64,000 nt of DNA, from NCBI GenBank assembly GCA_014872815.1, contig WKFK01000006.1, forward strand, positions 1 through 64,000. The letters run 5' to 3'. This DNA is from Paracoccaceae bacterium. Its GTDB lineage: Bacteria; Pseudomonadota; Alphaproteobacteria; Rhodobacterales; Rhodobacteraceae. Every line of letters begins with the position of its first letter. The stretch's first letter is position 1. The notes beneath the pieces are model-generated. The model was not told the DNA's origin. It saw nothing but the letters and a program-made list of their open reading frames with translations, and did not search any database. This document shows, one piece after another, positions 1 to 64,000 of this stretch. The position numbers and the translations under genes were made by a program.

Positions 1-459
1 CAGCACCGCTTCGCTTGGCAACAGCGGGCGCACCACCTCGACCACCTCGTTCAGCGGCACGTGCTGCACCGGGATGACCCGGGTCTCATAACCCTGCCGC
101 AAATCCACACCATCTCCCGACGACAATTCCCGCGCCGTGTTCATCGGCACGATGCGATCGGTGGCCCCACCTTCGACCACGGTCAGGCGGTTCAATTCCA
201 GTACAGAAAGAAACACTTCATACAGCTCATCTGCGGTCATGGCCTCCGGCGCCAGCACCGTGACGGTGCCACGTACGCCCTGGTCCACCACAAAACGGCG
301 TCCAGTGGCCTCCGCGACAATTTCCACAAAGCTGCGCAAATCCGCGTCCCGCAGATTAAGCTCCACTTGCGCCCAGGCCATTTGTACAGGCAAAACCGCC
401 TGTAGGACGCCCAAACTCAAGCCAAGGAAAGCTGCCCGCAGCTTTGACAAAAATTTCAT
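1..459 (-). CDS. gspD: Type II secretion secretin GspD, N-terminal part (cut by window edge)
   Basis: This is the first 153 codons of the outer-membrane secretin through which folded periplasmic proteins leave the cell. Residues 1-30 form a signal peptide ending in AWA. They are followed by the N0 domain found in secretins, with the pattern LNLRDADLRSFVEIVAEATG near residues 33-52, and by the start of the N1 region near residue 120. The pore-forming C-terminal domain lies beyond base 1. The gene follows gspC on the same strand after a 146-bp gap, which is the usual gspC-gspD order. The matching gspF at the far right edge suggests that gspD, gspE and gspF continue outside the window. Family assignment is confident from the N0 pattern and the neighbours. 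Confidence 0.88.
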   Translation of the reverse strand, partial: MKFLSKLRAAFLGLSLGVLQAVLPVQMAWAQVELNLRDADLRSFVEIVAEATGRRFVVDQGVRGTVTVLAPEAMTADELYEVFLSVLELNRLTVVEGGATDRIVPMNTARELSSGDGVDLRQGYETRVIPVQHVPLNEVVEVVRPLLPSEAVL

Positions 460-605
460 GACTGTGCCTGCCCAATGCGCCCACCCCGCCCCGTTTTGGG
501 ATCATCAGCAGGCCTGCTCGTTCTTATATGTGCCAACAATAGACCATGCGTGGCCAAAAATCACGCGCAGAGTTGGCCAGTGAGGAGGATATGCAACAGC
601 CGCCT

Positions 606-1094
606 CTAGTCTTCCAGCCCCAGGAGCTCCTCTGCCTCTCCCCCGCGATCCAACCAGACCCCCTGCGCATCGATCCGGGTCACCCGCATATCGTCACCCA
701 AGACATCCCCGGCCCGCAACACCAAAGAACCCGTTGGGTGTGAGACCATAGCCCAAATTGCCCCGTCCCCGGCGCTGACGATGCCCGTGATCTGATAGCC
801 CAGACTGTCCAGTGGCGGCAGCGGCGGTCTTGGTGGCTCCGGCTCCGGTGTGGGCGTCGGTGGCGTTGACGGGGCCGGCGGCTGTGGCTCCGGTGCCACA
901 TAGCGGCCAAACACATTTGGCCATGCCCGCGGTGGGGTTTGGGGGGCGGGCGGCTGTGGTTCTGAGGCGGTTTCTGTCAATGTCAGCGGTGTAATCTGTT
1001 GCGGCGGCATCTGAACCACCTGCCACAGGCGCAGCCCGGCCCAGGCCGCAATGCACAGCAGAATACCCGTCAAAGCCCAAGCAATCAGGCGCAT
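606..1094 (-). CDS. gspC: Type II secretion inner-membrane protein GspC, short form without PDZ domain
   Basis: A 162-residue protein that links the inner-membrane platform to the secretin. One membrane helix lies at about residues 5-27. A proline-rich periplasmic linker (about 30-95) is broken by a WPNVFGRY segment, and a homology region follows at about 97-158 with the pattern GYQITGIVSAGDGAIWAMV. Classical GspC proteins are longer and end in a PDZ or coiled-coil domain, which is absent here, as in other short alphaproteobacterial versions. It lies upstream of gspD and is separated from gspM by an antiparallel lipoprotein gene, so it may have its own promoter. The assignment rests on topology, the homology-region pattern and position. 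Confidence 0.78.
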   Translation of the reverse strand: MRLIAWALTGILLCIAAWAGLRLWQVVQMPPQQITPLTLTETASEPQPPAPQTPPRAWPNVFGRYVAPEPQPPAPSTPPTPTPEPEPPRPPLPPLDSLGYQITGIVSAGDGAIWAMVSHPTGSLVLRAGDVLGDDMRVTRIDAQGVWLDRGGEAEELLGLED

Positions 1095-1183
1095 ACAACC
1101 CTCTTTTCATGGACGGATAAGACCGGCCTGTGATAAACTGCTCGCAAACTACACAATAAAAAACAACGCAAAAAGAGCAGGAT

Positions 1184-1702
1184 ATGAAGGCAGGATTTTT
1201 GACACGCGCCGCGTTTGTCGGCGCTTTTTCGGTATTTCTGATCTCTTGTGAGGAAGGCAGCGGATCGCTCGCCGGCTCCGGGTTCCGCGATCAGTACATT
1301 GTTGCCCGGTCGGCTTTGGAAGAGGGGCGCTATGACACCGCCATGCGCCGCTATGAGCGTATGATCCCCACCGCCGGGCAGGCCGCCCCAAGGCTGAAAC
1401 TCGAATATGCCCATGCGCAATTGCGCGCAGGCGACTACGCCGGGGCACGTCAGACCGCGACCGCTCTGGCGCAGGGCCGCAGCGATGGGGGCCGCCAAGC
1501 CGCGCTGGCAGTGGCGGGCGCAGCGGCGCATGAACTGGCCCTGCAGGCCAAAGCCCAAGGCGACAGAGCCACCGCCAAAGCTTTGTTTGCAGAAGCCCGC
1601 AGCGCGATGGAAGAAGTGGTGAAAACCGCCCCCAAGATGGACCCTCATGGCGCCCTCGCCGGACGGGTGGCGACCATTAAGGTGCAGGAAAAGACGCTGT
1701 AA
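1184..1702 (+). CDS. TPR-like lipoprotein inserted antiparallel in the gsp cluster
   Basis: A 172-residue protein with a lipoprotein signal peptide. The hydrophobic stretch at residues 7-20 ends in the lipobox LISC, so Cys22 would be lipidated after cleavage. The rest is alanine-rich and helical, with TPR-like spacing (ALEEGRYDTAMRRYERM, then HAQLRAGDYAGARQ). It lies head to head with gspC, 89 bp away, and its end faces the end of gspM 20 bp away, so it interrupts the gsp operon in the opposite direction. Its place suggests an outer-membrane accessory such as a pilotin-like factor for GspD. That role is inference from location and lipidation, and no specific family was recognised. Confidence 0.7.
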   Translation: MKAGFLTRAAFVGAFSVFLISCEEGSGSLAGSGFRDQYIVARSALEEGRYDTAMRRYERMIPTAGQAAPRLKLEYAHAQLRAGDYAGARQTATALAQGRSDGGRQAALAVAGAAAHELALQAKAQGDRATAKALFAEARSAMEEVVKTAPKMDPHGALAGRVATIKVQEKTL

Positions 1703-1722
1703 CCACATCCGTCTCACGGCCC

Positions 1723-2229
1723 TTACCCTGCCTGTTCCGGCGTCAGTCGGAACAGGGCAGAGACCAGCCCCTCTGCCATATGGGCCTCAATCCTGAAGCT
1801 GTCGATCTGATAGCCCCAATCGCGCTCTGCCGCGGACAGCCAGCCCATCAACCGGGTGAATTCCACCGTGCCAAACCGCAGCTCCACAGCCCCATTGGCC
1901 CCGGTGCCCAAATCGCTCACCGCCTCCCGCAATCCGGCGGATACTAGGCTCTGCTCCACCCCACTGAGGCCAATTGGAGGCTGGGGGACGCGCTCTACGG
2001 CAGAGACGCCGGAGGGGAACGCCCTCTGCGCACTGGCCTGCTCAGCCACCCAAGACCGCAAGGCCCGCGCCTCCGCTTCAGCGGCCTGAACCGCCGCCTG
2101 TTTGCTTTGCAGTGGCTGCAGCCACAGCCCCCAGATCCCCACTGGCAGAATGACCAGCACCAGCAGCGCCAGCAACCGGCGCTCCCGGGGCGCCAGGCGC
2201 AGTAACAGATCAATCAATCGCGCGCTCAT
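1723..2229 (-). CDS. gspM: Type II secretion inner-membrane protein GspM
   Basis: A 168-residue inner-membrane platform subunit. It has a short cytoplasmic start, one membrane helix at about residues 19-36 (LLALLVLVILPVGIWGLWL), a helical alanine-rich segment and a small alpha/beta periplasmic domain that ends FRLTPEQAG. This is the standard GspM plan, and GspM partners GspL and GspE. Its ATG overlaps the stop codon of gspL by 4 bp, so the two are translationally coupled. Sequence conservation in this family is low, so gene order and topology carry most of the assignment. Confidence 0.8.
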   Translation of the reverse strand: MSARLIDLLLRLAPRERRLLALLVLVILPVGIWGLWLQPLQSKQAAVQAAEAEARALRSWVAEQASAQRAFPSGVSAVERVPQPPIGLSGVEQSLVSAGLREAVSDLGTGANGAVELRFGTVEFTRLMGWLSAAERDWGYQIDSFRIEAHMAEGLVSALFRLTPEQAG

Positions 2230-3404
2230 TCGCTGACCTCCTTGGCGGCTGTGTGCAGATCCGTCACCGCAAATACCGCCCGCACCCCCTCCCCGGAGCT
2301 GCGCGCATGGGCTGCTTGACGGGTGGCCTCCACCCCCGCCGCTGCCAAAGCACTCTGCAGGCGGTCGACCGCCAAAAAGTCGCTCACATCCACCGTCAGT
2401 TCGATCCCACCCGACGCGTCATACGTCACCGCGCCAGCCTCTGCGTCAGAAGCGGCCACCACCTCTGCCACGCCCCGCAAAAGCGCCAAGGGATCAGGGG
2501 CCGCCGTCACAGCGTCGGCCTCCTCAGGGCCTGTCACCGCCCGGGTCACCTGCACCCGCACATCCAGAATGGGCCCGACGGGCACAAAATGGCTGCGCAC
2601 CAATGCCTCCGTTTCTGCCCGCAGCTGTTGCAGGCGGCTCTCTGCCTGGCGGATCTCCAGAAGCACCCCTGCCGACCACAGCGCCACGGCCAGCAGCGCC
2701 GCCAAACAGGTCCAGCGCCACGGCAGAACCATGCGCCGCAATTGGACGCGGGTGCGTTGGGGATCTCGGCGCAGGTCAATCGCGGCCTCGCCGTGCCCCA
2801 TGATTTGAGGCGGCGCAATATCCAGCGCCGACGCATTCGCCGGATCCGTGATCACCGGAATATTTCGCGCCACCAACAGCGTCTCAATATCCGGGGCCTG
2901 GCCTGTGCATAACACCGCTTTGGGGTGGTCGGTGTCGGCATCCAAAGCCACCTCCAACATCGCCCGCGCCACATCCGGCGTGGCGCTGAACCCGTCTTTG
3001 GGGCCCAATCGCACCCGCGCGCGGGCGCCCTCTATGGACACGGTCCATAAATCCGGGGCTGTGGGCAAGGCCAGGTAATCCGGCAACACCGCCTTGGGGG
3101 CAGGGCCAGCCGCGCTGCGCCAGTCTGCCAAAGTAGCCGCATCGGCCACCAGCGCCCGGGTCCAGCGCTCTCCGTCCCCATCCACCGGGCATGGGTGCAG
3201 TTCCAGGGCCTCCCCGGCTGCGCCAAGGCGGTCGCGCAGTTGACGGCGGGCCACATCTTCGCGTGCCTGTCCCCGTAGGCGGGGGGGCAAATCAAACGGC
3301 ATCAGAGGCACCAAAGCCCCATCCACAAGCGCAACCTGTCCTGTTTGGGGGGCAATCTCCCCCAAGCGCACAAATGCGCCTTCCCTGTTTTCCGCCTGTG
3401 TCAC
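2226..3404 (-). CDS. gspL: Type II secretion inner-membrane protein GspL
   Basis: A 392-residue bitopic protein that anchors the GspE ATPase to the membrane. Residues 1-225 form the cytoplasmic actin-like domain, a single membrane helix lies at about 230-250 (TCLAALLAVALWSAGVLLEI), and a coiled-coil plus ferredoxin-like periplasmic domain follows (about 252-392). Length and domain order match GspL. It is preceded by gspK after 76 bp and overlaps gspM by 4 bp. No unusual features were seen. Confidence is high from order and topology, less so from motifs, because the family diverges strongly. Confidence 0.82.
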   Translation of the reverse strand: MTQAENREGAFVRLGEIAPQTGQVALVDGALVPLMPFDLPPRLRGQAREDVARRQLRDRLGAAGEALELHPCPVDGDGERWTRALVADAATLADWRSAAGPAPKAVLPDYLALPTAPDLWTVSIEGARARVRLGPKDGFSATPDVARAMLEVALDADTDHPKAVLCTGQAPDIETLLVARNIPVITDPANASALDIAPPQIMGHGEAAIDLRRDPQRTRVQLRRMVLPWRWTCLAALLAVALWSAGVLLEIRQAESRLQQLRAETEALVRSHFVPVGPILDVRVQVTRAVTGPEEADAVTAAPDPLALLRGVAEVVAASDAEAGAVTYDASGGIELTVDVSDFLAVDRLQSALAAAGVEATRQAAHARSSGEGVRAVFAVTDLHTAAKEVSE

Positions 3405-3480
3405 GTCGCGCTGTGTCTCCCTTTGATCGGCACGCTAAAGCATTGCCGTAGCAATTGAAATCGCCTAGCAGGCCAACCGA

Positions 3481-4464
3481 TCACAGGGACGGCCCCTCGG
3501 TCACCCGCCAAGACACAATCACCCCGCCCGGGGCTGGCAAGCGCAAAAGCACCGTGCGGCGGCTGGTCTGCCGCATGCCCAACTGCGCCACGGCGTCGAG
3601 CTGAAACCACTTTGAGCTCGCAGACAACCGCGCCCGCTTGATCAGCGGCGTGACCCCAAGCGCTGCGCCGCCGGTCTGTACCTCTTCCTGTTCCTGTTCT
3701 GCAGAAGGAAACCCTGCCACATCAGCAAAGGCCTCTCCGGACGGAAAAGGGTCCGTGCGGCGGGCTTGTAGCAGCCCATCAATCTGTGAAGAGCTATGTC
3801 CAGGCAGGACACTGCTCAGCACCACTCTTGGGGCTGTGTTCACATTGAGCGTGCTGTCGCCGGGCAGCACAGTGGCCACCTGTGCCAGACGTTCAAGATC
3901 GCGCGTTTCCATACCCGGAATGTCCAGCAGTTGATCCAGCATCAACAGCGCCCCACCCACGGGATCAGACGGCGGGTCTTGCTGGGCATAGGCCTGCCGA
4001 TTGTCCGGGCCGCCGGGCTGCAAAAACGCGCGAATGGCGCGCCCTTTGGCCTGCGGCAACCCGATACGCTCAACCAAACGGTCAAAGGCGGCCTGCGCCG
4101 CCACATCATTGGGGTCCGCCAGCCAATTGAGGTTGAACAGACCCTGAAGATCTGTGAGGCCGCCCCGCACACGCCCCCGATCCAGCGGCACATTATAAGC
4201 GGCCTGCGCCCAGGCTTCGCCATGGTGATCCAGCGCCCCGGCGCGCAGATCGGCATTCAAAAGCGTCATGGCAAACGCCTCCCCCCCCTCAAGATAGAGA
4301 TGCAGCTGCGCTGCGTCCTGCCCTGCTTCTAGGCGCGCGCGCCCGGTTTCCGCCCGTGTCAGCAAAAGCGCAGAAATCGCCGCCATGGCCGCCACAAGGA
4401 TCAGCGCATTGACCAGCACAAAGCCGCGCTCAGTTGTGCGGCGAGGCAAGGGACACCGGCTCAC
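3481..4464 (-). CDS. gspK: Minor pseudopilin GspK
   Basis: A 327-residue minor pseudopilin predicted to cap the T2SS pseudopilus. It has a basic leader ending RGFVLVNALILV: prepilin peptidase would cut after Gly14, leaving Phe at +1, followed by the hydrophobic helix to about residue 34. Unlike the other pseudopilins it has no glutamate at +5, which is typical of GspK. The large globular domain contains the family pattern LQGLFNLNWL and a helix-hairpin-helix-like ASSVLPG stretch. It overlaps gspJ by 4 bp. GspI, J and K form the tip complex in characterised systems. Confidence 0.88.
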   Translation of the reverse strand: MSRCPLPRRTTERGFVLVNALILVAAMAAISALLLTRAETGRARLEAGQDAAQLHLYLEGGEAFAMTLLNADLRAGALDHHGEAWAQAAYNVPLDRGRVRGGLTDLQGLFNLNWLADPNDVAAQAAFDRLVERIGLPQAKGRAIRAFLQPGGPDNRQAYAQQDPPSDPVGGALLMLDQLLDIPGMETRDLERLAQVATVLPGDSTLNVNTAPRVVLSSVLPGHSSSQIDGLLQARRTDPFPSGEAFADVAGFPSAEQEQEEVQTGGAALGVTPLIKRARLSASSKWFQLDAVAQLGMRQTSRRTVLLRLPAPGGVIVSWRVTEGPSL

Positions 4465-5138
4465 TGTAACCCCTCCACTAATCGGATCTCCCCATATCTT
4501 TCGGTGGTGATCACCACGGCCACCGCCAAAGGCAACAGATCGGAATACACCTCCGGGGCCGACCCTGCCTGATCTTCATCTATGGTGGCGGTTGGCGCGT
4601 TGAGCACCCCTGGTATCGTCACCCCCGGAACCCAGCCAAATCCGGACCAATAGCTCTCCACCGTGACCTCGGTGACGCCGGATAAAATCACCCGCTCGGG
4701 GGACGCAGTGGCCGCAGTGGCCGGTGTCAAAAGGGGCCAGACCTGGCGACGCAGCGTGCCGTCTGCTGGGGCAAGCCGCCATTGTGCCCGCATATTGCGC
4801 GTCTCTCCGTCCAGCGTTGGTTGCCCTCCAAGCGACATGGCGAGGCTCTGCCCATCACCACTGTAAGACAGCGCAGACACGGGCGGGCGGGCGCCGGGAG
4901 GGAAAAACAGCATGGGCACGATGGCTGTGAGGTCATTGCGCAAGACATCCACCGCAAAACCCAATGCCGCAGTCTCGCGATCCATGTCTCGCAGCCGGTC
5001 ACCCAACCGGAGTGACCCCGACAGGCCCTGAAGGCCCATCACCGCTACCAAAGCAAACAGCGCCATCGCCACCACCAACTCAATCAGCGACAGACCGTGG
5101 TCCCCCTGCCGTGCCTTTGCCCGTGTTGTGCCCCTCAT
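4461..5138 (-). CDS. gspJ: Minor pseudopilin GspJ
   Basis: A 225-residue minor pseudopilin. The start chosen is the ATG at 5138, which overlaps the gspI stop codon by 4 bp; an upstream in-frame start at 5159 is possible. The leader ends GDHGLSLIELVVAM, giving prepilin-peptidase cleavage after Gly15 and the conserved glutamate at +5. A hydrophobic helix and a beta-rich globular domain follow, ending in the ITTERYGEIRLVEGLQ strand. The protein is part of the pseudopilus tip with GspI and GspK, and the gene overlaps gspK downstream. Confidence 0.87.
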   Translation of the reverse strand: MRGTTRAKARQGDHGLSLIELVVAMALFALVAVMGLQGLSGSLRLGDRLRDMDRETAALGFAVDVLRNDLTAIVPMLFFPPGARPPVSALSYSGDGQSLAMSLGGQPTLDGETRNMRAQWRLAPADGTLRRQVWPLLTPATAATASPERVILSGVTEVTVESYWSGFGWVPGVTIPGVLNAPTATIDEDQAGSAPEVYSDLLPLAVAVVITTERYGEIRLVEGLQ

Positions 5139-5512
5139 GGCCCGCCCCCAGGCAACCATATGCGCACCACGGACCCCGGCCCGGCGGCGCTACGGGCGAT
5201 GACTGTCACCTCTGTCAGCCCCCCTTCCGTGGCCTTGGATTGCGTCGAGAGGCGGATTGTCTGACGTCCCATTGCAACCTCAGGGGACAGTGTCCCCCCT
5301 AGCAGACGCAACTCTTCGGCGCGGTTCTCAGCGGCAATGCGCGCCAGAAGCCGCGCTTCCGCCTGACCAATGGCGACCCGAGATTGATCCGCAGCCCCCA
5401 ATGCGGCCAATGTGCCCACTGACAAGACAAGCACGGCCACTGCCAACTCCAAAAGAGTCAGGCCGCGGTCTCCCCGCGGATGCGGCGCTTCTTGTGTTAC
5501 CTGCCGTCGCAT
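5135..5512 (-). CDS. gspI: Minor pseudopilin GspI
   Basis: A 125-residue minor pseudopilin. The ATG at 5512 is preferred to a GTG at 5527; either start overlaps the end of gspH. The leader ends RGDRGLTLLELAVAVLVLS: cleavage would follow Gly17 and leave glutamate at +5. The short globular domain carries ARIAAENRAEELRLL, which matches the conserved GspI pattern around A..N. It lies between gspH and gspJ in the order G-H-I-J-K with overlapping ends, so the five pseudopilin genes form one translationally coupled operon. Confidence 0.86.
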   Translation of the reverse strand: MRRQVTQEAPHPRGDRGLTLLELAVAVLVLSVGTLAALGAADQSRVAIGQAEARLLARIAAENRAEELRLLGGTLSPEVAMGRQTIRLSTQSKATEGGLTEVTVIARSAAGPGSVVRIWLPGGGP

Positions 5513-5988
5513 TGCACCCCGCGCCACCCGTCGCTCTCACACCAACGGCTCCCTTGTCCTGTGCCTGCAAAATCTATGGTGAACACTGTGGTTTGACCGG
5601 TGGGCAGCAAGATGATGTCAGGGCGCTCCTCTGCGCTGCCAAAAGACGGTCGGTCTGCAGAGAAGCCCACAGCCCCATGCCATCGCAGCCCCTCTCCAAG
5701 CGGCAGCCAGCCTTCCGCGGTCAGCACGGCCTGACGCAAACGCTCTTCCGTGACAAAGAAACCGCGGGTTTGGCGCCCTTGCATGGCCAAGGCTTGCGCC
5801 GTTTCAAATCGCTGCTCAAAACGGGCCTGATCGTCCGGCGACTGTGCCCCGGATCCTAGGGTCAGCCCCACAGCCAAGACAGAAAGAACTGCCGTAACCA
5901 CCAAGGCCTCTATCAAGGTGAACCCACCGGTTTGCGCTGCAATAGAGACAGATACCCGTGCGCCGTCCCTATGGGCGCCCGGCCTCAT
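5497..5988 (-). CDS. gspH: Minor pseudopilin GspH
   Basis: A 163-residue minor pseudopilin that would link the major GspG shaft to the I-J-K tip. The leader ends in TGGFTLIEALVV, so prepilin peptidase would cut after Gly22 and leave Phe at +1 and glutamate at +5. The globular domain has the GspH-like pattern around ARFEQRFETAQALAMQG and a beta-rich end. Its ATG overlaps the gspG stop codon by 4 bp and its end overlaps gspI, so its expression is probably coupled to both neighbours. Confidence 0.84.
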   Translation of the reverse strand: MRPGAHRDGARVSVSIAAQTGGFTLIEALVVTAVLSVLAVGLTLGSGAQSPDDQARFEQRFETAQALAMQGRQTRGFFVTEERLRQAVLTAEGWLPLGEGLRWHGAVGFSADRPSFGSAEERPDIILLPTGQTTVFTIDFAGTGQGSRWCESDGWRGVQCDGR

Positions 5989-6497
5989 TTCTCCTGTGCC
6001 CAGGACCCGATGTCCGCATCGGTGCCCGATCCCCCGGCAGCGCCATCCGCCCCGTAGGAAAAGACGTCAAATTCACCATGCACCCCGGGAGAAAGATACT
6101 GGTAGGCTGTCCCCCAAGGGTCAGTGGGGACCCGGTCCATATAGCCACCGGAGGCCCAGTTCTGCGGCACCGGGGTAGAGGTCGGACGGGTGACCAGTGC
6201 CGCCAGTCCCTGTTCCGTGGTCGGATAGCGGAAATTGTCGAGCTTATAGAGTTTTATCGCGCTGGAAATCGCGGCAATGTCAGATTGGGCCCGCGCCGCG
6301 CGCGCCTGATCGGGGCGGTCAATGACCCGCGGCACCACCACCAGCGCCAGGATTGACAGGATCACCACAACCACCATCAGTTCCAGAAGCGAAAACCCCG
6401 CATCCTTGCGGTCTTCTTCTGGTATGTCCGTCACGTTTTCTGTCGGAATATCCTGCAAGGTCATCCCCTGCCCCTGTGTCACACCACGCATTGCCAC
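5985..6497 (-). CDS. gspG: Major pseudopilin GspG
   Basis: A 170-residue major subunit of the T2SS pseudopilus. The core DAGFSLLELMVVVVILSIL is close to the family consensus, with cleavage after Gly34 and glutamate at +5. It continues with the conserved DNFRYPTTEQGLAALV and PWGTAYQYLSPG stretches and an acidic end of the kind that binds calcium in GspG. The leader is long for the family. An internal ATG at 6464, or another Met near the start, may be the real initiation point. It is the first gene of the GHIJKLM run and faces gspO across 140 bp that must hold divergent promoters. Confidence 0.92.
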   Translation of the reverse strand: MAMRGVTQGQGMTLQDIPTENVTDIPEEDRKDAGFSLLELMVVVVILSILALVVVPRVIDRPDQARAARAQSDIAAISSAIKLYKLDNFRYPTTEQGLAALVTRPTSTPVPQNWASGGYMDRVPTDPWGTAYQYLSPGVHGEFDVFSYGADGAAGGSGTDADIGSWAQEK

Positions 6498-6637
6498 TCT
6501 GGCCCACCCTGTCTTGCTTTTGTTGGAGACTAGACCATAGCCCTGCCCCCGGGGTCGAGATGCAATCTGAGATTTTCACCTCTCCATAGGCTCAATAGAG
6601 AATTCAGCTTTGGCGTGAAACCCGCTAGGCAGATCCC

Positions 6638-7384
6638 ATGACGTCCTTTTCACAAGACCAACTGCTGATCCTTCTGCTCAGCCCAGCCATCGGCTCGTTT
6701 ATCGGCCTCTTGGCGGACCGCTTGCCCAGAGGGGAACCGATTGCCCTGACCCGCTCTGCCTGCCGCAGCTGCGCCAGGCCACTGGCGCCCCGCGATCTGA
6801 TGCCGGTGCTATCGTTTCTGATCACACGCGGCCGCTGCCGGCACTGTGGCGCAACCCTGCCCGGCTGGTTGCTCTATACGGAACTTGCCGCCATCGGCCT
6901 GGCCGTCTGGGCGGTGATGGTGGCGGAGGTGATCCCGGCCCCGCTGATTGCCACCGCGCTGTGGTTGCTGCTGGCCCTCTGCCTTTGCGATCTGCTCTGG
7001 CTGCGCCTGCCGGACCTGTTGACCGGCGCGCTGGCGCTGTTCGCCCTGGGGTTGTCCTGGGCAGGATACGGCCCGTCCCTGATGCTGGCTCTGATTGGCA
7101 TGGTCTGTGGCGCAGGCAGCTTTTGGGGCATCCGCCTGATCTACCGTCATCTGCGCGGGCGTGAGGGGCTGGGGCTCGGGGATGTGAAACTCATGGCCGG
7201 CCTTGGCGCCCTCATCGGCCCCTTTGATCTGCCGCTTGTGGTGCTGATCGCCGCCGCCAGCCTGCTGGCGGTGGCTGTAAGCCGGGCCCTCACAGGCACC
7301 ACCCCTCTGACCGCCCGACAGCCCCTGCCCTTTGGCGCCGCTCTGGCCGCCGCCGGGGGGCTTTTTTATGTGCTCTCCCTGTGA
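6638..7384 (+). CDS. gspO: Prepilin peptidase / leader peptidase GspO
   Basis: A 248-residue bifunctional aspartic protease and N-methyltransferase that processes the pseudopilin leaders of GspG-K. Two CxxC pairs (residues 42/45 and 67/70) form the zinc-binding loop of the family. The catalytic aspartates are Asp118 (LCDLLWLRLPD) and Asp182 in the GLGLGDVKLMAG motif. About eight hydrophobic segments give the polytopic inner-membrane topology. It is divergent from gspG, and having it on the plasmid means the T2SS does not need a chromosomal peptidase. Length and motifs are complete. Confidence 0.94.
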   Translation: MTSFSQDQLLILLLSPAIGSFIGLLADRLPRGEPIALTRSACRSCARPLAPRDLMPVLSFLITRGRCRHCGATLPGWLLYTELAAIGLAVWAVMVAEVIPAPLIATALWLLLALCLCDLLWLRLPDLLTGALALFALGLSWAGYGPSLMLALIGMVCGAGSFWGIRLIYRHLRGREGLGLGDVKLMAGLGALIGPFDLPLVVLIAAASLLAVAVSRALTGTTPLTARQPLPFGAALAAAGGLFYVLSL

Positions 7385-7462
7385 TGCGCCGCATTTCGAT
7401 TTGACCCGCGAGGCATTCCCTGCATCATGCAAGCGCCTTTCAAATGACCAACCGAGCCCCGT

Positions 7463-9073
7463 GTGAAACCTGCCTTTTTTCTCCCCATTTTACTTGCCAC
7501 CCTGCTCTCGAGCCCTCTCAGCGCCCAATCAGAGCACCCCAGCGACGCCGTCGCCCGCCCCGACATGGCAGAAATCGAACAGGCCTGGCAGCGCGGGGAT
7601 TACATCTTTGTGCGCAAAGGGCTCATGCAACACGCTGAGGACACCGGCACGGCGCTGGCGCAGTTCCGGTATGGCCGGGTGCTTCTGGAAGGCCGGGGCG
7701 GACCGCGTGACGTAGACGCGGCCATCACCTGGCTGCAAAAGGCCGCTGATCAAAACCATGTCGAGGCCATGACCTTACTGGCACGGGTGTATCTCAGCGA
7801 GGGCTTCACAGATCAGGACGCCCCGCCTGAGGCCACCCGCGATCCGGACGTGGCGGTCAAACTGCTCAAACGCGCCGCGCCGTTGGGGGGCAAAGACGCA
7901 CAATATTACCTCGGCCAGCTCTCTCTGGCAGGTAGCGGGATGGCACAAGACCCGGAGGCCGCCTTTACGTGGTTTCTGGCCGCCGCGCGACAGGATCATG
8001 TCGCCGCACAATATGAGCTCAGCCGGATGTATTCTCGCGGCATTGGTACGGTGCCAAACGCTCAAGAAGCCCTGCATTGGTTGACGCAGGCGGCGGAGAA
8101 CGGCCATGTGCGAGCGCAGTATTTCCGCGCCCGCGCTCTGGAAACAGGCAACGGTATTGCGCAAAACATCCCTCAGGCCGCCGAATGGTACCGCCGCGCC
8201 GCCGAAGGCGGGCTGCCCATTGCACAACGCGATCTGGGTCGGCTCTACTTGGCGGGCACCGGCGTGCCGCAAAACACCGAGGAAGGGCTGCGCTGGCTGC
8301 AAGCTGCGGCCAAAGCCGGCGACAGCGGCGCCATGTCCAATCTGGGCCGCGCCTATGCCATCGGGGAAGGCGTGGCACAGGACGATACCAAAGCCGCCGA
8401 ATGGTACGGGCGCGCCGTGCAATTCGGGCTCGGGCGCGCCATGATTGCGCTGGCCGCGCTGCATGAGACCGGGCGCGGCGTGGCACAGGACATGGATCAG
8501 GCGGTGGCGCTGTATCGCAAGGCCCTGGAGACCGTGGACGGTCGTCGTGCCGCCATCCGGCTTGGACAATTGGCCGCCGAAGGCGCACTGGACGGCCGGG
8601 TCGCACCGCAAACCGCCACGCCTTGGGCGCTGGTCGCGGCCAGTGAGGGAGACACCGCCGCCATGGGCTGGCTGGAAACGCAGGCCGCCGAAGGCGCCCG
8701 CGCCGCCCAAGCCGGGCTGGCCGAAATTTATCTGGGTGCGGACAGTCAGACTGAAAAAGGCGCGGCCTTTCTGGCGCAGGCCGCCCAAAATGGCGATGCG
8801 GCCGCCCAGCTACGGCTGGGGCAGATGCACATGACCGGTGACCATGTGGCGCTGGATTATGTCGCCGCACACAAATGGTTCAACATCGCCGCCACCCTGG
8901 GCCGAAGCGAGGCCCGGGAGTTACGCGCGACCGCTGGGGCCCTGATGACCCCCGACCAACTGGCCGAGGCGCAGGCCGCTGCCCGCCAATGGTTTGCCTC
9001 AGAAGAGCCCCAAGCGCCGCAGACCCGCCAAACCATCCGCGCCCTCCCTGCCGATGAGACCCGCAGCGAATGA
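7463..9073 (+). CDS. Exported Sel1-repeat protein, larger copy
   Basis: A 536-residue protein with an N-terminal signal peptide (about residues 1-21, ending PLSAQ) and about ten Sel1-like repeats of roughly 36 residues. The repeats show the spacing A-x-x-x-LG-x-x-Y-x-x-G-x-GV-x-x-D-x-x-x-A-x-x-W. The start is a GTG, with the signal peptide starting immediately. Sel1 repeats are alpha-solenoid scaffolds for protein-protein contacts, often in envelope complexes. It lies 78 bp after gspO and overlaps the next Sel1 gene by 4 bp, so the two form an operon. A role in assembly or surveillance of the secretion system is inferred only from location. Confidence 0.85.
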   Translation: MKPAFFLPILLATLLSSPLSAQSEHPSDAVARPDMAEIEQAWQRGDYIFVRKGLMQHAEDTGTALAQFRYGRVLLEGRGGPRDVDAAITWLQKAADQNHVEAMTLLARVYLSEGFTDQDAPPEATRDPDVAVKLLKRAAPLGGKDAQYYLGQLSLAGSGMAQDPEAAFTWFLAAARQDHVAAQYELSRMYSRGIGTVPNAQEALHWLTQAAENGHVRAQYFRARALETGNGIAQNIPQAAEWYRRAAEGGLPIAQRDLGRLYLAGTGVPQNTEEGLRWLQAAAKAGDSGAMSNLGRAYAIGEGVAQDDTKAAEWYGRAVQFGLGRAMIALAALHETGRGVAQDMDQAVALYRKALETVDGRRAAIRLGQLAAEGALDGRVAPQTATPWALVAASEGDTAAMGWLETQAAEGARAAQAGLAEIYLGADSQTEKGAAFLAQAAQNGDAAAQLRLGQMHMTGDHVALDYVAAHKWFNIAATLGRSEARELRATAGALMTPDQLAEAQAAARQWFASEEPQAPQTRQTIRALPADETRSE

Positions 9074-10236
9074 AACACCTTCTCTCTCTCTGCAGCGCTC
9101 TCTTTCTGGTGGCAGCCCCTGCTGGGGCACAAACAGACCCTGATCCAGCCCAACTTATCGCCCAAGCCGAGGCCGGCAATGTCACCGCGCAAACCGATCT
9201 GGCCTTCCTCTACCATGAGGGGGGCGCCGTGCTGCAAAACTTCGCCACCGCTGCTGCCTGGGCACAAAAGGCGGCGGAGGCCGGCGATGCCCGCGCGCAA
9301 AACCTGCTCGGACAGTATTTCCACACCGGCCTAGGCGGCATGCAAGACGCGGCGCAGGCCCGCCACTGGCTCCAGGCGGCGGCCAACACCGGCGCACCGC
9401 AATTCCTGTTTGATTACGCCACCGTGCTGGAACAGAGCCCACCCCATCTGGAAGAAGCCGTGGCCACCTATCAACGCGCGGTGGACGCGGGCCACCTGGA
9501 GGCCGCTGTGAGCCTGGGCGTCCTCTATCAGGAAGGCCGCGGCGTGGCGGTGGATTACGACCAGGCGCGCGCCCTCTATGAAAGCGCCGCCACACAAAAC
9601 CACGCCCGCGCCCTCAATAATTTGGGCCTGCTTTATGTGCGCGGTCATGGGGTGGATCAGGATTATGAAAAAGCCGCCGCGCTGTTTGCGGCCGCTGCCG
9701 ATCAGGGGCTGGATCAAGCCCTGACCAATCTCGGCGTGATGTATGAAAACGGCTTTGGCGTAGCCCTGGACGAAGAGCGGGCCGCGACACTCTATCGACA
9801 GGGCGGACAGGCGGCCAAGGCCCCAGCCCTGCACTATGATGACCGGCTGGCCCCGCCCGTGACCGACCCGGCTGGCCGCGCGGCCCTGCGCCGCGCTGCC
9901 GACGCCGGAGATCCGGTCGCAGGCTTTCAACTCGCCTGGCTGCTGGCCGAGGACCCGGCCAGCGATGCCGCAGATCTGTCGCGCGCCGCGCGCCTGTTTT
10001 ATGCCGCCGCCCAAAATGGGCATGCCACCTCGATGGTCAATCTCGCACTGCTCTATTTTGAGGGCCGCGGCGTGCCTCAGGATTACGCCCTGGGACAGAT
10101 GTGGCTGATCCTCGCCGGGGCGGCGCAACACCCCGACGCCCCAACCCTCAGCCGCCAATTTGCCGCCCGGCTTACCCCCGGGCAGATGGCCGACGCCCAG
10201 CAGATGGCCCAGCACCAGCAAAGCGCGCGCCGCTGA
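9070..10236 (+). CDS. Exported Sel1-repeat protein, smaller copy
   Basis: A 388-residue protein with a signal peptide at residues 1-20 (ending AGAQ) and about eight Sel1-like repeats, including LGVLYQEGRGVAVDYDQARA and LGLLYVRGHGVDQDYEKA. Its ATG overlaps the stop of the preceding Sel1 gene (ATGA), so the pair is co-translated and probably arose by duplication and divergence. It would be periplasmic. The last repeat has the degenerate terminal pattern MWLILAGAAQHP also seen in the partner (KWFNIAATLG). The specific function is unknown; scaffold function is known for the family. Confidence 0.84.
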   Translation: MKHLLSLCSALFLVAAPAGAQTDPDPAQLIAQAEAGNVTAQTDLAFLYHEGGAVLQNFATAAAWAQKAAEAGDARAQNLLGQYFHTGLGGMQDAAQARHWLQAAANTGAPQFLFDYATVLEQSPPHLEEAVATYQRAVDAGHLEAAVSLGVLYQEGRGVAVDYDQARALYESAATQNHARALNNLGLLYVRGHGVDQDYEKAAALFAAAADQGLDQALTNLGVMYENGFGVALDEERAATLYRQGGQAAKAPALHYDDRLAPPVTDPAGRAALRRAADAGDPVAGFQLAWLLAEDPASDAADLSRAARLFYAAAQNGHATSMVNLALLYFEGRGVPQDYALGQMWLILAGAAQHPDAPTLSRQFAARLTPGQMADAQQMAQHQQSARR

Positions 10237-10328
10237 AACACGCAAAGAGTGAAAAATCTGGCCGGACCGTCAAAGATTCCCTTAAGATTGCTGTCATCCT
10301 GTGGTAAGGTTTCCCCTAGGTTTGGGCG

Positions 10329-10360
10329 CAGGAGGAAGTCTCCTGTGGCTTTTGCATTTT
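10329..10360 (+). terminator. Possible weak terminator after the Sel1 operon
   Basis: A 6-bp stem CAGGAG/CTCCTG with a 5-base loop (10329-10345) is followed by the T-rich stretch TGGCTTTTGCATTTT. A second small hairpin, GACCT/AGGTC, follows at about 10363-10379. The surrounding 167-bp gap between the Sel1 pair and the next small gene holds no ORF. The stem is short, so termination is possible rather than established. Confidence 0.35.
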
Positions 10361-10403
10361 AAGACCTTCCCTTAGGTCATTTAATATATTTGGGGAGCAC
10401 AAT

Positions 10404-10820
10404 TTGACTCGTATGAGATTGGCAGCATTGAGTATACTTCTCGCGGTCAGCACGGCCACAGGCGCCGCAGCCGCAGAACCGGTGGAGCAGCACAACTCAA
10501 ACGCCTTCTGGTTTGAAAACTGGCGTGACCTCAGCAACGCCACGCTGATAGTCGCCTCCCCCAATGGTCAGATCACCGAAGTTTTTGCGGCCTCTGGGAC
10601 ACCCGTCTTTCAGCTTTCTGGAGAACGCGTTGTCGACGGCGTCTACCGTTACGAACTCAGCGCCGCCACCAATGAGCAGACCACTATCGTCAACCCCGTC
10701 GACAATGGCCGGGGCGACAACCAGCGCGACACCCGCGCCAAGCCGTTTTACACCGCAGGATATTTCACCGTATCCCGCGGCGTGATCATCACCCCAGAAG
10801 AGATCAGCGAAGACAACTGA
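10404..10820 (+). CDS. Small exported protein of unknown function
   Basis: About 138 residues. The first 23 form a signal peptide (LAALSILLAVSTATGAAAA). The mature part of about 115 residues looks beta-rich and contains NAFWFENWRDLSNATLIVASP and a phosphate-loop-free C-terminal half. I recognise no family. A GGGGAG ribosome-binding site sits 7 bp before a TTG at 10404, so that is the preferred start; an ATG follows at 10413. It lies 58 bp ahead of the tail-fibre-like gene and probably shares its transcript. A periplasmic or surface partner of that protein is a guess from location. Confidence 0.68.
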   Translation: MTRMRLAALSILLAVSTATGAAAAEPVEQHNSNAFWFENWRDLSNATLIVASPNGQITEVFAASGTPVFQLSGERVVDGVYRYELSAATNEQTTIVNPVDNGRGDNQRDTRAKPFYTAGYFTVSRGVIITPEEISEDN

Positions 10821-10878
10821 TCCTTCCCAATAAGATCGGGGCCGCCCGACAGACATGGACCAATAAGGAGACACCCAC

Positions 10879-11985
10879 ATGGCACTTTCCCCGACCCGCC
10901 TGCTTCTCGCCAGCGCCTGCTTCACGGCCTTGGCCTTTGGCACGGCCCACGCAGATCAAGTCATTCTGGACGATCTGATCGTCGATGGCTCTGCTTGTAT
11001 TGGCTTTGACTGTGTGAATGGCGAAAGCTTTGGCTTTGACACCATCCGCATCAAGGAAAACAACCTGCGCATCAAAGCTCAGGACACCTCCAGTTCGGCC
11101 TCCTTCCCGAGCAATGACTGGCAAATCACCTTCAACGAAACCTCCAATGGCGGCGCCAACAAATTCTCGATTGACGACATCGATGGCGGCCGCACACCGT
11201 TTACCATCGAAGCCGGCGCGCCAAGCCATTCACTCTATGTCGATGATGGCGGCCGCATTGGTCTGGGCACCTCGACCCCAACCGTAGAGGTGCACGTCAA
11301 AGACGGCGACAGCCCCACCCTGCGCCTGGAACAGGACGGCTCTTCAGGCTTCTCCACCCAGACTTGGGATCTGGCGGGCAACGAGACCAACTTCTTCGTG
11401 CGCGATGTGAGCAATGGCTCGCTCCTGCCGTTCAGGATCATTCCAAGCGCACCCACCAACTCGCTTTATGTCGCTGCGGATGGGGATATTGGTATGGGAA
11501 CGGCAAATCCGTCAAACCAACTGCACATCCAGCGCAGCTCGGGCAATGTCGGCATCTTTTTGGAATCCCTCGCCAGCAACGATCAGGTCCGCCTGTCTCT
11601 GAACGAAGGCAGCGACGAATTTCGCATTGTCTTCCCCCAAGGCGGCGGTCAGGTCTTTGATCTAACCGACACAGGGGATCTCACCATCACCGGTGGTTTG
11701 GTGACCGGCACTGCCGGATCCTGTAATGTGGGAACGCCCTGCGATGCGGTCTTTGACCCAGAGGTTTATACCATACCGTCGATCGAGGATCATGCAGCGC
11801 AAATGTGGGCCAACAAACACCTGCCTGCAGTCGGGCCTACGCTCCCCGGTCAACCCGTCGACATGACGAAAAAGGTTCTCACAATGCTTAATGAGTTGGA
11901 GCATGCTCATATCTACATCGAGCAGCTTCATACCCGCTTGAGCGCGTTGGAAGCGCTGTCTGAGGAACCATCCATCGTCCAATAA
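10879..11985 (+). CDS. Exported tail-fibre-like surface protein with chaperone-like C-terminal region
   Basis: A 368-residue protein with a signal peptide at residues 1-25 (ending AHAD) and a good ribosome-binding site (AAGGAG). The middle is beta-rich with repeats IGLGTSTPTVEVHV and IGMGTANPSNQLHI. This GIGT-x-x-P-x-x-x-LHV pattern is known from phage tail fibres and bacterial surface proteins. The C-terminal 80 residues contain YTIPSIEDHAAQMW, NKHLPAVGP and MLNELEHAHIYIEQLH, and resemble the region around trimeric tail-spike intramolecular chaperones. It probably forms an elongated trimeric adhesin. Export through the nearby T2SS is possible but inferred. A DUF2793 protein at 41.2-42.3 kb carries the same GIGT pattern. 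Confidence 0.75.
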   Translation: MALSPTRLLLASACFTALAFGTAHADQVILDDLIVDGSACIGFDCVNGESFGFDTIRIKENNLRIKAQDTSSSASFPSNDWQITFNETSNGGANKFSIDDIDGGRTPFTIEAGAPSHSLYVDDGGRIGLGTSTPTVEVHVKDGDSPTLRLEQDGSSGFSTQTWDLAGNETNFFVRDVSNGSLLPFRIIPSAPTNSLYVAADGDIGMGTANPSNQLHIQRSSGNVGIFLESLASNDQVRLSLNEGSDEFRIVFPQGGGQVFDLTDTGDLTITGGLVTGTAGSCNVGTPCDAVFDPEVYTIPSIEDHAAQMWANKHLPAVGPTLPGQPVDMTKKVLTMLNELEHAHIYIEQLHTRLSALEALSEEPSIVQ

Positions 11986-12063
11986 TCTGGGGTTTTAGGT
12001 TCACAAATACCCCCGGGCGCTGGCTGCAAAAATTGCTACCAGCGCCTCTTTTACGGCCACAGC

Positions 12064-12696
12064 ATGATTTCTGAACAACATCGCTTCATTTACCTTCATG
12101 CCCCCAAAACCGGAGGCAACGCGACCCAAGCCGCCTTGTTGCCATATAGCAGCGATCAAAAAACCATTGGGACACAACAGGACGGAATCGAGCGTTTCGG
12201 TGTTGTTGGAGACATTACGCCACGCAAACACGCAACGCTGGCGGACTATGCTGAGCGGCTCGGCCCTCGTCTAAAGACCTTTCATATCGCCATAACGCTC
12301 CGCCACCCGTTCAGTCGTGCGCTATCTCACTATTTCACCCCACGCCACTGGCAGGGGAAAACGGTGCATTTTGACCGGGACGGCTTCATTGAAAGCATGA
12401 GGAAAATGGTTCCCTTGGTCGATTTTCTCCGCCTCGGCGACGATATCATCCTCCCTCAAACTCTTATGCGTTTTGACCATCTATCCGAGGATTTTTTAAA
12501 GTTTTGCAACAGAGTGGGGCTTCCCGAAACCAACAAGCCCCTAAGACACCTCAACAGGTCCGTAGCCGCGCGCGAAATGCATATGCAGATCCTAGCCGAT
12601 TCCAGACTGCGCAAAATGGCCGATATGATTTTTGCAGATGATATTGCTTTTCTGGAACGCACGCCCGAAGGTCGAGATGTCCTCAGCCGCGGCTAA
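12064..12696 (+). CDS. Sulfotransferase-family protein (1)
   Basis: A 210-residue protein of the P-loop sulfotransferase superfamily, which moves sulfate from PAPS to hydroxyls of sugars or other acceptors. The 5'-phosphosulfate loop is HAPKTGGNATQAA at residues 12-24, and the 3'-phosphate-binding segment is IAITLRHPFSRALSHYF near residues 77-93. It is short compared with eukaryotic enzymes but normal for bacterial Sulfotransfer_2-like proteins. It is first of three consecutive small sulfotransferase genes and lies downstream of the tail-fibre-like gene. The acceptor is unknown; a plasmid-encoded surface glycan is the likeliest target. It is lower in GC than the T2SS region, which suggests separate acquisition. 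Confidence 0.8.
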   Translation: MISEQHRFIYLHAPKTGGNATQAALLPYSSDQKTIGTQQDGIERFGVVGDITPRKHATLADYAERLGPRLKTFHIAITLRHPFSRALSHYFTPRHWQGKTVHFDRDGFIESMRKMVPLVDFLRLGDDIILPQTLMRFDHLSEDFLKFCNRVGLPETNKPLRHLNRSVAAREMHMQILADSRLRKMADMIFADDIAFLERTPEGRDVLSRG

Positions 12697-12755
12697 GCAG
12701 AACATTTTCGACAAACACCAAAAACAGGTGCGCCTCCTTCCCCAAAGAAAATCAC

Positions 12756-13403
12756 ATGGCAATCATCAGCTTCCGACATAACTTCATATTTTTCAAAACC
12801 ACAAAAACGGCAGGAACCAGTATTGAGGTCGATCTGAGCAGGCATGTCGAAGACTCTGCGATTGTTACGCCGATCACGCCACCTCTGCAAAATCACCAGC
12901 CGCGCAACTACCTCGATACAGACGGTCAGCTACGCTTTTACAATCACATGCCCGCGAGCAAAATCTGCCACCTGATCGGTCGGCACCGCTTTGACAACAT
13001 GTTCAAATTTTGCGTCGAGCGGGAACCTGTCGCAAAATGCATCAGCCATTTTCACATGTATGCCAATTCCGATCTTCACAATCAAAATGGGAAGTTTCCC
13101 ACATCATGGGATGAATATTGCGAAATCGGGCGTTTTCCGATTGATCTCGCTAGATACACTGAGCAACGCAATGGCAGGCCGGAACTGATGGTAAATCGTA
13201 TCATAAGGTACGAGCACCTGGCCGAAGAATTACCCACAGTCCTAGCGCCCCTTGGCATCCCTGATTTTGCGCTTATTAGCCGTGCAAAATCAGAATACTC
13301 TCGCCAGGTTAGGATCACGCCAGAGAAGGTCACATCGCGCCAACGCGATATCATATACGAAGCATTCAGCGAAACACTCAGCGTCACCAAAATGTCTTGG
13401 TAA
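12756..13403 (+). CDS. Sulfotransferase-family protein (2)
   Basis: A 215-residue sulfotransferase-like protein. The nucleotide loop reads FFKTTKTAGTSIEVDL at residues 12-27, with Lys in the expected position. The second motif is FKFCVEREPVAKCISHFHMY near residue 85. It follows the previous sulfotransferase by 59 bp in the same direction. The loop is of the KTTKTAGTSIE subtype, common in marine alphaproteobacterial sulfotransferases near polysaccharide genes. The acceptor cannot be read from the sequence. Confidence 0.8.
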   Translation: MAIISFRHNFIFFKTTKTAGTSIEVDLSRHVEDSAIVTPITPPLQNHQPRNYLDTDGQLRFYNHMPASKICHLIGRHRFDNMFKFCVEREPVAKCISHFHMYANSDLHNQNGKFPTSWDEYCEIGRFPIDLARYTEQRNGRPELMVNRIIRYEHLAEELPTVLAPLGIPDFALISRAKSEYSRQVRITPEKVTSRQRDIIYEAFSETLSVTKMSW

Positions 13404-13519
13404 GTGAGGGTGACGGTGGCCCACGCGCCCCTCACCAGCAATTCAATTCGTACTTTCAACGATCCAATGCGGATATCCGCGGGCGGCCACACGGGACATA
13501 CGGCAAAAGGCAAAATATC

Positions 13520-14230
13520 ATGCGCACATACGATCCGGACCAGCCCCTGATCTTTATCCATGTCCCCAAAACCGCAGGTCAATCCGTGTATACCATTTTT
13601 CATTCTTGGTTTCCGGACACGATACACAGGCACTATTACAGCAGCACATTGAACCGCCCGCCATCGCGCCTCGACCTGCGTCAACCATCCGGCTCAAACC
13701 CGCCCCTAATCTTTGGGCATTTCAACCGAGACCGCGGCTTCGGCATAGAGCAATATTACCCTGAAGTTTCCCAATTCGTCTCGATTTTGCGCGACCCTTT
13801 CGAGATGCACCTGTCCCGATATTTCTATGTCCGTAGATGGTCTGCGGAACGGCGCCGAAATTCAGATATCCAGGACCGTAGCCTGACGGATCACCTCCAA
13901 AATTCCGAACTCAAAATGCTTGTACATTTTCCACGCGAAGTGACCCGAGACAATTACCGCGACATCATCGAAGAATTCTTTGTTGATATTGGCTGTGTCG
14001 AAACCCTGGGGCCATCCCTGAAGCGGATCGGACAACGGCTGGGAAAGCCAGTAGAAAAAATGCGATTGCCCAAAAAAAATGTGACCCCGCGCGATCTCCC
14101 TATTCCTGACGGGGCCTATGACGATTTCCGCACCCGCTGGCCTTTGGAGTTTGACATCTATGACTACGTCCGAAGCCTCTCCCCCGCATCGCACGAGACC
14201 ACAAAGCCCAGCCAAGTGTTTGAGGGCTGA
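13520..14230 (+). CDS. Sulfotransferase-family protein (3)
   Basis: A 236-residue sulfotransferase-like protein starting at the ATG at 13520, which is preceded by AAAAGG; a longer frame opens at 13397 but its first 41 residues look non-coding. Motifs are FIHVPKTAGQSVYTIF at residues 11-26 and FVSILRDPFEMHLSRYFYV near residues 85-105, the PAPS 5' and 3' phosphate-binding elements. It ends 75 bp before the permease-propeller fusion gene. As the third of three unlike sulfotransferases it suggests sulfation at several positions rather than gene amplification, since the three share little beyond motifs. Confidence 0.8.
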   Translation: MRTYDPDQPLIFIHVPKTAGQSVYTIFHSWFPDTIHRHYYSSTLNRPPSRLDLRQPSGSNPPLIFGHFNRDRGFGIEQYYPEVSQFVSILRDPFEMHLSRYFYVRRWSAERRRNSDIQDRSLTDHLQNSELKMLVHFPREVTRDNYRDIIEEFFVDIGCVETLGPSLKRIGQRLGKPVEKMRLPKKNVTPRDLPIPDGAYDDFRTRWPLEFDIYDYVRSLSPASHETTKPSQVFEG

Positions 14231-14305
14231 CAAACCGCTGTTGAAAGTGTCTTCTCACAACCAGGCCAACTCAGGCGGCATCTCGCAAAAAAGGGCGCGC
14301 ACGCA

Positions 14306-17300
14306 ATGACCCTCATCGCACAGCGATATGAAAAACGCTTCCTCCTCTCCGCGCTGATCATCGTGGTGCTGGCCACTCTGTTCTGGACCGGTTCACGGTA
14401 TCCGGCGCTGGATGAAAAGGCGATGATGTCAGGCGCCATTCAGCTTGAGGACAGCCTGTCCTTTGAGGCCAAATTCCCGCTCACCGAGGAGATGGGCTTT
14501 GCTGAAAAAGTCTTCTGGTCAACGCTCAACTGGATCAACACCAACAAGAAGGGCATGACCTTTGGTGTGCTCTTTGCAGCCGCCTTCCTGACGGCCGCCG
14601 CCTACCTCAAACAGCGCAGTTTCAAAGGCGGCTTTGCCAATGCCGCGCTTGGCATGGCGATCGGCACGCCCCTGGGGGTCTGTGTGAACTGCGCCGCGCC
14701 GATTGCGCGCGGCATGTATGCGGCGGGCATGCGCGCGGAAACCACGCTCTCGGCCATGATTGCCTCGCCCACGCTCAACATCATTGTGTTGACCATGCTG
14801 GTCTCACTGATGCCGCTCTATATGGTGGTGATCAAAATTGGCCTGTCGCTAATGATGATCCTCATCATTGTGCCACTGATCTGCCGCGCGTTGCCGGAGA
14901 CGGAAGTTGCGCCGGAAGTGCCCGCGCCCCAGCCGTGGGGCGCCGAAGAGCTGGGCCACAGGGCACAGGCCGAGCCGCTGCTGAGCGCCGTTGTGGCCGT
15001 GCTCCAAAGCTACGCCAAAAATCTCTGGTTCATCATCAAGATGACCGTGCCGCTGATGCTGCTGGCCGGATTTTTGGGTGCACTGGTGGCCACGGCACTG
15101 CCCCAGGACCTGATCCTGGGCCTGCCCTGGTCGGTCTGGGCGCTGCTCGCCATCGCGGTGGTGGGCACCTTCCTGCCCGTCCCCATTGCCTTTGATGTGG
15201 TGATGGCCGGGGCGCTCTTGGGGCTGGGTCTGGCGCATGGCTATGTCATGGCGCTTTTGTTCACGTTGGGCACGTTTAGTGTCTATTCTTTCCTGATTGT
15301 CGCCGGCACGTTGAGCCTGCGCGCGGGCTGGATGATGGCAGTGTCTGTCATGATACTGGGCGCGATTGGCGGCTGGGGTGCAGAACGCTATCACCAGTGG
15401 CAAAGCGACCGGGCGCTGGAACTCCTGCTCTCCGGTCCCGTCACCTCCGCGCCCCTCGCCCCGCTCTGGGGCGCGGCACAAGCGGCCACACCCGAAAATC
15501 TCACCGTGACAGCCACCCCTCTGCTCCCGCCTTCCCCGCCCTCGGCCCTGCCGTTCACCCAGCAAGAAGCCAGCCAGATTGGCCTCGACAAACCACTGGA
15601 ATTTGGCATGCGCGATATGTGGCCGCCGTTCTGGGAAGGCCGCTCGCTGAGTGCCGGAGACATCGACCGGGACGGGGATCTGGATCTCGCCATCGCCTCC
15701 ACCGAAGTCGGCCTCTATCTTTATGACAACGACGGTAGCGGGCAGTTCACGCGCCGCGCCTTAATCGCCCCCCTGCCCAGTCCGCACATTTTCAACGCCG
15801 CGCTGGTGGATATGGACAATGACGGCTGGTCCGATCTGATCCTGGCCACCTATTTGGACGGCCTTTGGTATTGGCGCAATATACAGGGCAACTTTGGGGC
15901 AGAGCCCCCCCAGCGACTGCCCAACCGTCCCGACGCGCCGTTGGCCATGGCGCTGAGTTTTGCCGATGCGGATCGCAATGGGTATCTCGACATCGCAGTG
16001 GGCAATTGGGCCGCAGGCTGGTACCGCCGCATCCCCGGCGAAGAAAGCCGCAACCGCATCCTGTGGACGGATGCCGGGACGCCCGGCGCGCGCCAGACGG
16101 ACCTGCCTGGCATTCCGGGCGAAACACTCTCACTGCTGTTTAGTGACATTGACCACAACGGCACCGCCGATCTGCTGGTGGGCAACGACTTTGACATCCC
16201 CGATTACATCTATCTCGGCGATGGCGCGGGAGGCTTTGCCATGCTCGATCACGCCAGCGGTGCCCTTCCGCACACCACCACGACCACCATGGCGCTCAAG
16301 ACCGGCGATCTGACCGGTGACGGGCGCGCCGAGCTCTATTTTGCTCAGATCGCAGGGCGCTCTTCCGGTGTCTCAGAGACGCTCAAGATGCAGGATCTGG
16401 CGCTTTACTGTGACGCCATTGAGGATCCGCAGGCCAAAGCCACCTGTCAGCGCAACATGGCAATCAAACGCTGGTACCGCGCTGGCAACAATTTTGATCC
16501 GACCTATGCCAGTCGCTGTCAGGAGATGACCGGGCAAGATCAGGCCGAATGCAAAGCCATGCTGGTCAAAGATCTGGCAATTCAGCGCGAAGACGCCAAA
16601 ATTTGCGCCCTGATCCCGGCCACCCAACCGGTGCCGCGCGCCTATTGTGATCTGCATTTTTGGCCCACACGCCAGCCTTCGGCTGAGGAAATCGCCCTGA
16701 CCCACCCCCAGATCCTGCGCTCAAACGTGCTGCTGGCGCGTAGTGACACCGCCGCGCTCTCCTATGCGGATGAGGCCGAGGTGCGCGGTCTGGATGTGGG
16801 CGGCTGGAGCTGGGACACCAAACTGCGCGATGTGGACCTGGATGGCGATCTGGACGTCTACATCGTCAACGGCACCTGGGTGCCCAATGAGGTCTCCCCC
16901 TCCAATCTGTTTTTCCTCAACGACGGCAGCGGACAGTTCACCGAAGCCTCCGGCCCGTTTGGGCTGGAAGATTATTTGATGACCGCGTCGGCGATTGCCG
17001 CCGATCTGGATGGAGACGGCGATGAGGACTTTGTCACCCACCCGGTGAACGGCCCGCTCATGATGTTTCACAACAATGCCCAAGCCAATCGGCTGGTGGT
17101 CGAGCTGGAGGATACGCGCGGCAACCGCGCCGGGATTGGCGCCACCTTGGTGCTGACCACAACGGATGGGCGCAAATTGCAGCGGGAGTTGCAACTCGGC
17201 GGGGGGTTCATGTCCTTTGATGCGCCCACCATCACCTTTGGCCTAGGCGCCGAGACCACTGCAGGGCCGCTGGCCATCCGTTGGGCCGATGGAGAAGACA

Positions 17301-17356
17301 TAACGCTGACGGGTCCTTTTGAAGCCGGGAAACGCTATAAAATCATACGACACTGA
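14306..17356 (+). CDS. Fusion of an ArsP/DUF318-type permease with FG-GAP repeats and an ASPIC/UnbV domain
   Basis: A 1016-residue protein in one uninterrupted frame. Residues 1-365 are a polytopic permease with about eight helices. Its pattern PLGVCVNCAAPIARGMYAAG (Cys126, Cys129) followed by SPTLNIIVLTML, and a second half with PVPIAFDVVMAGALLG, resembles the DUF318/ArsP permease repeat. After a linker, residues about 430-920 hold FG-GAP/VCBS-type calcium loops (DIDRDGDLDLAIAS, DMDNDGWSDLILAT, DIDHNGTADLLVGN, DVDLDGDLDVYIVN, DLDGDGDEDFVTHP). A cysteine-rich helical insertion sits at about 690-800. Residues 925-1016 match an ASPIC/UnbV module. The propeller would face the periplasm or outside. 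Substrate and function are unknown; the gene sits between sulfotransferase genes. Confidence 0.82.
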   Translation: MTLIAQRYEKRFLLSALIIVVLATLFWTGSRYPALDEKAMMSGAIQLEDSLSFEAKFPLTEEMGFAEKVFWSTLNWINTNKKGMTFGVLFAAAFLTAAAYLKQRSFKGGFANAALGMAIGTPLGVCVNCAAPIARGMYAAGMRAETTLSAMIASPTLNIIVLTMLVSLMPLYMVVIKIGLSLMMILIIVPLICRALPETEVAPEVPAPQPWGAEELGHRAQAEPLLSAVVAVLQSYAKNLWFIIKMTVPLMLLAGFLGALVATALPQDLILGLPWSVWALLAIAVVGTFLPVPIAFDVVMAGALLGLGLAHGYVMALLFTLGTFSVYSFLIVAGTLSLRAGWMMAVSVMILGAIGGWGAERYHQWQSDRALELLLSGPVTSAPLAPLWGAAQAATPENLTVTATPLLPPSPPSALPFTQQEASQIGLDKPLEFGMRDMWPPFWEGRSLSAGDIDRDGDLDLAIASTEVGLYLYDNDGSGQFTRRALIAPLPSPHIFNAALVDMDNDGWSDLILATYLDGLWYWRNIQGNFGAEPPQRLPNRPDAPLAMALSFADADRNGYLDIAVGNWAAGWYRRIPGEESRNRILWTDAGTPGARQTDLPGIPGETLSLLFSDIDHNGTADLLVGNDFDIPDYIYLGDGAGGFAMLDHASGALPHTTTTTMALKTGDLTGDGRAELYFAQIAGRSSGVSETLKMQDLALYCDAIEDPQAKATCQRNMAIKRWYRAGNNFDPTYASRCQEMTGQDQAECKAMLVKDLAIQREDAKICALIPATQPVPRAYCDLHFWPTRQPSAEEIALTHPQILRSNVLLARSDTAALSYADEAEVRGLDVGGWSWDTKLRDVDLDGDLDVYIVNGTWVPNEVSPSNLFFLNDGSGQFTEASGPFGLEDYLMTASAIAADLDGDGDEDFVTHPVNGPLMMFHNNAQANRLVVELEDTRGNRAGIGATLVLTTTDGRKLQRELQLGGGFMSFDAPTITFGLGAETTAGPLAIRWADGEDITLTGPFEAGKRYKIIRH

Positions 17357-17408
17357 CCCCAGAGCCCCACAAGGAAGGTCGCTGTGTCAAACGCGGCTTT
17401 CTTCCCCC

Positions 17409-17436
17409 TTACAGGAACGGTATACACGCCGATAAT
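17409..17436 (+). promoter_or_regulatory. Candidate sigma-70-type promoter
   Basis: TTACAG and GATAAT are separated by 16 bp in the 111-bp gap between the permease fusion and the next sulfotransferase gene. The -10 ends 31 bp before that start codon. Match and spacing are reasonable, but this is a consensus reading only. Confidence 0.38.
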
Positions 17437-17467
17437 ACCTTAGAACCGGCCTTTTACCGGAGCCTTT

Positions 17468-18586
17468 ATGAAAGTCATTTTATACATCGGCCATCACAAA
17501 GTTGGCTCTACTGCTCTGCAACAATTTCTTGCTCAGAACAGTTTTCGTCTTTTGGAAAACGGTATTCTGTACCCGGCCACCGAAAGCGAAGGCCTCAGCT
17601 ATATGATCGCCAAAGCCACCGCCGGGCGGGATTTTGACGCCCCCCTGTCCATCAACATCCGCGAGCCACACAATGCCTTGGCGTTTCGCTTGATGGCACA
17701 GCTGGACAACCACAGGATGCCACCCTTTCACAAGGCCATTCCCGGGCCGCAACAAATCAAGGCCATTCTGAAAAACCAATTTGCGATCCTGTCACCACAC
17801 ACCGTCTTGATCTGCTCCGAAGTGCTGGCAAATTTTGGCGCCGTGGACCCCAAACTGATCGACCAGCTTCTGGAGATGTTTGGCGATGTTGACCTTGAAA
17901 TTTACTGCGCGTTGCGCCGACCGGATGATTATATCGCCTCCTGGCATGGGCAACGGTTAAAGTTTGGCCACAAGCTGAACCGGCTCAGCGAAAATGGCCT
18001 CGATGGCTATTTCAACTCCATCCATTTCAACTATCAAAAATTGCTGGAACCCTGGATCGAACGCTGCCCAAAGGCGCGGATACATCTGCGGAACTATACT
18101 GGCATTCTGCAGGCGGGCGGCTCAACGGCAGATTTCATGGCCACCTTTGACATTGGCTGGCCTGACAACATGATCCCGGCCGGACGGGCCAACCCGTCTC
18201 TCCCGGTCCCCCTGCGCGACATCGCCCGGCGCGGCAATCATGAGTTGTCCGCAGATCAGGCTCAGGACTTGCGCCATTTTCTGATGTCACACCGCGGGCA
18301 ACTCGACCTGCCGCCGGATCAGGACATCGAACTTTTTGGCGTTGAAAACCGCCAGCGCATGTATGATCGCTTCCAGCCACAGGAAGCCTTTCTGAGAGAC
18401 GTCGCCGGCACCAAAGCCTTTTTCCCACATCTGGACGAAATGCTGATTCCGCGCCCGATGCCTGAAGCTGTGGCCGTCATGGACGCCCTCAAACAGGTCA
18501 TCCCATTGAGCCACACGGCCTCGGAGCTGCCCCCTGCCATCCCCGCCTTCCTGGACGGGCTGACAGCCCAATATACGGGCCACTAA
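17468..18586 (+). CDS. Sulfotransferase-family protein (4), next to galactofuranosyltransferase
   Basis: A 372-residue P-loop protein. The phosphate loop is IGHHKVGSTALQQFL at residues 8-22, and the second motif is LEIYCALRRPDDYIASWHGQ near residues 138-157, where the Arg-Arg-Pro stretch fits the 3'-phosphate site. It is longer than the three small sulfotransferases upstream and is closest in plan to the one at 20416-21546. It is followed after 3 bp by the GlfT2-like gene, so the pair is co-transcribed, which suggests that it sulfates the galactofuranose-containing product. That acceptor is inference. Confidence 0.75.
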   Translation: MKVILYIGHHKVGSTALQQFLAQNSFRLLENGILYPATESEGLSYMIAKATAGRDFDAPLSINIREPHNALAFRLMAQLDNHRMPPFHKAIPGPQQIKAILKNQFAILSPHTVLICSEVLANFGAVDPKLIDQLLEMFGDVDLEIYCALRRPDDYIASWHGQRLKFGHKLNRLSENGLDGYFNSIHFNYQKLLEPWIERCPKARIHLRNYTGILQAGGSTADFMATFDIGWPDNMIPAGRANPSLPVPLRDIARRGNHELSADQAQDLRHFLMSHRGQLDLPPDQDIELFGVENRQRMYDRFQPQEAFLRDVAGTKAFFPHLDEMLIPRPMPEAVAVMDALKQVIPLSHTASELPPAIPAFLDGLTAQYTGH

Positions 18587-18589
18587 GCC

Positions 18590-20413
18590 ATGGAGCGCTC
18601 CCAGCCCCTGATCCCATTACAGTCTCTGTTATGGCCCGATCCGGCGCTGTGTGATGACCCGGAGCTCTATGCCCGCCGCGCGGGTGACACCGCTTTTGCC
18701 CCGCCCACAGACAGCCCGGCCCTGCGGTTCGGCCCCGGTGGACAGGCCCAGTTTGACACCTATGGCAACATCTTCAACATGGGCAAATGGCAGCGCCACT
18801 GCGCCCTGACCCACCTGGCCTTGCGGCTCACCGGCCATGGGCACATCACCCTGCACATCATCCGCCTGCGCCCGGATACCGTGGGCAGTGTCGAAGACAC
18901 CTTGTTTCAGGGCCCTGTGGATCTGTCTGAAACACCCTGCATCGAGATCAGCCCACCGGACGGGTTTGGCCCCGATGATCTGATGTATTTTGCCGTCACA
19001 GCGGACAGCAAAGGCGCGCTGAGCGGTGCAGAATGGTGCAGCGCCCAAGCACCGCGCCGCACGCCTGAAATGATGCTGGCGATCACCACGTTTAAACGCG
19101 AGGCCGCCGTACAGGCCACCGTGGCCCGGTTTGAGGCCTTCATGGCCACCTCCCAGATTGCCGCGCATCTGCATCTGGTCGTGGTGGACAACGGCCAGAC
19201 CGCCCAGATTACCCCCTCGCCCCATGTCACCCCGATCGCCAATGAAAACCTCGGCGGCTCCGGCGGCTTTGCCCGAGGTCTGCTGGAGGCCAAGGCCCGC
19301 GGTGCCAGCCATTGCCTGTTCATGGATGATGACGCCTCCGTCCATATGCCCGCGCTGGAACGCACCTGGGCGTTTCTGGCTTATACCACCGATGACAGCC
19401 TCGCCATTGCCGGGGCGCTGGCCAATGCCGATGAAAGCTGGCGCCTGTGGGAAAACGGCGCGGTGTTTGACCGCTCCTGCCGCCCCGCCCACATCGGCAT
19501 GGATCTGCGGCACGCGGGCGAAGTCCGCCGCCTGGAATGGGACAGCGCCGGCCCCAAACCGCACAATTTTTATGGCGGCTGGTGGTATTTTGCCTTTCCC
19601 GTGGCCGCCACCACCCATATGCCGTTCCCCTTCTTTGTGCGGGGCGATGACATCAGTTTCAGCCTGGTGCATGACTTCACCATCGTCACCCTGCCCGGGG
19701 TGATCTGCTTTCAGGACCAGAATTTCGCCGACAAGGAATCGCTGCAGACGCTTTATCTCGACCTGCGCAGCCATCTGGCCCACCATATGGCGATCCCACA
19801 TATGGACATTGGCAGACGGGCCACCTTGCGCATTGCCATGTGGTTCTTTGCCCGCAGCCTGTTTCAGTGCCACTATGACACGTTGGCAGCGCTCAATCTG
19901 TCTTTCGACGATTTCATGAAGGGTCCTGATTTTTTTGAAAAAAATGCAGATATGGCAGATCGGCGTGCCACCATCGCCACCCTGCGTCATAGCGAAATCT
20001 GGCAGCTGTCCAATGCCCCCGTGCCCGCAGAGAAGCGCTGGATCAACCCAGATCACCCCTGGGCTCTTAAGTTGATGATTTTTACGCTCAACGGCCATCT
20101 GATCCCGTTTTTTGGCCTGTTTGGCAACCGCGTGGTGCTGGAAGCTGGGCAGCGCGGACAGCTGCACCAAATCTGGGGCGCTTCGGACATCACCTATCTG
20201 GACCGCGATGCCGGCACACGCTTCACGCTGCGCCACTCCAAATGGCGCGCCGCCCGTCAAATGCTGCGCTTCCTGCGCCTGTCCTGGCAGTTCTGGCGCC
20301 GCTATGACAGGCTCAAACGCCAGTGGCAGGCAGAGTATCCCGACCTGACCAGCACCGCCTTTTGGGCCCACCGCATGGGGCTGGATGACACGCCCCACAA
20401 AATCGAGAGCTAA
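18590..20413 (+). CDS. GlfT2-like galactofuranosyltransferase (GT2)
   Basis: A 607-residue glycosyltransferase with the domain plan of mycobacterial GlfT2: an N-terminal beta-sandwich (about residues 1-150), a GT-A catalytic domain (about 160-400) and a helical C-terminal part. Motifs are ANENLGGSGGFARGL near 220, MDDDAS at 245-250 for metal and UDP binding, GWWYFAFP near 327, and RGDDISFSL at 351-359 with the likely catalytic acids. GlfT2 builds a galactofuranose polymer from UDP-Galf. The glf gene that makes UDP-Galf converges 1.2 kb downstream, and sulfotransferase genes flank this one with 2-3 bp gaps. Donor assignment is well supported; linkage and acceptor are unknown. Confidence 0.82.
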   Translation: MERSQPLIPLQSLLWPDPALCDDPELYARRAGDTAFAPPTDSPALRFGPGGQAQFDTYGNIFNMGKWQRHCALTHLALRLTGHGHITLHIIRLRPDTVGSVEDTLFQGPVDLSETPCIEISPPDGFGPDDLMYFAVTADSKGALSGAEWCSAQAPRRTPEMMLAITTFKREAAVQATVARFEAFMATSQIAAHLHLVVVDNGQTAQITPSPHVTPIANENLGGSGGFARGLLEAKARGASHCLFMDDDASVHMPALERTWAFLAYTTDDSLAIAGALANADESWRLWENGAVFDRSCRPAHIGMDLRHAGEVRRLEWDSAGPKPHNFYGGWWYFAFPVAATTHMPFPFFVRGDDISFSLVHDFTIVTLPGVICFQDQNFADKESLQTLYLDLRSHLAHHMAIPHMDIGRRATLRIAMWFFARSLFQCHYDTLAALNLSFDDFMKGPDFFEKNADMADRRATIATLRHSEIWQLSNAPVPAEKRWINPDHPWALKLMIFTLNGHLIPFFGLFGNRVVLEAGQRGQLHQIWGASDITYLDRDAGTRFTLRHSKWRAARQMLRFLRLSWQFWRRYDRLKRQWQAEYPDLTSTAFWAHRMGLDDTPHKIES

Positions 20414-20415
20414 AA

Positions 20416-21546
20416 ATGTTCTGGAAAACGCGCAAACCTGCTCCAACCTCCCCCGCCGCGCCGCCTGCTGCCCGCGCGGGAAAGCTGATCGTACATATCG
20501 GGGACCGCAAAACCGGCTCGACCTCCATCCAAAACGCTCTGGCGGCCAATCGGGTGCACCCGGACGGCGCCAGCCTGCTGTATCCTTCCCGCCTGGCCCA
20601 GAACCATCTGCTGCAATCCTTTGGCCAGCAGGGCGCCGGGAAACATGCCGAAAACTTCGTGCAAATTGCCGCGCGCATCGCAGAAGCGGGGGCCGATTTT
20701 TCAATCCTGTCCTCCGAAGGGCTGGAAGACATGCCCCCGGAGAAGGTCCACGCGGTGCTGCAAACCCATTTCCGCCCCGTCGTCACACAGGTGCAGGTGT
20801 TGGCCTATGTCCGACCGCATATCGGTCGGATCACCTCCAGCTGTGCTGAACAGCTGAAGATTGGCCTTTTTGCCGGGGACAGCATCGACGCCTTTTTTGA
20901 GCGCGCCCTGTCCAACGGACGGTTCTTCTATGCCCCGCGCTTCACCAGCTGGCACGACACGTTTGGCACAGAATTCACCCTGCGCCCGATGATCCGCACC
21001 GAGTTGCACAACGCCTCGGTGGTCGAGGACTTCCTGCATGTGGCCCTCAACGGCACCCCTTTCCGTCTGGACCACGGCACATCGGACAATGAATCCTTGA
21101 ACCTGAGGGATCTGATGATCCTCAAGCTGGTCCACAGCTGTGGCCGCAAACGGGGGCTGCATCAGAAAATCGGTCTGGGCTGGTCCATTGCCCGCCACCT
21201 AAACCAACGCACAACCGGCACCGACAGAGCCGCGCCGCCGGAACGGCTGCGCACCCACAAGGCGCTGGCGGTGCGCATTGCCGACACCTACCGCGCAGAC
21301 GCCCAGGCCGTAGATCAAGCCTTCTTTGAGGGACGTCCCCTGCTGCAGACGGCGTTGGACCAGATGATCGACAGCGCACCCGAAACCGCCCAGAGCCTCG
21401 ATCCAGCAGATCATTTCAGCGACAGTGAACAGCGCAGCATTCTGGCGCTGGCGGACACCATTTCCGAAATGATGGACAACACCAAGGGCGCGCCCTGGCC
21501 CAAACACTTCCGGGATGGGCGCATCAAGGCCCTACAAAACGGCTGA
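20416..21546 (+). CDS. Sulfotransferase-family protein (5)
   Basis: A 376-residue protein with a proline/alanine-rich start, then VHIGDRKTGSTSIQNALAAN at about residues 30-49, the 5'-phosphosulfate loop, and VQVLAYVRPHIGRITSSCAE near residues 124-143. It follows the GlfT2-like gene after 2 bp and is the last gene of the sulfotransferase-GlfT2-sulfotransferase operon, converging on glf with a 17-bp gap. It resembles the 17468-18586 protein in length and plan, so the two may act on different positions of the same galactofuranose-containing glycan. Confidence 0.75.
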   Translation: MFWKTRKPAPTSPAAPPAARAGKLIVHIGDRKTGSTSIQNALAANRVHPDGASLLYPSRLAQNHLLQSFGQQGAGKHAENFVQIAARIAEAGADFSILSSEGLEDMPPEKVHAVLQTHFRPVVTQVQVLAYVRPHIGRITSSCAEQLKIGLFAGDSIDAFFERALSNGRFFYAPRFTSWHDTFGTEFTLRPMIRTELHNASVVEDFLHVALNGTPFRLDHGTSDNESLNLRDLMILKLVHSCGRKRGLHQKIGLGWSIARHLNQRTTGTDRAAPPERLRTHKALAVRIADTYRADAQAVDQAFFEGRPLLQTALDQMIDSAPETAQSLDPADHFSDSEQRSILALADTISEMMDNTKGAPWPKHFRDGRIKALQNG

Positions 21547-21563
21547 TCCGGCCGGCCGCCGTG

Positions 21564-22811
<1,248 letters not shown>

Positions 22812-22943
22812 CTAAAAATACACCTTCTCTCTAGCCCTACACTACCCAATGGAGCTAAGGTTACCCCCGACGCTCAGGGTGGACATGGGCGCACGTATAA
22901 CACTGATACATTGAGCGCCCATTTGGGGGTGAAGAGACCTACT

Positions 22944-24941
22944 ATGAAAATGACTTTTGACTTTAATAAGACCAGCGCCATCATGCAGGCTGATATCCTG
23001 GAAGGCGGCGACGCCCCGGCCAGCACCGCAACCCCGTATAGCGTGGACATCGGAGATACATTTTATGGCACCATCGAGACCGAATATGCCCATGACTGGG
23101 TCGCGGTCGATCTGGTGGCAGGCGAAGACTATGTGTTCTGGGTGCGCGGCATCAACGGCGTCTATAACGGGCTTTATGACACCACACTCGCCGTACATAA
23201 CAGCGCCGGCACCCAAGTGGCCTTCAATGACGACCTGTTTTACGAAGACAGCATCTATTTCTCGCTGATCGAGTTCACCGCAGGGTCCACAGGCACCTAC
23301 TATCTGAACATCGGCGGTTATGAAGATGCGAGCGGGGGCGTCACAGGCGATTATGCCCTGGAAGTCTCCACATCAACCTTCACCACCGAAGAGGTCGCCA
23401 CGTTCCTGACCGAATATTCCTGGGGCTATCCCAGCCCGCTCCGGTTTGACGTCAGCCCCGGTGACACGCTGACCTACAGCATTGCACGCCTCACCCCTGA
23501 AGGCCGCCAGCTGGCAGAATGGGCCTTGGAAACCTGGAGCATCGCGCTTGGCATCAATTTCCAGATCGTCAATGCCTACAGCGCGGACATCATGTTTGAC
23601 GACAGTGAACCCGGCGCCTTTGCCGGGCCCAATGACATCAATCTGGCCACCGGGATCAATGGCAGCTCCTCCGTCAATGTCTCCACCGACTGGCTGGACA
23701 CCTATGGCACCACCATCGACAGCTACTCCTTCCAGACCTACCTGCATGAGATCGGCCACGCCTTGGGGCTCGGCCATGCCGGCCCTTATGATGGCAGCGC
23801 CACCTTTGGGGACGACAATGTCTATCTCAACGACAGCGTCATGATGACGTTGATGAGCTATTTCCAGGTCAGCGAGAACCCAAATATCGACGGCGATGAT
23901 GTCTTCCTGACCTCCCTCATGCCGGCCGACCTTGTGGCGATCCAGATGCTTTATGGTCCGGCCGAGGTCTATGGCGGCGACACGGTCTGGGGCGCAAACT
24001 CCAACGTTGGCGGCTGGCTGGAGGAGCTGTTTGATGAGCTGTTCCATGGGGTCGACAGCGCGATCTATGCCGGGGGCGAGATCGGCTTCACCATTTATGA
24101 TACCGGCGGCACCGACACGTTTGATCTGAGCACGGTCACAACCGCCCTCGACATCTCACTCACCCCCGGCTCGGTTCTCAGCTTCGGCGGGCTGGAAAAC
24201 AATGTGATCATTGACAGCGGTGCTGTGATTGAAAACCTCATTGGTGGCAGCGCCGATGATATGCTGTCGGGCAATGACGCCCTCAACCAGATTATCGGCG
24301 GCGCAGGCAACGACACAATCATCGGCTTCAACGGAGCAGACACTCTGCTGGGCGGGGAGGGGAACGATTCCATCCGCGGTGGCGCCAAGGGAGATTTGGT
24401 CGAAGGTCAGACCGGCGATGATCTGCTGTTTGGCGGCTTTGGCGATGACACGCTGTCGGGCGCACAGGGGCGCGACAAGCTGCGGGGCCATGATGGCGAT
24501 GATGACCTGCTGGGCGGCAACAAAATCGACACGCTGATTGGCGGAGACGGGGAAGATTACCTGTCAGGCGGCACCGGCAACGACCGTCTCAACGGCGGCG
24601 GTGACAATGACACATTGGTGGGCGGAGACGGCGACGACCGCTTGCTGGGCCATGCCGGCGACGACCTGCTGACCGGCGGGCTGGGGGCGGACCGGTTCCG
24701 CTTCCTGATCAAGGACGGCGAAATCGGCGATGACACCATCACCGACTTTGAACTGGGCATCGACAACCTGCGCCTGGATGAAGATCTCTGGGGCGGCGGC
24801 CTGACACGGTCCGACGTGGTCACCCAATTTGCCAGCGTCATCGATGGCGATGTGGTGTTTGATTTTGGCGATGGGGATCGGATCACGCTGGAAGGCCTCA
24901 CCAGCACCGCCGGGTTGGTGGATGACATCAGTCTGATCTGA
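22944..24941 (+). CDS. Serralysin-type (M10) metalloprotease with RTX repeats
   Basis: A 665-residue secreted zinc protease. The ATG at 22944 is preferred; the frame is open back to 22797, but that extension looks non-coding. A pre-peptidase-like beta domain comes first (about residues 25-140, with FYGTIETEYAHDWVAVDL). The catalytic domain follows with HEIGHALGLGH at 268-278 and a Met-turn (LMSYF) about 40 residues later. Glycine/aspartate nonapeptide repeats GGxGxDxUx lie at about 430-590, and a C-terminal ITDFELGIDNL region follows. No Sec signal peptide is seen, which fits type I secretion of RTX proteases, but no type I transporter is present in the window. It likely degrades extracellular proteins. 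Confidence 0.9.
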   Translation: MKMTFDFNKTSAIMQADILEGGDAPASTATPYSVDIGDTFYGTIETEYAHDWVAVDLVAGEDYVFWVRGINGVYNGLYDTTLAVHNSAGTQVAFNDDLFYEDSIYFSLIEFTAGSTGTYYLNIGGYEDASGGVTGDYALEVSTSTFTTEEVATFLTEYSWGYPSPLRFDVSPGDTLTYSIARLTPEGRQLAEWALETWSIALGINFQIVNAYSADIMFDDSEPGAFAGPNDINLATGINGSSSVNVSTDWLDTYGTTIDSYSFQTYLHEIGHALGLGHAGPYDGSATFGDDNVYLNDSVMMTLMSYFQVSENPNIDGDDVFLTSLMPADLVAIQMLYGPAEVYGGDTVWGANSNVGGWLEELFDELFHGVDSAIYAGGEIGFTIYDTGGTDTFDLSTVTTALDISLTPGSVLSFGGLENNVIIDSGAVIENLIGGSADDMLSGNDALNQIIGGAGNDTIIGFNGADTLLGGEGNDSIRGGAKGDLVEGQTGDDLLFGGFGDDTLSGAQGRDKLRGHDGDDDLLGGNKIDTLIGGDGEDYLSGGTGNDRLNGGGDNDTLVGGDGDDRLLGHAGDDLLTGGLGADRFRFLIKDGEIGDDTITDFELGIDNLRLDEDLWGGGLTRSDVVTQFASVIDGDVVFDFGDGDRITLEGLTSTAGLVDDISLI

Positions 24942-24961
24942 TCTGCACGCAAAAGATCTTT

Positions 24962-27421
24962 TCAAACAAACACAAGGTCGGCGGGGTCAAACACGGACTC
25001 CGCCACCCCCTCCAAAATCACCCCGCCCCCCGACCAGGTGATCCGCAGCCCCTGCGCCGTATCCGCAAACCGCAAATCCCCCCGCGCAAGGCCGGGGATG
25101 TCAAACAGCAGCTGATCCTCACCCGGGGTAAAGTCGGTGATCCGATCGCGCCGCCCCTGCGGACGAAACACAAAACTGTCCGCGCCATCCCCCCCCGTCA
25201 GCAGGTCGCGCCCCAAACCACCGTCCAGTGTGTCCGCGCCTGCGCCGCCCTGCAGCCGGTCTTCCCCGGTCTCTCCGCGCAACACATCCGCGCCTGCGTC
25301 ACCAAACAGCTGGTCCGCGCCGCGGCCCCCCTCCAAAACATCCTCTCCGGTGCCGCCGCGCAGCTGATCGCTCATCCCGCCCCCGCGCAGCCTGTCCGCC
25401 CCCGCATCGCCCTGTAGAAAATCCTCTCCCGCGCCACCAAACAGCCGGTCGTCCCCGCCCCCTCCAAAGAGCCGGTCCGCCCCGCTGCCACCATACAGGC
25501 TGTCTGTCCCTGCACCGCCCTCAAGATGGTCATCCCCCAAATTGCCGCGCACCGTATCCGCCCCATCTCCGCCCTGGCCCGTGTCGTTGCCTTTGTTGAG
25601 CTTGATCCAATCATCGCCGCCATCACCGGACACCTGATCGTCGCCCGCCCCGCCGATCAACCTGTCTTCGCCGTCACCGCCAAACAGCACGTCCCGCCCC
25701 GTCAGCCCCTGCAGGCTGTCCGCCCCGGCGCCCCCTAACAACGTGTCCGCACCCTGCCCCCCAACCAGTACATCCGCGCCAGCCAGTCCCTCCAACCGAT
25801 CCGCACCGGCCAAACCGGACAGGGTATCATCCCCCTCTGCGCCAATCAGGGTATCCTCCCCTGCGCCGCCCACCAGGGCCTCCCCAGGCGGTTCCACGGG
25901 GTCCGGCTCCGGTTCCGGCTCGGGATCAGGGGCTGGGTCGGGGTCTGGCGGCACCGGATCACTTGTGAGCACCATTGGTGGGCGATCCGGCCCAGCCAGC
26001 ACCGCCGTCCGTATCTCTGCCGGGCTCAGGGCCCCGCCTCCGGCGCGATGGATGTCCAGCACTTCGTCCTGCCAAGTGATCCGTGCGCCCCAACTGGTCT
26101 GCTGAATGTCCAGCCGGGTGACATCATAAAGCATCGGCCAATGGGACAGATCCAGCCGATCCTGCCCGGGGGTGAAATCCAGAATTTCATCTGCCCCGCC
26201 ATCCGCTGCCAGCACAAAGATATCGCGCCCAGCCTGTCCCTCCAGCCTGTCCACTCCGGCGCCATCCCACAGGATGTCATCGCCCGCGCCCCCCAACAGA
26301 TGGTCAGCCCCGCCCCCACCGGACAGGATGTCATCCAGCGCACCGCCCGTCTGGGTCCCGCCTGCGGCCAGGCTCTCAAACACCGCCCCCTGCACGGCCA
26401 GCGAAAACGTCAGTTGGCCCAATCCGGCCTGATCCTCAGAGGCCACAATCACCTGCAGACTGTCCCCCAGGATCACCGCGTCCAGCGCCACAATGTCACT
26501 CAGCGCGGCCTCCGCGGTCTGCACAAGCCTGTCCAGATGCACCAGCGAGCCACTCGGCAACAGCCCAAACAGGCTCACCCCCCCGTCCCCACCAGCGGCC
26601 AGCACATAGACATGATCCTCGCTCTGCACCACGGCGATGTCCTGCACCGCACCAAACCGGCTGTGCAGATTGTCCAGCACATGATCCACGGCGCTCAGGG
26701 TCCCGTCCGCGTCTAGTCGCAGTACCGACAGCGCTGCCGCCCCGCCGCCATCGCTGGCAGAAGCGACAATCACAAAAGCCCCCGCGTCGGTCTGGACCAC
26801 CTCCATGGCGACCGGATTGGCCATGATCCCCAGCCCCTCAGCGGCCCCCAGCGCGCCCGTCAGAGCAATATGACCGCTCCCCGCGTCCACCGCCCAGACG
26901 CTAACCCCGCTTTCGCCACCACAGAGGCTGACCAGAAAGCTCTGCCCCCCCATCTGCACTGTCTCAAGCGCCAGAGGCGCCGCAAGATAACTGTCAGCGC
27001 TGTCCCGGGTCACTGCCCCTGCGTCATAGCCACCAGCGCTGTCTTCACGAAAACAGCGCAGATAGCCGCCCACCTCATCATGACCCGCCAGAAATAAAAA
27101 GTCCGCGTCCCCAAAAGCCATACTGGCCCCGCCCATCCCGTGCACCGCCAGATCATCCTGCACCTGCACCGGGCCAAACTGACCACTCACAGAGAGCGCC
27201 CCTGCCAAGGCAGGTGCCATATCTGAGGTGAAATAGAGTCTATCTGTGAGGCTGAGCGTGCCATCTTCCCGCAGCGCCAAAGCGGCCATGCCGCCGGTCT
27301 GCCCGGTTGTGGTCACCACAAACACCTGTCCAGCGGCCTGCACAAACTGCACATCCCTGAGGCCAAGGCCCACTACAGCCTCTCCAAGCCCCGTACCACC
27401 GGCCCAACGCAATCCGTCCAT
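24962..27421 (-). CDS. Large RTX calcium-binding protein with N-terminal beta-propeller
   Basis: An 819-residue acidic protein. The ATG at 27421 follows an AAAGGG; a GTG at 27442 is also in frame. Residues 1-345 are beta-rich repeats ([30 protein letters not shown]) consistent with a seven-bladed propeller. Next come a short RTX array (about 350-420), a [12 protein letters not shown] linker (about 510-530), a long RTX array (about 535-755) and the RTX end pattern [20 protein letters not shown]. No Sec signal peptide is seen. It converges on the metalloprotease gene with 20 bp between stops. It probably works outside the cell as an adhesin or binding protein; its ligand is unknown. Confidence 0.85.
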
Positions 27422-27575
27422 ACCCAACACACCCTTTACCACACCGCCCCAGGATAACGGTGTAGCGCAGCGGCAATGCGGCTGTGATCAGGGCAGAAAA
27501 AGGGCGTTCCGCTAAAATCGTCCGGAGTGACGCCCCTTTGGGATGCGCGCCACAGTAGCCACGCCAACGCTGGAG

Positions 27576-28229
27576 TTACTTCATCAAATACTGGTGCAAG
27601 GCGATGGCCTCTTCCAGATCGTCAAAATACTGGATGCGCCCTTGCTCCAAAACCATGCCCGCATCACAAAACTGGCGCACCTGCCCCATGTCATGGCTTA
27701 CCAGAATGGCACTCGAGGTTTTCATGCGTTCCCGGAAAACGGCGCGGCTTTTGCGTTTAAAATTAGCATCACCCACTGCGGTCACCTCATCCACCAGATA
27801 AGTGTCAAAGGAAATCCCCATAGACGCCCCAAAAGCCAAACGGGATTTCATACCCGATGAATAACTGCGCACCGGCATATGAAAGTGCTTGCCAATTTCA
27901 GCAAACACCCGAACAAACTCAATCAATTCCTCGGTATCCACACCATAAATGCGTGCGATAAACCGGATATTCTGAGCCCCGGTCAACTGACGGTGAAACG
28001 ATCCGCCAAAACCCACGGGCCAAGAAATAGACCCATCCGACACAATGTGCCCACTGTCCGGACGCATTGTGCCGGCAACCATCTGCAAGAGAGTGGACTT
28101 CCCTGCGCCGTTGCGCCCCAAAAGTGCAAGGGATTTGCCCGCCGGCAATGTGGCGCTCAAATTGTCAATCACCACTTTGCGCGTGCCATTGATCCAAAAG
28201 CTCTTGGTCAGGTTCTCAAACCGGATCAT
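27576..28229 (-). CDS. kpsT: Capsule/O-antigen-type ABC exporter ATPase KpsT
   Basis: A 217-residue ATPase that powers export of a finished polysaccharide. It has Walker A GRNGAGKST at residues 38-46, the signature SSGMKSRLAFG at 124-134, and Walker B FDTYLVDEV at 141-149, followed by VSHDM. The ATG at 28229 is chosen over a TTG at 28241. It has no C-terminal carbohydrate-binding domain, unlike Wzt, so it belongs to the capsule (KpsT) type. It lies 12 bp after kpsE and is transcribed with it; the permease kpsM is divergent, 1.3 kb away. Confidence 0.92.
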   Translation of the reverse strand: MIRFENLTKSFWINGTRKVVIDNLSATLPAGKSLALLGRNGAGKSTLLQMVAGTMRPDSGHIVSDGSISWPVGFGGSFHRQLTGAQNIRFIARIYGVDTEELIEFVRVFAEIGKHFHMPVRSYSSGMKSRLAFGASMGISFDTYLVDEVTAVGDANFKRKSRAVFRERMKTSSAILVSHDMGQVRQFCDAGMVLEQGRIQYFDDLEEAIALHQYLMK

Positions 28230-28241
28230 CTGTCGCCCCAA

Positions 28242-29537
28242 TCAGCGGCGATCACGGATCGCATAATACACCAACGTCAGTATCGACCAGCTCAACAATA
28301 ACAATAGCCCTACAAGCCCAAGGATCAGAGGACGTTGCGGATACTCGGCTGTCTCAGCCAAAGTCGGCTGAATATAGGCCGCCAAATACCGTGTCTGGCG
28401 TTGCGCCTGCGCGCGCGCGGCTTCTACTGCAGCAAGCGCCGCACGATAGCTTTCCTCGGCGAACTCACGATCTACAACCAACCCTTCATATTCGGCCAAA
28501 AGCGTCGGATAATCCGCTTCCCCCGAGGTTGCAGTGGCGGTCTCACTGGCAAAGGAGGCTCGCTCCAGCTCAATACGTTTACGAATGACCGAAATCCGCT
28601 CCGAGGCCTGCCCACGGCGCACATCTGTTTCACTCAGAAGATCATATTCGATCAGCGCCTCAGCAAGCTGTTGCTGCAACGTGTTGAGAACTCCCATCCG
28701 CCCCTGCACATCCGCACTTGGATCCACGATATGTGTCCGCGTGCGGAATTTGGTCAGTGCCTCACGGGCTTCCTTTAAGCGGCGCAGCGCCGTGGCCTGG
28801 TCCACCAATGCATAGCGCATAGCATCTTCCCGCGCCTGAGTGTTGAGCGCGTTGATCATTTCCTGACTTTCCCTCAGGATCTGCTGCGCGACCCGTTGCG
28901 CAAACGCAGCGTCAAAGGCCAGCACCTGCAACTCCAATAACCCTGTGGATTGATCATTGGTCACACGCACCACGCGCGCCCAGTGATCGAGCAAGTCCTC
29001 AATACTGGCGTCAGGAACGAGAGAAAAAATCGGGTCTTCCTCATAATACTGAGAATAATGGGCTTTTAGGTCCAAACGGCTCTGGATGCGTTCAACAATC
29101 CTTTGGCTCTGAATGAACTCATAAAGAACCTCACCGTCCGCTCCGGCAGTCCCACCTCCACCTCCGGCAAATTTGGCAAGCCCCCCAATCAGATCGGCCG
29201 CATCCGCCCCCTCTTCGCTGCGCACCGTAAACCCGACGGTCGACGCAAACTGATCCCGCGCCACTGTAAACAGATAGAAAGCACTCAACACCGTTGGCAC
29301 TACGACAAAAAGTAGAAAGCTGACAATGAGTCCCCAGTGCCTGCGCTTCATCCGCGCCGGTCTGGCTTGGGGCCGCACTTCCACCACAGGGCCCTTTCCC
29401 TTGCCACGTCCTCCCCCTTTTTTGGGAGGGCTCTGCATTGGTTTGACCACAGCTTCCGACGCCTCTTTTGCCACTGGGTCTACTTTCTGCGGGTTTGTCA
29501 CGTCTGCCAAAAATTCGCCTGAGATTGTCTGTTCCAA
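28242..29537 (-). CDS. kpsE: Capsule export inner-membrane/periplasmic protein KpsE
   Basis: A 431-residue polysaccharide co-polymerase-type protein that couples the KpsMT transporter to the outer membrane. A basic N-terminus (GGGRGKGKG) comes before a membrane helix at about residues 68-88, followed by a long periplasmic coiled-coil region (about 130-380) and a second membrane helix near 405-425 (LILGLVGLLLLLSWSILTL). The start is uncertain: the frame opens with a TTG at 29537 that has no clear ribosome-binding site, and the next ATG is at residue 34. No KpsD/Wza-type outer-membrane partner is present in the window. Confidence 0.87.
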   Translation of the reverse strand: MEQTISGEFLADVTNPQKVDPVAKEASEAVVKPMQSPPKKGGGRGKGKGPVVEVRPQARPARMKRRHWGLIVSFLLFVVVPTVLSAFYLFTVARDQFASTVGFTVRSEEGADAADLIGGLAKFAGGGGGTAGADGEVLYEFIQSQRIVERIQSRLDLKAHYSQYYEEDPIFSLVPDASIEDLLDHWARVVRVTNDQSTGLLELQVLAFDAAFAQRVAQQILRESQEMINALNTQAREDAMRYALVDQATALRRLKEAREALTKFRTRTHIVDPSADVQGRMGVLNTLQQQLAEALIEYDLLSETDVRRGQASERISVIRKRIELERASFASETATATSGEADYPTLLAEYEGLVVDREFAEESYRAALAAVEAARAQAQRQTRYLAAYIQPTLAETAEYPQRPLILGLVGLLLLLSWSILTLVYYAIRDRR

Positions 29538-29590
29538 ATGCTGCGTGTGTTGTACATAATTGATAAATCAAACGCTAGGACAGGTTCAAA

Positions 29591-30421
29591 ATGTCTGCCC
29601 CACCGGAATCCTATTCTTCCCTTCCTCTTCCGACAAGCCAATTACCCAAAACGAGCCGAAAATTCGCAACCACACGCACAATTTTTGCGTTGATCCTGAG
29701 AGAGATGTCCAGCCGATACGGGCGCTCCCCCGGCGGCTATATATGGGCAATTCTCGAGCCGCTTGGCGGGATTATGATCCTGGGGTTTGCCTTCTCGCTA
29801 ATCATGCGGACCCCCCCGCTTGGCAACAGCTTCATCTTATTCTTTGCAACCGGATACTTACCGTTCAACCTTTACCGAACATTGGAACGTGCAACCGCCA
29901 AAGGCCTGAGCTATTCTAAGGCCCTCCTAGCCTATCCCGCAGTGACCTGGGCTGATGCCATTCTGGCACGTTTTCTGCTGAATAGCCTGACTGGCATCTT
30001 TGTCACTTACCTGCTGCTCGCGGGAATCCTGGCCACACAGGACACAAGAGTGACACTTGATGCACTGCCTATTTTGGGCGCCATCAGTATGGTTCTGCTC
30101 CTTGGATTGGGACTTGGCACATTGAACTGCGCTTTGGGCGGGAAAATAGCAGCGTGGGATCAAATCTGGTCGATTGCCTCCCGACCGCTGTTCTTAGCGT
30201 CAGGCGTGTTCTTCTTATACGACGACATGCCAAAGGCCGCGCAAGATATCCTATGGTACAATCCGCTGATCCACGTCATTAGCTATTTGCGGACGGGGTT
30301 TTATCCTACCTATCATCCGGACTATATCTCGATCCCCTATGTCGTGACCTTCGGATTGATACTGCTGGCTCTGGGGGTGGTGCTCGTTGGCCGATACCAC
30401 CGCGATATCCTCAACGACTGA
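29591..30421 (+). CDS. kpsM: Capsule-type ABC-2 exporter permease KpsM
   Basis: A 276-residue ABC-2 permease with six hydrophobic segments from about residue 58 onward. It carries the family pattern REMSSRYGRSPGGYIWAILEP at residues 37-57, of which the SRYG-GYIWAI core is diagnostic, and PLIHVISYLRTGFYP near 225-240. An AGGACAGG ribosome-binding site precedes the ATG. It is divergent from kpsE-kpsT (53-bp gap between starts), so one intergenic segment probably controls the whole exporter. It converges on the GT2 gene with a 15-bp gap. Confidence 0.92.
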   Translation: MSAPPESYSSLPLPTSQLPKTSRKFATTRTIFALILREMSSRYGRSPGGYIWAILEPLGGIMILGFAFSLIMRTPPLGNSFILFFATGYLPFNLYRTLERATAKGLSYSKALLAYPAVTWADAILARFLLNSLTGIFVTYLLLAGILATQDTRVTLDALPILGAISMVLLLGLGLGTLNCALGGKIAAWDQIWSIASRPLFLASGVFFLYDDMPKAAQDILWYNPLIHVISYLRTGFYPTYHPDYISIPYVVTFGLILLALGVVLVGRYHRDILND

Positions 30422-30436
30422 CGCGTAAAACCGCAC

Positions 30437-31441
30437 TCACCGTCCGCCGGACCACTCCACAACCTCCGCATGGCTGCGCCCCAACCGGCGGCGCAGCCCG
30501 TCCTGCACCGCCTGCGCCAAAAGGCCGAAAAACACCCGCCGCTCACCTTTGTGATGGCGCACCTTCAGGAGCCATTTGGGCAGGATCAGACACATAAGTG
30601 GCCAAAACAGCCAGCCCGCCGCCTGCCGATACAGCAGCAAGAGATTACGGTGGTAATAATAGACCTTCCACAGCGGCCGAAACCGGCCGCGCTGCGCCGC
30701 GCCAAAGGTCGAACAGTCATGCTCAAACCGCACCCCAGGCTCAAACCCAATGCGCCCGCCCTGGCGGCTGAACTCAAGCGTGTAGATCCCATCATCGCCA
30801 TAGAGAAACAGTCCTGGGTCGGGATAGCCCGCCCGCGCCACGCCATCGCGGGAAATGAAAAACCCCACAAAAGAGGTAATATCAATCGGGCGCCCCGTGT
30901 CGGCTTCATACGCCGCAGGGCTGATGTGAAACCCATTGCGCCCGCCGCCCCGCAGCGCGGTGCTCAGGAACTCCCGCCCATGCCAGAACGGGTTGCGCGA
31001 CGGGCGGTTCATCTCACAAATTGTCCCATCGGGGAAATAGACCGCCGCCGCGACCGCATCCCATTGGCGCACATCCAGCGCCTGAAACGCGGCCAGCGCG
31101 CCTGGCTCGGGGCGGCCATCATCATCGGTGAGCAAATACCAATCCGGGTCAAACGTCTCATGGGCATGGCGCATGCCTGCCTCAAACCCCCCGGCTCCGC
31201 CGGTGTTTGTGGGCAAGGTCACAACCGTCAGCCGCGCTTCCGCTGTTGGGGCAGCCATCTGCGCCGCCAGCCACGCCCCGGTGCCATCAGAGGAAGCATT
31301 ATCCACCACCACCAGATGCGCCAGATCTTCGGCCGGGCTTTCCAGAAACCGAGCCACAGTCGCCTGCAGCTGCTCCAACCGGTTGAACGTCACAACCACC
31401 GCTGCCAATCGCCCTGCTCGCGCCACCTGAAAATCCTTCAC
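30437..31441 (-). CDS. Family 2 glycosyltransferase (GlfT1-like or rhamnosyltransferase-like)
   Basis: A 334-residue GT-A glycosyltransferase starting at a GTG. Motifs are AAVVVTFNRLEQL at residues 13-25, VVVDNASSDGTGAWL at 43-57, TNTGGAGGFEAGM at 77-89, LLTDDDGRP near 103-111 (metal-binding DDD), and a later GDDGIYTLEF. The GGAGGFEAG stretch is shared with galactofuranosyltransferase GlfT1 and rhamnosyltransferases, and both donors are made on this plasmid, so donor choice is open. It is divergent from rmlC across 123 bp and converges on kpsM. Confidence 0.83.
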   Translation of the reverse strand: MKDFQVARAGRLAAVVVTFNRLEQLQATVARFLESPAEDLAHLVVVDNASSDGTGAWLAAQMAAPTAEARLTVVTLPTNTGGAGGFEAGMRHAHETFDPDWYLLTDDDGRPEPGALAAFQALDVRQWDAVAAAVYFPDGTICEMNRPSRNPFWHGREFLSTALRGGGRNGFHISPAAYEADTGRPIDITSFVGFFISRDGVARAGYPDPGLFLYGDDGIYTLEFSRQGGRIGFEPGVRFEHDCSTFGAAQRGRFRPLWKVYYYHRNLLLLYRQAAGWLFWPLMCLILPKWLLKVRHHKGERRVFFGLLAQAVQDGLRRRLGRSHAEVVEWSGGR

Positions 31442-31564
31442 CTACAATCCCGTCGCAGTCACCACGAAACGCCGCTCCTGTCAAACCTGCCACCGAAGCG
31501 CGTGACAGTCTTCGGCTGGCTTGCTAGGTCTGATCCAAAGCCACAAGCGGACCTTTCAAAACCG

Positions 31565-32146
31565 ATGCAGATCGACACCACAGCCCTTGACGGCGTTCTG
31601 ATCCTGACCCCCGCCCGCCACGGCGACGCCCGCGGTTTTTTCTCCGAAAGCTGGAACCGCGCCCGGCTGGCAGAGGCCGGCATCACCGCCGATTTTGTGC
31701 AGGACAATCACTCGCTTTCGGCTGCAATAGGGACTGTTCGAGGTCTGCATTACCAAACCCCGCCCCATGCCCAGGGCAAGCTGGTACGCTGTGGCCGTGG
31801 CGCGCTTCTGGATGTGGCGGTCGACATTCGCAGAGGCTCCCCCACCTATGGCCAATGGGTGGCCGAAGAGCTGAGTTTTGAAAACGGCCGCCAGCTGTGG
31901 ATCCCGCCGGGCTTCGCCCATGGTTTTGTCACCCTCACCGCGGACACCGAAATCATCTACAAATGCACCGCATATTACGCGCCGGACTGTGACCGCGCGA
32001 TTGCCTTTGATGATCCTGCCCTTGGCATCGACTGGGGAGTCCCCCGCGCCGCCGCCGTGCTCAGCGCCAAAGACGCCGCGGCCCCGCTTCTGCAAGACGC
32101 GGATAATCCTTTTGTGTGGCCCGTTTCCGAGGAGGCACAGCCATGA
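31565..32146 (+). CDS. rmlC: dTDP-4-dehydrorhamnose 3,5-epimerase
   Basis: A 193-residue cupin epimerase, third step of dTDP-L-rhamnose synthesis. The ATG at 31565 begins the family start; the frame stays open far upstream to 30470, but that part is the antisense of the GT2 gene. Motifs are [34 protein letters not shown] with the catalytic His, and [10 protein letters not shown]. It is first of the rmlC-B-D-A-ugd-nudix operon and overlaps rmlB by 4 bp. The length is normal for the family. Confidence 0.95.
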
Positions 32147-33180
32147 AGATCCTCGTCACCGGCGGCGCCGGGTTCATTGGATCAGCGGTGGTGCGTCTGG
32201 CCGTGGCACGCGGCCATGAGGTGGTCAATCTGGATGCGCTGACCTACGCCGCCTGTCTTGAGAATGTCGCCCCAGTGGCAGACGACCCCGCCTATCAGTT
32301 TGTGAAAGCCGATATTCGCGATCGGGCTGCATTAGACACTGTTTTTGCCACACACAAACCGGATGCGGTGATGCATCTGGCCGCAGAATCCCATGTCGAC
32401 CGCTCCATCGATGGCCCCGGCGCCTTTATCGAGACCAATGTCACCGGCACCTACAACATGCTGGAGGCCGCGCGCGCCTATTGGCAGGCCCAAGACGCCC
32501 CCGACAGCTTCCGCTTCCACCACATCTCCACCGATGAGGTCTATGGCACGCTGGGGGCCACCGGCCTCTTCACCGAAGAGACGCCTTATGCGCCCAATTC
32601 GCCTTATGCCGCCTCCAAGGCGGCCAGTGATCACCTGGTGCGTGCCTGGGGCGAAACCTACGGCCTGCCTTTTGTGATCACAAATTGCTCCAACAATTAC
32701 GGCCCCTATCATTTTCCGGAAAAACTGATCCCGGTGGTGATCCTCAACGCCCTCGCTGGGCGCCCCATTCCAGTCTACGGACAAGGGCTCAACGTGCGCG
32801 ACTGGCTCTACGTCGAAGACCACGCCGATGCGCTGTTGTGCGTGCTGCAAACCGGCACCAAGGGACGCACTTACAATGTGGGCGGCGAAAACGAGGCCCG
32901 CAACATCGATCTGGTGACCACGCTCTGCGGCATCCTGGATGAACTGCGCCCAAAAGAGCAGCCCTATGCGAAGCAGATCACCTTTGTTGCCGACCGCCCC
33001 GGCCATGATCTGCGCTACGCGATTGACCCCACCCGCCTGCGCGAGGAACTCGGCTGGCGCCCCTCAGTGACGCTGGAAGAAGGGCTTGCGCGCACGGTGC
33101 GCTGGTATCTGGACAATGAGAGCTGGTGGCGCCCGCTGCTGGCACGTGACGGAGTGGGCACACGACTGGGCACCGGCTGA
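32143..33180 (+). CDS. rmlB: dTDP-glucose 4,6-dehydratase
   Basis: A 345-residue short-chain dehydrogenase, second step of dTDP-rhamnose synthesis. It has the NAD-binding [13 protein letters not shown] at residues 7-19, [11 protein letters not shown] near 80-90, STDEVYG near 130, and catalytic Y155-x-x-x-K159. The start overlaps the rmlC stop codon (ATGA). A 155-bp gap with an 11-bp tandem repeat separates it from rmlD, the only loose joint between the four rml genes. Confidence 0.96.
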
Positions 33181-33217
33181 GCGATCAAAGGCAAACGCCC
33201 CAATCTGCCGATAGGGC

Positions 33218-33261
33218 ACCGACGCAATACCGACGGGATACCGACGCAATGCCGACGTCCC
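33218..33261. repeat. Four 11-bp tandem repeats between rmlB and rmlD
   Basis: Four consecutive 11-bp units, ACCGACGCAAT, ACCGACGGGAT, ACCGACGCAAT and GCCGACGTCCC, lie in the 155-bp non-coding gap of the rhamnose operon. The first and third are identical. It may be a protein-binding array or simple slippage. No ORF covers it. Confidence 0.75.
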
Positions 33262-33335
33262 GTTTTTGACCAAACCCACCTGTAAAGTCTCGTGCGGCGG
33301 GGCTGGACACAGGCAAGAAAAAGGCAACCCGTGCC

Positions 33336-34196
33336 ATGAAGCTTCTCGTGTTTGGCCGCAGCGGTCAGGTCGCCACCGAATTGCAAGCTCTGGCAGGTCC
33401 GTCCCTGACCATCGAGGCGCTGGGGCGAGATGCTGCTGATCTGAGCGACCCCGCCGCCTGCGCCGCACGCATTGCTGACACCGATGCAGACGCGGTGATC
33501 AACGCCGCCGCCTACACCGCCGTGGACCGCGCCGAAGAAGAAGAGGCGCTGGCGACGACCGTAAACGGAGCGGCCCCCACCGCGATGGCGCAGGCCGCCA
33601 CCGCCCGCAACCTGCCGTTTCTGCACCTCTCCACCGATTATGTCTTTGCGGGCACCGGCACCCTGCCCCAGGCCCCCACCGGGCCAACCGCGCCACAAAA
33701 CGCCTATGGCCGCAGCAAGCTGGCCGGCGAAGAGGGCATCACAGCGGCGGGCGGGCGCAGCTTGATCCTGCGTACCTCCTGGGTGTTTTCCGCCCATGGC
33801 AGCAACTTTGTGAAAACCATGCTGCGCCTCTCAGAGACCCGCACGACTCTCTCTGTGGTGGCCGATCAGATTGGCGGGCCAACCCCGGCGCGTGACATCG
33901 CAGAAACGCTGATTGCGCTGGCACAGGCTCTGATATCGGGGCAGGCGGGCGGCCTCTATCACTACGCTGGCACCCCGGCGGTCAGCTGGGAATGTTTCGC
34001 GCGCGAAACATTTGCACAAGCCGGTCGCACCATGGAGGTGAGCGGCATTCACACCAAGGATTACCCCACCCCGGCGAAACGTCCGCTCAATTCCCGGCTC
34101 GATTGCGCCTCACTTCAGGCCGATTTTGGCATTACACAACCAGATTGGAAGGCGGGGCTGTCCCGCGTGATCATAGATTTGGACACATCAGCATGA
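33336..34196 (+). CDS. rmlD: dTDP-4-dehydrorhamnose reductase
   Basis: A 286-residue reductase, last step to dTDP-L-rhamnose. Motifs are the nucleotide-binding FGRSGQVATEL at residues 4-14, NAAAYTAVDRAE near 55-66, STDYVFAG near 98, and YGRSKLAGE with the catalytic Tyr and Lys. Its stop overlaps the rmlA start by 4 bp. Unusually, codons at 33992-34011, for CFARET within a helix of the C-terminal domain, spell a near-perfect copy of the plasmid's parS-like palindrome. Confidence 0.95.
   Translation: MKLLVFGRSGQVATELQALAGPSLTIEALGRDAADLSDPAACAARIADTDADAVINAAAYTAVDRAEEEEALATTVNGAAPTAMAQAATARNLPFLHLSTDYVFAGTGTLPQAPTGPTAPQNAYGRSKLAGEEGITAAGGRSLILRTSWVFSAHGSNFVKTMLRLSETRTTLSVVADQIGGPTPARDIAETLIALAQALISGQAGGLYHYAGTPAVSWECFARETFAQAGRTMEVSGIHTKDYPTPAKRPLNSRLDCASLQADFGITQPDWKAGLSRVIIDLDTSA
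33992..34011. promoter_or_regulatory. Second parS-like palindrome, inside rmlD
   Basis: A 20-bp inverted repeat with 9-bp arms, ATGTTTCGC and GCGAAACAT, around a central GC. It differs at one central base from the site between parA and parB at 38272-38291. It resembles the general parS consensus TGTTTC-GAAACA. It lies in coding sequence 4.3 kb from the partition genes. ParB binding is inferred from identity with the parA-parB site. Confidence 0.6.
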
Positions 34197-35068
34197 CAGA
34201 GCGCAAAGGCATCATTCTGGCGGGCGGCTCCGGCACACGGCTCTATCCGATCACCATCGGCATCTCCAAGCAGCTGGTGCCGATCTATGACAAACCGATG
34301 ATCTACTATCCGATGAGCGTCCTGATGCTGGCAGGCATCCGCGAGATTGCCATCATCACCACGCCACAGGATCAGGCGCAGTTTCAGCGCACCCTGGGTG
34401 ATGGCAGCCAATGGGGCCTGTCGCTGACCTATATTGCGCAGCCCAGCCCCGACGGTCTGGCACAGGCCTATATTCTCGCCGAAGACTTTCTGGACGGCGC
34501 CCCAAGCGCCATGGTGCTGGGCGACAACATCTTCTTTGGCCATGGCTTGCCGGAACAGCTGACTGTCGCGGATGCCCAGCAGATTGGCGGCACGGTATTT
34601 GGCTATCGCGTGGCGGATCCCGAACGCTATGGTGTGGTGGATTTTGCCCCCGACGGGCAGGTGCACGGCATCATCGAAAAGCCGGAGAAAGCCCCCTCGC
34701 CTTATGCGGTCACCGGGCTCTATTTCCTCGATGGCAGCGCGCCACAGCGGGCCCGCGCCGTGGCCCCAAGTGCGCGTGGCGAGCTGGAAATCGTCTCGCT
34801 GTTGGAAATGTATCTGGCCGATGGCGCTCTGACGGTGGAGCTGATGGGGCGGGGCTATGCTTGGCTGGATACCGGCACCCACGGCTCTTTGCTGGATGCC
34901 GGAAACTTCGTGCGCACCCTTTCGGAACGGCAGGGACAACAGGTTGGCTGCCCTGAAGAGATCGCATGGACACAAGGATGGATCAGCGATACCGATTTGA
35001 AACAACGCGCCCAAACCCTCGGCAAAAACGACTATGGCGCCTATCTTCTGGGGCTCCTGGAGACATAA
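34193..35068 (+). CDS. rmlA: Glucose-1-phosphate thymidylyltransferase
   Basis: A 291-residue nucleotidyltransferase, first step of dTDP-rhamnose synthesis (dTTP + glucose-1-phosphate). The start at 34193 overlaps the rmlD stop (ATGA). Motifs are ILAGGSGTRLYPIT at residues 7-20, SKQLVPIYDKPMIYYP at 25-40, QPSPDGLAQAY near 83, GDNIFFG near 110, and YAWLDTGTHGSL near 222-233. Length is that of the short RmlA group. Unusual for rml operons, it is last of the four. Confidence 0.96.
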   Translation: MTERKGIILAGGSGTRLYPITIGISKQLVPIYDKPMIYYPMSVLMLAGIREIAIITTPQDQAQFQRTLGDGSQWGLSLTYIAQPSPDGLAQAYILAEDFLDGAPSAMVLGDNIFFGHGLPEQLTVADAQQIGGTVFGYRVADPERYGVVDFAPDGQVHGIIEKPEKAPSPYAVTGLYFLDGSAPQRARAVAPSARGELEIVSLLEMYLADGALTVELMGRGYAWLDTGTHGSLLDAGNFVRTLSERQGQQVGCPEEIAWTQGWISDTDLKQRAQTLGKNDYGAYLLGLLET

Positions 35069-35102
35069 GCGCGACAGATCAGTCGGCTTCCTTTACGACG
35101 TG

Positions 35103-35131
35103 TTGACAGCGCAGGCACTGCCCCTCATTAG
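35103..35131 (+). promoter_or_regulatory. Candidate promoter for ugd
   Basis: A perfect -35 TTGACA lies in the 101-bp gap between rmlA and ugd, with CATTAG 17 bp downstream as a weak -10. It would allow ugd-nudix to be expressed apart from the rml genes. Consensus reading only. Confidence 0.42.
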
Positions 35132-35169
35132 ATTGAACTCAAAATCGATTTGGTTCAAAGGCGTTTTCC

Positions 35170-36498
35170 ATGAAAATTGCAATGATTGGCACCGGCTATG
35201 TTGGCTTAGTTTCCGGAGTGTGTTTTTCCGATTTTGGCCACGAGGTGGTCTGTGTCGACAAAGATCCCCAAAAGATCGAGATGTTGACCCGGGGTGAGGT
35301 GCCGATCTATGAGCCGGGACTGGACACGCTCATGGCAAAGAATGTTGCCGCTGGCAGACTGAGCTTCACCATGGACCTGACCGCCGCGCTTGAAGGCGCA
35401 CAGGCGGTGTTTATTGCCGTGGGCACCCCCACGCGACGCGGGGATGGCCACGCAGATCTGACCTATGTGATGGCCGCCGCCGAAGAGATCGCGACAACGG
35501 CAGACCACCATACGGTCATCGTGACCAAGTCGACGGTGCCAGTGGGCACCAACAAGCAAGTCGAGCATGTCATCCGCAAGACCAATCCCGATTTGGATTT
35601 CGACGTGGCCTCCAATCCGGAGTTTTTGCGTGAAGGCGCCGCGATTGACGACTTCATGAAGCCAGATCGCGTGGTGGTCGGCGTACAGAACGAGCGCGCC
35701 GCCGCGGTGATGGCCGAGATTTACCGACCGCTCTATCTGCGGGATTTCCCGATTGTGACCACCGATCTGGAAAGCGCAGAAATGATCAAATACGCCGCCA
35801 ATGCCTTCCTCGCCACCAAGATCACCTTCATCAATGAAATCGCCGCCCTCTGTGAGCGTGTCGGCGCGGATGTGAAGCAGGTCTCCAAAGGCATGGGCAT
35901 GGACGGGCGCATCGGCAACAAGTTCCTGCATGCCGGCCCCGGCTACGGAGGCTCCTGCTTCCCTAAAGACACCAAAGCGCTGGCCCGCATCGGCCAAGAT
36001 CACGCGGTGCCCATGCAGATCACCGAAACCGTGATCTCGGTCAACGAAGAGGTCAAACGCCGCATGGTCGACAAGCTGCGCGATCTCTGCGACGGCAGCT
36101 TCAACGGCAAGACCATCGGCATCCTCGGCGTGACCTTCAAACCCAACACCGATGACATGCGCGATGCGCCCAGTCTGACCATTGTGCCGGCACTGGTGGG
36201 CGGGGGCGCCAAGGTGCGGGTGACCGACCCGCAGGGCAAACATGAGGGCGAGGCGCTGCTGCCCGGCGTCACATGGGTCGAGGACGCCTATAAAGCCGCG
36301 CACAAGGCTGATCTGTTGGTGATCCTCACCGAATGGAATGAATTCCGCGCGCTGGACCTGAAGAAATTGGCCCGTAAAATGGTCAGCCCCCGCTTGGCAG
36401 ACCTGCGCAACATCTACTCAGTGAAAGACGCCAAACGGGCTGGATTTGAGGCCTATGAAAGCATCGGGCGCAGTGGCCTGGAGCCGCAGGTTGAGTAA
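35170..36498 (+). CDS. ugd: UDP-glucose 6-dehydrogenase
   Basis: A 442-residue NAD-dependent enzyme that oxidises UDP-glucose to UDP-glucuronate, donor of acidic residues in exopolysaccharide. It has the N-terminal Rossmann pattern GTGYVGLVSGVCFSDFGHEV (residues 7-26), TKSTVPVGTN near 121, and the catalytic GGSCFPKD with Cys263 and Lys266. The C-terminal nucleotide-binding domain contains GVTFKPNTDDMRD. It lies downstream of rmlA and 6 bp ahead of the nudix gene. Length and residues are complete. Confidence 0.96.
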   Translation: MKIAMIGTGYVGLVSGVCFSDFGHEVVCVDKDPQKIEMLTRGEVPIYEPGLDTLMAKNVAAGRLSFTMDLTAALEGAQAVFIAVGTPTRRGDGHADLTYVMAAAEEIATTADHHTVIVTKSTVPVGTNKQVEHVIRKTNPDLDFDVASNPEFLREGAAIDDFMKPDRVVVGVQNERAAAVMAEIYRPLYLRDFPIVTTDLESAEMIKYAANAFLATKITFINEIAALCERVGADVKQVSKGMGMDGRIGNKFLHAGPGYGGSCFPKDTKALARIGQDHAVPMQITETVISVNEEVKRRMVDKLRDLCDGSFNGKTIGILGVTFKPNTDDMRDAPSLTIVPALVGGGAKVRVTDPQGKHEGEALLPGVTWVEDAYKAAHKADLLVILTEWNEFRALDLKKLARKMVSPRLADLRNIYSVKDAKRAGFEAYESIGRSGLEPQVE

Positions 36499-36504
36499 CC
36501 CGGG

Positions 36505-37044
36505 ATGCGCTGGAAAACCCTGTCCTCAGATCTGCTGTTGGCCCGCGACCCGTTTTTGCGCGTCACACAGGACAGGGTGGAAATCCGCCCCGGCGAGATC
36601 ATCGATGACTTTTACCAGATCGAGATGCGCGACTTTGCCCTGGTGATCCCCTTTCTCCGCGACGGGCGCATACAGCTGATCCGGCAATACAAACACGGCC
36701 CCCGCCGCGAAGTGCTGAGCTTCCCGGCGGGCCATGTTGATCCTGGCGAAGACCCCGCCACCACCGCACGGCGCGAGTTGATGGAAGAAACCGGATTGGC
36801 ACCGGCCCATCTGGAGCCGCTTGGCTCCCTGGTGGACCACGGCAATCAGCGGGTCTGTGTTGGTCATTTTTACGTGGCCCATGACTGTGACAGGCTGCGG
36901 GCGCCAGACCCCGGTGACCTTGAGGATTTTGCCTATGAGGCCCTCACCCCAGAAGAGGTGGACGAGGAGATGCGCACCGGCGCCTTTGGCGTCATGCATC
37001 ACGTGGCCGCATGGGGCCAGTGGCGGCTACACGCCAAATCCTGA
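36505..37044 (+). CDS. Nudix hydrolase (ADP-ribose/nucleotide-sugar pyrophosphatase type)
   Basis: A 179-residue Nudix protein. The Nudix box runs from about residue 74 to 96: GHVDPGEDPATTARRELMEE begins it and TGL ends it, with the catalytic REL-EE residues present. The FPAGHVDPGE start is typical of ADP-ribose or nucleotide-sugar pyrophosphatases. It is last in the rml-ugd operon and is followed by a strong terminator. A role in trimming nucleotide-sugar pools is inferred from the operon; the actual substrate is unknown. Confidence 0.85.
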   Translation: MRWKTLSSDLLLARDPFLRVTQDRVEIRPGEIIDDFYQIEMRDFALVIPFLRDGRIQLIRQYKHGPRREVLSFPAGHVDPGEDPATTARRELMEETGLAPAHLEPLGSLVDHGNQRVCVGHFYVAHDCDRLRAPDPGDLEDFAYEALTPEEVDEEMRTGAFGVMHHVAAWGQWRLHAKS

Positions 37045-37072
37045 AAAAATCTGTATTTGCTTTTCTAAGCAA

Positions 37073-37107
37073 ATGGGCTGGATCAGGCACTGATCCAGCC
37101 CATTTTT
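37073..37107 (+). terminator. Strong intrinsic terminator after the rml-ugd-nudix operon
   Basis: A perfect 14-bp stem, ATGGGCTGGATCAG paired with its complement, has a 3-base GCA loop and is followed by TTTT at 37104-37107. It sits between the converging nudix and parB genes and may also stop parAB transcripts, though the T-run on that strand is short. Confidence 0.9.
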
Positions 37108-37128
37108 AGGTGCAGATCGGCAAGCCGA

Positions 37129-38169
37129 TTACGCAGATCGTTCTGACAGCCAGGCCAAAAGATCGGTGCGAAACGTTTCATCCACCGCCGCACCCGACAG
37201 GATTAGACGCCCCTCACGAGTGGTTTCCAGCGCCAGCCCGGAGCCAACCTGAAGATGTGCCTTGGCGTGCGGAAACTTCGCCGTATCAGACTCTAAAGAG
37301 GGGTTTAGAGTCTGTTTTAGCCCAGAGAGGGCGGCGGTCAGAACCGCCTGTTCACCGGCGGCATCGGATGGGTTGTCCTGCACCAGCGCCTGCCGAATAC
37401 GTCCTGACAAGGTAGGATCCTCGTCAATCGCCTTGGCCAGCTTCAATCCCAGACGTTCGCCAAGCGCAGCGGGAAACACCAGCAGCCCATCAAAGGCTCG
37501 GACCAGCGACAGGAAAGATCGGATCTTAGAGCGCTTGGCGCGACTGGCCGAGGCAAAGAGTGTCAGCAACGCTTGCTTTTCCGTCTCAAACACACCTTGA
37601 TCAACCGCTTTGGCGGCGATGCGCGCGCGCTCATAATAGCTCAACCCGACCCGGATTTCGTTCTCTTCGACCATCGCCAGATAGGCCTCCGACGACTCTT
37701 CTGGGCGGCGCAACAATGCCAGCACCTGGCCAAAGCCGGCCTCGCCAGTCTCCTCAAACAGCTTGCGCAACGCATGGCAGCGCCGCCAGCCGGAAATCAA
37801 GCCGTAGCGCCCGTCGCCAAGATCGGTCACCTCGATTGGGGTTTGCTGCCCACGCGCGCGAATAGAGGCCACCAGCGCCTCCATGTCATCGTCACCAACC
37901 ACCATGCGATCGCGCACCAGATAGTCAATCTGAATGGCATCAAGGGGCACCTCCAGCACCATCCGCCCACTGTCCCGGGCGGCGGCCATAGCGTCGGTCA
38001 CCTCATCCAAAGCCGCCACCGCAGAGGCCTCTCCCGCCACATCCGCAATCGGGGGCGTGGTGCGCCGATAGGCACTGTCCGCCGCAGGGGGAAACATGGA
38101 TTTCGTCTCTAATCCACCTGAAGGCAGGAAATCTGGATTGGGTCCGCTCAGCCGTCTGCGTTTGGCCAT
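37129..38169 (-). CDS. parB: Plasmid partition protein ParB/RepB-like
   Basis: A 346-residue centromere-binding protein. A disordered N-terminus precedes the ParB N-terminal domain (about residues 70-165) with LEVPLDAIQIDYLVRDR, RARGQQTPIEVTDLGDGRYG and SGWRRCHALRKL. A helix-turn-helix region follows (about 170-235) with VEENEIRVGLSYYERARIA. A consensus ribosome-binding site AAGGAGGAT precedes the ATG. It is downstream of parA on the same strand with a 123-bp gap that contains the parS-like site. It would load on parS and work with ParA to segregate the plasmid. Confidence 0.92.
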   Translation of the reverse strand: MAKRRRLSGPNPDFLPSGGLETKSMFPPAADSAYRRTTPPIADVAGEASAVAALDEVTDAMAAARDSGRMVLEVPLDAIQIDYLVRDRMVVGDDDMEALVASIRARGQQTPIEVTDLGDGRYGLISGWRRCHALRKLFEETGEAGFGQVLALLRRPEESSEAYLAMVEENEIRVGLSYYERARIAAKAVDQGVFETEKQALLTLFASASRAKRSKIRSFLSLVRAFDGLLVFPAALGERLGLKLAKAIDEDPTLSGRIRQALVQDNPSDAAGEQAVLTAALSGLKQTLNPSLESDTAKFPHAKAHLQVGSGLALETTREGRLILSGAAVDETFRTDLLAWLSERSA

Positions 38170-38229
38170 ATGAGATCCTCCTTGGGAAAACCCGACGATC
38201 TTACGTCGTATGTGTCACGAATGTCTGAG

Positions 38230-38245
38230 ACCACCGTGCGGTGGT
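38230..38245. promoter_or_regulatory. Second palindrome in the parA-parB gap
   Basis: ACCACCG and CGGTGGT arms of 7 bp surround a central TG. It lies between the parB start and the parS-like palindrome. It may be an operator or an RNA hairpin ahead of parB. No consensus is recognised. Confidence 0.45.
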
Positions 38246-38271
38246 GCCGGAGGACTGATGAAATGGCCCAA

Positions 38272-38291
38272 ATGTTTCGCACGCGAAACAT
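38272..38291. promoter_or_regulatory. parS-like centromere site between parA and parB
   Basis: A 20-bp palindrome with 9-bp arms ATGTTTCGC and GCGAAACAT and a central AC. It matches the TGTTTC/GAAACA arms of known parS sites and lies exactly at the parA 3' end, as in many par loci. It is the likely ParB loading site. Confidence 0.82.
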
Positions 38292-38292
38292 G

Positions 38293-39690
38293 TCACTCAG
38301 CCGCCGTGCTGGTTTGTTCGGCCAGTTCATCACGCCGCCAGGCGCCAATCAGCAGGCTTTTGAAAGCGGCATAGGTGGCATCAAAGGTCTCGCGCCCCCG
38401 GACATAGGTCTCGCGGTTGAAGTCGCGGTAATCCGCTTCATAGATGCCTTGCACCTGCTCCCCCGCCTGACCAATCAATGCGGTGAAATCTTGACGATGC
38501 GGGCTGAGGGTGGGGCCCAAATAGGCCTGCATCAGAGCCGAAAGCTCTGCCTGTTGTGTGCCGTCATAGCGGGTGATGACCGTGCGCACCGCATCCCATT
38601 CAAAGGCCAGACCTTCGCGCCCCAGCGCCCGCGCCGCCATGTTTTCCGCATCCTCAATGGAAGAGAAGGTGGAGTGCAGCATGTCAAAGAAGCGCCCTGT
38701 GGAGTCAAACTCCAGAAATGACGCGCCCATTGGCACCAGCAGAATATCCGCCGCCGCCAGACCGTTGATGGTGAGATAGCCAAGCGCAGGCGGGGTATCG
38801 AGGAAGATCACATCATAGTCATCCAGCAACCCATCCGCCTCAAAGCTTTCGGTCAGCGCATCCCAAAGCTTCCAGCCGCGCGATCCCAGCCGCCAGACCG
38901 GAATCTGGAACTCGGCCCAATAGAGATTCAGTTGCGCGCCAATCAGATCGATATTGGGCCAGTGGGTTTTCTGCACCAGATCCGGCGCACGCATATCCAG
39001 GGCGTCTGCAAGCCCGTCGTCCAGCGGAGCGGGGGCCTCGCCGCGATCCAATCGCCGTTGATTGTCTTCTTGCAGGTGACGCGCGTGATGGCGGGCCAAC
39101 AGTGGAAAGACGGTTTGCCATTCATCTTCAACCTTGCCGCCAAAAATCGACGTCATGGAGCCCTGGCTGTCCAAATCCACCACCAGCACCTTGTAACCAT
39201 CCAGCGCGGCGGACATCGCCAGATGCGCGGCTGTGGAGGTTTTGCCCACCCCGCCTTTGAAGTTGGCCACCGCCACCATTTTTGCGGGCTGACCTTTGGG
39301 GCGGTAGGGCAGGTAGTTCTTCGCCTTAGAGCCTTCGGCGGCAAAATGCGCGCGCAGTTTCAGGACTTCATCCAGGGTGAACCATTTGGCCCCACCTGCC
39401 GTTTCGGACTGACCTTGCGGTAGCTCTGGATTTTGCTTGAGCACCCGGCGGAAATGACCGGTGGCCACGGGGATCAAATACCGGGTGATTTCCCATGTGG
39501 AAAACAAACGCAGGCTACGCCCGCCATTTTCTTCCAGCCCCCGGCTGGCCAAATCCTGGCGCCCGGCTTCGCAGGCTTTGGCAATCTGTTCAAATCCTGC
39601 TGTTGTCGCTGGTGTGCCCAATTGCATCAGGGCCTGGTCCGGATCAATATTGAAATATGGGGGCAGGGGGGTCGTGGCGTCCTGTTTCAT
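38293..39690 (-). CDS. parA: Type Ia plasmid partition ATPase ParA
   Basis: A 465-residue Walker-type ATPase. The N-terminal 130 residues form an extra DNA-binding region (with RLFSTWEITRYL and WFTLDEVLKLR) typical of type Ia ParA proteins, which repress their own operon. The deviant Walker A is KGGVGKT at residues 145-151, followed by VLVVDLDSQGSM, and later by DVIFLDTPPALGYLTINGL. It is divergent from repA across the origin region, and parB follows. Family and role are clear. Confidence 0.95.
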   Translation of the reverse strand: MKQDATTPLPPYFNIDPDQALMQLGTPATTAGFEQIAKACEAGRQDLASRGLEENGGRSLRLFSTWEITRYLIPVATGHFRRVLKQNPELPQGQSETAGGAKWFTLDEVLKLRAHFAAEGSKAKNYLPYRPKGQPAKMVAVANFKGGVGKTSTAAHLAMSAALDGYKVLVVDLDSQGSMTSIFGGKVEDEWQTVFPLLARHHARHLQEDNQRRLDRGEAPAPLDDGLADALDMRAPDLVQKTHWPNIDLIGAQLNLYWAEFQIPVWRLGSRGWKLWDALTESFEADGLLDDYDVIFLDTPPALGYLTINGLAAADILLVPMGASFLEFDSTGRFFDMLHSTFSSIEDAENMAARALGREGLAFEWDAVRTVITRYDGTQQAELSALMQAYLGPTLSPHRQDFTALIGQAGEQVQGIYEADYRDFNRETYVRGRETFDATYAAFKSLLIGAWRRDELAEQTSTAAE

Positions 39691-39720
39691 GTGCTCTGCT
39701 CATGGTGTGCATATCTGGCG

Positions 39721-39762
39721 ATGTTCGCCTTTTTCAGTAGAATAGCCAAAAACTGCGAACAT
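39721..39762. promoter_or_regulatory. Inverted repeat upstream of parA (candidate ParA operator)
   Basis: ATGTTCGC at 39721-39728 and GCGAACAT at 39755-39762 form an 8-bp inverted repeat with a 26-bp spacer, about 30-70 bp upstream of the parA start. Type Ia ParA proteins are known to repress their own promoter. This would be a fitting operator, but binding is unproven. Confidence 0.45.
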
Positions 39763-39962
39763 GGAAGTTTTTTGCACACACAGCGAAAATTTCTTTTGAT
39801 TTTCTTAGCAAATACTCACTGCTGCAAAGTTTTGGGAACGCTTTTGAGGAACCATGACCCGAAATATCTGTTATTTTTTAGTTATATTATCGTTACAGGA
39901 CTCTTTGTATTTTTCCAGTGCCCTGATTTTTAGGGATATGAAGCCATTTTTTTGGAAGCCTC

Positions 39963-40028
39963 TGACTCTGAAACCCCGATCTTGTGACTCTGATCCCACG
40001 CTTGCGTGACTCTGATCCGACGTTGATT
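39963..40028 (+). repeat. Three RepA iterons with 22-bp period
   Basis: TGACTCTG begins at 39963, 39985 and 40007, exactly 22 bp apart, or two helical turns. The second and third copies share TGACTCTGATCC. The first copy ends in AAACCCCGA, and a matching CTGAAACCCCGA recurs at 40079-40090. Such phased direct repeats ahead of rep genes are initiator-binding sites in iteron plasmids. Confidence 0.78.
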
Positions 40029-40052
40029 GTGTGCCACCTTCTGGACGTGCCC

Positions 40053-40061
40053 TGTGGATAA
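40053..40061 (-). promoter_or_regulatory. DnaA box in the origin region
   Basis: TGTGGATAA is the exact complement of the DnaA box TTATCCACA. It lies 32 bp after the last iteron and 95 bp before the repA start. Confidence 0.7.
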
Positions 40062-40155
40062 CTTTAGGGTGGGTGTTACTGAAACCCCGAAAAAAGGGGG
40101 CGGGGATTCGCGCATCCCAAAGACGAGCACAGGGCGCGGAAGGGGCAGGCAGATC

Positions 40156-41193
40156 ATGGCCGCAAAAGCGGGTCCAGGGGTGGGACAGGTTTCGACGCGG
40201 GGCGGCTTGCTGCCTGATCGTCACCCCACGTCTGATTTCTTTGTGTGCGATATTTTTGATGCCAGTCCCAAAGATGACATGGCCTCCATGGAGCATCCGA
40301 TCTTCTCGCTTTCCACCCGGCCGGATCGGCGCATCCTGTCTTATGAACACAATGGTTTCATGGTGCAGGTGACACCTAGCGTGCGTGGGCGGGCGACGAT
40401 TCATGACAAGGATATTCTGATCTATTGTATCAGTCAGTTGATGGCTGCGCTTAATGCCGGGCGCGAGATTAGCCGCACGCTGACGTTGAAGGCGCATGAT
40501 TTGTTGGTGGCCACCAACCGCGACACGTCGGGTGACAGCTACACCCGTCTGCGGGAAGCCTTTGAACGTCTTGCAGGCACCCGCATCACCACCAACCTTG
40601 AGACTGGCGGACATGAGACCACCTCTGGCTTTGGTCTGATTGAGGCCTGGGAGATCGTGCGTAAGTCGCGCGGGGGGCGCATGGTCAGCGTCACGGTGAC
40701 CCTTTCGGAATGGCTCTTTCGCGCGGTGCTGGCGAAATCTGTGCTGACGCTCTCGCGCGATTATTTCCGCCTGCGCAAACCACTGGAGCGGCGGATTTAT
40801 GAGTTGGCGCGCAAACATTGTGGCCGCCAGCCTGAGTGGCGGGTGAGCGTTAAGGTGTTGCACAAGAAATCCGGCTCCACCGCGCCGGTGCGGGTGTTTC
40901 GCGCGGCGCTACGCCGGATGATCGCGCAAGCCAACCTGCCCGACTATATGCTGGAGGAAGAGCCTGGCGATTTGATCCGGGTGTCCCGTCTGGGGCAGGT
41001 GGTGGAGGATAGCCCGGTGGTGCATTTGCTGCCTGATACTTTGGAGACGGCGCGGATCCTGATGCCCGGCGCAGATGTGTATGCGCTGGAAGCGGAATGG
41101 CGCGCTGTGGGGCGCCAGCCAGGCGCGCGCCCGCCGCGCAACCCGGACAAGGCGTTTCTGGGCTGGGTCATGCGTCGGTCTAAAGTGGGTTGA
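40156..41193 (+). CDS. repA: Replication initiator protein RepA (RPA family)
   Basis: A 345-residue initiator of the alphaproteobacterial RPA family used by Roseobacter RepA-type plasmids. Family patterns are MEHPIFSLSTRPDRRILSYE, DKDILIYCISQLMAALNAGR and LSRDYFRLRKPLERRIYELA, the last being a winged-helix stretch. The ATG at 40156 follows a purine-rich GGAAGGGGCAGG; the frame is open from a TTG at 40027, but that part overlaps the iterons and looks non-coding. Its stop touches the stop of the converging DUF2793 gene. It would bind the iterons and set copy number and compatibility group. Confidence 0.92.
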   Translation: MAAKAGPGVGQVSTRGGLLPDRHPTSDFFVCDIFDASPKDDMASMEHPIFSLSTRPDRRILSYEHNGFMVQVTPSVRGRATIHDKDILIYCISQLMAALNAGREISRTLTLKAHDLLVATNRDTSGDSYTRLREAFERLAGTRITTNLETGGHETTSGFGLIEAWEIVRKSRGGRMVSVTVTLSEWLFRAVLAKSVLTLSRDYFRLRKPLERRIYELARKHCGRQPEWRVSVKVLHKKSGSTAPVRVFRAALRRMIAQANLPDYMLEEEPGDLIRVSRLGQVVEDSPVVHLLPDTLETARILMPGADVYALEAEWRAVGRQPGARPPRNPDKAFLGWVMRRSKVG

Positions 41194-42324
41194 TTAAAAC
41201 AGATCTTGCCAGACCGTGCCGTCATGACAGCGCAGTTTATGGGTGGTTGCGTCAAAGTACAGATCCCCAGCGGCTGGGTTGGAAGGGAGTGTTCCGGGCT
41301 CTAAGCGGAGTGCGTCGCCGATATGCACCTTGCGCTGGGGAGTGGTTACGCCCAGCCCAATGCGACCAGTGCCATGGGTTTGCACAATCACATTTCGGTT
41401 GACCCCAGATTCCAGTCTGGCTTCTCCGGGGAAGGTGGTGTGTTCATTGCCGTGGAGTTTGAGTGTGGCGCCACGATAAATGTTGGAGTTTCCACCGCCA
41501 GAAAGGGTGCAGACACGCGTGTCCGCACCGTCACTGGTTCCGGTAAAGAGGGTCAGCCCAGTGGAGCGCATGGAGACGACATTTTGATCTAAGTACACTA
41601 AATTGAAAGAGGGACTGCCGATCTTCAGGTCGTTACTTACAGAGAGAGAACCATGGATCGTCAGATCCGCCTCAGGAGTGCCAACACCTCCAATACCAAC
41701 ATGTCCTGTCGCTGTATCGAGACTGAGGCCGTCGTGCCAAGTTGCCCCATCGGGGCTGGTCTTGATTTGTAGCACATCGCTTGGGCCCAGCTCAACGGCC
41801 GCGCGCCCGGACCAGTCAGACTGCAATACGATCCCTGCTGTGTCTGAACTGCTTGCTTTGTTGAGGGTTAGCCGATGGTTGCTTCCGTTGTGGGTCAGAA
41901 GCGTTTGATCGGATGAGACGGCTAAACGGTTCTGTGAGTCGGCGTCGGTGTTGATGCCCAGCTGGGGAAGGTTGTTCGTTGGGAAGGTGATGGGGGTCCA
42001 TTGGTTGGCTGTGAGGACATACATCTGTGCCGTTCCCTCTAGGCATGCTCGCCAGCCTTCGCGGGGACGGACAAATTCCCACGCGTATCCATTCCAGAGC
42101 GCTAATTTGCCAGAATGGCCTGCCCAACTGTTTTGCGGGCTCGCGCCAAGGGCATAGAGGTCTCCGGAGACGGGCGCAGTAGGGGGGGCTTCGGCAGCGA
42201 ACTCTTTGACAACCAATTGTGTCGCCACATCCAACAGGCGTAAAGCTTCGTTGTGGGTGACATGTTTCTGTGCTTGTGCGGGTTGCAAAAATGGCAAGTC
42301 GAGGCGTGGGGATTGGTCTGACAT
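41194..42324 (-). CDS. DUF2793 tail-like protein
   Basis: A 376-residue protein starting at the ATG at 42324, where the DUF2793 pattern begins: LDLPFLQPAQAQKHVTHNEA at residues 7-26, then LWNGYAWEFVRPREGW near 85. This domain is found in phage tail and gene-transfer-agent-like proteins of Rhodobacterales. The C-terminal half has VGIGGVGTPEADLTIHGSL and IGLGVTTPQRKVHIGDALRL, the same GIGT repeat as the exported protein at 10.9-12.0 kb. It has no signal peptide and no other phage genes nearby, so it looks like a recruited surface or tail-fibre module rather than prophage. Confidence 0.8.
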   Translation of the reverse strand: MSDQSPRLDLPFLQPAQAQKHVTHNEALRLLDVATQLVVKEFAAEAPPTAPVSGDLYALGASPQNSWAGHSGKLALWNGYAWEFVRPREGWRACLEGTAQMYVLTANQWTPITFPTNNLPQLGINTDADSQNRLAVSSDQTLLTHNGSNHRLTLNKASSSDTAGIVLQSDWSGRAAVELGPSDVLQIKTSPDGATWHDGLSLDTATGHVGIGGVGTPEADLTIHGSLSVSNDLKIGSPSFNLVYLDQNVVSMRSTGLTLFTGTSDGADTRVCTLSGGGNSNIYRGATLKLHGNEHTTFPGEARLESGVNRNVIVQTHGTGRIGLGVTTPQRKVHIGDALRLEPGTLPSNPAAGDLYFDATTHKLRCHDGTVWQDLF

Positions 42325-42504
42325 GGCACTCTCTAAGTTTAAAATGGGCTGCGCCACCGTGTCTTGAAGGATTGAATGATTAGTTTTTGTACCGTGCGTT
42401 GCTCTTATGCACATTCTGTCATCTGGGGGGACTGAAGCGGAGGTTTGTTCTTGCGGAGGTGAGGGGTTTTCCGTATCCAAAACTAAATTTGGAGCATTTT
42501 ATTT

Positions 42505-43626
42505 ATGTCATCTGTTGCGCTAATTACCGGTGTGACCGGTCAAGATGGATCTTATTTAGCCGAATTCCTATTGCAGAAAGGCTATGAGGTTCATGGGATC
42601 AAACGCCGTGCGTCTTCATTCAACACCCAGCGTGTGGACCACATTTATCAAGATCCGCACACGGATCATGTGAATTTCCATCTGCACTACGGAGATCTCA
42701 CCGATAGTTCCAATCTGACGCGTATCATTCAGGAAGTGCAGCCGGATGAAGTGTATAATCTTGGGGCGCAATCTCACGTGGCGGTGAGCTTTGAGGCGCC
42801 GGAATATACGGCGGATGTGGATGGGATTGGCACCTTGCGACTGCTTGAATCCATCCGTTTTCTCGGGCTTGAGAAAAAGACCCGTTTCTATCAGGCTTCG
42901 ACTTCCGAGCTTTATGGTCTGGTTCAGGAAACTCCGCAAAAAGAAACCACGCCTTTTTATCCGCGCAGCCCGTATGCGGTGGCCAAGCTGTACAGCTACT
43001 GGATCACGGTGAACTACCGTGAAGCTTACGGTATGTATGCCTGCAACGGTATTTTGTTTAACCATGAAAGTCCGCGCCGGGGCGAAACCTTTGTGACCCG
43101 CAAAATCACCCGCGGGTTGGCCAATATTGCTATGGGGCTCGAAGACTGTCTCTATATGGGCAACATCGACAGCCTGCGCGACTGGGGGCATGCCAAGGAT
43201 TATGTGCGTATGCAGTGGATGATGCTGCAACAGGATGCGGCCGAGGATTTTGTGATTGCCACGGGGCAGCAATACTCGGTGCGTGAGTTTATCCGCTGGA
43301 GTGCGGCTGAACTGTCGATCGAGCTGGAATTTTCGGGGGACGGCACCGAGGAAATTGCGACCGTTGTGTCTGTGGACAACAATATCGCCCCCTCTGTCAA
43401 ACCTGGGGATGTGATCATGCGCATCGATCCGCGCTATTTCCGCCCCGCCGAGGTCGACACGCTGTTGGGCGATCCCGCCAACGCCAAAGCCAAGCTGGGC
43501 TGGGAGCCTGAAATTACCGTCCAGGAAATGTGTGCTGAGATGGTGACAGAAGACCTGAAGGTCGCCCGACGGCACGCTTTGCTCAAAAAGCACGGCATGG
43601 ATGTGCCGGTGAGCGTGGAAGGCTAG
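42505..43626 (+). CDS. gmd: GDP-mannose 4,6-dehydratase
   Basis: A 373-residue SDR enzyme that makes GDP-4-keto-6-deoxymannose, the first step to GDP-L-fucose. Motifs are [17 protein letters not shown] at residues 7-23, [13 protein letters not shown] at 85-97, [11 protein letters not shown] at 132-142, and the catalytic Y157 and K161, followed by [19 protein letters not shown]. It heads a plus-strand polysaccharide locus. Its partner fcl is 1.7 kb downstream, with an SGNH hydrolase and a sulfotransferase gene between. Confidence 0.97.
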
Positions 43627-43634
43627 TCGAGGAC

Positions 43635-44582
43635 ATGGCGCGCTCGATTTTGATTGTTGGGTTTAGCGTGACAGCAGAGCCCGGAGGGTTTGTCGAAGTC
43701 TCTGACAAGGCTGGCTGGCCAGAAGAGGTTTGCGTACGTAGGGTTGGTATTGGGGGGGTCCAGCCCTTTCATTTGATGTATGTTTTGCCGGCCATTTTAC
43801 GTGACTATGAGCCGGATATGGTGGTGCTGGAGATCGCAACCCCGGGTTTTCGCGACGTTCCAGACCCGCAAGAGAAACATCAGGAGGCGCTGAACAGTCT
43901 CCTGTATACGTGTCGCCGCTTCAATGTGCCTGTCGGCATGTTGGATTTGCCGCGTCGTGACATTGATCCAGAAACCGATTGGGTGTTCCTGATGCACCAG
44001 CGGGTCTGTAGCGAGCTTGGCTTGCCTCATCGCCAAGTGCTCATTCAAAATGAAACTTTGATCCATGACGCTGTCCACCCGACCAAGGAAGGTAAACAGC
44101 TTTATGCGGATGTGTTTTCCGCATTGGTCGATGACATGCTCGCGTCTCCCATTGTACCGGAAATAGCGGCTCCTAAAGTGCAGCATGACACTATTTCTTT
44201 ATTGCCTGAGACGGCACAAAAGAATGACAATCGACAGTTTTCCCGTGCGGGCTATGAGGCTGGGTTCTGGGAAATCCCTGAAGGAGAGGAGTCTATCTGG
44301 CCTCTCCAAGAGGGAATGTGTGTTGTCGGCCTTTCGTTTCTTCGCGGTCCCAAGTCGGGGCTACTGCGGATAACAGGTGACCAAACGGTCGAACTGCAGG
44401 CTTATGATCGTTTCTGTTACTATGAGCGCTTTGGCCTGTCTCTGTTTAAGCCACTAAGCGGGGATGTACTTTCAATTCGCCAACTGCCAGGCGTGCCGGA
44501 AATTGACCTGCTGAAGGGTGAAAAAGATTACGACGCGCGTATTGGCTATGTGGGGCATCTCTTGATTGAGATGTCACAGTAA
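43635..44582 (+). CDS. SGNH/GDSL-like hydrolase with C-terminal beta domain
   Basis: A 315-residue protein 8 bp after gmd. Residues 1-170 have the SGNH plan: ILIVGFS with Ser11 as nucleophile, the mid-domain VVLEIATPGFRD, and HDAVHP with Asp145 and His148 as the DxxH catalytic pair. The classic GDS motif is altered to GFS. Residues 200-315 form a separate beta-rich domain. Such enzymes add or remove acetyl groups on polysaccharide. O-acetylation of the exopolysaccharide is inferred from position, and the direction of the reaction is unknown. Confidence 0.72.
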   Translation: MARSILIVGFSVTAEPGGFVEVSDKAGWPEEVCVRRVGIGGVQPFHLMYVLPAILRDYEPDMVVLEIATPGFRDVPDPQEKHQEALNSLLYTCRRFNVPVGMLDLPRRDIDPETDWVFLMHQRVCSELGLPHRQVLIQNETLIHDAVHPTKEGKQLYADVFSALVDDMLASPIVPEIAAPKVQHDTISLLPETAQKNDNRQFSRAGYEAGFWEIPEGEESIWPLQEGMCVVGLSFLRGPKSGLLRITGDQTVELQAYDRFCYYERFGLSLFKPLSGDVLSIRQLPGVPEIDLLKGEKDYDARIGYVGHLLIEMSQ

Positions 44583-44612
44583 AGACGAAGTTATTCATAG
44601 TTAGGAACGCTG

Positions 44613-45224
44613 ATGCCAGTTCTACGTGAGAAGAAGCTGATCTTTGTACATGTCCCCAAAACAGGGGGGTCCGCAATTGAAAGAGCTTTGGGACTGCACC
44701 CAACTGAAGTGTCTGATCCTGAGTATTATTTGTCCGGCTCTAAGGTGCTTCTGCAGCATCTAGATTTACGCGGTATTGTTGATGTATTGGAGCGGGATGG
44801 CGAGGACATGAGCCTGTACAACGTGGTGGGTGTTGTGCGGGAGCCAGTATCGAGATTTCTATCTGAGTATCGTTGGCGTAAAAAAATAGGGCACAAAATT
44901 GCCGATGGTTTGGACGTCAATCAGTTTGCAGACAAAGTGTACACACTCTGGCAAACGAACGCTCACATGGACAGTCACTTGGTTACACAAGAAAGCTACT
45001 TCAATGTGGATGTCACGACGTTTTCCAGTCATCAAATATTCAAGTTCGAAGAGGGGCTGGGAGGCATCGCAGCCTCAGTTGCAGGGTTGCTGGACAGGCC
45101 TAAACTTGAATTGAAGCTTATCAATTCAACGGATCCTGAAGTTGCAAAACCTAGTGATTTGACCGAGAGCAGCCTCAAAAAATTACACGCGGTCTATGCG
45201 TCTGATTTTGAAGCTTTCTATTGA
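44613..45224 (+). CDS. Sulfotransferase-family protein (6)
   Basis: A 203-residue sulfotransferase-like protein. It has the 5' loop FVHVPKTGGSAIERALGL at residues 11-28 and NVVGVVREPVSRFLSEYRW near 69-87, the 3'-phosphate site. It is flanked by the SGNH hydrolase and fcl genes, within the fucose biosynthesis block. This placement suggests sulfation of a fucose-containing glycan, but the acceptor is not readable. The 138-bp gap after it contains a TGCACC/GGTGCA hairpin at 45226-45246. Confidence 0.8.
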   Translation: MPVLREKKLIFVHVPKTGGSAIERALGLHPTEVSDPEYYLSGSKVLLQHLDLRGIVDVLERDGEDMSLYNVVGVVREPVSRFLSEYRWRKKIGHKIADGLDVNQFADKVYTLWQTNAHMDSHLVTQESYFNVDVTTFSSHQIFKFEEGLGGIAASVAGLLDRPKLELKLINSTDPEVAKPSDLTESSLKKLHAVYASDFEAFY

Positions 45225-45362
45225 GTGCACCACTTTCTGAGGTGCAGCGCAAAGAAGGGTGTAGCGGGCGGATATTCCGATGCCAATGTCGGTGATGCTT
45301 GGCTTCTGAAACGGATTTGAGCCGGGTGCGTAGAGTGATTTCCAAGTAGTGGAGAGACGGCA

Positions 45363-46310
45363 ATGAAAATTTATATCGCAGGGCATCGTGGCATGGTCGG
45401 TGGCGCGATTTTGCGCCAGTTGGAAGCACAGGGCGGGCATGAGCTGGTCACCCGCACCCATGCGGATTTGGATCTGACCGATCAGGCGGCTGTGCAGGCG
45501 TTCTTTGCGCAAGAGCGCCCTGACCAAGTGATCCTGGCGGCGGCCAAAGTGGGGGGCATTCACGCCAATAACACCTACCCGGCGGAGTTCATCTACAAAA
45601 ACTTGATGATGGAATGCAACGTGATCCATGCGGCCTATGAGACCGGCGTGACACGTCTGTTGCAGCTGGGATCAAGCTGTATTTATCCGAAGTTGGCCGA
45701 GCAACCGATGCGCGAAGACGCGCTGTTGACCGGGACGTTGGAGCCGACCAACGAGCCCTACGCCATTGCCAAAATCGCCGGTATCAAGCTGTCTGAGAGC
45801 TACAACCGGCAATACGGGACGGATTTCCGGTCTGTGATGCCCACCAACCTCTACGGTCCGGGGGACAATTTTCACCCGGAGAATTCCCATGTGGTGCCGG
45901 CGTTGATCCGACGGTTTCACGAGGCCAAAACGAACGGCGCCGACGAAGTGGTGATCTGGGGCACAGGCACGCCCTATCGCGAGTTCCTGCATGTGGATGA
46001 TATGGCGGAAGCCTCTCTCTTTGTGATGGGATTGGATCAGAACACCTACGCGGCCAATACCGAGCCGATGCTGAGCCACATTAATGTCGGCACAGGTAGA
46101 GACGTGACCATCGCCGAGCTGGCCCAAACCATTGCCCAAGTGGTGGGATTTGACGGCGCGGTCAGCTTTGACCCAACCAAACCGGACGGCACGCCGCGCA
46201 AATTGATGGATGTAGGGCGCTTGGCTGCCATGGGGTGGCAGGCAAAGATCGGGCTGCAAGAGGGTCTTGAGGATGCTTACCGCTGGTATTTGAACAATGC
46301 GCCCGGTTGA
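45363..46310 (+). CDS. fcl: GDP-L-fucose synthase
   Basis: A 315-residue SDR epimerase-reductase that completes GDP-L-fucose from the Gmd product. Motifs are [15 protein letters not shown] at residues 6-20, GGIHANN at 64-70, SSCIYPK at 104-110, and Y133-x-x-x-K137 in [22 protein letters not shown] ribosome-binding site precedes the start. With gmd, manC and the GT10 gene, it gives a near-complete plasmid route from mannose-phosphate sugars to fucosylated glycan. Confidence 0.96.
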
Positions 46311-46774
46311 TCCTTTTGGGGTGCATGCTTGTGCAAACCGCAGAGGCGGGGCTCTCCAATTGGAACACAGGAGCGCCAGAAAACTGAGCCAGAGGACGGT
46401 GGCGCGACACGCATATATTCCGGGAGGAGAGCGCTCAATTTTCAGGCATTTCCCAGATGATGGTTCGGGCGGCGCATTCGGTACGAAAGAGGCGTTTCAG
46501 CGCCAACGATTAACTGCTATGTAGTGGCGAATTTTAGGGCTGACGGTGCCGAATCTCGTGATCAAGAAATCCCAAGAGACTGAGTTGTTCGGTACGGCTG
46601 TCAGCGCCTCTTTGATACGAAACTTAAAGTGAATTTTATATGACACACATGCGTTTGAACTCTGGCGGAGTATGCATTGACATCCAAGAGCCCTCGTTTT
46701 TTTGGGGGGGAGGACAACAAAGCCTAACGAGTTCAACCTACTGCGCTGTTGTCGCTTACTGATACGGCTGACCC
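46311..46774. other. 464-bp non-coding gap with repeated motifs
   Basis: No ORF here has a convincing protein or ribosome-binding site. The gap holds two copies of TTCGGTACG (46477-46485 and 46588-46596), each followed closely by TCAGCGCC (46497-46504 and 46601-46608), and an inverted pair AAAGAGGCG/CGCCTCTTT (46486-46494, 46605-46613). It is the longest non-coding stretch in the polysaccharide locus and may hold a promoter or decayed sequence. Confidence 0.5.
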
Positions 46775-47758
46775 ATGACCAACGTAATGCCTCATGCTTC
46801 CGGCTTTAAAGCCTCCTATGTCTGGCCCAATGCGGCTTTCCCTTTTCGCGTCTATCATAGCAGTAAAAAATGCCGCGTTTTCATCATTGAAAACATCCAG
46901 CACAATTGGAACTGGTTGCTGGAATGGCATGACAAAATCCGGGATACAGACTTCTTTTTTGTGTATTGCGGTTGGTACCACAGTCCGGCCTTCGCCAGAG
47001 AAGCGCATAAGATTTTCGAGTTGCTCAAGCTTCAGAAGAGCAATTTCTTCATCATGTTTAATTCTCCGGAAGAAATGGAAAATTTCCGACCGTTTGAGTT
47101 TCAAGGGGATGTGATCAATCACAATGCCTGGTTAGACGAAGCCGTCACGATGCGACCGTTGTCGGGGATCGAGAAAAAATTTGATGCCATCTATGTCGGA
47201 CGCCGCAGTGCCTTCAAACGGCATATGCTGGCAGAGAAGGTCGCACGGTTGGCCTTGGTGGCCGGGATCAATCATGGCAACAATATCTCTCCGGTGCCGG
47301 ACAACCCCGCCTTTATCAATGATACGCCCCTGTCGCCGGAACACGTTTGCCATACCATTAACCAATCGCACTGCGGTCTTATTCTGTCAGCGATCGAAGG
47401 CGCTTGTTTTGCCTCCTCTGAGTATCTGCTCTGCGGTGTGCCAGTGGTTTCAACGCCTTCACAGGGGGGACGGGATGTTTGGTACAACGGGTATAATTCG
47501 ATTGTGTGTGACCCGGATCCAGAAGCTGTGGCTGAGGCTGTAGACTTCTTTTGTCGGCACCGCCCGGATCCACGCGCAATTCGAGCTATGCACATCGAAC
47601 AGGCAAAAGCCTATCGGACGCGGTTCATTATGGAGTTGCAGTCGGTTTTTGATCGCTTTGGTGAAAAAGATACTGACGCAACCAAATATTTTGAGCGCAA
47701 TTTCAAACACAAACTGCGCGCGTCTTACAAGCCTGACTTTGCAGAGATATTTGGATAA
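46775..47758 (+). CDS. GT4-like glycosyltransferase
   Basis: A 327-residue GT-B-fold transferase. The C-terminal half has the donor-site pattern SAIEGACFASSEYLLCGVPV, then VVSTPSQGGRDVW and NSIVCDPDPEAVAEAVDFF, as in family 4. The N-terminal acceptor domain is short (about 150 residues) and atypical, with NWNWLLEWHDKIRDTDFFFV. It follows the non-coding gap and precedes another transferase. Donor unknown; GDP-sugars made nearby are candidates. Confidence 0.78.
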   Translation: MTNVMPHASGFKASYVWPNAAFPFRVYHSSKKCRVFIIENIQHNWNWLLEWHDKIRDTDFFFVYCGWYHSPAFAREAHKIFELLKLQKSNFFIMFNSPEEMENFRPFEFQGDVINHNAWLDEAVTMRPLSGIEKKFDAIYVGRRSAFKRHMLAEKVARLALVAGINHGNNISPVPDNPAFINDTPLSPEHVCHTINQSHCGLILSAIEGACFASSEYLLCGVPVVSTPSQGGRDVWYNGYNSIVCDPDPEAVAEAVDFFCRHRPDPRAIRAMHIEQAKAYRTRFIMELQSVFDRFGEKDTDATKYFERNFKHKLRASYKPDFAEIFG

Positions 47759-47864
47759 TTCTGTCTTGTGGTGGGGCTTACGTATCCGGCGTATGTTCTT
47801 TATTTTGCAGTTGGTTCAATGTTCTGTCATTTGACCGAGGCTTTATGATTTTGGGGTGAATATT

Positions 47865-49640
47865 ATGTCTAGCAACCTTGTTCTGTTTCTTCCATTTTAT
47901 ACCCCCCGTGACCCGCAGCGCAGCCAAGAGTTGTTGGGGTGTCTTAAGAAGAATCTGGATTGCGGGGTGTTTTCCCATGTCTACCTACTGCAGGATGACG
48001 ACACGGTTCTGCCATTCCAAAACGAGCATCTAACGGTTCTGCGCTTGTCCAGCCGGCCAACATACCTTGATTGGGTGCGCTACAGTAAACAGCTTTGTCC
48101 GGATGCTATCTCCGTCTTAGCAAACAGTGATATTCACTTTCAGGAAGATATTACCAAGCTGTATGACTTGTTTGAGCTGGATCCGAAAGCTTTTGTGGCG
48201 CTGAGCCGCTATGACAAGCGTGGCAGCGAAAATGTACCACACCAAAACCCGCATTGGTCACAGGACACTTGGGCCTTTTTGCCTGCGGCAGAGGTGCCTC
48301 GGTCGATGGAGAGGCAGCTTGATATCGCATTGGGTACTCCGCGGTGTGACAACAAGATTGCCTATGTGTTCTCTCTGAATGGGTTTGAGGTCTACAATCC
48401 TTTTCACGATATCACCTCAATCCATGTGCATGAGACCGAACTGCGATACTATGATAAAAAGGGCGACACCTCGATAAATGGCTGTGTTGCCATGGTGCAT
48501 GACAGCCCAGACCTGCTGACGCCCGCGCAGCTGGATATTGAGATTTGGTCTCAAAATTCAGCACAGTACTCCACGCCGCGGATCAACCGTTCCTTAGAAC
48601 GCTGGGCCAAGGAACGCGCACTCGAAGCCGCTCAGAAAAAAGGTTTTTTTGCCCATAACGCGGATTGGCAATATCCGGCCGTCACGGAACAGCAGGCGCA
48701 TGATAAGATGGCAGCTTTAATGGAAGCGGATTCGGGAGAGGTTCACAAAACAGCTTATCTGGCATTTCCATGGGCAACGCTCATAGATTTGAAGACGCAT
48801 GCCAAGCACCGGGCAGACAAGATCGAGGAGTTAGAAAACGCGTTGTCGGAATTGGCCCGAGAAATGGTTGGGTTCGATCGTATCGTGACTGTGTGCCAGC
48901 ATATTCGAATGCGGGAGTGGCCTGAGTTTTTTCAACGTGCGGGCGTTACAGATGTGTTCTGGAGCCACTGCGAAACACACCAAGACCGGCTACCAGGGGC
49001 AGAGGAAGTTGCATTACATCCTTTCCCGCTCTTTCCAGTGCAGCAAGTGCCCGTAGCATATAAAAAGATCGACCAGGATCGGCCCTATCTATTCTCTTTT
49101 GTGGGGGCAAAATCTAGCAAAATTTACCTCACTCAATCACGCAACATGATTTTGGATGAGTTGAAAGAGCATCCGAACGGTAAGATCATTGATCGAAATT
49201 CTTGGCATTACAATAAGATCGTCTACGATGCACAAATTTTGGAAAAAGCAAAACCAGATAGTGATTTGGTCGACAATCAGGCCTCGGTTCAATTCCGGGA
49301 AATCATGGAGAATTCGACTTTCTCTCTGTGCCCATCTGGCACAGGACCAAACTCAATTCGGCTTTGGGAGGCCGCTTTGAACAACTCTATTCCGGTTGTC
49401 ATGGCCGATACCTATCAACCGCCTGGTGATAAGGCGCTTTGGGATTTGGCGACCATACATTGTATGGAGACGGTCGAGGCGATCCGAGAATTGCCGCAGC
49501 GTTTGCAGGCAATTTCGGAGAATCCCGAGTTGCTTGCTCGCAAACGCCGCGCGCTGTGGTTGCTTGTTGGCAAATATGGACCTGACCGGTTTGTGCACGA
49601 CATTTTGCAACAGTTCTTCCCTGAGCGGGCAGTGGGGTAA
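47865..49640 (+). CDS. Two-domain glycosyltransferase with exostosin-like C-terminus
   Basis: A 591-residue protein (ATG at 47865; a GTG at 47856 is also possible). The N-terminal half (about 1-230) resembles a nucleotide-sugar transferase fold with LANSDIHFQEDITKLYDLF. The C-terminal half (about 330-590) resembles GT47/exostosin proteins: FSFVGAKSSKIYLTQSR, FREIMENSTFSLCPSGTGPN and SIRLWEAALNNSIPVVMAD. This could be a bifunctional polymerising enzyme, as in some capsule and eukaryotic exostosin systems. It ends 8 bp before the coiled-coil gene. Confidence 0.76.
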   Translation: MSSNLVLFLPFYTPRDPQRSQELLGCLKKNLDCGVFSHVYLLQDDDTVLPFQNEHLTVLRLSSRPTYLDWVRYSKQLCPDAISVLANSDIHFQEDITKLYDLFELDPKAFVALSRYDKRGSENVPHQNPHWSQDTWAFLPAAEVPRSMERQLDIALGTPRCDNKIAYVFSLNGFEVYNPFHDITSIHVHETELRYYDKKGDTSINGCVAMVHDSPDLLTPAQLDIEIWSQNSAQYSTPRINRSLERWAKERALEAAQKKGFFAHNADWQYPAVTEQQAHDKMAALMEADSGEVHKTAYLAFPWATLIDLKTHAKHRADKIEELENALSELAREMVGFDRIVTVCQHIRMREWPEFFQRAGVTDVFWSHCETHQDRLPGAEEVALHPFPLFPVQQVPVAYKKIDQDRPYLFSFVGAKSSKIYLTQSRNMILDELKEHPNGKIIDRNSWHYNKIVYDAQILEKAKPDSDLVDNQASVQFREIMENSTFSLCPSGTGPNSIRLWEAALNNSIPVVMADTYQPPGDKALWDLATIHCMETVEAIRELPQRLQAISENPELLARKRRALWLLVGKYGPDRFVHDILQQFFPERAVG

Positions 49641-49648
49641 GCTAAACT

Positions 49649-50896
49649 ATGGCCGATGGACGGAACACAGTTGCAGCCCGGGTTCAGAGTAAGGAGCTGC
49701 GTTTTCTGGACATGACTGGACAGGAGGCAGATCTTATCCTGTCCGGACTTAGACTAAGGCAAGGCAAAGTTCCCGTGTCCGTTATGTCCGCAATGGGAAA
49801 GGCTGGGAAACGCCTCGGCTCGGAGAATTCTGTGGCGGTTTATCATTCGAGCTTGCCCTTTTTGGCACACAGGATGCAGCAAGGCGTGGCGCCGGGACAG
49901 GCACTGGAGGACTGGACCGCGGCAGCCGCTACATTCCTGGATCTGATCCGTCCGATCCGGGGCAAGATTTTGATTGTGGATTTGAACCGTACTCTGGCGG
50001 ACTTATCTGCATTTCACGACCATCTCGCAGAACGGACGGGAGTGGCCTTGCCTTCATTACCAGATCCCGCGGAAGACCTTACTACCTCACCTCTGCCTGA
50101 GTTTGTGTTGTTGGCTTCTGAGATGATCAGGCGTAGCCCGTCCGTCCGGCGGCTGCAGGCTGAGTTGGACGCCTCTGGGCGCCCTTTCGGGGAGTATACG
50201 ACACCACCGGATTGGTTTGCACCCGATGCTATTTTCCAAGTGCTTGAAGGCGCTCATAGTGGCCCAAAGGATGCGCATGAGGCCCTTATGGTGAGCGAAG
50301 CGGATCTTCAGAACGCACGGAGCGAAACGGAAGATTTACGCCGTGCAGCCGAAGGTCATGTCAAGGACCTTCGGCTGGCGTATGAGGAAAACGATGCCTT
50401 ACGCCGGGTCGCTGAGGAGCGAGCGCAAGACCTGAGATCAGCACGTCAGGAAGTTGATGAATTGCGGCGGGCTGCGACAACCCATCAACAGGATCTGTTG
50501 TTGGCGCGGGAAGAAACGGAGGCTCTTCAGCGGGCCGCCAAAACTCATCAACAGGATATGGACCTGACCAATGCTCGGCTCAGGGAACGGGAGGCTCAAG
50601 CTGAGAAACTGGCCTCTACTCTTCGGCAGGTGCGTGGAGATTTGGCAAAATGTATGCAGTCAACAGGGGCTGATGAGCCCCATCGAGATGAAGAGAAGGT
50701 CTGGCTCAAACAAGAGCTTGAAGTGGCACTGACACGGACTGAAGCATTGCACCAAAAGGTTGCTGAATTGGATCAATTGAGCGTGTTACAGAACGAGGAA
50801 ATCATCGCTCTTCGCACCTCGACGTCCTGGAGAATTACCGAGCCTGTCAGATGGACAAAACGCGCTCTCTTTCCAAGGAGATATCGTAGTGACTAA
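49649..50896 (+). CDS. Coiled-coil protein ending in a SWRITEP-type motif
   Basis: A 415-residue protein. Residues 1-205 are a globular domain of no recognised family, with KILIVDLNRTLADLSAFHDH and a helical LLASEMIRRSP. Residues 210-390 are a continuous coiled coil with near-heptad repeats such as EDLRRAAEGHVKDLRLAYEE and DELRRAATTHQQDLLLAREE. The end STSWRITEPVRWTKR is a motif often seen at the C-terminus of coiled-coil regions in polysaccharide-locus proteins, where it may contact the membrane. It overlaps the FkbM-like gene by 8 bp. A structural or chain-length role is inferred. Confidence 0.72.
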   Translation: MADGRNTVAARVQSKELRFLDMTGQEADLILSGLRLRQGKVPVSVMSAMGKAGKRLGSENSVAVYHSSLPFLAHRMQQGVAPGQALEDWTAAAATFLDLIRPIRGKILIVDLNRTLADLSAFHDHLAERTGVALPSLPDPAEDLTTSPLPEFVLLASEMIRRSPSVRRLQAELDASGRPFGEYTTPPDWFAPDAIFQVLEGAHSGPKDAHEALMVSEADLQNARSETEDLRRAAEGHVKDLRLAYEENDALRRVAEERAQDLRSARQEVDELRRAATTHQQDLLLAREETEALQRAAKTHQQDMDLTNARLREREAQAEKLASTLRQVRGDLAKCMQSTGADEPHRDEEKVWLKQELEVALTRTEALHQKVAELDQLSVLQNEEIIALRTSTSWRITEPVRWTKRALFPRRYRSD

Positions 50897-52016
50897 TTCC
50901 CATCTGTCCAAAATGGTTGCGCATTTTACGGCCCCCGTTGGTCATGTTGTGTATGTGGGCTGCGGGTTGGCCAGTGATTTGGATGATTATCTGGCGTTGA
51001 CCCCGGAAAAGGTCTGGTTGATCGAGCCGAACTTTGAGATGGCCGATGATTTGATCGCGTTGGAGCAAAGCAATGATCGGGTGCAGTTTTTACCTGTGGC
51101 TATTGCCACTCAAAGTGGTGAGCAGCCCTTTCACATAGTCAACTTCTTTGATCTGAGCAGCCTTAAGACACCGTCTAAACTGACGCAGATTTACCCCGGC
51201 GCGAAAATCACACAGTCGCCTCAGGTACGCGCCTTGAGTTTGTATGATCTCTTGGACCAGAATCCGCTTCCTCAAGACTTGGGAAATATTCTGGTAATTG
51301 AGGCTGTTGGCAGTGAAGCAGACATTGTGTCGGCACTTGAACAGACCGAGTTGGCCGATCAGTTTCAGGGTGTTGTTTTGGCCACCACCAAAAGGGTGCT
51401 GTTCTCAGGTGGGGCCGCACTAAAACGATTGAAGACAATGCTTGCGGCCGTTGGGTTTGAGCTGCTCGCCGAGGATGGGAAATCCAATTCTGATTGGACA
51501 CGTACGGTGTTTTGGCGCGATGCAACAGCAGTGCGCTTCCAGACACTTGAGGCTGAGCTGGCCGCGCAAAAGCGCCAATATGCGGCACTAGAGCGAGAGC
51601 ACAAAGCGCTACAAAGTGCGTTGGAAGCGCGCGAGGGAGATCTTGCGACAGCTAAAACCCGCCTGAACGAACATGCCGTTTTGCAAGAGCAATACGACAC
51701 TCTGTGTAAACAGGTCGACACGCTGCAGTCCCAAAAAGACGACGCAGAAGAAGCTTGCAACAGGCAAAAGAGTGAAGTGTCTCTGGCTTTGCGGATGCAG
51801 ATCATGCGTGACAATGATTTCCGCGATTTGCAGACGCGGTTCAATGATATGGCCAAAGACAAGAAACAGTTGGAGACATTGTTGGGGACCGTTACAAACC
51901 AGCTGCGTGCTGCGTCCCATTATGTAAGTATTCTGGAATTGGGGGCCAGCGAGTCCGCAGAGAAAACATCAGTGCCCGTCCATGATATCGATCCTGATCA
52001 TGGCGAGATGTCATGA
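50889..52016 (+). CDS. FkbM-like methyltransferase with C-terminal coiled coil
   Basis: A 375-residue protein that starts with GTG behind an excellent AAGGAG site and overlaps the previous gene by 8 bp. Residues 1-205 look like a SAM-dependent methyltransferase: VVYVGCGLASDLDDYL at 20-35 for SAM binding, WLIEPNFEM at 43-51, and a Rossmann-like end (LLAEDGKSNSDWTRTVFW). Residues 213-345 form a coiled coil (LEAELAAQKRQYAALEREHK). A methyltransferase joined to a coiled coil recalls WbdD, which caps ABC-exported O-antigen and sets its length. It overlaps the next sulfotransferase gene by 4 bp. Confidence 0.74.
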   Translation: MTNSHLSKMVAHFTAPVGHVVYVGCGLASDLDDYLALTPEKVWLIEPNFEMADDLIALEQSNDRVQFLPVAIATQSGEQPFHIVNFFDLSSLKTPSKLTQIYPGAKITQSPQVRALSLYDLLDQNPLPQDLGNILVIEAVGSEADIVSALEQTELADQFQGVVLATTKRVLFSGGAALKRLKTMLAAVGFELLAEDGKSNSDWTRTVFWRDATAVRFQTLEAELAAQKRQYAALEREHKALQSALEAREGDLATAKTRLNEHAVLQEQYDTLCKQVDTLQSQKDDAEEACNRQKSEVSLALRMQIMRDNDFRDLQTRFNDMAKDKKQLETLLGTVTNQLRAASHYVSILELGASESAEKTSVPVHDIDPDHGEMS

Positions 52017-52951
52017 CAGTGCCGTCCGACAATCTGAAAGATTTTCGCCGGATTCTAGATGACACTCTGGCCCTTTTGGATGACACCCCCAGTGCGCAGG
52101 CGTTGGTGCCGGACATGGGGCCACCGCCGCTGCCCAGCTTACTCAAGCAATGTGAGGCAGCGCTGGCGCAGATTGAGGCGCAAGAGGTTGAGCCGATCCG
52201 GACATTGCACCATTTTGCCTGCACGGGCGGAACGCTCATTTCGCAATGTCTCGCGGTCTCTCCGAATGTGTTTTTGTTTTCAGAAATTGACCCGCTCAGC
52301 ATTCACCACCTGCCGCAGAATAAGCGACCGTTTTTCCCCACGGATCTTCTGGCGGATCTGCGCTACAGCCCGCGTCCGGTTCCTCAGTACTTAAAGGAAG
52401 ACTTTTTTTTGGCGGGGCTGAAATCTCTGCACCAAAATTTGAGCGACTTGGGGCAGGCCATCATATTGCGCGACCATACCCATTCACAATTCTGTCTGGG
52501 CACGGATGTGTCGGCAGGGCCTCACGTCTCTGATCTGGCAGCGCAGGTGGCACCGATTTTGTCGATTGTGACGGTTCGCCACCCTTTGGATTCCTATATG
52601 TCCCTTGGCAAGAACGACTGGATACATTTTTCCCCAGCCACCTTGCAAGAATATTGCCGCCGGTATCTCATATTTTTGGAAGCTTATCGCGGACGCCCGT
52701 TGTTCCGGTATGAAGATTTTCTGTCTTCTCCCAAAGAGCAACTCAGGCTGATGCTGGATCAGTTGGACCTAGAGCCGATTGACGATTTCAATGAGCTTCG
52801 GGACTTGTTTCATTTGTCTGGTGACAGCGGACGGCGCGGGGCGGTTATTGCGCCGCGGCCAAGACGTGAGATTTCCGAAAGCCTGCAAGCTGAGGTTGCT
52901 TCCAGCTCGGCCTATGCAGTTCTATGTAAAGAGTTGGACTACATTCCATGA
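52013..52951 (+). CDS. Sulfotransferase-family protein (7)
   Basis: A 312-residue protein with a 60-residue N-terminal extension. The phosphate loop is a diverged TLHHFACTGGTLISQCLA near residues 63-80, where Lys is replaced by CTGG. The second motif SIVTVRHPLDSYMSLGKNDW near 183-202 is well kept. The altered loop may mean different cofactor handling. It is translationally coupled to the FkbM-like gene (ATGA) and lies just ahead of manC. Confidence 0.72.
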   Translation: MTVPSDNLKDFRRILDDTLALLDDTPSAQALVPDMGPPPLPSLLKQCEAALAQIEAQEVEPIRTLHHFACTGGTLISQCLAVSPNVFLFSEIDPLSIHHLPQNKRPFFPTDLLADLRYSPRPVPQYLKEDFFLAGLKSLHQNLSDLGQAIILRDHTHSQFCLGTDVSAGPHVSDLAAQVAPILSIVTVRHPLDSYMSLGKNDWIHFSPATLQEYCRRYLIFLEAYRGRPLFRYEDFLSSPKEQLRLMLDQLDLEPIDDFNELRDLFHLSGDSGRRGAVIAPRPRREISESLQAEVASSSAYAVLCKELDYIP

Positions 52952-52965
52952 AAGAGGCACGCACC

Positions 52966-54408
52966 ATGGCTGACAATCAGATGTCCCCGACCCTCGTTCA
53001 CCCGGTTTTGCTTTGTGGTGGATCAGGTACACGCCTTTGGCCTCTCAGCCGCAAAAGTTATCCCAAGCAGTTCGTGCCGCTTGTGGGAGATGAAACGCTT
53101 TTCCAAGCCTCCGCAAAGCGCCTTTCGGGGCCGGGATATGCGCCACCTTTGGTGCTGACCAATTCTGATTTTCGTTTCATTGTTACGGAGCAATTGATGG
53201 AGTTGGGGATGGATCCGGGCGCCATTCTCATTGAGCCGGAAGGGCGTGACACAGCCCCAGCGGTATTGGCAGCTGCGCTTTGGTTGGAAAAACAGGACCC
53301 GTCTGCACTGATGCTGGTAGCACCGTCAGATCACGTTGTGCCAGACCCGGAAGCCTTTCGGGAGGTCGTGCAAGCCGGGATTGAAGCGGCTCAGGCGGGG
53401 CAATTGGTGACTTTTGGCATTACCCCCACACATGTGGAAACCGGATACGGGTATCTGGAACTGGGGGCGCCCGCGGAGGGTATAGGGCCTGTGGCGCTGA
53501 AACGCTTTGTCGAAAAACCAAATGTCGCCAAAGCCACTGAGATGCTGGAGGCTGGAAATTTCTTGTGGAATGCTGGGGTGTTCCTGTTCTCTGTGACAGC
53601 TATCCTTGAGGCGTTCCGCGCCCATGCCGAAGAACTGGAGGCCGCGGTTCAAAAATCGATTGATGAGGGCGCGCCTGATCTGGGATTCTTCCGGCTGGAT
53701 CCGGCGGCCTGGGCGACGGCTGAAGCCATTTCGTTGGATTATGCCGTGATGGAACGGGCGGCCAATCTGTCCGTGGTGCCATTCGCGGCAGGGTGGTCGG
53801 ACCTTGGCGGCTGGGATGCTGTGTGGCGCCAAACAGAAAAAGACGAACGCGGTGTGGCTGTGTCCGGTGCGGTCACTGCGATTGATTGTGACAACACGTT
53901 ATTACGTTCAGAAGACGAGACCCTAGAAGTGGTCGGGATCGGATTGAAAAATATCGTGACAGTTGCCATGCCGGATGCGGTGTTGGTGGCAGATGCCTCC
54001 CGTGCGCAGGACGTCAAAAAAGCGGTGGCTGCCCTCAAGCAGAAACAGGTACATCAGGCGGTATCTTTCCCGAAGGATCACCGTCCCTGGGGCTGGTTTG
54101 AGAGTCTGGTCACCGGAGACCGGTTTCAGGTCAAACGGATCCATGTTCACCCCGGGGCGGCGCTGTCTCTGCAAAGCCATCACCACCGCTCAGAACATTG
54201 GATTGTGGTGGAAGGCACAGCCAAGGTGACCATTGATGAGACGGTCAAACTGGTCACGGAAAACCAGTCTGTCTACATCCCGTTGGGCGCGGTGCATCGC
54301 ATGGAAAACCCCGGTAAAGTGCCGATGGTGCTGATTGAGGTGCAAACCGGCTCCTATCTCGGCGAGGACGATATCATCCGCTACGAAGACATCTATGCCC
54401 GGGGATAG
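52966..54408 (+). CDS. manC: Mannose-1-phosphate guanylyltransferase / mannose-6-phosphate isomerase
   Basis: A 480-residue bifunctional enzyme making GDP-mannose. The ATG at 52966 is preferred because AAAGAGGC precedes it; an ATG at 52948 overlaps the previous stop. The N-terminal nucleotidyltransferase has LCGGSGTRLWPLSRKSYPKQ, then FVEKPNVAKA and NFLWNAGVFLF. The C-terminal cupin isomerase domain has RPWGWFESL, HPGAALSLQSHHHRSEHW and VEGTAKV. No phosphomannomutase gene is in the window, so that step must come from elsewhere. Its product feeds gmd and fcl. Confidence 0.96.
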   Translation: MADNQMSPTLVHPVLLCGGSGTRLWPLSRKSYPKQFVPLVGDETLFQASAKRLSGPGYAPPLVLTNSDFRFIVTEQLMELGMDPGAILIEPEGRDTAPAVLAAALWLEKQDPSALMLVAPSDHVVPDPEAFREVVQAGIEAAQAGQLVTFGITPTHVETGYGYLELGAPAEGIGPVALKRFVEKPNVAKATEMLEAGNFLWNAGVFLFSVTAILEAFRAHAEELEAAVQKSIDEGAPDLGFFRLDPAAWATAEAISLDYAVMERAANLSVVPFAAGWSDLGGWDAVWRQTEKDERGVAVSGAVTAIDCDNTLLRSEDETLEVVGIGLKNIVTVAMPDAVLVADASRAQDVKKAVAALKQKQVHQAVSFPKDHRPWGWFESLVTGDRFQVKRIHVHPGAALSLQSHHHRSEHWIVVEGTAKVTIDETVKLVTENQSVYIPLGAVHRMENPGKVPMVLIEVQTGSYLGEDDIIRYEDIYARG

Positions 54409-54452
54409 CGGCGCATTTTGTGATCCCTGGCCTGTAGATGAAGGAGCGTCGA

Positions 54453-54986
54453 ATGTTCAATAACATTGCCCTGGGACCGGATGGTCACACCAATCACAAC
54501 TTGTCTGTGCTGCGGGGCAAGAAGCGCAAGGGTGCGCTTGCCAACGACATGAAAATTATCTCCGGGATTTCCTTTCACGCGGACCCGGCTTTGGGGCTGT
54601 CTGGGTCCTACACATCGCCTCCCGGTCGGATGCTGGAGTTGGAGGCGCACATGCAGGGCGCCGGAGAGTGGGTGGGGCTGCATTTTGAGTTTCCGGCCCG
54701 CGATATTTCAGGCGCGGGCGTGATGGGATTTGCGGCGCGTATCAGCGCCGCAGAGACCTGTGTTGTGCAGACGTGCCTCAGGTCGATGACAGAGGACGGG
54801 TTTCAGGACTGCTTCTTTGACAAACACCTGCTGTTACGGCCGGAGGAATCCAGCCATCTGGACGCCTTGCAAATTGGATATCGGGACTCTCTGCCGCTGC
54901 ATGCCAAATGGCGCGAGCTTATCCTGTTTTTGCCAACCGAAAGCTTCAACCTGGCCTTGATTGACCTGCGCCTATTTTTGGTATGA
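54453..54986 (+). CDS. Hypothetical protein in the polysaccharide locus
   Basis: A 177-residue protein. The ATG at 54453 has AAGGAG 7 bp upstream and is preferred to an ATG at 54438. It looks beta-rich, without signal peptide or membrane helix: WVGLHFEFPARDISGAGVMG and AKWRELILFLPTES are notable. I recognise no family. Its stop overlaps the following GT2 start by 4 bp, which ties it to glycan assembly. It may be a glycan-binding or accessory domain, but this is a guess. Confidence 0.65.
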   Translation: MFNNIALGPDGHTNHNLSVLRGKKRKGALANDMKIISGISFHADPALGLSGSYTSPPGRMLELEAHMQGAGEWVGLHFEFPARDISGAGVMGFAARISAAETCVVQTCLRSMTEDGFQDCFFDKHLLLRPEESSHLDALQIGYRDSLPLHAKWRELILFLPTESFNLALIDLRLFLV

Positions 54987-55945
54987 CCCTTGCGCTTGTG
55001 ATCCCGGTCCACAATGACCAGCACAACCTGACCCGGCTGCTGCAACAGGCCGCAGAGCTTGGCATTTTTGATCAGGTGATCCTGTCTGATGATGGCTCTG
55101 ACATGCCGGCACACGCCGAGGGGAGCGGGTTGGCTCCGGACCGGGTAACTCAGCTGCGCAGCCCGCATGCAACTGGCGCGGGGGCCGCGCGCAATCGGGC
55201 GCTGGCACGTGTGACATGTGACCATCTGCTCTTTTTTGACAGCGATGATCTGTTGACCTCTGAGATCGCTCTGCTGTGGCAGGACCTGCAGGGGAAGGAC
55301 TTTGATTTTTGTCTGTTCCGCCATCATGACACGCGCCGGGATCCGCATCTGAGCTGGGGGCAGCTGCCTTTGGACAATGCGCTGTGGCGGCAGGCGGGAG
55401 CAGGGGCCTCGGTCCTGTTTGCGCCGAACCAGGCCGGTGTGGTGTCTCTGGCGCAGACCGCCAATTACCCATGGAACAAAATTTACCGCACGGATTTTTT
55501 GCGCGCGGCGGGGCTATGTTGTTCGGAAACGCCGGTCCACAATGACATTAAGCTGCACTGGCTGAGCTTCCTGCATGCGCGCCATATCCTGGTATCTGAT
55601 CGTGTGGCCGCCATTCATGAAGTCAGAGCGCACGGGCAGCGGCTGACAAACCGCTCCGGCAAGGAGCGGCTATGTGTGTTTGAGCCACTGTCTGAGGTGG
55701 CGGAGGCTTTGGCCGCGGACACCAAACCCGATTTGCGAGAGGCTTTTTTCCATTTCACCGCGAATCTGCTGGATTGGATCCGAACCGTTTTGGCCCCGGA
55801 GCATCATCCGGATCTGGATCGCGGGACATCGACTTTTCTGAACCGTTACCTTGAGCCGGGCGTGTTTGACCGGATGTGCCGATCTGACCCGCTGCTCGCA
55901 CTTCGGCTCACGTTGCAAATGGTGGAGACAAAAACCGCATGCTGA
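54983..55945 (+). CDS. Family 2 glycosyltransferase
   Basis: A 320-residue GT-A transferase. It starts LALVIPVHNDQHNLTRLLQQ with VILSDDGSD near residues 33-41, then GAGAARNRALARV near 65-77 and the metal-binding FFDSDDL near 84-90. The remainder is helical, with HDIKLHW-like NDIKLHWLSFLHARH. It is coupled to its neighbours on both sides (4-bp and 7-bp overlaps), forming a tight hypothetical-GT2-GT2-GT10 run. Donor and linkage are not readable. Confidence 0.83.
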   Translation: MTLALVIPVHNDQHNLTRLLQQAAELGIFDQVILSDDGSDMPAHAEGSGLAPDRVTQLRSPHATGAGAARNRALARVTCDHLLFFDSDDLLTSEIALLWQDLQGKDFDFCLFRHHDTRRDPHLSWGQLPLDNALWRQAGAGASVLFAPNQAGVVSLAQTANYPWNKIYRTDFLRAAGLCCSETPVHNDIKLHWLSFLHARHILVSDRVAAIHEVRAHGQRLTNRSGKERLCVFEPLSEVAEALAADTKPDLREAFFHFTANLLDWIRTVLAPEHHPDLDRGTSTFLNRYLEPGVFDRMCRSDPLLALRLTLQMVETKTAC

Positions 55946-56934
55946 GTTTCGTTGTGATTTCCCGGGGGGAGTGGAGCGATCTCCGCCGGTCTTTGGCCCG
56001 GCTCGCAGGCGCCGTGAGACCGGAGGAGAAGGTCTTTGTCGTGACGTGTGGGGCATCGGAAGACACTTTGCGGGAGTTGGAACGCCACCCATACGTTCAG
56101 ACGCTTCGGTTTGATGTGCCCGAGCTGTCACGCGCGGAGGTGATGCATCTGATGCGCTCAGAAGTGCAAACCCCGTACATGCTGTGTCTGGACGGCCAAG
56201 AGATGATTGTGCCTGAGGCCCTCCCGGCCCTGCGGCTTCTGTTGCGGAGTCAATCACCAGAGGTGGTGGTTCTGAACCGCAAGTGGTGGCTGGGATCAAC
56301 CGATGTCACGCTGCCTGCGCCGGACCACCGCCGGCTGATGGCCCTTGAAGCTACACCGCCGCGCCAGGACCTGCTTGGCCTGACACCGGATCCGGGACGC
56401 TTGCTACTGCATGTCGATCTGGCCAAACGGCTTGCGGAAGAGGCGATGACAACCGGGGAGTGGGACCGCGATATGGCGGCTTGGAATCGTATTCTTGAGG
56501 CGTCGGAACATGTGCTCCTGTGCCCTGAGCCGGTTTTGCTGGCTCCGCTGGCCACCCGTGCGGCAGCGCCTGCCGTGCAGGCCGCCGCACATGTGGCCCC
56601 GCCTGATACGGCCCTGCTTTGGGCGGGCGATGCGTTGGCTTTTGCCGAACCGGGCGAAGCCCATGCGCTTCTGGAGGCGGCAGAGGTCTTGCTGGCCGGT
56701 TTTGCCACAGACAGCGCCCTTCCCGATCTTGGCCCAATGGCGCCGGTGTTACGAGGCTTGCGCAGCGGCGGGCCGGCAATGGGGCTGGCGGAGCTGGCGC
56801 TGGTCTTTGCCGCGCAGGACAGGGCGCGCACGGAGGCCTTGACACAGGCTGTGGGCACCTTGCGGTCGGATTTGGATCTGGCGTTGCCGGGACCGGATTA
56901 TCTGCGCCGCCTGTATGATCGGATCAGAGCCTGA
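55939..56934 (+). CDS. Diverged family 2-like glycosyltransferase
   Basis: A 331-residue protein with a GT-A-like start, LSFVVISRGEWSDLRRSLAR, but a weak nucleotide-binding region: the usual DDGS is replaced by VVTCGASEDTL, and the DxD position reads LCLDGQEMIVPEA. The C-terminal half is alanine-rich and helical. Loss of clear DxD residues means it could be inactive, use another fold detail, or act as a partner of the previous GT2. Its ATG lies inside the end of the upstream gene, and its stop overlaps the GT10 start by 1 bp. Confidence 0.62.
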   Translation: MLSFVVISRGEWSDLRRSLARLAGAVRPEEKVFVVTCGASEDTLRELERHPYVQTLRFDVPELSRAEVMHLMRSEVQTPYMLCLDGQEMIVPEALPALRLLLRSQSPEVVVLNRKWWLGSTDVTLPAPDHRRLMALEATPPRQDLLGLTPDPGRLLLHVDLAKRLAEEAMTTGEWDRDMAAWNRILEASEHVLLCPEPVLLAPLATRAAAPAVQAAAHVAPPDTALLWAGDALAFAEPGEAHALLEAAEVLLAGFATDSALPDLGPMAPVLRGLRSGGPAMGLAELALVFAAQDRARTEALTQAVGTLRSDLDLALPGPDYLRRLYDRIRA

Positions 56935-57968
56935 TGATCCGGGTTTTTCTGACCGGGAAGCACGCACACCGCACACCGCTGTCCTACCGGGCGCTTGATC
57001 CTCTGTGGGCGGACACCATCCGATTGGTGGACCAGCCGGATCAAGCTGATCTGTATCTGTTTTCCCATGTGCTGGATATCCGCGAAGCTCCGCGCGAGGT
57101 GGTGCTGGATTGGCGCCGCCGCCGGTGCCCTGTTGTGCTCCTGTCCGAAGAACCGTTTTGGGACACGATCTGGGGGCGTCGGCCGCTCGATCCGCTGATT
57201 TATGTGGACACGCCGTTTGGGGATTTGCCGGTGGTGCAAATCAACCACCAGACCAGTTCGCTTTTTCATTTTGAAACCATCCCTTACTACCTTTTGACCA
57301 ACCCGCGGTTTGAGCGCACCTACACGCGGCTTTTTCGCCGCAATATGGCCCTGTCGGCGGATGCGTGGCAGGCGGCTTTCGCGGCACGACAGGATGACAT
57401 TGTCTATATGTTTGAGCGCCGCCCCGAGCCGTTTCATGATGTGGCCTGGCCACAGGGCGATGTGATCGGGCTCTGTGCCTGGCGCACACGCCTTGCGGAA
57501 GCAAAGACGGAGACCAACGTTGTCCGGCTTGGGCGCAGTTGGCAGGAGGGCGTGCCCCGCAGGCAAGAGCTTGCGGATTGGTACCAAGACAAGATCGACA
57601 GCTTGGACGGCCGCGCCCGAATTTTGGGGAGTCTGGAGAATACGCATCAGCCGCACTACATCACCGAAAAGTTCTTTGACGCTTTTGCCTGTGGGGCCGT
57701 GCCAATTTACTATGCCTCTCCCACACATCGTATCCATACGCTGAGTGTCCCGTCTGCCAGTTGGATCAACCTGTTTGGGCTCACTCCGCAAGAGGGCGCG
57801 CGGCGCTTGGCAGAGTGGCGCGTCAGCACTGAAATCATGGAGGCCTACCGGGAGGCGCAACAGTGTTTGGGGGCGCTTCTGGGGACATCCGCTAACTGGA
57901 ACGCAGAGCGCGACCGGTTGGCTCGGGCTTTGCCGGCGGATTTGCAGCGGGTTCTGGAAGAGGCCTAA
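56934..57968 (+). CDS. Family 10 fucosyltransferase
   Basis: A 344-residue GT10 enzyme that transfers L-fucose from GDP-fucose, usually in alpha-1,3/4 linkage. The diagnostic segment ENTHQPHYITEKFFDAFACG at residues 235-254 matches the FENS-YVTEK-G signature, and AVPIYYASPTH follows. The N-terminal acceptor domain contains VVLLSEEPFWDTIWG. It is last of the plus-strand polysaccharide locus and uses the GDP-fucose supplied by gmd and fcl. Just past its stop the sequence turns into mobile-element remnants. Confidence 0.88.
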   Translation: MIRVFLTGKHAHRTPLSYRALDPLWADTIRLVDQPDQADLYLFSHVLDIREAPREVVLDWRRRRCPVVLLSEEPFWDTIWGRRPLDPLIYVDTPFGDLPVVQINHQTSSLFHFETIPYYLLTNPRFERTYTRLFRRNMALSADAWQAAFAARQDDIVYMFERRPEPFHDVAWPQGDVIGLCAWRTRLAEAKTETNVVRLGRSWQEGVPRRQELADWYQDKIDSLDGRARILGSLENTHQPHYITEKFFDAFACGAVPIYYASPTHRIHTLSVPSASWINLFGLTPQEGARRLAEWRVSTEIMEAYREAQQCLGALLGTSANWNAERDRLARALPADLQRVLEEA

Positions 57969-57975
57969 GGCGTCA

Positions 57976-58030
57976 CTTTTCAAAGATGCTTTTGATGGTG
58001 CGTACAATGATCTAGCCGTCAAAACACAAG
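57976..58030 (+). mobile_element. Transposase-like remnant, left member of an inverted pair
   Basis: The plus strand reads KDAFDGAYNDLAVKTQA immediately after the GT10 stop. A related stretch, KDVFDGAYNLPAVTTQA, is found on the minus strand at about 60105-60163. The DGAY pattern resembles the second-aspartate region of DDE transposases. Only about 55 bp remain. Confidence 0.45.
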
Positions 58031-58245
58031 CTCCGGCGGCCCTGATCCTCTGTCACCACAGTCATGGTGCGGCACTTGATTAGTGAAAAAGGCTGTGTCG
58101 AGGATTTCATGCGCTCTGACACATAAAACACCGGGCGGCCTTCCTTGAGCAGAAGCCAGAGCGCCAGGCCGCCAATCACCAACACAAGCACAAGCCCCAT
58201 CAACTGGGCCAGGATCAGATCAAAAAGGCGTTTGGAACATGTCAT
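58012..58245 (-). pseudogene. Truncated bacterial sugar transferase (priming glycosyltransferase) fragment
   Basis: A 77-codon fragment with the start of the WcaJ/ExoY/WbaP-type transferase domain: KRLFDLILAQ at residues 5-14, a membrane helix at about 15-36, GRPVFYVSERM at about 36-46, and SLIKCRTM at 54-61. Full proteins continue for over 100 residues with the catalytic DE and LP motifs; here the homology stops near the DQG and runs into the transposase-like remnant. The enzyme would have loaded the first sugar-phosphate on undecaprenyl phosphate. It is very probably non-functional. Confidence 0.78.
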
Positions 58246-58633
58246 GGCGGTGTCCGTTCAGGCAGGGTGGGGGGCACAAAGGGCTGCACCGCGCGTCGGT
58301 CTTGGCCGAGACCGCCCCTACAGAGGCATCGAGAACCTACGCCCTGAAAGCATAAAATGGTCGACAACTTCATGAGCTGGATGGCTCAATAAGGCGCTTT
58401 AGCCATCGCCGGGCGGTCTATGTGGCAGTCCAGATTGCTCATGGGGGACATTTTAGCTTTGCGTCTACATCTCAAGAGCGCGTAATCTTTGTTATGTTAA
58501 TTTAAGTTGACCTGGGAAACCTGTAATCGCATCTCTGCCCGATGGTGGTTTCGAGTGATTTCAGAAAACTAAGAGCACTCTGGCAACGCCCTCAAGCCAA
58601 TCTTAAGCAACAGACTAAATTGCCCAAATAATC
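58246..58633. other. Non-coding scar between truncated gene and IS element
   Basis: These 388 bp hold no convincing gene. The right part is AT-richer (GTTATGTTAATTTAAGTTGACC near 58493-58514). The stretch is likely leftover sequence from insertions and deletions next to the IS element. No homology is recognised. Confidence 0.5.
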
Positions 58634-59683
58634 GGCTCTGTTGCACAAATCGGGTTTTGAGCGGACTACCCCTTTCCCCGGACGGACTTATCCTACGGGC
58701 TCTGTGATGGGTATGCCAAGAGCGGTGTAACGGTTGAGCACCGCGATCCGGACCTGGAGCTCAGCGACCTGCCGGTCGAAGTCTCGGGCCATGAGGCCTT
58801 GGCCGAGGAGTTTGATGCAGTTCATCTTCGTCTCTGCGCGGCTTCGGCGGTGATATCCGGTCAACTTTCGCCACAAGGCACGTCCGAGATATTTGCAGGC
58901 CCTCACGGCTTCGTTTCGCGCGATAGCACCCGCCGTGGTCGGCTTCCAAAGTTGCGCATTCTTGCGCGGAGGGATGATGGCCGCGGCTCCTCGAGCGGCG
59001 ATCACATTATGGCAGCTGCGCGTGTCATAGGCCCCATCAGCAGTGACGGCGGCGATCTCTTGGTCCGGTGGGATTTGTTCCAGCAGGTCGGGCAACATAG
59101 GGGCGTCGCCGACATTGCTTGTCGTGACGCCGACCGCGCGGATCTCCAGTGTTTCCTCGTCCATGCCGAGATGACGCTTGCGCCACAGACGTTTCTTTGA
59201 CCCGCCATGTTTGCGGGCATTCCACTCTCCCTCGCCCTCGGCTTTGATCCCTGTCGCATCGATCAGCAGATGCAACGGCCCGGTTCCACCACGGTATGGT
59301 ATGGCGACATTCAGTGTCTTCTGACGGCGGCACAGGGTGCTGAAGTCTGGCACTTTCCAGTCAATCCCTGCCAAGCGCAGGAGGCTTTCAACGAACCCGG
59401 TCGTCTGCCGAAGGGGCATTCCGAACAGTACCTTCATCGTCAGACAAAACTGGATCGCCGCGTCGCTGAACTCGGGCTGACGCCCCCGTTTGCCAGTCGG
59501 CGGCGCATGCCACAACATCTCGGGATCAAACCAGATTGATAGCGAACCGCGCTGCTTCAGCGCCATGTTGTACGAAGGCCAGTTCCTGGTCTTGTACTTC
59601 GTAAGGGACCAACTGCTCATGCACCGTTGCTACCCAACTGGATTCAAACAGTGAATCCCTCACACCATTTGTGCAACAAAGCC
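58634..59683 (-). mobile_element. IS5-family insertion sequence (about 1050 bp)
   Basis: A complete element bounded by 17-bp terminal inverted repeats, GGCTCTGTTGCACAAAT at 58634-58650 and its complement with one mismatch at 59667-59683. It encodes one intact transposase on the minus strand. Size, single gene and terminal sequence match the IS903-like group of IS5. The 9-bp flanks CAAATAATC and CTTGCCATG do not match, so there is no target duplication, which suggests recombination or deletion after insertion. Confidence 0.9.
58688..59620 (-). CDS. IS5-family transposase
   Basis: A 310-residue DDE transposase, intact. The catalytic acids lie in LLIDATGIK, VTADGAYDTRSC and YHRRSRAETKMNCIK; the last fits the Y-2-R-3-E-6-K signature of the IS4/IS5 superfamily. 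The N-terminus GSLSIWFDPEMLWH is typical of IS903-like proteins. It fills most of the 1050-bp element. An intact frame suggests recent or current activity. Confidence 0.93.
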   Translation of the reverse strand: MSSWSLTKYKTRNWPSYNMALKQRGSLSIWFDPEMLWHAPPTGKRGRQPEFSDAAIQFCLTMKVLFGMPLRQTTGFVESLLRLAGIDWKVPDFSTLCRRQKTLNVAIPYRGGTGPLHLLIDATGIKAEGEGEWNARKHGGSKKRLWRKRHLGMDEETLEIRAVGVTTSNVGDAPMLPDLLEQIPPDQEIAAVTADGAYDTRSCHNVIAARGAAAIIPPRKNAQLWKPTTAGAIARNEAVRACKYLGRALWRKLTGYHRRSRAETKMNCIKLLGQGLMARDFDRQVAELQVRIAVLNRYTALGIPITEPVG

Positions 59684-60221
59684 CTTGCCATGGACGACGA
59701 TTTCTCACTTCTCAGAAGTGCGCGATGGGACGCGGCGTCAGCTCAACACGTTCTGTCATTACCCCATGTTAACCTGGGATCACGCTCGGCGTGGTGCCTT
59801 ACAATTGTTCGGGCATATGCACCAAAACTGGAGAGGCTCTAGCAACTCCATAAACGTTGGGGTTAACGATTGAAATTTCATGCCAGTTGATTTTGAAACC
59901 ATACAGAAGCGGGCTAGAACACTGCCAATAAACAAGCATTGGCATGAAGTAGAGCCCCGTTCTGCTTTGGGATAGAGAAAAGAACGTATGCTCAATGGTT
60001 TGGCAAACCCTATCCTAACTCGAAGGTAAGCATCGTAAGTCATTGCTATTTTGTTGCCTATGTTGGCAGATAGGCGTAGCTCGACATGATCTATCAGCCC
60101 CACCTGAGCCTGCGTTGTCACGGCTGGTAGGTTATAGGCACCATCAAAGACATCTTTGACCAACTAAAACGGGGGCAGAATGCCGCTGTCCCCGCGCGTC
60201 TCTGATGAGACCCGCCTGTGC
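59684..60221. other. Remnant-bearing gap between IS element and RTX gene
   Basis: These 538 bp carry no intact gene. The minus strand at about 60105-60163 encodes KDVFDGAYNLPAVTTQA, related to the remnant at 57976-58030 in opposite orientation. The minus-strand frame stays open from 60163 to 59780, but its later part has no recognisable match and may be frame-shifted. The rest looks like decayed mobile-element DNA. Confidence 0.5.
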
Positions 60222-63200
60222 TCAGAGCGTGACGTAGATATCATCCAGCACCACCAGACTGTCATCGCTGGTGGTAAAGGAGACCGCATAGATGTCATCA
60301 AAACCAGCCGTGTTGGTGTTGGGCACAGTGCCATCATCGGCAAAGCCAAGTGCGTTGAAATCAAGCTCCGTGGCCGGGGTGGATTCGCTCACGACGAACT
60401 CAAAGGTCTCTGCTTCCACCAACTGTACAAAGACATCATCTGAGGTTGGGTTGAAGGCATTGGGCACACGCACCTCACCAAGACGATAGGTGGTTACCGT
60501 GACGGTGACATTGTCCCCGCCCACCACATTGAGCGACAGCCCATCAAGGCTGAAGGCGTCAGCGGCATAACTGTCGATGGTGGCTTGCACCTGTAGGGAG
60601 AGGTCCAATCCAGCCGGAATCCCAAAGGCGACCGAGACCCCGTCCCCCCCAATACCAAAGGTAGAGCCCGGTGCCAGCATTGCAAAGTCATCGATCAAGG
60701 TTTCGGTTGTGGTCTGTGGCACCAGCACCGGGTTGCCGCCCTCATCCACCACGGGATTGCCACGCGCATCCAGCTGCGGCACGAGAACCGGCTGACCGGT
60801 TTCATCCAGTACAGGCACGTCCACCGTGGTGGTGCTGGACTGGCCCAAGAGCACGTTGTCTCCCGGATCTGTGGTTTGCCCATTGACCAACCCCGGTTCG
60901 GCGCCGCGGCCGCCGCCCAGCTCATCGGTTTCAATCACCGACGCGACGCCCTGGAACAGGAAGCCTTCGTAGGTCTGCCCAGTATTGTCATTGGCAGACG
61001 GGTTCAACGTGTCCAGCGAAATGCTGGCACCAAACTCATCTGAAAACGGTTCAAAGTCCAACACCTGGTTATCCGGACTTGGTGGGGTGGTGTCTGGGTT
61101 GACGAAGTTGAAGGTGATGGTGCCGGAGGCCTCATCCAGCCCGTCGCTGACGGTGTAAACCAGCGTGCCCACTGCGCTTTCTCCATCAGCAAGATTAAAC
61201 GTTTCATCCAGTGTGATGCTCAGCTCATTGGTGAGCGTGTCAAAGCTGAAGCTGCTGGTGATCGGCAGGCCCGTGACCTCATCAATGCCAATCTCCAGGC
61301 CCCCAAAAGAGAAGGTCAGCGGATTGGGGCCGCCATCCGGATCGGAGGTGAAATCATCCAGATCAATCACCAAGGCCGCCGCGCCAATCTCTCCAACGAT
61401 CACATCAGAGGGGATGACTTGCCCGCTGAACGGATCGATGTTGGGCGTGCCCCCCGGCGGGGTGAGGATATTTTGCGCGGTGGGCGCTGCATTGGTTGGC
61501 GTGTCGCCGGTCAGCGTCAGGGTGATCACCCCGGTGTCGCTGTCATTGCCGGTGTCGCCGCTGTCATCCTGAATGGTGAAGTCCAGCGCCAACACTGCCT
61601 GTTCCCCTTCGGCCAGCCAGAACCCTGTGCCGGGCACTTCAGAAACGCCTCCGTCCGGGAAGAACTGAGTGGGATCGATGCTGATCGTGGTGCCGATTTG
61701 CGTGAAGGCCACCGTGTCGCCCCCGGCATCGGTGATCGCAGTGAGGATCAACGGATCGCCGTCCGCATCGGTGCCCAGATCGGAGATATCAATCAAGATG
61801 GCCCCGCCCGCCTCATCGCCGGCCACAGCAAAATCGGTGGCCACAGGAGCGGTATTAACCTCCGGCTCCGGTTCAGTCGGGAAGTCAGAGACGCCATTGA
61901 TGGTCAGATTGACCGTGCCCACTGCGCTGTCATTGGCCGCACCACTGTCATCGGTCACGGTATAGGTGAAGCGGGTGCTCAGAATGTCGCCATCATTCAG
62001 CTCAATGCCCAGGGTGGTGGTGTCCACCTGAATGAGCCCCCCCCCCAGATCGGTAAATGGCACCGTCAGGTTGCCCTGAATGTTAGAAATGGTCAGCGTG
62101 TCGCCGGTATCGATGTCTGAAACAAAGCCATTCAGATCAATGGTGATGAGGCCTGCGTTGTCGTCCTCATTGGCGATGACCGTGGTGAGCGGGGCCAGCG
62201 GGGTGTCATTGCGCCCTTCCACGGTGATGGTCAGCTCGGCGCTCTCGGTGTTGCCCGTACTGTCAGACATGTCATAGCCGATCACCACCTGCACGGTGTC
62301 CCCTTCGGCCAGATCGTCATAAGCGCTGCCCGGCTCCCAGAGGATCTCACCGCCCACAATTGAAGCCGTGCCCAGACCGGAGACCACATTGATACCATCC
62401 AAAGTGAGCCCGGTGCCGCTATCATTGGCGAGAACATCCACCGTGACGCCAGTATTTTCATCGGTGGTGATTGCATCATCATTGGCCACGGGGCCGTCAT
62501 CGGCGCCCTCAATGGTGATGGTCACTGTGGCCTGATCGGTGTCGCCATTGGCGTCGGTCACCTCATAGGTGAAGGTGACCTCGGCGGTTTCCCCCGCGTT
62601 CAGATACTCAAATTCGCCGTTGGGATCAAAGCTGAAGCTGCCGTCCGGCGCACCGGGCGTGCCGGGGTTGAAGGTCAGCACCCCGGCTGCGGGACCAGAG
62701 ACCAGTGCCACTTCATAGACCAGATCGGGCACGACATCATTGCTGAGCACAGTGCCAAACGCGGTGTCGCCATCATCTTCGCCCACCGTGAAACTGTCGT
62801 CATTGGCGGTGACCGGATCGTCTTCAGGTGTCAGTTCTACCCCATCCACAATGATCTGGAGGTCTTCAAACCGACGGACATCCAACCCAAAGGCGCCAAA
62901 CTGGAAAACCTGGCTGCTATTGGTGGCCAAAAAGGCCAGAAAACCCGCAATATCAGCTTGCACATCATCGCGCATCCAGTCGGCTAAATCCATATCCAGG
63001 ATCAGCGTATCGGCGCCGCGCCCACCGTCATAAAAATCCTGCGCGCCGAGGTTTTCGGTGACCCCGTAGCGCGCGCTGTCATCGCCATAACCGCCAAACA
63101 CAAGGTCGTTGCCCGCGCCGCCATCCACAAAATCATCATGGGACTCCAACCACCAAAAGGCCCTGAAGGCCCCATCGCCCAAGACAATGTCATTGCCCGC

Positions 63201-63356
63201 ACCGCCAGTGACCGTGTCGGCCCCGCGCCCACCGGCCACAAAATCATTGCCGGCGTCGCCGTCCAATATGTCATCTCCGCGGCGGCCAGTGATGAAATCT
63301 CGCCCCGCAGTGCCAGTGAAGGTGTCCCCTCCATTCGTTCCCCAAAAAAAGGCCAT
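60222..63356 (-). CDS. Very large RTX/VCBS-type surface protein
   Basis: A 1044-residue acidic protein (calculated from composition by eye; few Lys/Arg). RTX nonapeptides lie at the N-terminus (about residues 7-65, with TGRRGDDILDGDAGNDF). VCBS/cadherin-like modules follow, with NDDSFTVGEDDGDTAFGTV near 185 and ANDDAITTDENTGVTVDVLA near 288. Further beta modules run to about 780, and a C-terminal domain of about 250 residues follows. A GGGGGAT site precedes the ATG. No Sec signal peptide is seen. It likely acts as a calcium-dependent adhesin or matrix protein. N-terminal rather than C-terminal RTX repeats are unusual, because the RTX end normally carries the secretion signal. Confidence 0.84.
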   Translation of the reverse strand: MAFFWGTNGGDTFTGTAGRDFITGRRGDDILDGDAGNDFVAGGRGADTVTGGAGNDIVLGDGAFRAFWWLESHDDFVDGGAGNDLVFGGYGDDSARYGVTENLGAQDFYDGGRGADTLILDMDLADWMRDDVQADIAGFLAFLATNSSQVFQFGAFGLDVRRFEDLQIIVDGVELTPEDDPVTANDDSFTVGEDDGDTAFGTVLSNDVVPDLVYEVALVSGPAAGVLTFNPGTPGAPDGSFSFDPNGEFEYLNAGETAEVTFTYEVTDANGDTDQATVTITIEGADDGPVANDDAITTDENTGVTVDVLANDSGTGLTLDGINVVSGLGTASIVGGEILWEPGSAYDDLAEGDTVQVVIGYDMSDSTGNTESAELTITVEGRNDTPLAPLTTVIANEDDNAGLITIDLNGFVSDIDTGDTLTISNIQGNLTVPFTDLGGGLIQVDTTTLGIELNDGDILSTRFTYTVTDDSGAANDSAVGTVNLTINGVSDFPTEPEPEVNTAPVATDFAVAGDEAGGAILIDISDLGTDADGDPLILTAITDAGGDTVAFTQIGTTISIDPTQFFPDGGVSEVPGTGFWLAEGEQAVLALDFTIQDDSGDTGNDSDTGVITLTLTGDTPTNAAPTAQNILTPPGGTPNIDPFSGQVIPSDVIVGEIGAAALVIDLDDFTSDPDGGPNPLTFSFGGLEIGIDEVTGLPITSSFSFDTLTNELSITLDETFNLADGESAVGTLVYTVSDGLDEASGTITFNFVNPDTTPPSPDNQVLDFEPFSDEFGASISLDTLNPSANDNTGQTYEGFLFQGVASVIETDELGGGRGAEPGLVNGQTTDPGDNVLLGQSSTTTVDVPVLDETGQPVLVPQLDARGNPVVDEGGNPVLVPQTTTETLIDDFAMLAPGSTFGIGGDGVSVAFGIPAGLDLSLQVQATIDSYAADAFSLDGLSLNVVGGDNVTVTVTTYRLGEVRVPNAFNPTSDDVFVQLVEAETFEFVVSESTPATELDFNALGFADDGTVPNTNTAGFDDIYAVSFTTSDDSLVVLDDIYVTL

Positions 63357-63527
63357 TTATAATCCCCCACCAAAATAGAATTATGCTTAGTCACACTTGA
63401 AAAGGGCCATCCACAGGAATGGGCTCTTGGAGAGAATAGTATAAATCCGTAAAATTTGATATGTTTTTGAATAGGTGCAATCTCCAAGCACCTAAAGCGG
63501 GGCCATCTTCGCCAAAAATGTGCGTCG

Positions 63528-64000
63528 TTAACCCGCGACCACCGCCTGCAGATCGAAAATCGGCAGCAGCACTGCCAGCACAATCAGCAAGACAAAACCG
63601 CCGACAACCATCATCAACATGGGCTCGAGCAAGGCTGCGATACGCTTGCGTTCCAACGACAGGCTGTTTTCCACCATATCCGCCGCCCGCGCGGTCATTG
63701 GCGCCAGCCGCACAGAGGCTTCACCCGCGCCAATCAGTTGGCGCGCCACCGGTGGAATGATAGACAATCGCTCCAGCGCATCTGTGAGGGTTTCTCCCTG
63801 ACTGACAGCGGTGGCCACTGCCTCCGCTTCGTCGCGCAGTCGCGGGATGGTCAGCACCGCCGCTGCACTTTGCGCGGCCACAAGCACCGCATGCCGGCTG
63901 CCCAGCACCAGCGCCAGCGTGCGCATATATTGCACTGCCGCGCCGAGCTGCATCAGGCGCCCGATCAACGGCAGATGCAGAAGCTTTTGGTCCCGCGCCT
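63528..64000 (-). CDS. gspF: Type II secretion inner-membrane protein GspF, C-terminal part (cut by window edge)
   Basis: The last 156 codons or so of GspF, the polytopic platform protein of T2SS. The edge reads KLLHLPLIGRLMQ then YMRTLALVLGSR, the start of the second GspF domain, and the end has the membrane helix EPMLMMVVGGFVLLIVLAVL and LPIFDLQAVV. The frame is open to base 64000, so the start lies outside. It is on the minus strand like gspD at the left edge. In the usual order gspC-D-E-F, the missing gspE would lie between them beyond the window. Confidence 0.9.
   Translation of the reverse strand, partial: ARDQKLLHLPLIGRLMQLGAAVQYMRTLALVLGSRHAVLVAAQSAAAVLTIPRLRDEAEAVATAVSQGETLTDALERLSIIPPVARQLIGAGEASVRLAPMTARAADMVENSLSLERKRIAALLEPMLMMVVGGFVLLIVLAVLLPIFDLQAVVAG

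Follow-up and report, generated by a model that had tools for sequence, protein, structure and literature searches.

A permease–propeller fusion protein associated with a probable surface-export locus in Rhodobacterales

A 64,000-nucleotide stretch of contig WKFK01000006.1 from a Paracoccaceae bacterium (the window) contains a gene whose product joins a membrane permease to a beta-propeller, which raises the question of why a transporter should carry such a domain. A preliminary description of this DNA suggested that the propeller may be an extracytoplasmic sensor, ligand catcher or gate for the permease, and that the neighbouring sulfotransferase genes hint at a link to glycan or sulfur chemistry. 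The architecture of the protein, its occurrence and the genes around it point to another context.

Architecture of the fused protein

The fusion is encoded by a single unbroken ATG-to-stop frame (14306-17356, forward strand), and its 1016 amino acids are delineated by Pfam and by the alignment of relatives. The permease domain (residues 1-374; 14306-15427, +), defined from Pfam, alignment and structural model, is of the ArsP_1/UPF0718 type: the ArsP_1 match (PF03773) covers residues 113-351 and passes the gathering score (56.2 bits, for a curated cut-off of 32.3). It is followed in the same chain by five stretches of FG-GAP_3, three of FG-GAP, and a UnbV_ASPIC domain (residues 943-1003; 17132-17314, +), all above the curated Pfam cut-offs; the fusion has in this respect the composition of a CRTAC1/UnbV_ASPIC protein. 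The continuous frame with its permease, FG-GAP propeller and ASPIC/UnbV end is therefore as first described. In the AlphaFold2 model of the whole chain (45 sequences, mean pLDDT of 82.2, pTM of 0.67), the N-terminal domain is helical and the C-terminal domain beta; between them lie a linker of low confidence and an all-beta propeller.

The permease modelled alone (71 sequences, pLDDT of 89.2, pTM of 0.88) has five long helices and two broken-helix pairs in each half. We read this model as seven membrane spans with two re-entrant hairpins, although nine spans may be the right count; the protein appears to be a membrane permease as initially proposed, but not one of about eight helices. An odd number of spans, either seven or nine, with the N-terminus inside would place the C-terminus outside. 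The CVNC motif (residues 126-129; 14681-14692, +; alignment and model) is present in 71/71 aligned permeases and sits, in the permease model, at a break between two helices. It occurs once, the matching place of the second half being occupied by LPVPIAFD, so the double-cysteine CVNC permease repeat mentioned earlier is a single motif. The N-terminal extension of the permease carries SRYPxLxxKAxMxG...LEDxLSFE.

Residues 412-928 (15539-17089, +) are predicted, from the model, structural comparison and loop motifs, to form a CRTAC1-like seven-bladed beta-propeller. At least seven Asp-rich loops had been announced, and seven are found by motif, with first residues 452, 502, 554, 614, 668, 842 and 900; they are probably of the calcium type. 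The propeller is interrupted by a helical cysteine-rich insertion (about residues 698-790; 16397-16675, +; alignment and model), whose helices lie at 708-796 in the whole-chain model. This insertion was already noticed in the preliminary description; its six cysteines (702, 714, 738, 749, 767 and 781) are invariant in 45 aligned relatives drawn from the 120 listed, and probably form disulfides. The relatives that consist of a propeller without permease start with stretches which, by eye, resemble signal peptides; the propeller is thus most likely extracytoplasmic, as had been supposed.

The fusion is not a one-off. PF03773, PF13517 and PF07593 are found together in 120/120 listed relatives, query included (the best 120 of 1473 with E < 1e-3), so that at least 119 other proteins share the three-domain architecture. 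A frameshift or an assembly error near residues 370-430 had been envisaged; the relatives run continuously across this region. The comparison with an 80% identical copy (locus L046) gives a dN/dS of 0.14 for the whole gene; taken separately, the permease has 0.12, the propeller 0.15 and the linker (26 codons) 0.20. These values are rough because they were calculated by NG86 with dS of about 1 or above. Both the permease and the propeller domains are under purifying selection.

Fused, split and propeller-only forms

The propeller family is matched (E <= 1e-30) in 23/292 Rhodobacterales genomes. Eighteen of them have full-length fused copies (61-100% identity) and one, G150, a fused copy at 34% identity; the others have a propeller alone (G155, G274 and G267) or a C-terminal fragment (G218). 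Among 60 relatives that were also searched, 28 show a match (E <= 1e-3), with nine full fusions, one partial copy, and 18 matches to parts of the protein, mostly the ASPIC-containing end. Fused copies exist outside Rhodobacterales, in records named Caulobacterales (two in one genome), Nitrospina, Nitrospirae and Micavibrio; in Oligoflexales the permease is truncated by the contig end. In another alphaproteobacterial family the fusion is present in 6/79 genomes, counting the starting genome G709, and G1026 also carries it. A class-wide draw gives matches in 3/385 genomes (E <= 1e-30), which indicates that the fusion is rare overall. Stand-alone permeases of about 370-390 amino acids appear among the best 120 of 397 matches, several of these entries being named partial. 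A search with one of them (P0268) in 398 Pseudomonadota genomes returned three matches, all of them fused copies.

Two loci encode the permease and the propeller in separate genes, with products of 379 and 659 amino acids in L070 and of 378 and 658 amino acids in L071. The two genes are divergent and separated by about 1.2 kb; the interval contains a further gene, which in L070 matches an outer-membrane protein family (29.5 bits, for a cut-off of 25.4). In the permease and propeller trees, both quick and unrooted, this pair falls close to the same fused groups. That the two halves remain neighbours in two split loci shows that permease and propeller belong together.

The tree has propeller-only copies nested within fused groups at two or more positions: the Thalassovita propellers (that of G155 is the propeller of Thalassovita gelatinovora) branch inside the Rhodobacterales fusions, and the propeller of G267 forms a pair with the MO_188 fusion. 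The trees were obtained in quick mode without a root, and G150, Micavibrio, Oligoflexales and the second Caulobacterales copy have long branches in them. We infer that the propeller-only copies arose by fission, the permease having been lost in some lineages. No CVNC permease was found elsewhere in the genomes of G155, G274 and G267; the permease search gave a 27% identical match (E of 4.7e-4) in G155 and no match in the other two. The permease is thus dispensable in these three genomes.

DsbD_TM and thioredoxin genes adjoin the Thalassovita propeller at L041. The idea that a CcdA/thioredoxin pair takes the place of the lost permease was abandoned, since these genes are absent from the ORF list of the second Thalassovita locus, L042. 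A MauG-like gene, recognized by eye, adjoins the G267 propeller (L038), which is a single case. On plasmid pW43A of Parasedimentitalea marina (L022) the annotation breaks the fusion into three pieces and the nearby TPR genes likewise into several short ones, which would fit a decaying locus or a poor sequence.

Type II secretion, fibre genes and other neighbours

The contig that contains the window is 67,819 bases long, and its ends overlap by 99 bases. The contig encodes RepA (PF10134, 333 bits), ParA and a ParB-like protein slightly under the cut-off, and its end piece contains a secretin, gspF and a gspE-like frame (gspE by eye). The overlap of the ends, RepA, and the secretin frame, which crosses the joined ends, point most likely to a circular plasmid of the RepA type that carries a near-complete set of type II secretion genes, with a weak gspC and with gspH and gspI under the Pfam cut-offs. 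In PLSDB, 13 records match the fusion at least in part, and eight of these cover at least 80% of it; all seven examined of these eight are Rhodobacterales plasmids. PMC13386836 reports that about 8% of non-mobile Sulfitobacter plasmids encode type II secretion. The same plasmid also carries genes for a large RTX/Ig/cadherin-like protein (60222-63356) and an M10 RTX protein (22797-24941), whose products are likely exported.

The type II genes of the window lie on the reverse strand (606-6497) and were assigned from Pfam and from their resemblance to loci in which gsp genes are annotated: a gspC-like gene (606-1094; T2SSC with 21.6 bits, under the cut-off of 27), gspM (1723-2229), gspL (2226-3404), gspK (3481-4464), gspJ (4461-5159), gspI (5135-5527; T2SSI under the cut-off), gspH (5497-5988; the Pfam N_methyl motif alone) and gspG (5985-6497). 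On the forward strand follow an A24 prepilin peptidase (6638-7384) and two Sel1-repeat proteins of 536 amino acids (7463-9073) and 388 amino acids (9070-10236). Next come a small protein of 138 amino acids (10404-10820, +), which matches no Pfam family above cut-off and, by eye, looks exported, and a protein of 368 amino acids (10879-11985, +). The latter also lacks a Pfam family above cut-off, and its label as a tail-fibre-like protein comes from weak PHROG tail-fibre matches (E of 1.5e-6 and 6.1e-6); its homologue in L016 matches Peptidase_S74 with 36.9 bits. Sulfotransferase-like genes come after the fibre gene, and then the fusion.

The small protein is found in 21/292 Rhodobacterales genomes, all of which are within the 23 that have the propeller family. 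The fibre is also found in 21/292 genomes, 20 of them within the 23, the extra one (G219) being a weaker match; it was not found in G143, G150 and G218. The hypergeometric probabilities of such co-occurrence by chance, 5e-30 for the small protein and 9e-27 for the fibre, ignore the kinship of the genomes. At 26 genome loci, a set in which the three propeller-only copies, the C-terminal fragment and G150 are counted, the neighbours are the fibre (20 loci), the small protein (19), the two Sel1 genes (18 and 18), the prepilin peptidase (15), gspG (12, counted within the stretch around the locus), DUF2793 (9) and the N-terminus of an Ig-repeat giant (3). At least one neighbour of the core set is present at 21/26 loci, and the gene order is conserved together with a type II secretion locus. 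The conserved neighbours are absent within the stretch examined from the five other loci (L043, L044, L045, L049 and L052); in G157 and G181, the genomes behind L049 and L052, a fibre gene lies about 12 kb away on the same contig. The 34% identical copy of G150 has neither the fibre nor the small protein, and no secretion gene was found nearby.

A giant Ig-repeat protein is encoded by the next gene after the fusion on plasmids L018, L019 and L021. That of L019 (15315-24599) has 3094 amino acids and nine DUF7933 stretches, and its last 300 residues resemble, by eye, an outer-membrane barrel. Multiple fibre matches, some of which are pieces of one gene, are found in G130 (9), G161 (7) and G175 (12), as if the fibre genes had been multiplied there.

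The sulfotransferases around the fusion had been noted earlier; its steadier partners, which were overlooked, are the genes for type II secretion, the Sel1 proteins, the small protein and the fibre. Three sulfotransferase-like genes precede the fusion (12064-14230, +): the product of 12064-12696 matches Sulfotransfer_2 at the cut-off (22.0 bits), and those of 12756-13403 and 13397-14230 were recognized by eye from a P-loop-like motif alone. A further pair (17468-18586 and 20416-21546, within 17468-21546, +), identified by motif without a Pfam match, flanks a GlfT2-like glycosyltransferase (18590-20413, +; Glft2_N with 26.7 bits, for a cut-off of 26.1). A UDP-galactopyranose mutase gene (GLF, 265.6 bits) is found nearby on the opposite strand, and a pathway for a sulfated galactofuranose polymer is possible at 18590-22793. 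Homologues of the five sulfotransferase-like genes of the window lie within about 10 kb at 9/26 loci by raw count (L041, L042, L046, L048, L049 and L063-L066), and Pfam sulfotransferases are near the fusion or the split pair in L070, L085, L087 and L103. The proposed link to sulfur or glycan chemistry is thus recurrent but not constant.

In other lineages the neighbours, which were hand-picked for scanning, differ from case to case. They include a Tad-type secretin and ATPase a few genes away from the fusion in Micavibrio (L088), an autotransporter and an alginate lyase (L100), DUF11 proteins (L102), a Calx-beta/DUF5650 repeat protein in Nitrospina (L078), and Collar-domain proteins (L085 and L087). 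L078 also contains a gene (3628-4983) for a protein with an FGE-sulfatase domain (formylglycine-generating-enzyme-like), which hints at a second sign of sulfur chemistry near this family. In L085, which is from another alphaproteobacterial family, asparagine synthase, PqqD, an ABC exporter and a sulfotransferase are encoded beside the fused gene, a set that looks lasso-peptide-like; similar genes were seen, by eye only, in L103 and L104 of the same family.

Possible role and relation to known systems

The fusion, its conservation, its tight co-occurrence with partners and the gene order argue that, in Rhodobacterales, it very probably belongs to an export locus, even if neighbourhood is not the same as contact. 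Our best explanation for the whole, which we favour tentatively, is that an inner-membrane permease holds a periplasmic propeller and aids the maturation of surface fibres before their export. The permease would anchor the CRTAC1-type propeller in the periplasm at the inner membrane, and the fusion would serve a surface-fibre export locus made of the type II system, the prepilin peptidase, Sel1 proteins, the small companion, and tail-fibre-like or Ig-repeat proteins. Newly exported fibre proteins would dock on the propeller in the periplasm, which would help fold or modify them, and the secretin would then pass them out. The permease would carry one small solute for the maturation step across the inner membrane, perhaps an anion, or a thiol or soft-metal ligand held at CVNC; the class of this solute is little better than a guess. 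We infer the contact between propeller and fibre, the maturation role and the substrate from this context, and a role in fibre maturation, taken by itself, is plausible but tentative.

If the fusion serves fibre export, a transporter step would be added to type II secretion, the CRTAC1-type fold would be tied to cell-surface assembly, and roseobacter plasmids would gain a concrete surface-export module. The wider proposal of a new class of secretion accessories, in which a transporter and its covalent propeller couple solute movement to the maturation of tail-fibre-like proteins, with type II or Tad systems and in several lineages, is doubtful. The tight partner set, the defined membrane partner and the natural split forms make the role genetically testable.

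Another explanation is that signal peptidase cuts the propeller from the permease in the linker (residues 375-411; 15428-15538, +), which is of variable length and has low pLDDT at 376-397; the propeller would then be exported by the type II system, whose genes are close by, as a calcium-binding adhesin at the surface, similar to a pilus tip, and the permease would have a job of its own. The Ala-x-Ala block of this linker (AAQAA at 390-394) may be such a site, or the relic of one. AAxA is present in 41/45 aligned linkers despite their variable length, whereas 500 shuffles of the same linkers gave 12.8 on average and never more than 22, an excess which is overstated since the rows are related; this control slightly raises the odds of cleavage. 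Similar blocks are seen by eye in MO_188 and G1026, and the nesting of propeller-only copies among fused ones, described above, is also consistent with a separable propeller. On the contrary, plain A-x-A is little above chance (43/45 rows, compared to a shuffled mean of 36.2), the linkers of P0077 and P0097 have no A-x-A, those of P0024 and P0098 have no AAxA, no block was found by eye in the Caulobacterales, Nitrospina, Nitrospirae and Micavibrio linkers, and the Ala block is not preceded by a clear hydrophobic signal core. Release of the propeller by cleavage is therefore fairly unlikely.

The initial proposal of an extracytoplasmic sensor or ligand catcher which feeds or gates an uptake permease draws its support from the covalent fusion and from the split halves that stay neighbours in two genomes. 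What makes it unlikely as well is that the fusion keeps constant company with export and fibre genes in Rhodobacterales, and that the propeller persists in three genomes which have no CVNC permease.

An ArsP- or SO_0444-type pump for the efflux of metals or metalloids, equipped with a periplasmic accessory domain, would agree with the ArsP_1 score and with weak NCBIfam matches to SaoE (27.8 bits) and to the SO_0444 Cu/Zn efflux family (25.5 bits), but both scores are far under their cut-offs (325 and 300, respectively). According to PMC4435449, all the ArsP homologues surveyed carry C(S/T)C within a membrane span, instead of which the 71 aligned permeases have CVNC. No metal-resistance gene was noticed among the neighbours listed. 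The weak family scores and this mismatch led to the rejection of a metal-resistance pump, which is improbable. The joining of two genes by an artefact of assembly or gene calling is excluded for practical purposes by the 120 fused relatives, the dN/dS of 0.14 and the fused copies of several other lineages.

Among the literature matches listed, in a search with bioRxiv and most subscription papers outside its scope, neither the architecture of the fusion nor its companions are described, and no role is assigned to the bacterial relatives of CRTAC1 in the literature searched. "FG-GAP" is absent from the main text of PMC13386836 and PMC10090131; "FG-GAP", "permease" and "Roseobacter" each occur once in PMC2668756. 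The databases hold many such proteins, under the names "FG-GAP-like repeat-containing protein" or "YraQ".

The permease half is like the ArsP_1/UPF0718 (YraQ) permeases in its Pfam score and two-half architecture, but differs from them by CVNC in place of C(S/T)C, the N-terminal extension, and LPVPIAFD in the second half. The two ArsP paralogues from its own genome, which carry FCSC, share 14 and 16% identity with it. No related solved structure was found by sequence (E <= 1) or by Foldseek (E <= 0.001). The DASS/INDY-type elevator transporters, a grouping that comprises NaCT, NaDC3, NaS1, VcINDY and Pho90, may be among the systems closest to it.

The propeller half resembles the CRTAC1/ASPIC-UnbV proteins, with 18% identity over the structural alignment; unlike cartilage acidic protein 1 (CRTAC1), it stands behind a polytopic permease and contains the helical insertion with six cysteines. 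The PilY1-type propellers of type IV pili are not known to carry a permease. The fusion may be like PilY1 in that a propeller is tied to a pseudopilin-type machinery, and would differ from it in that a permease is part of the chain. As judged from sequence, it appears to bring known domains together in an undescribed, conserved combination which is tied to an export locus.
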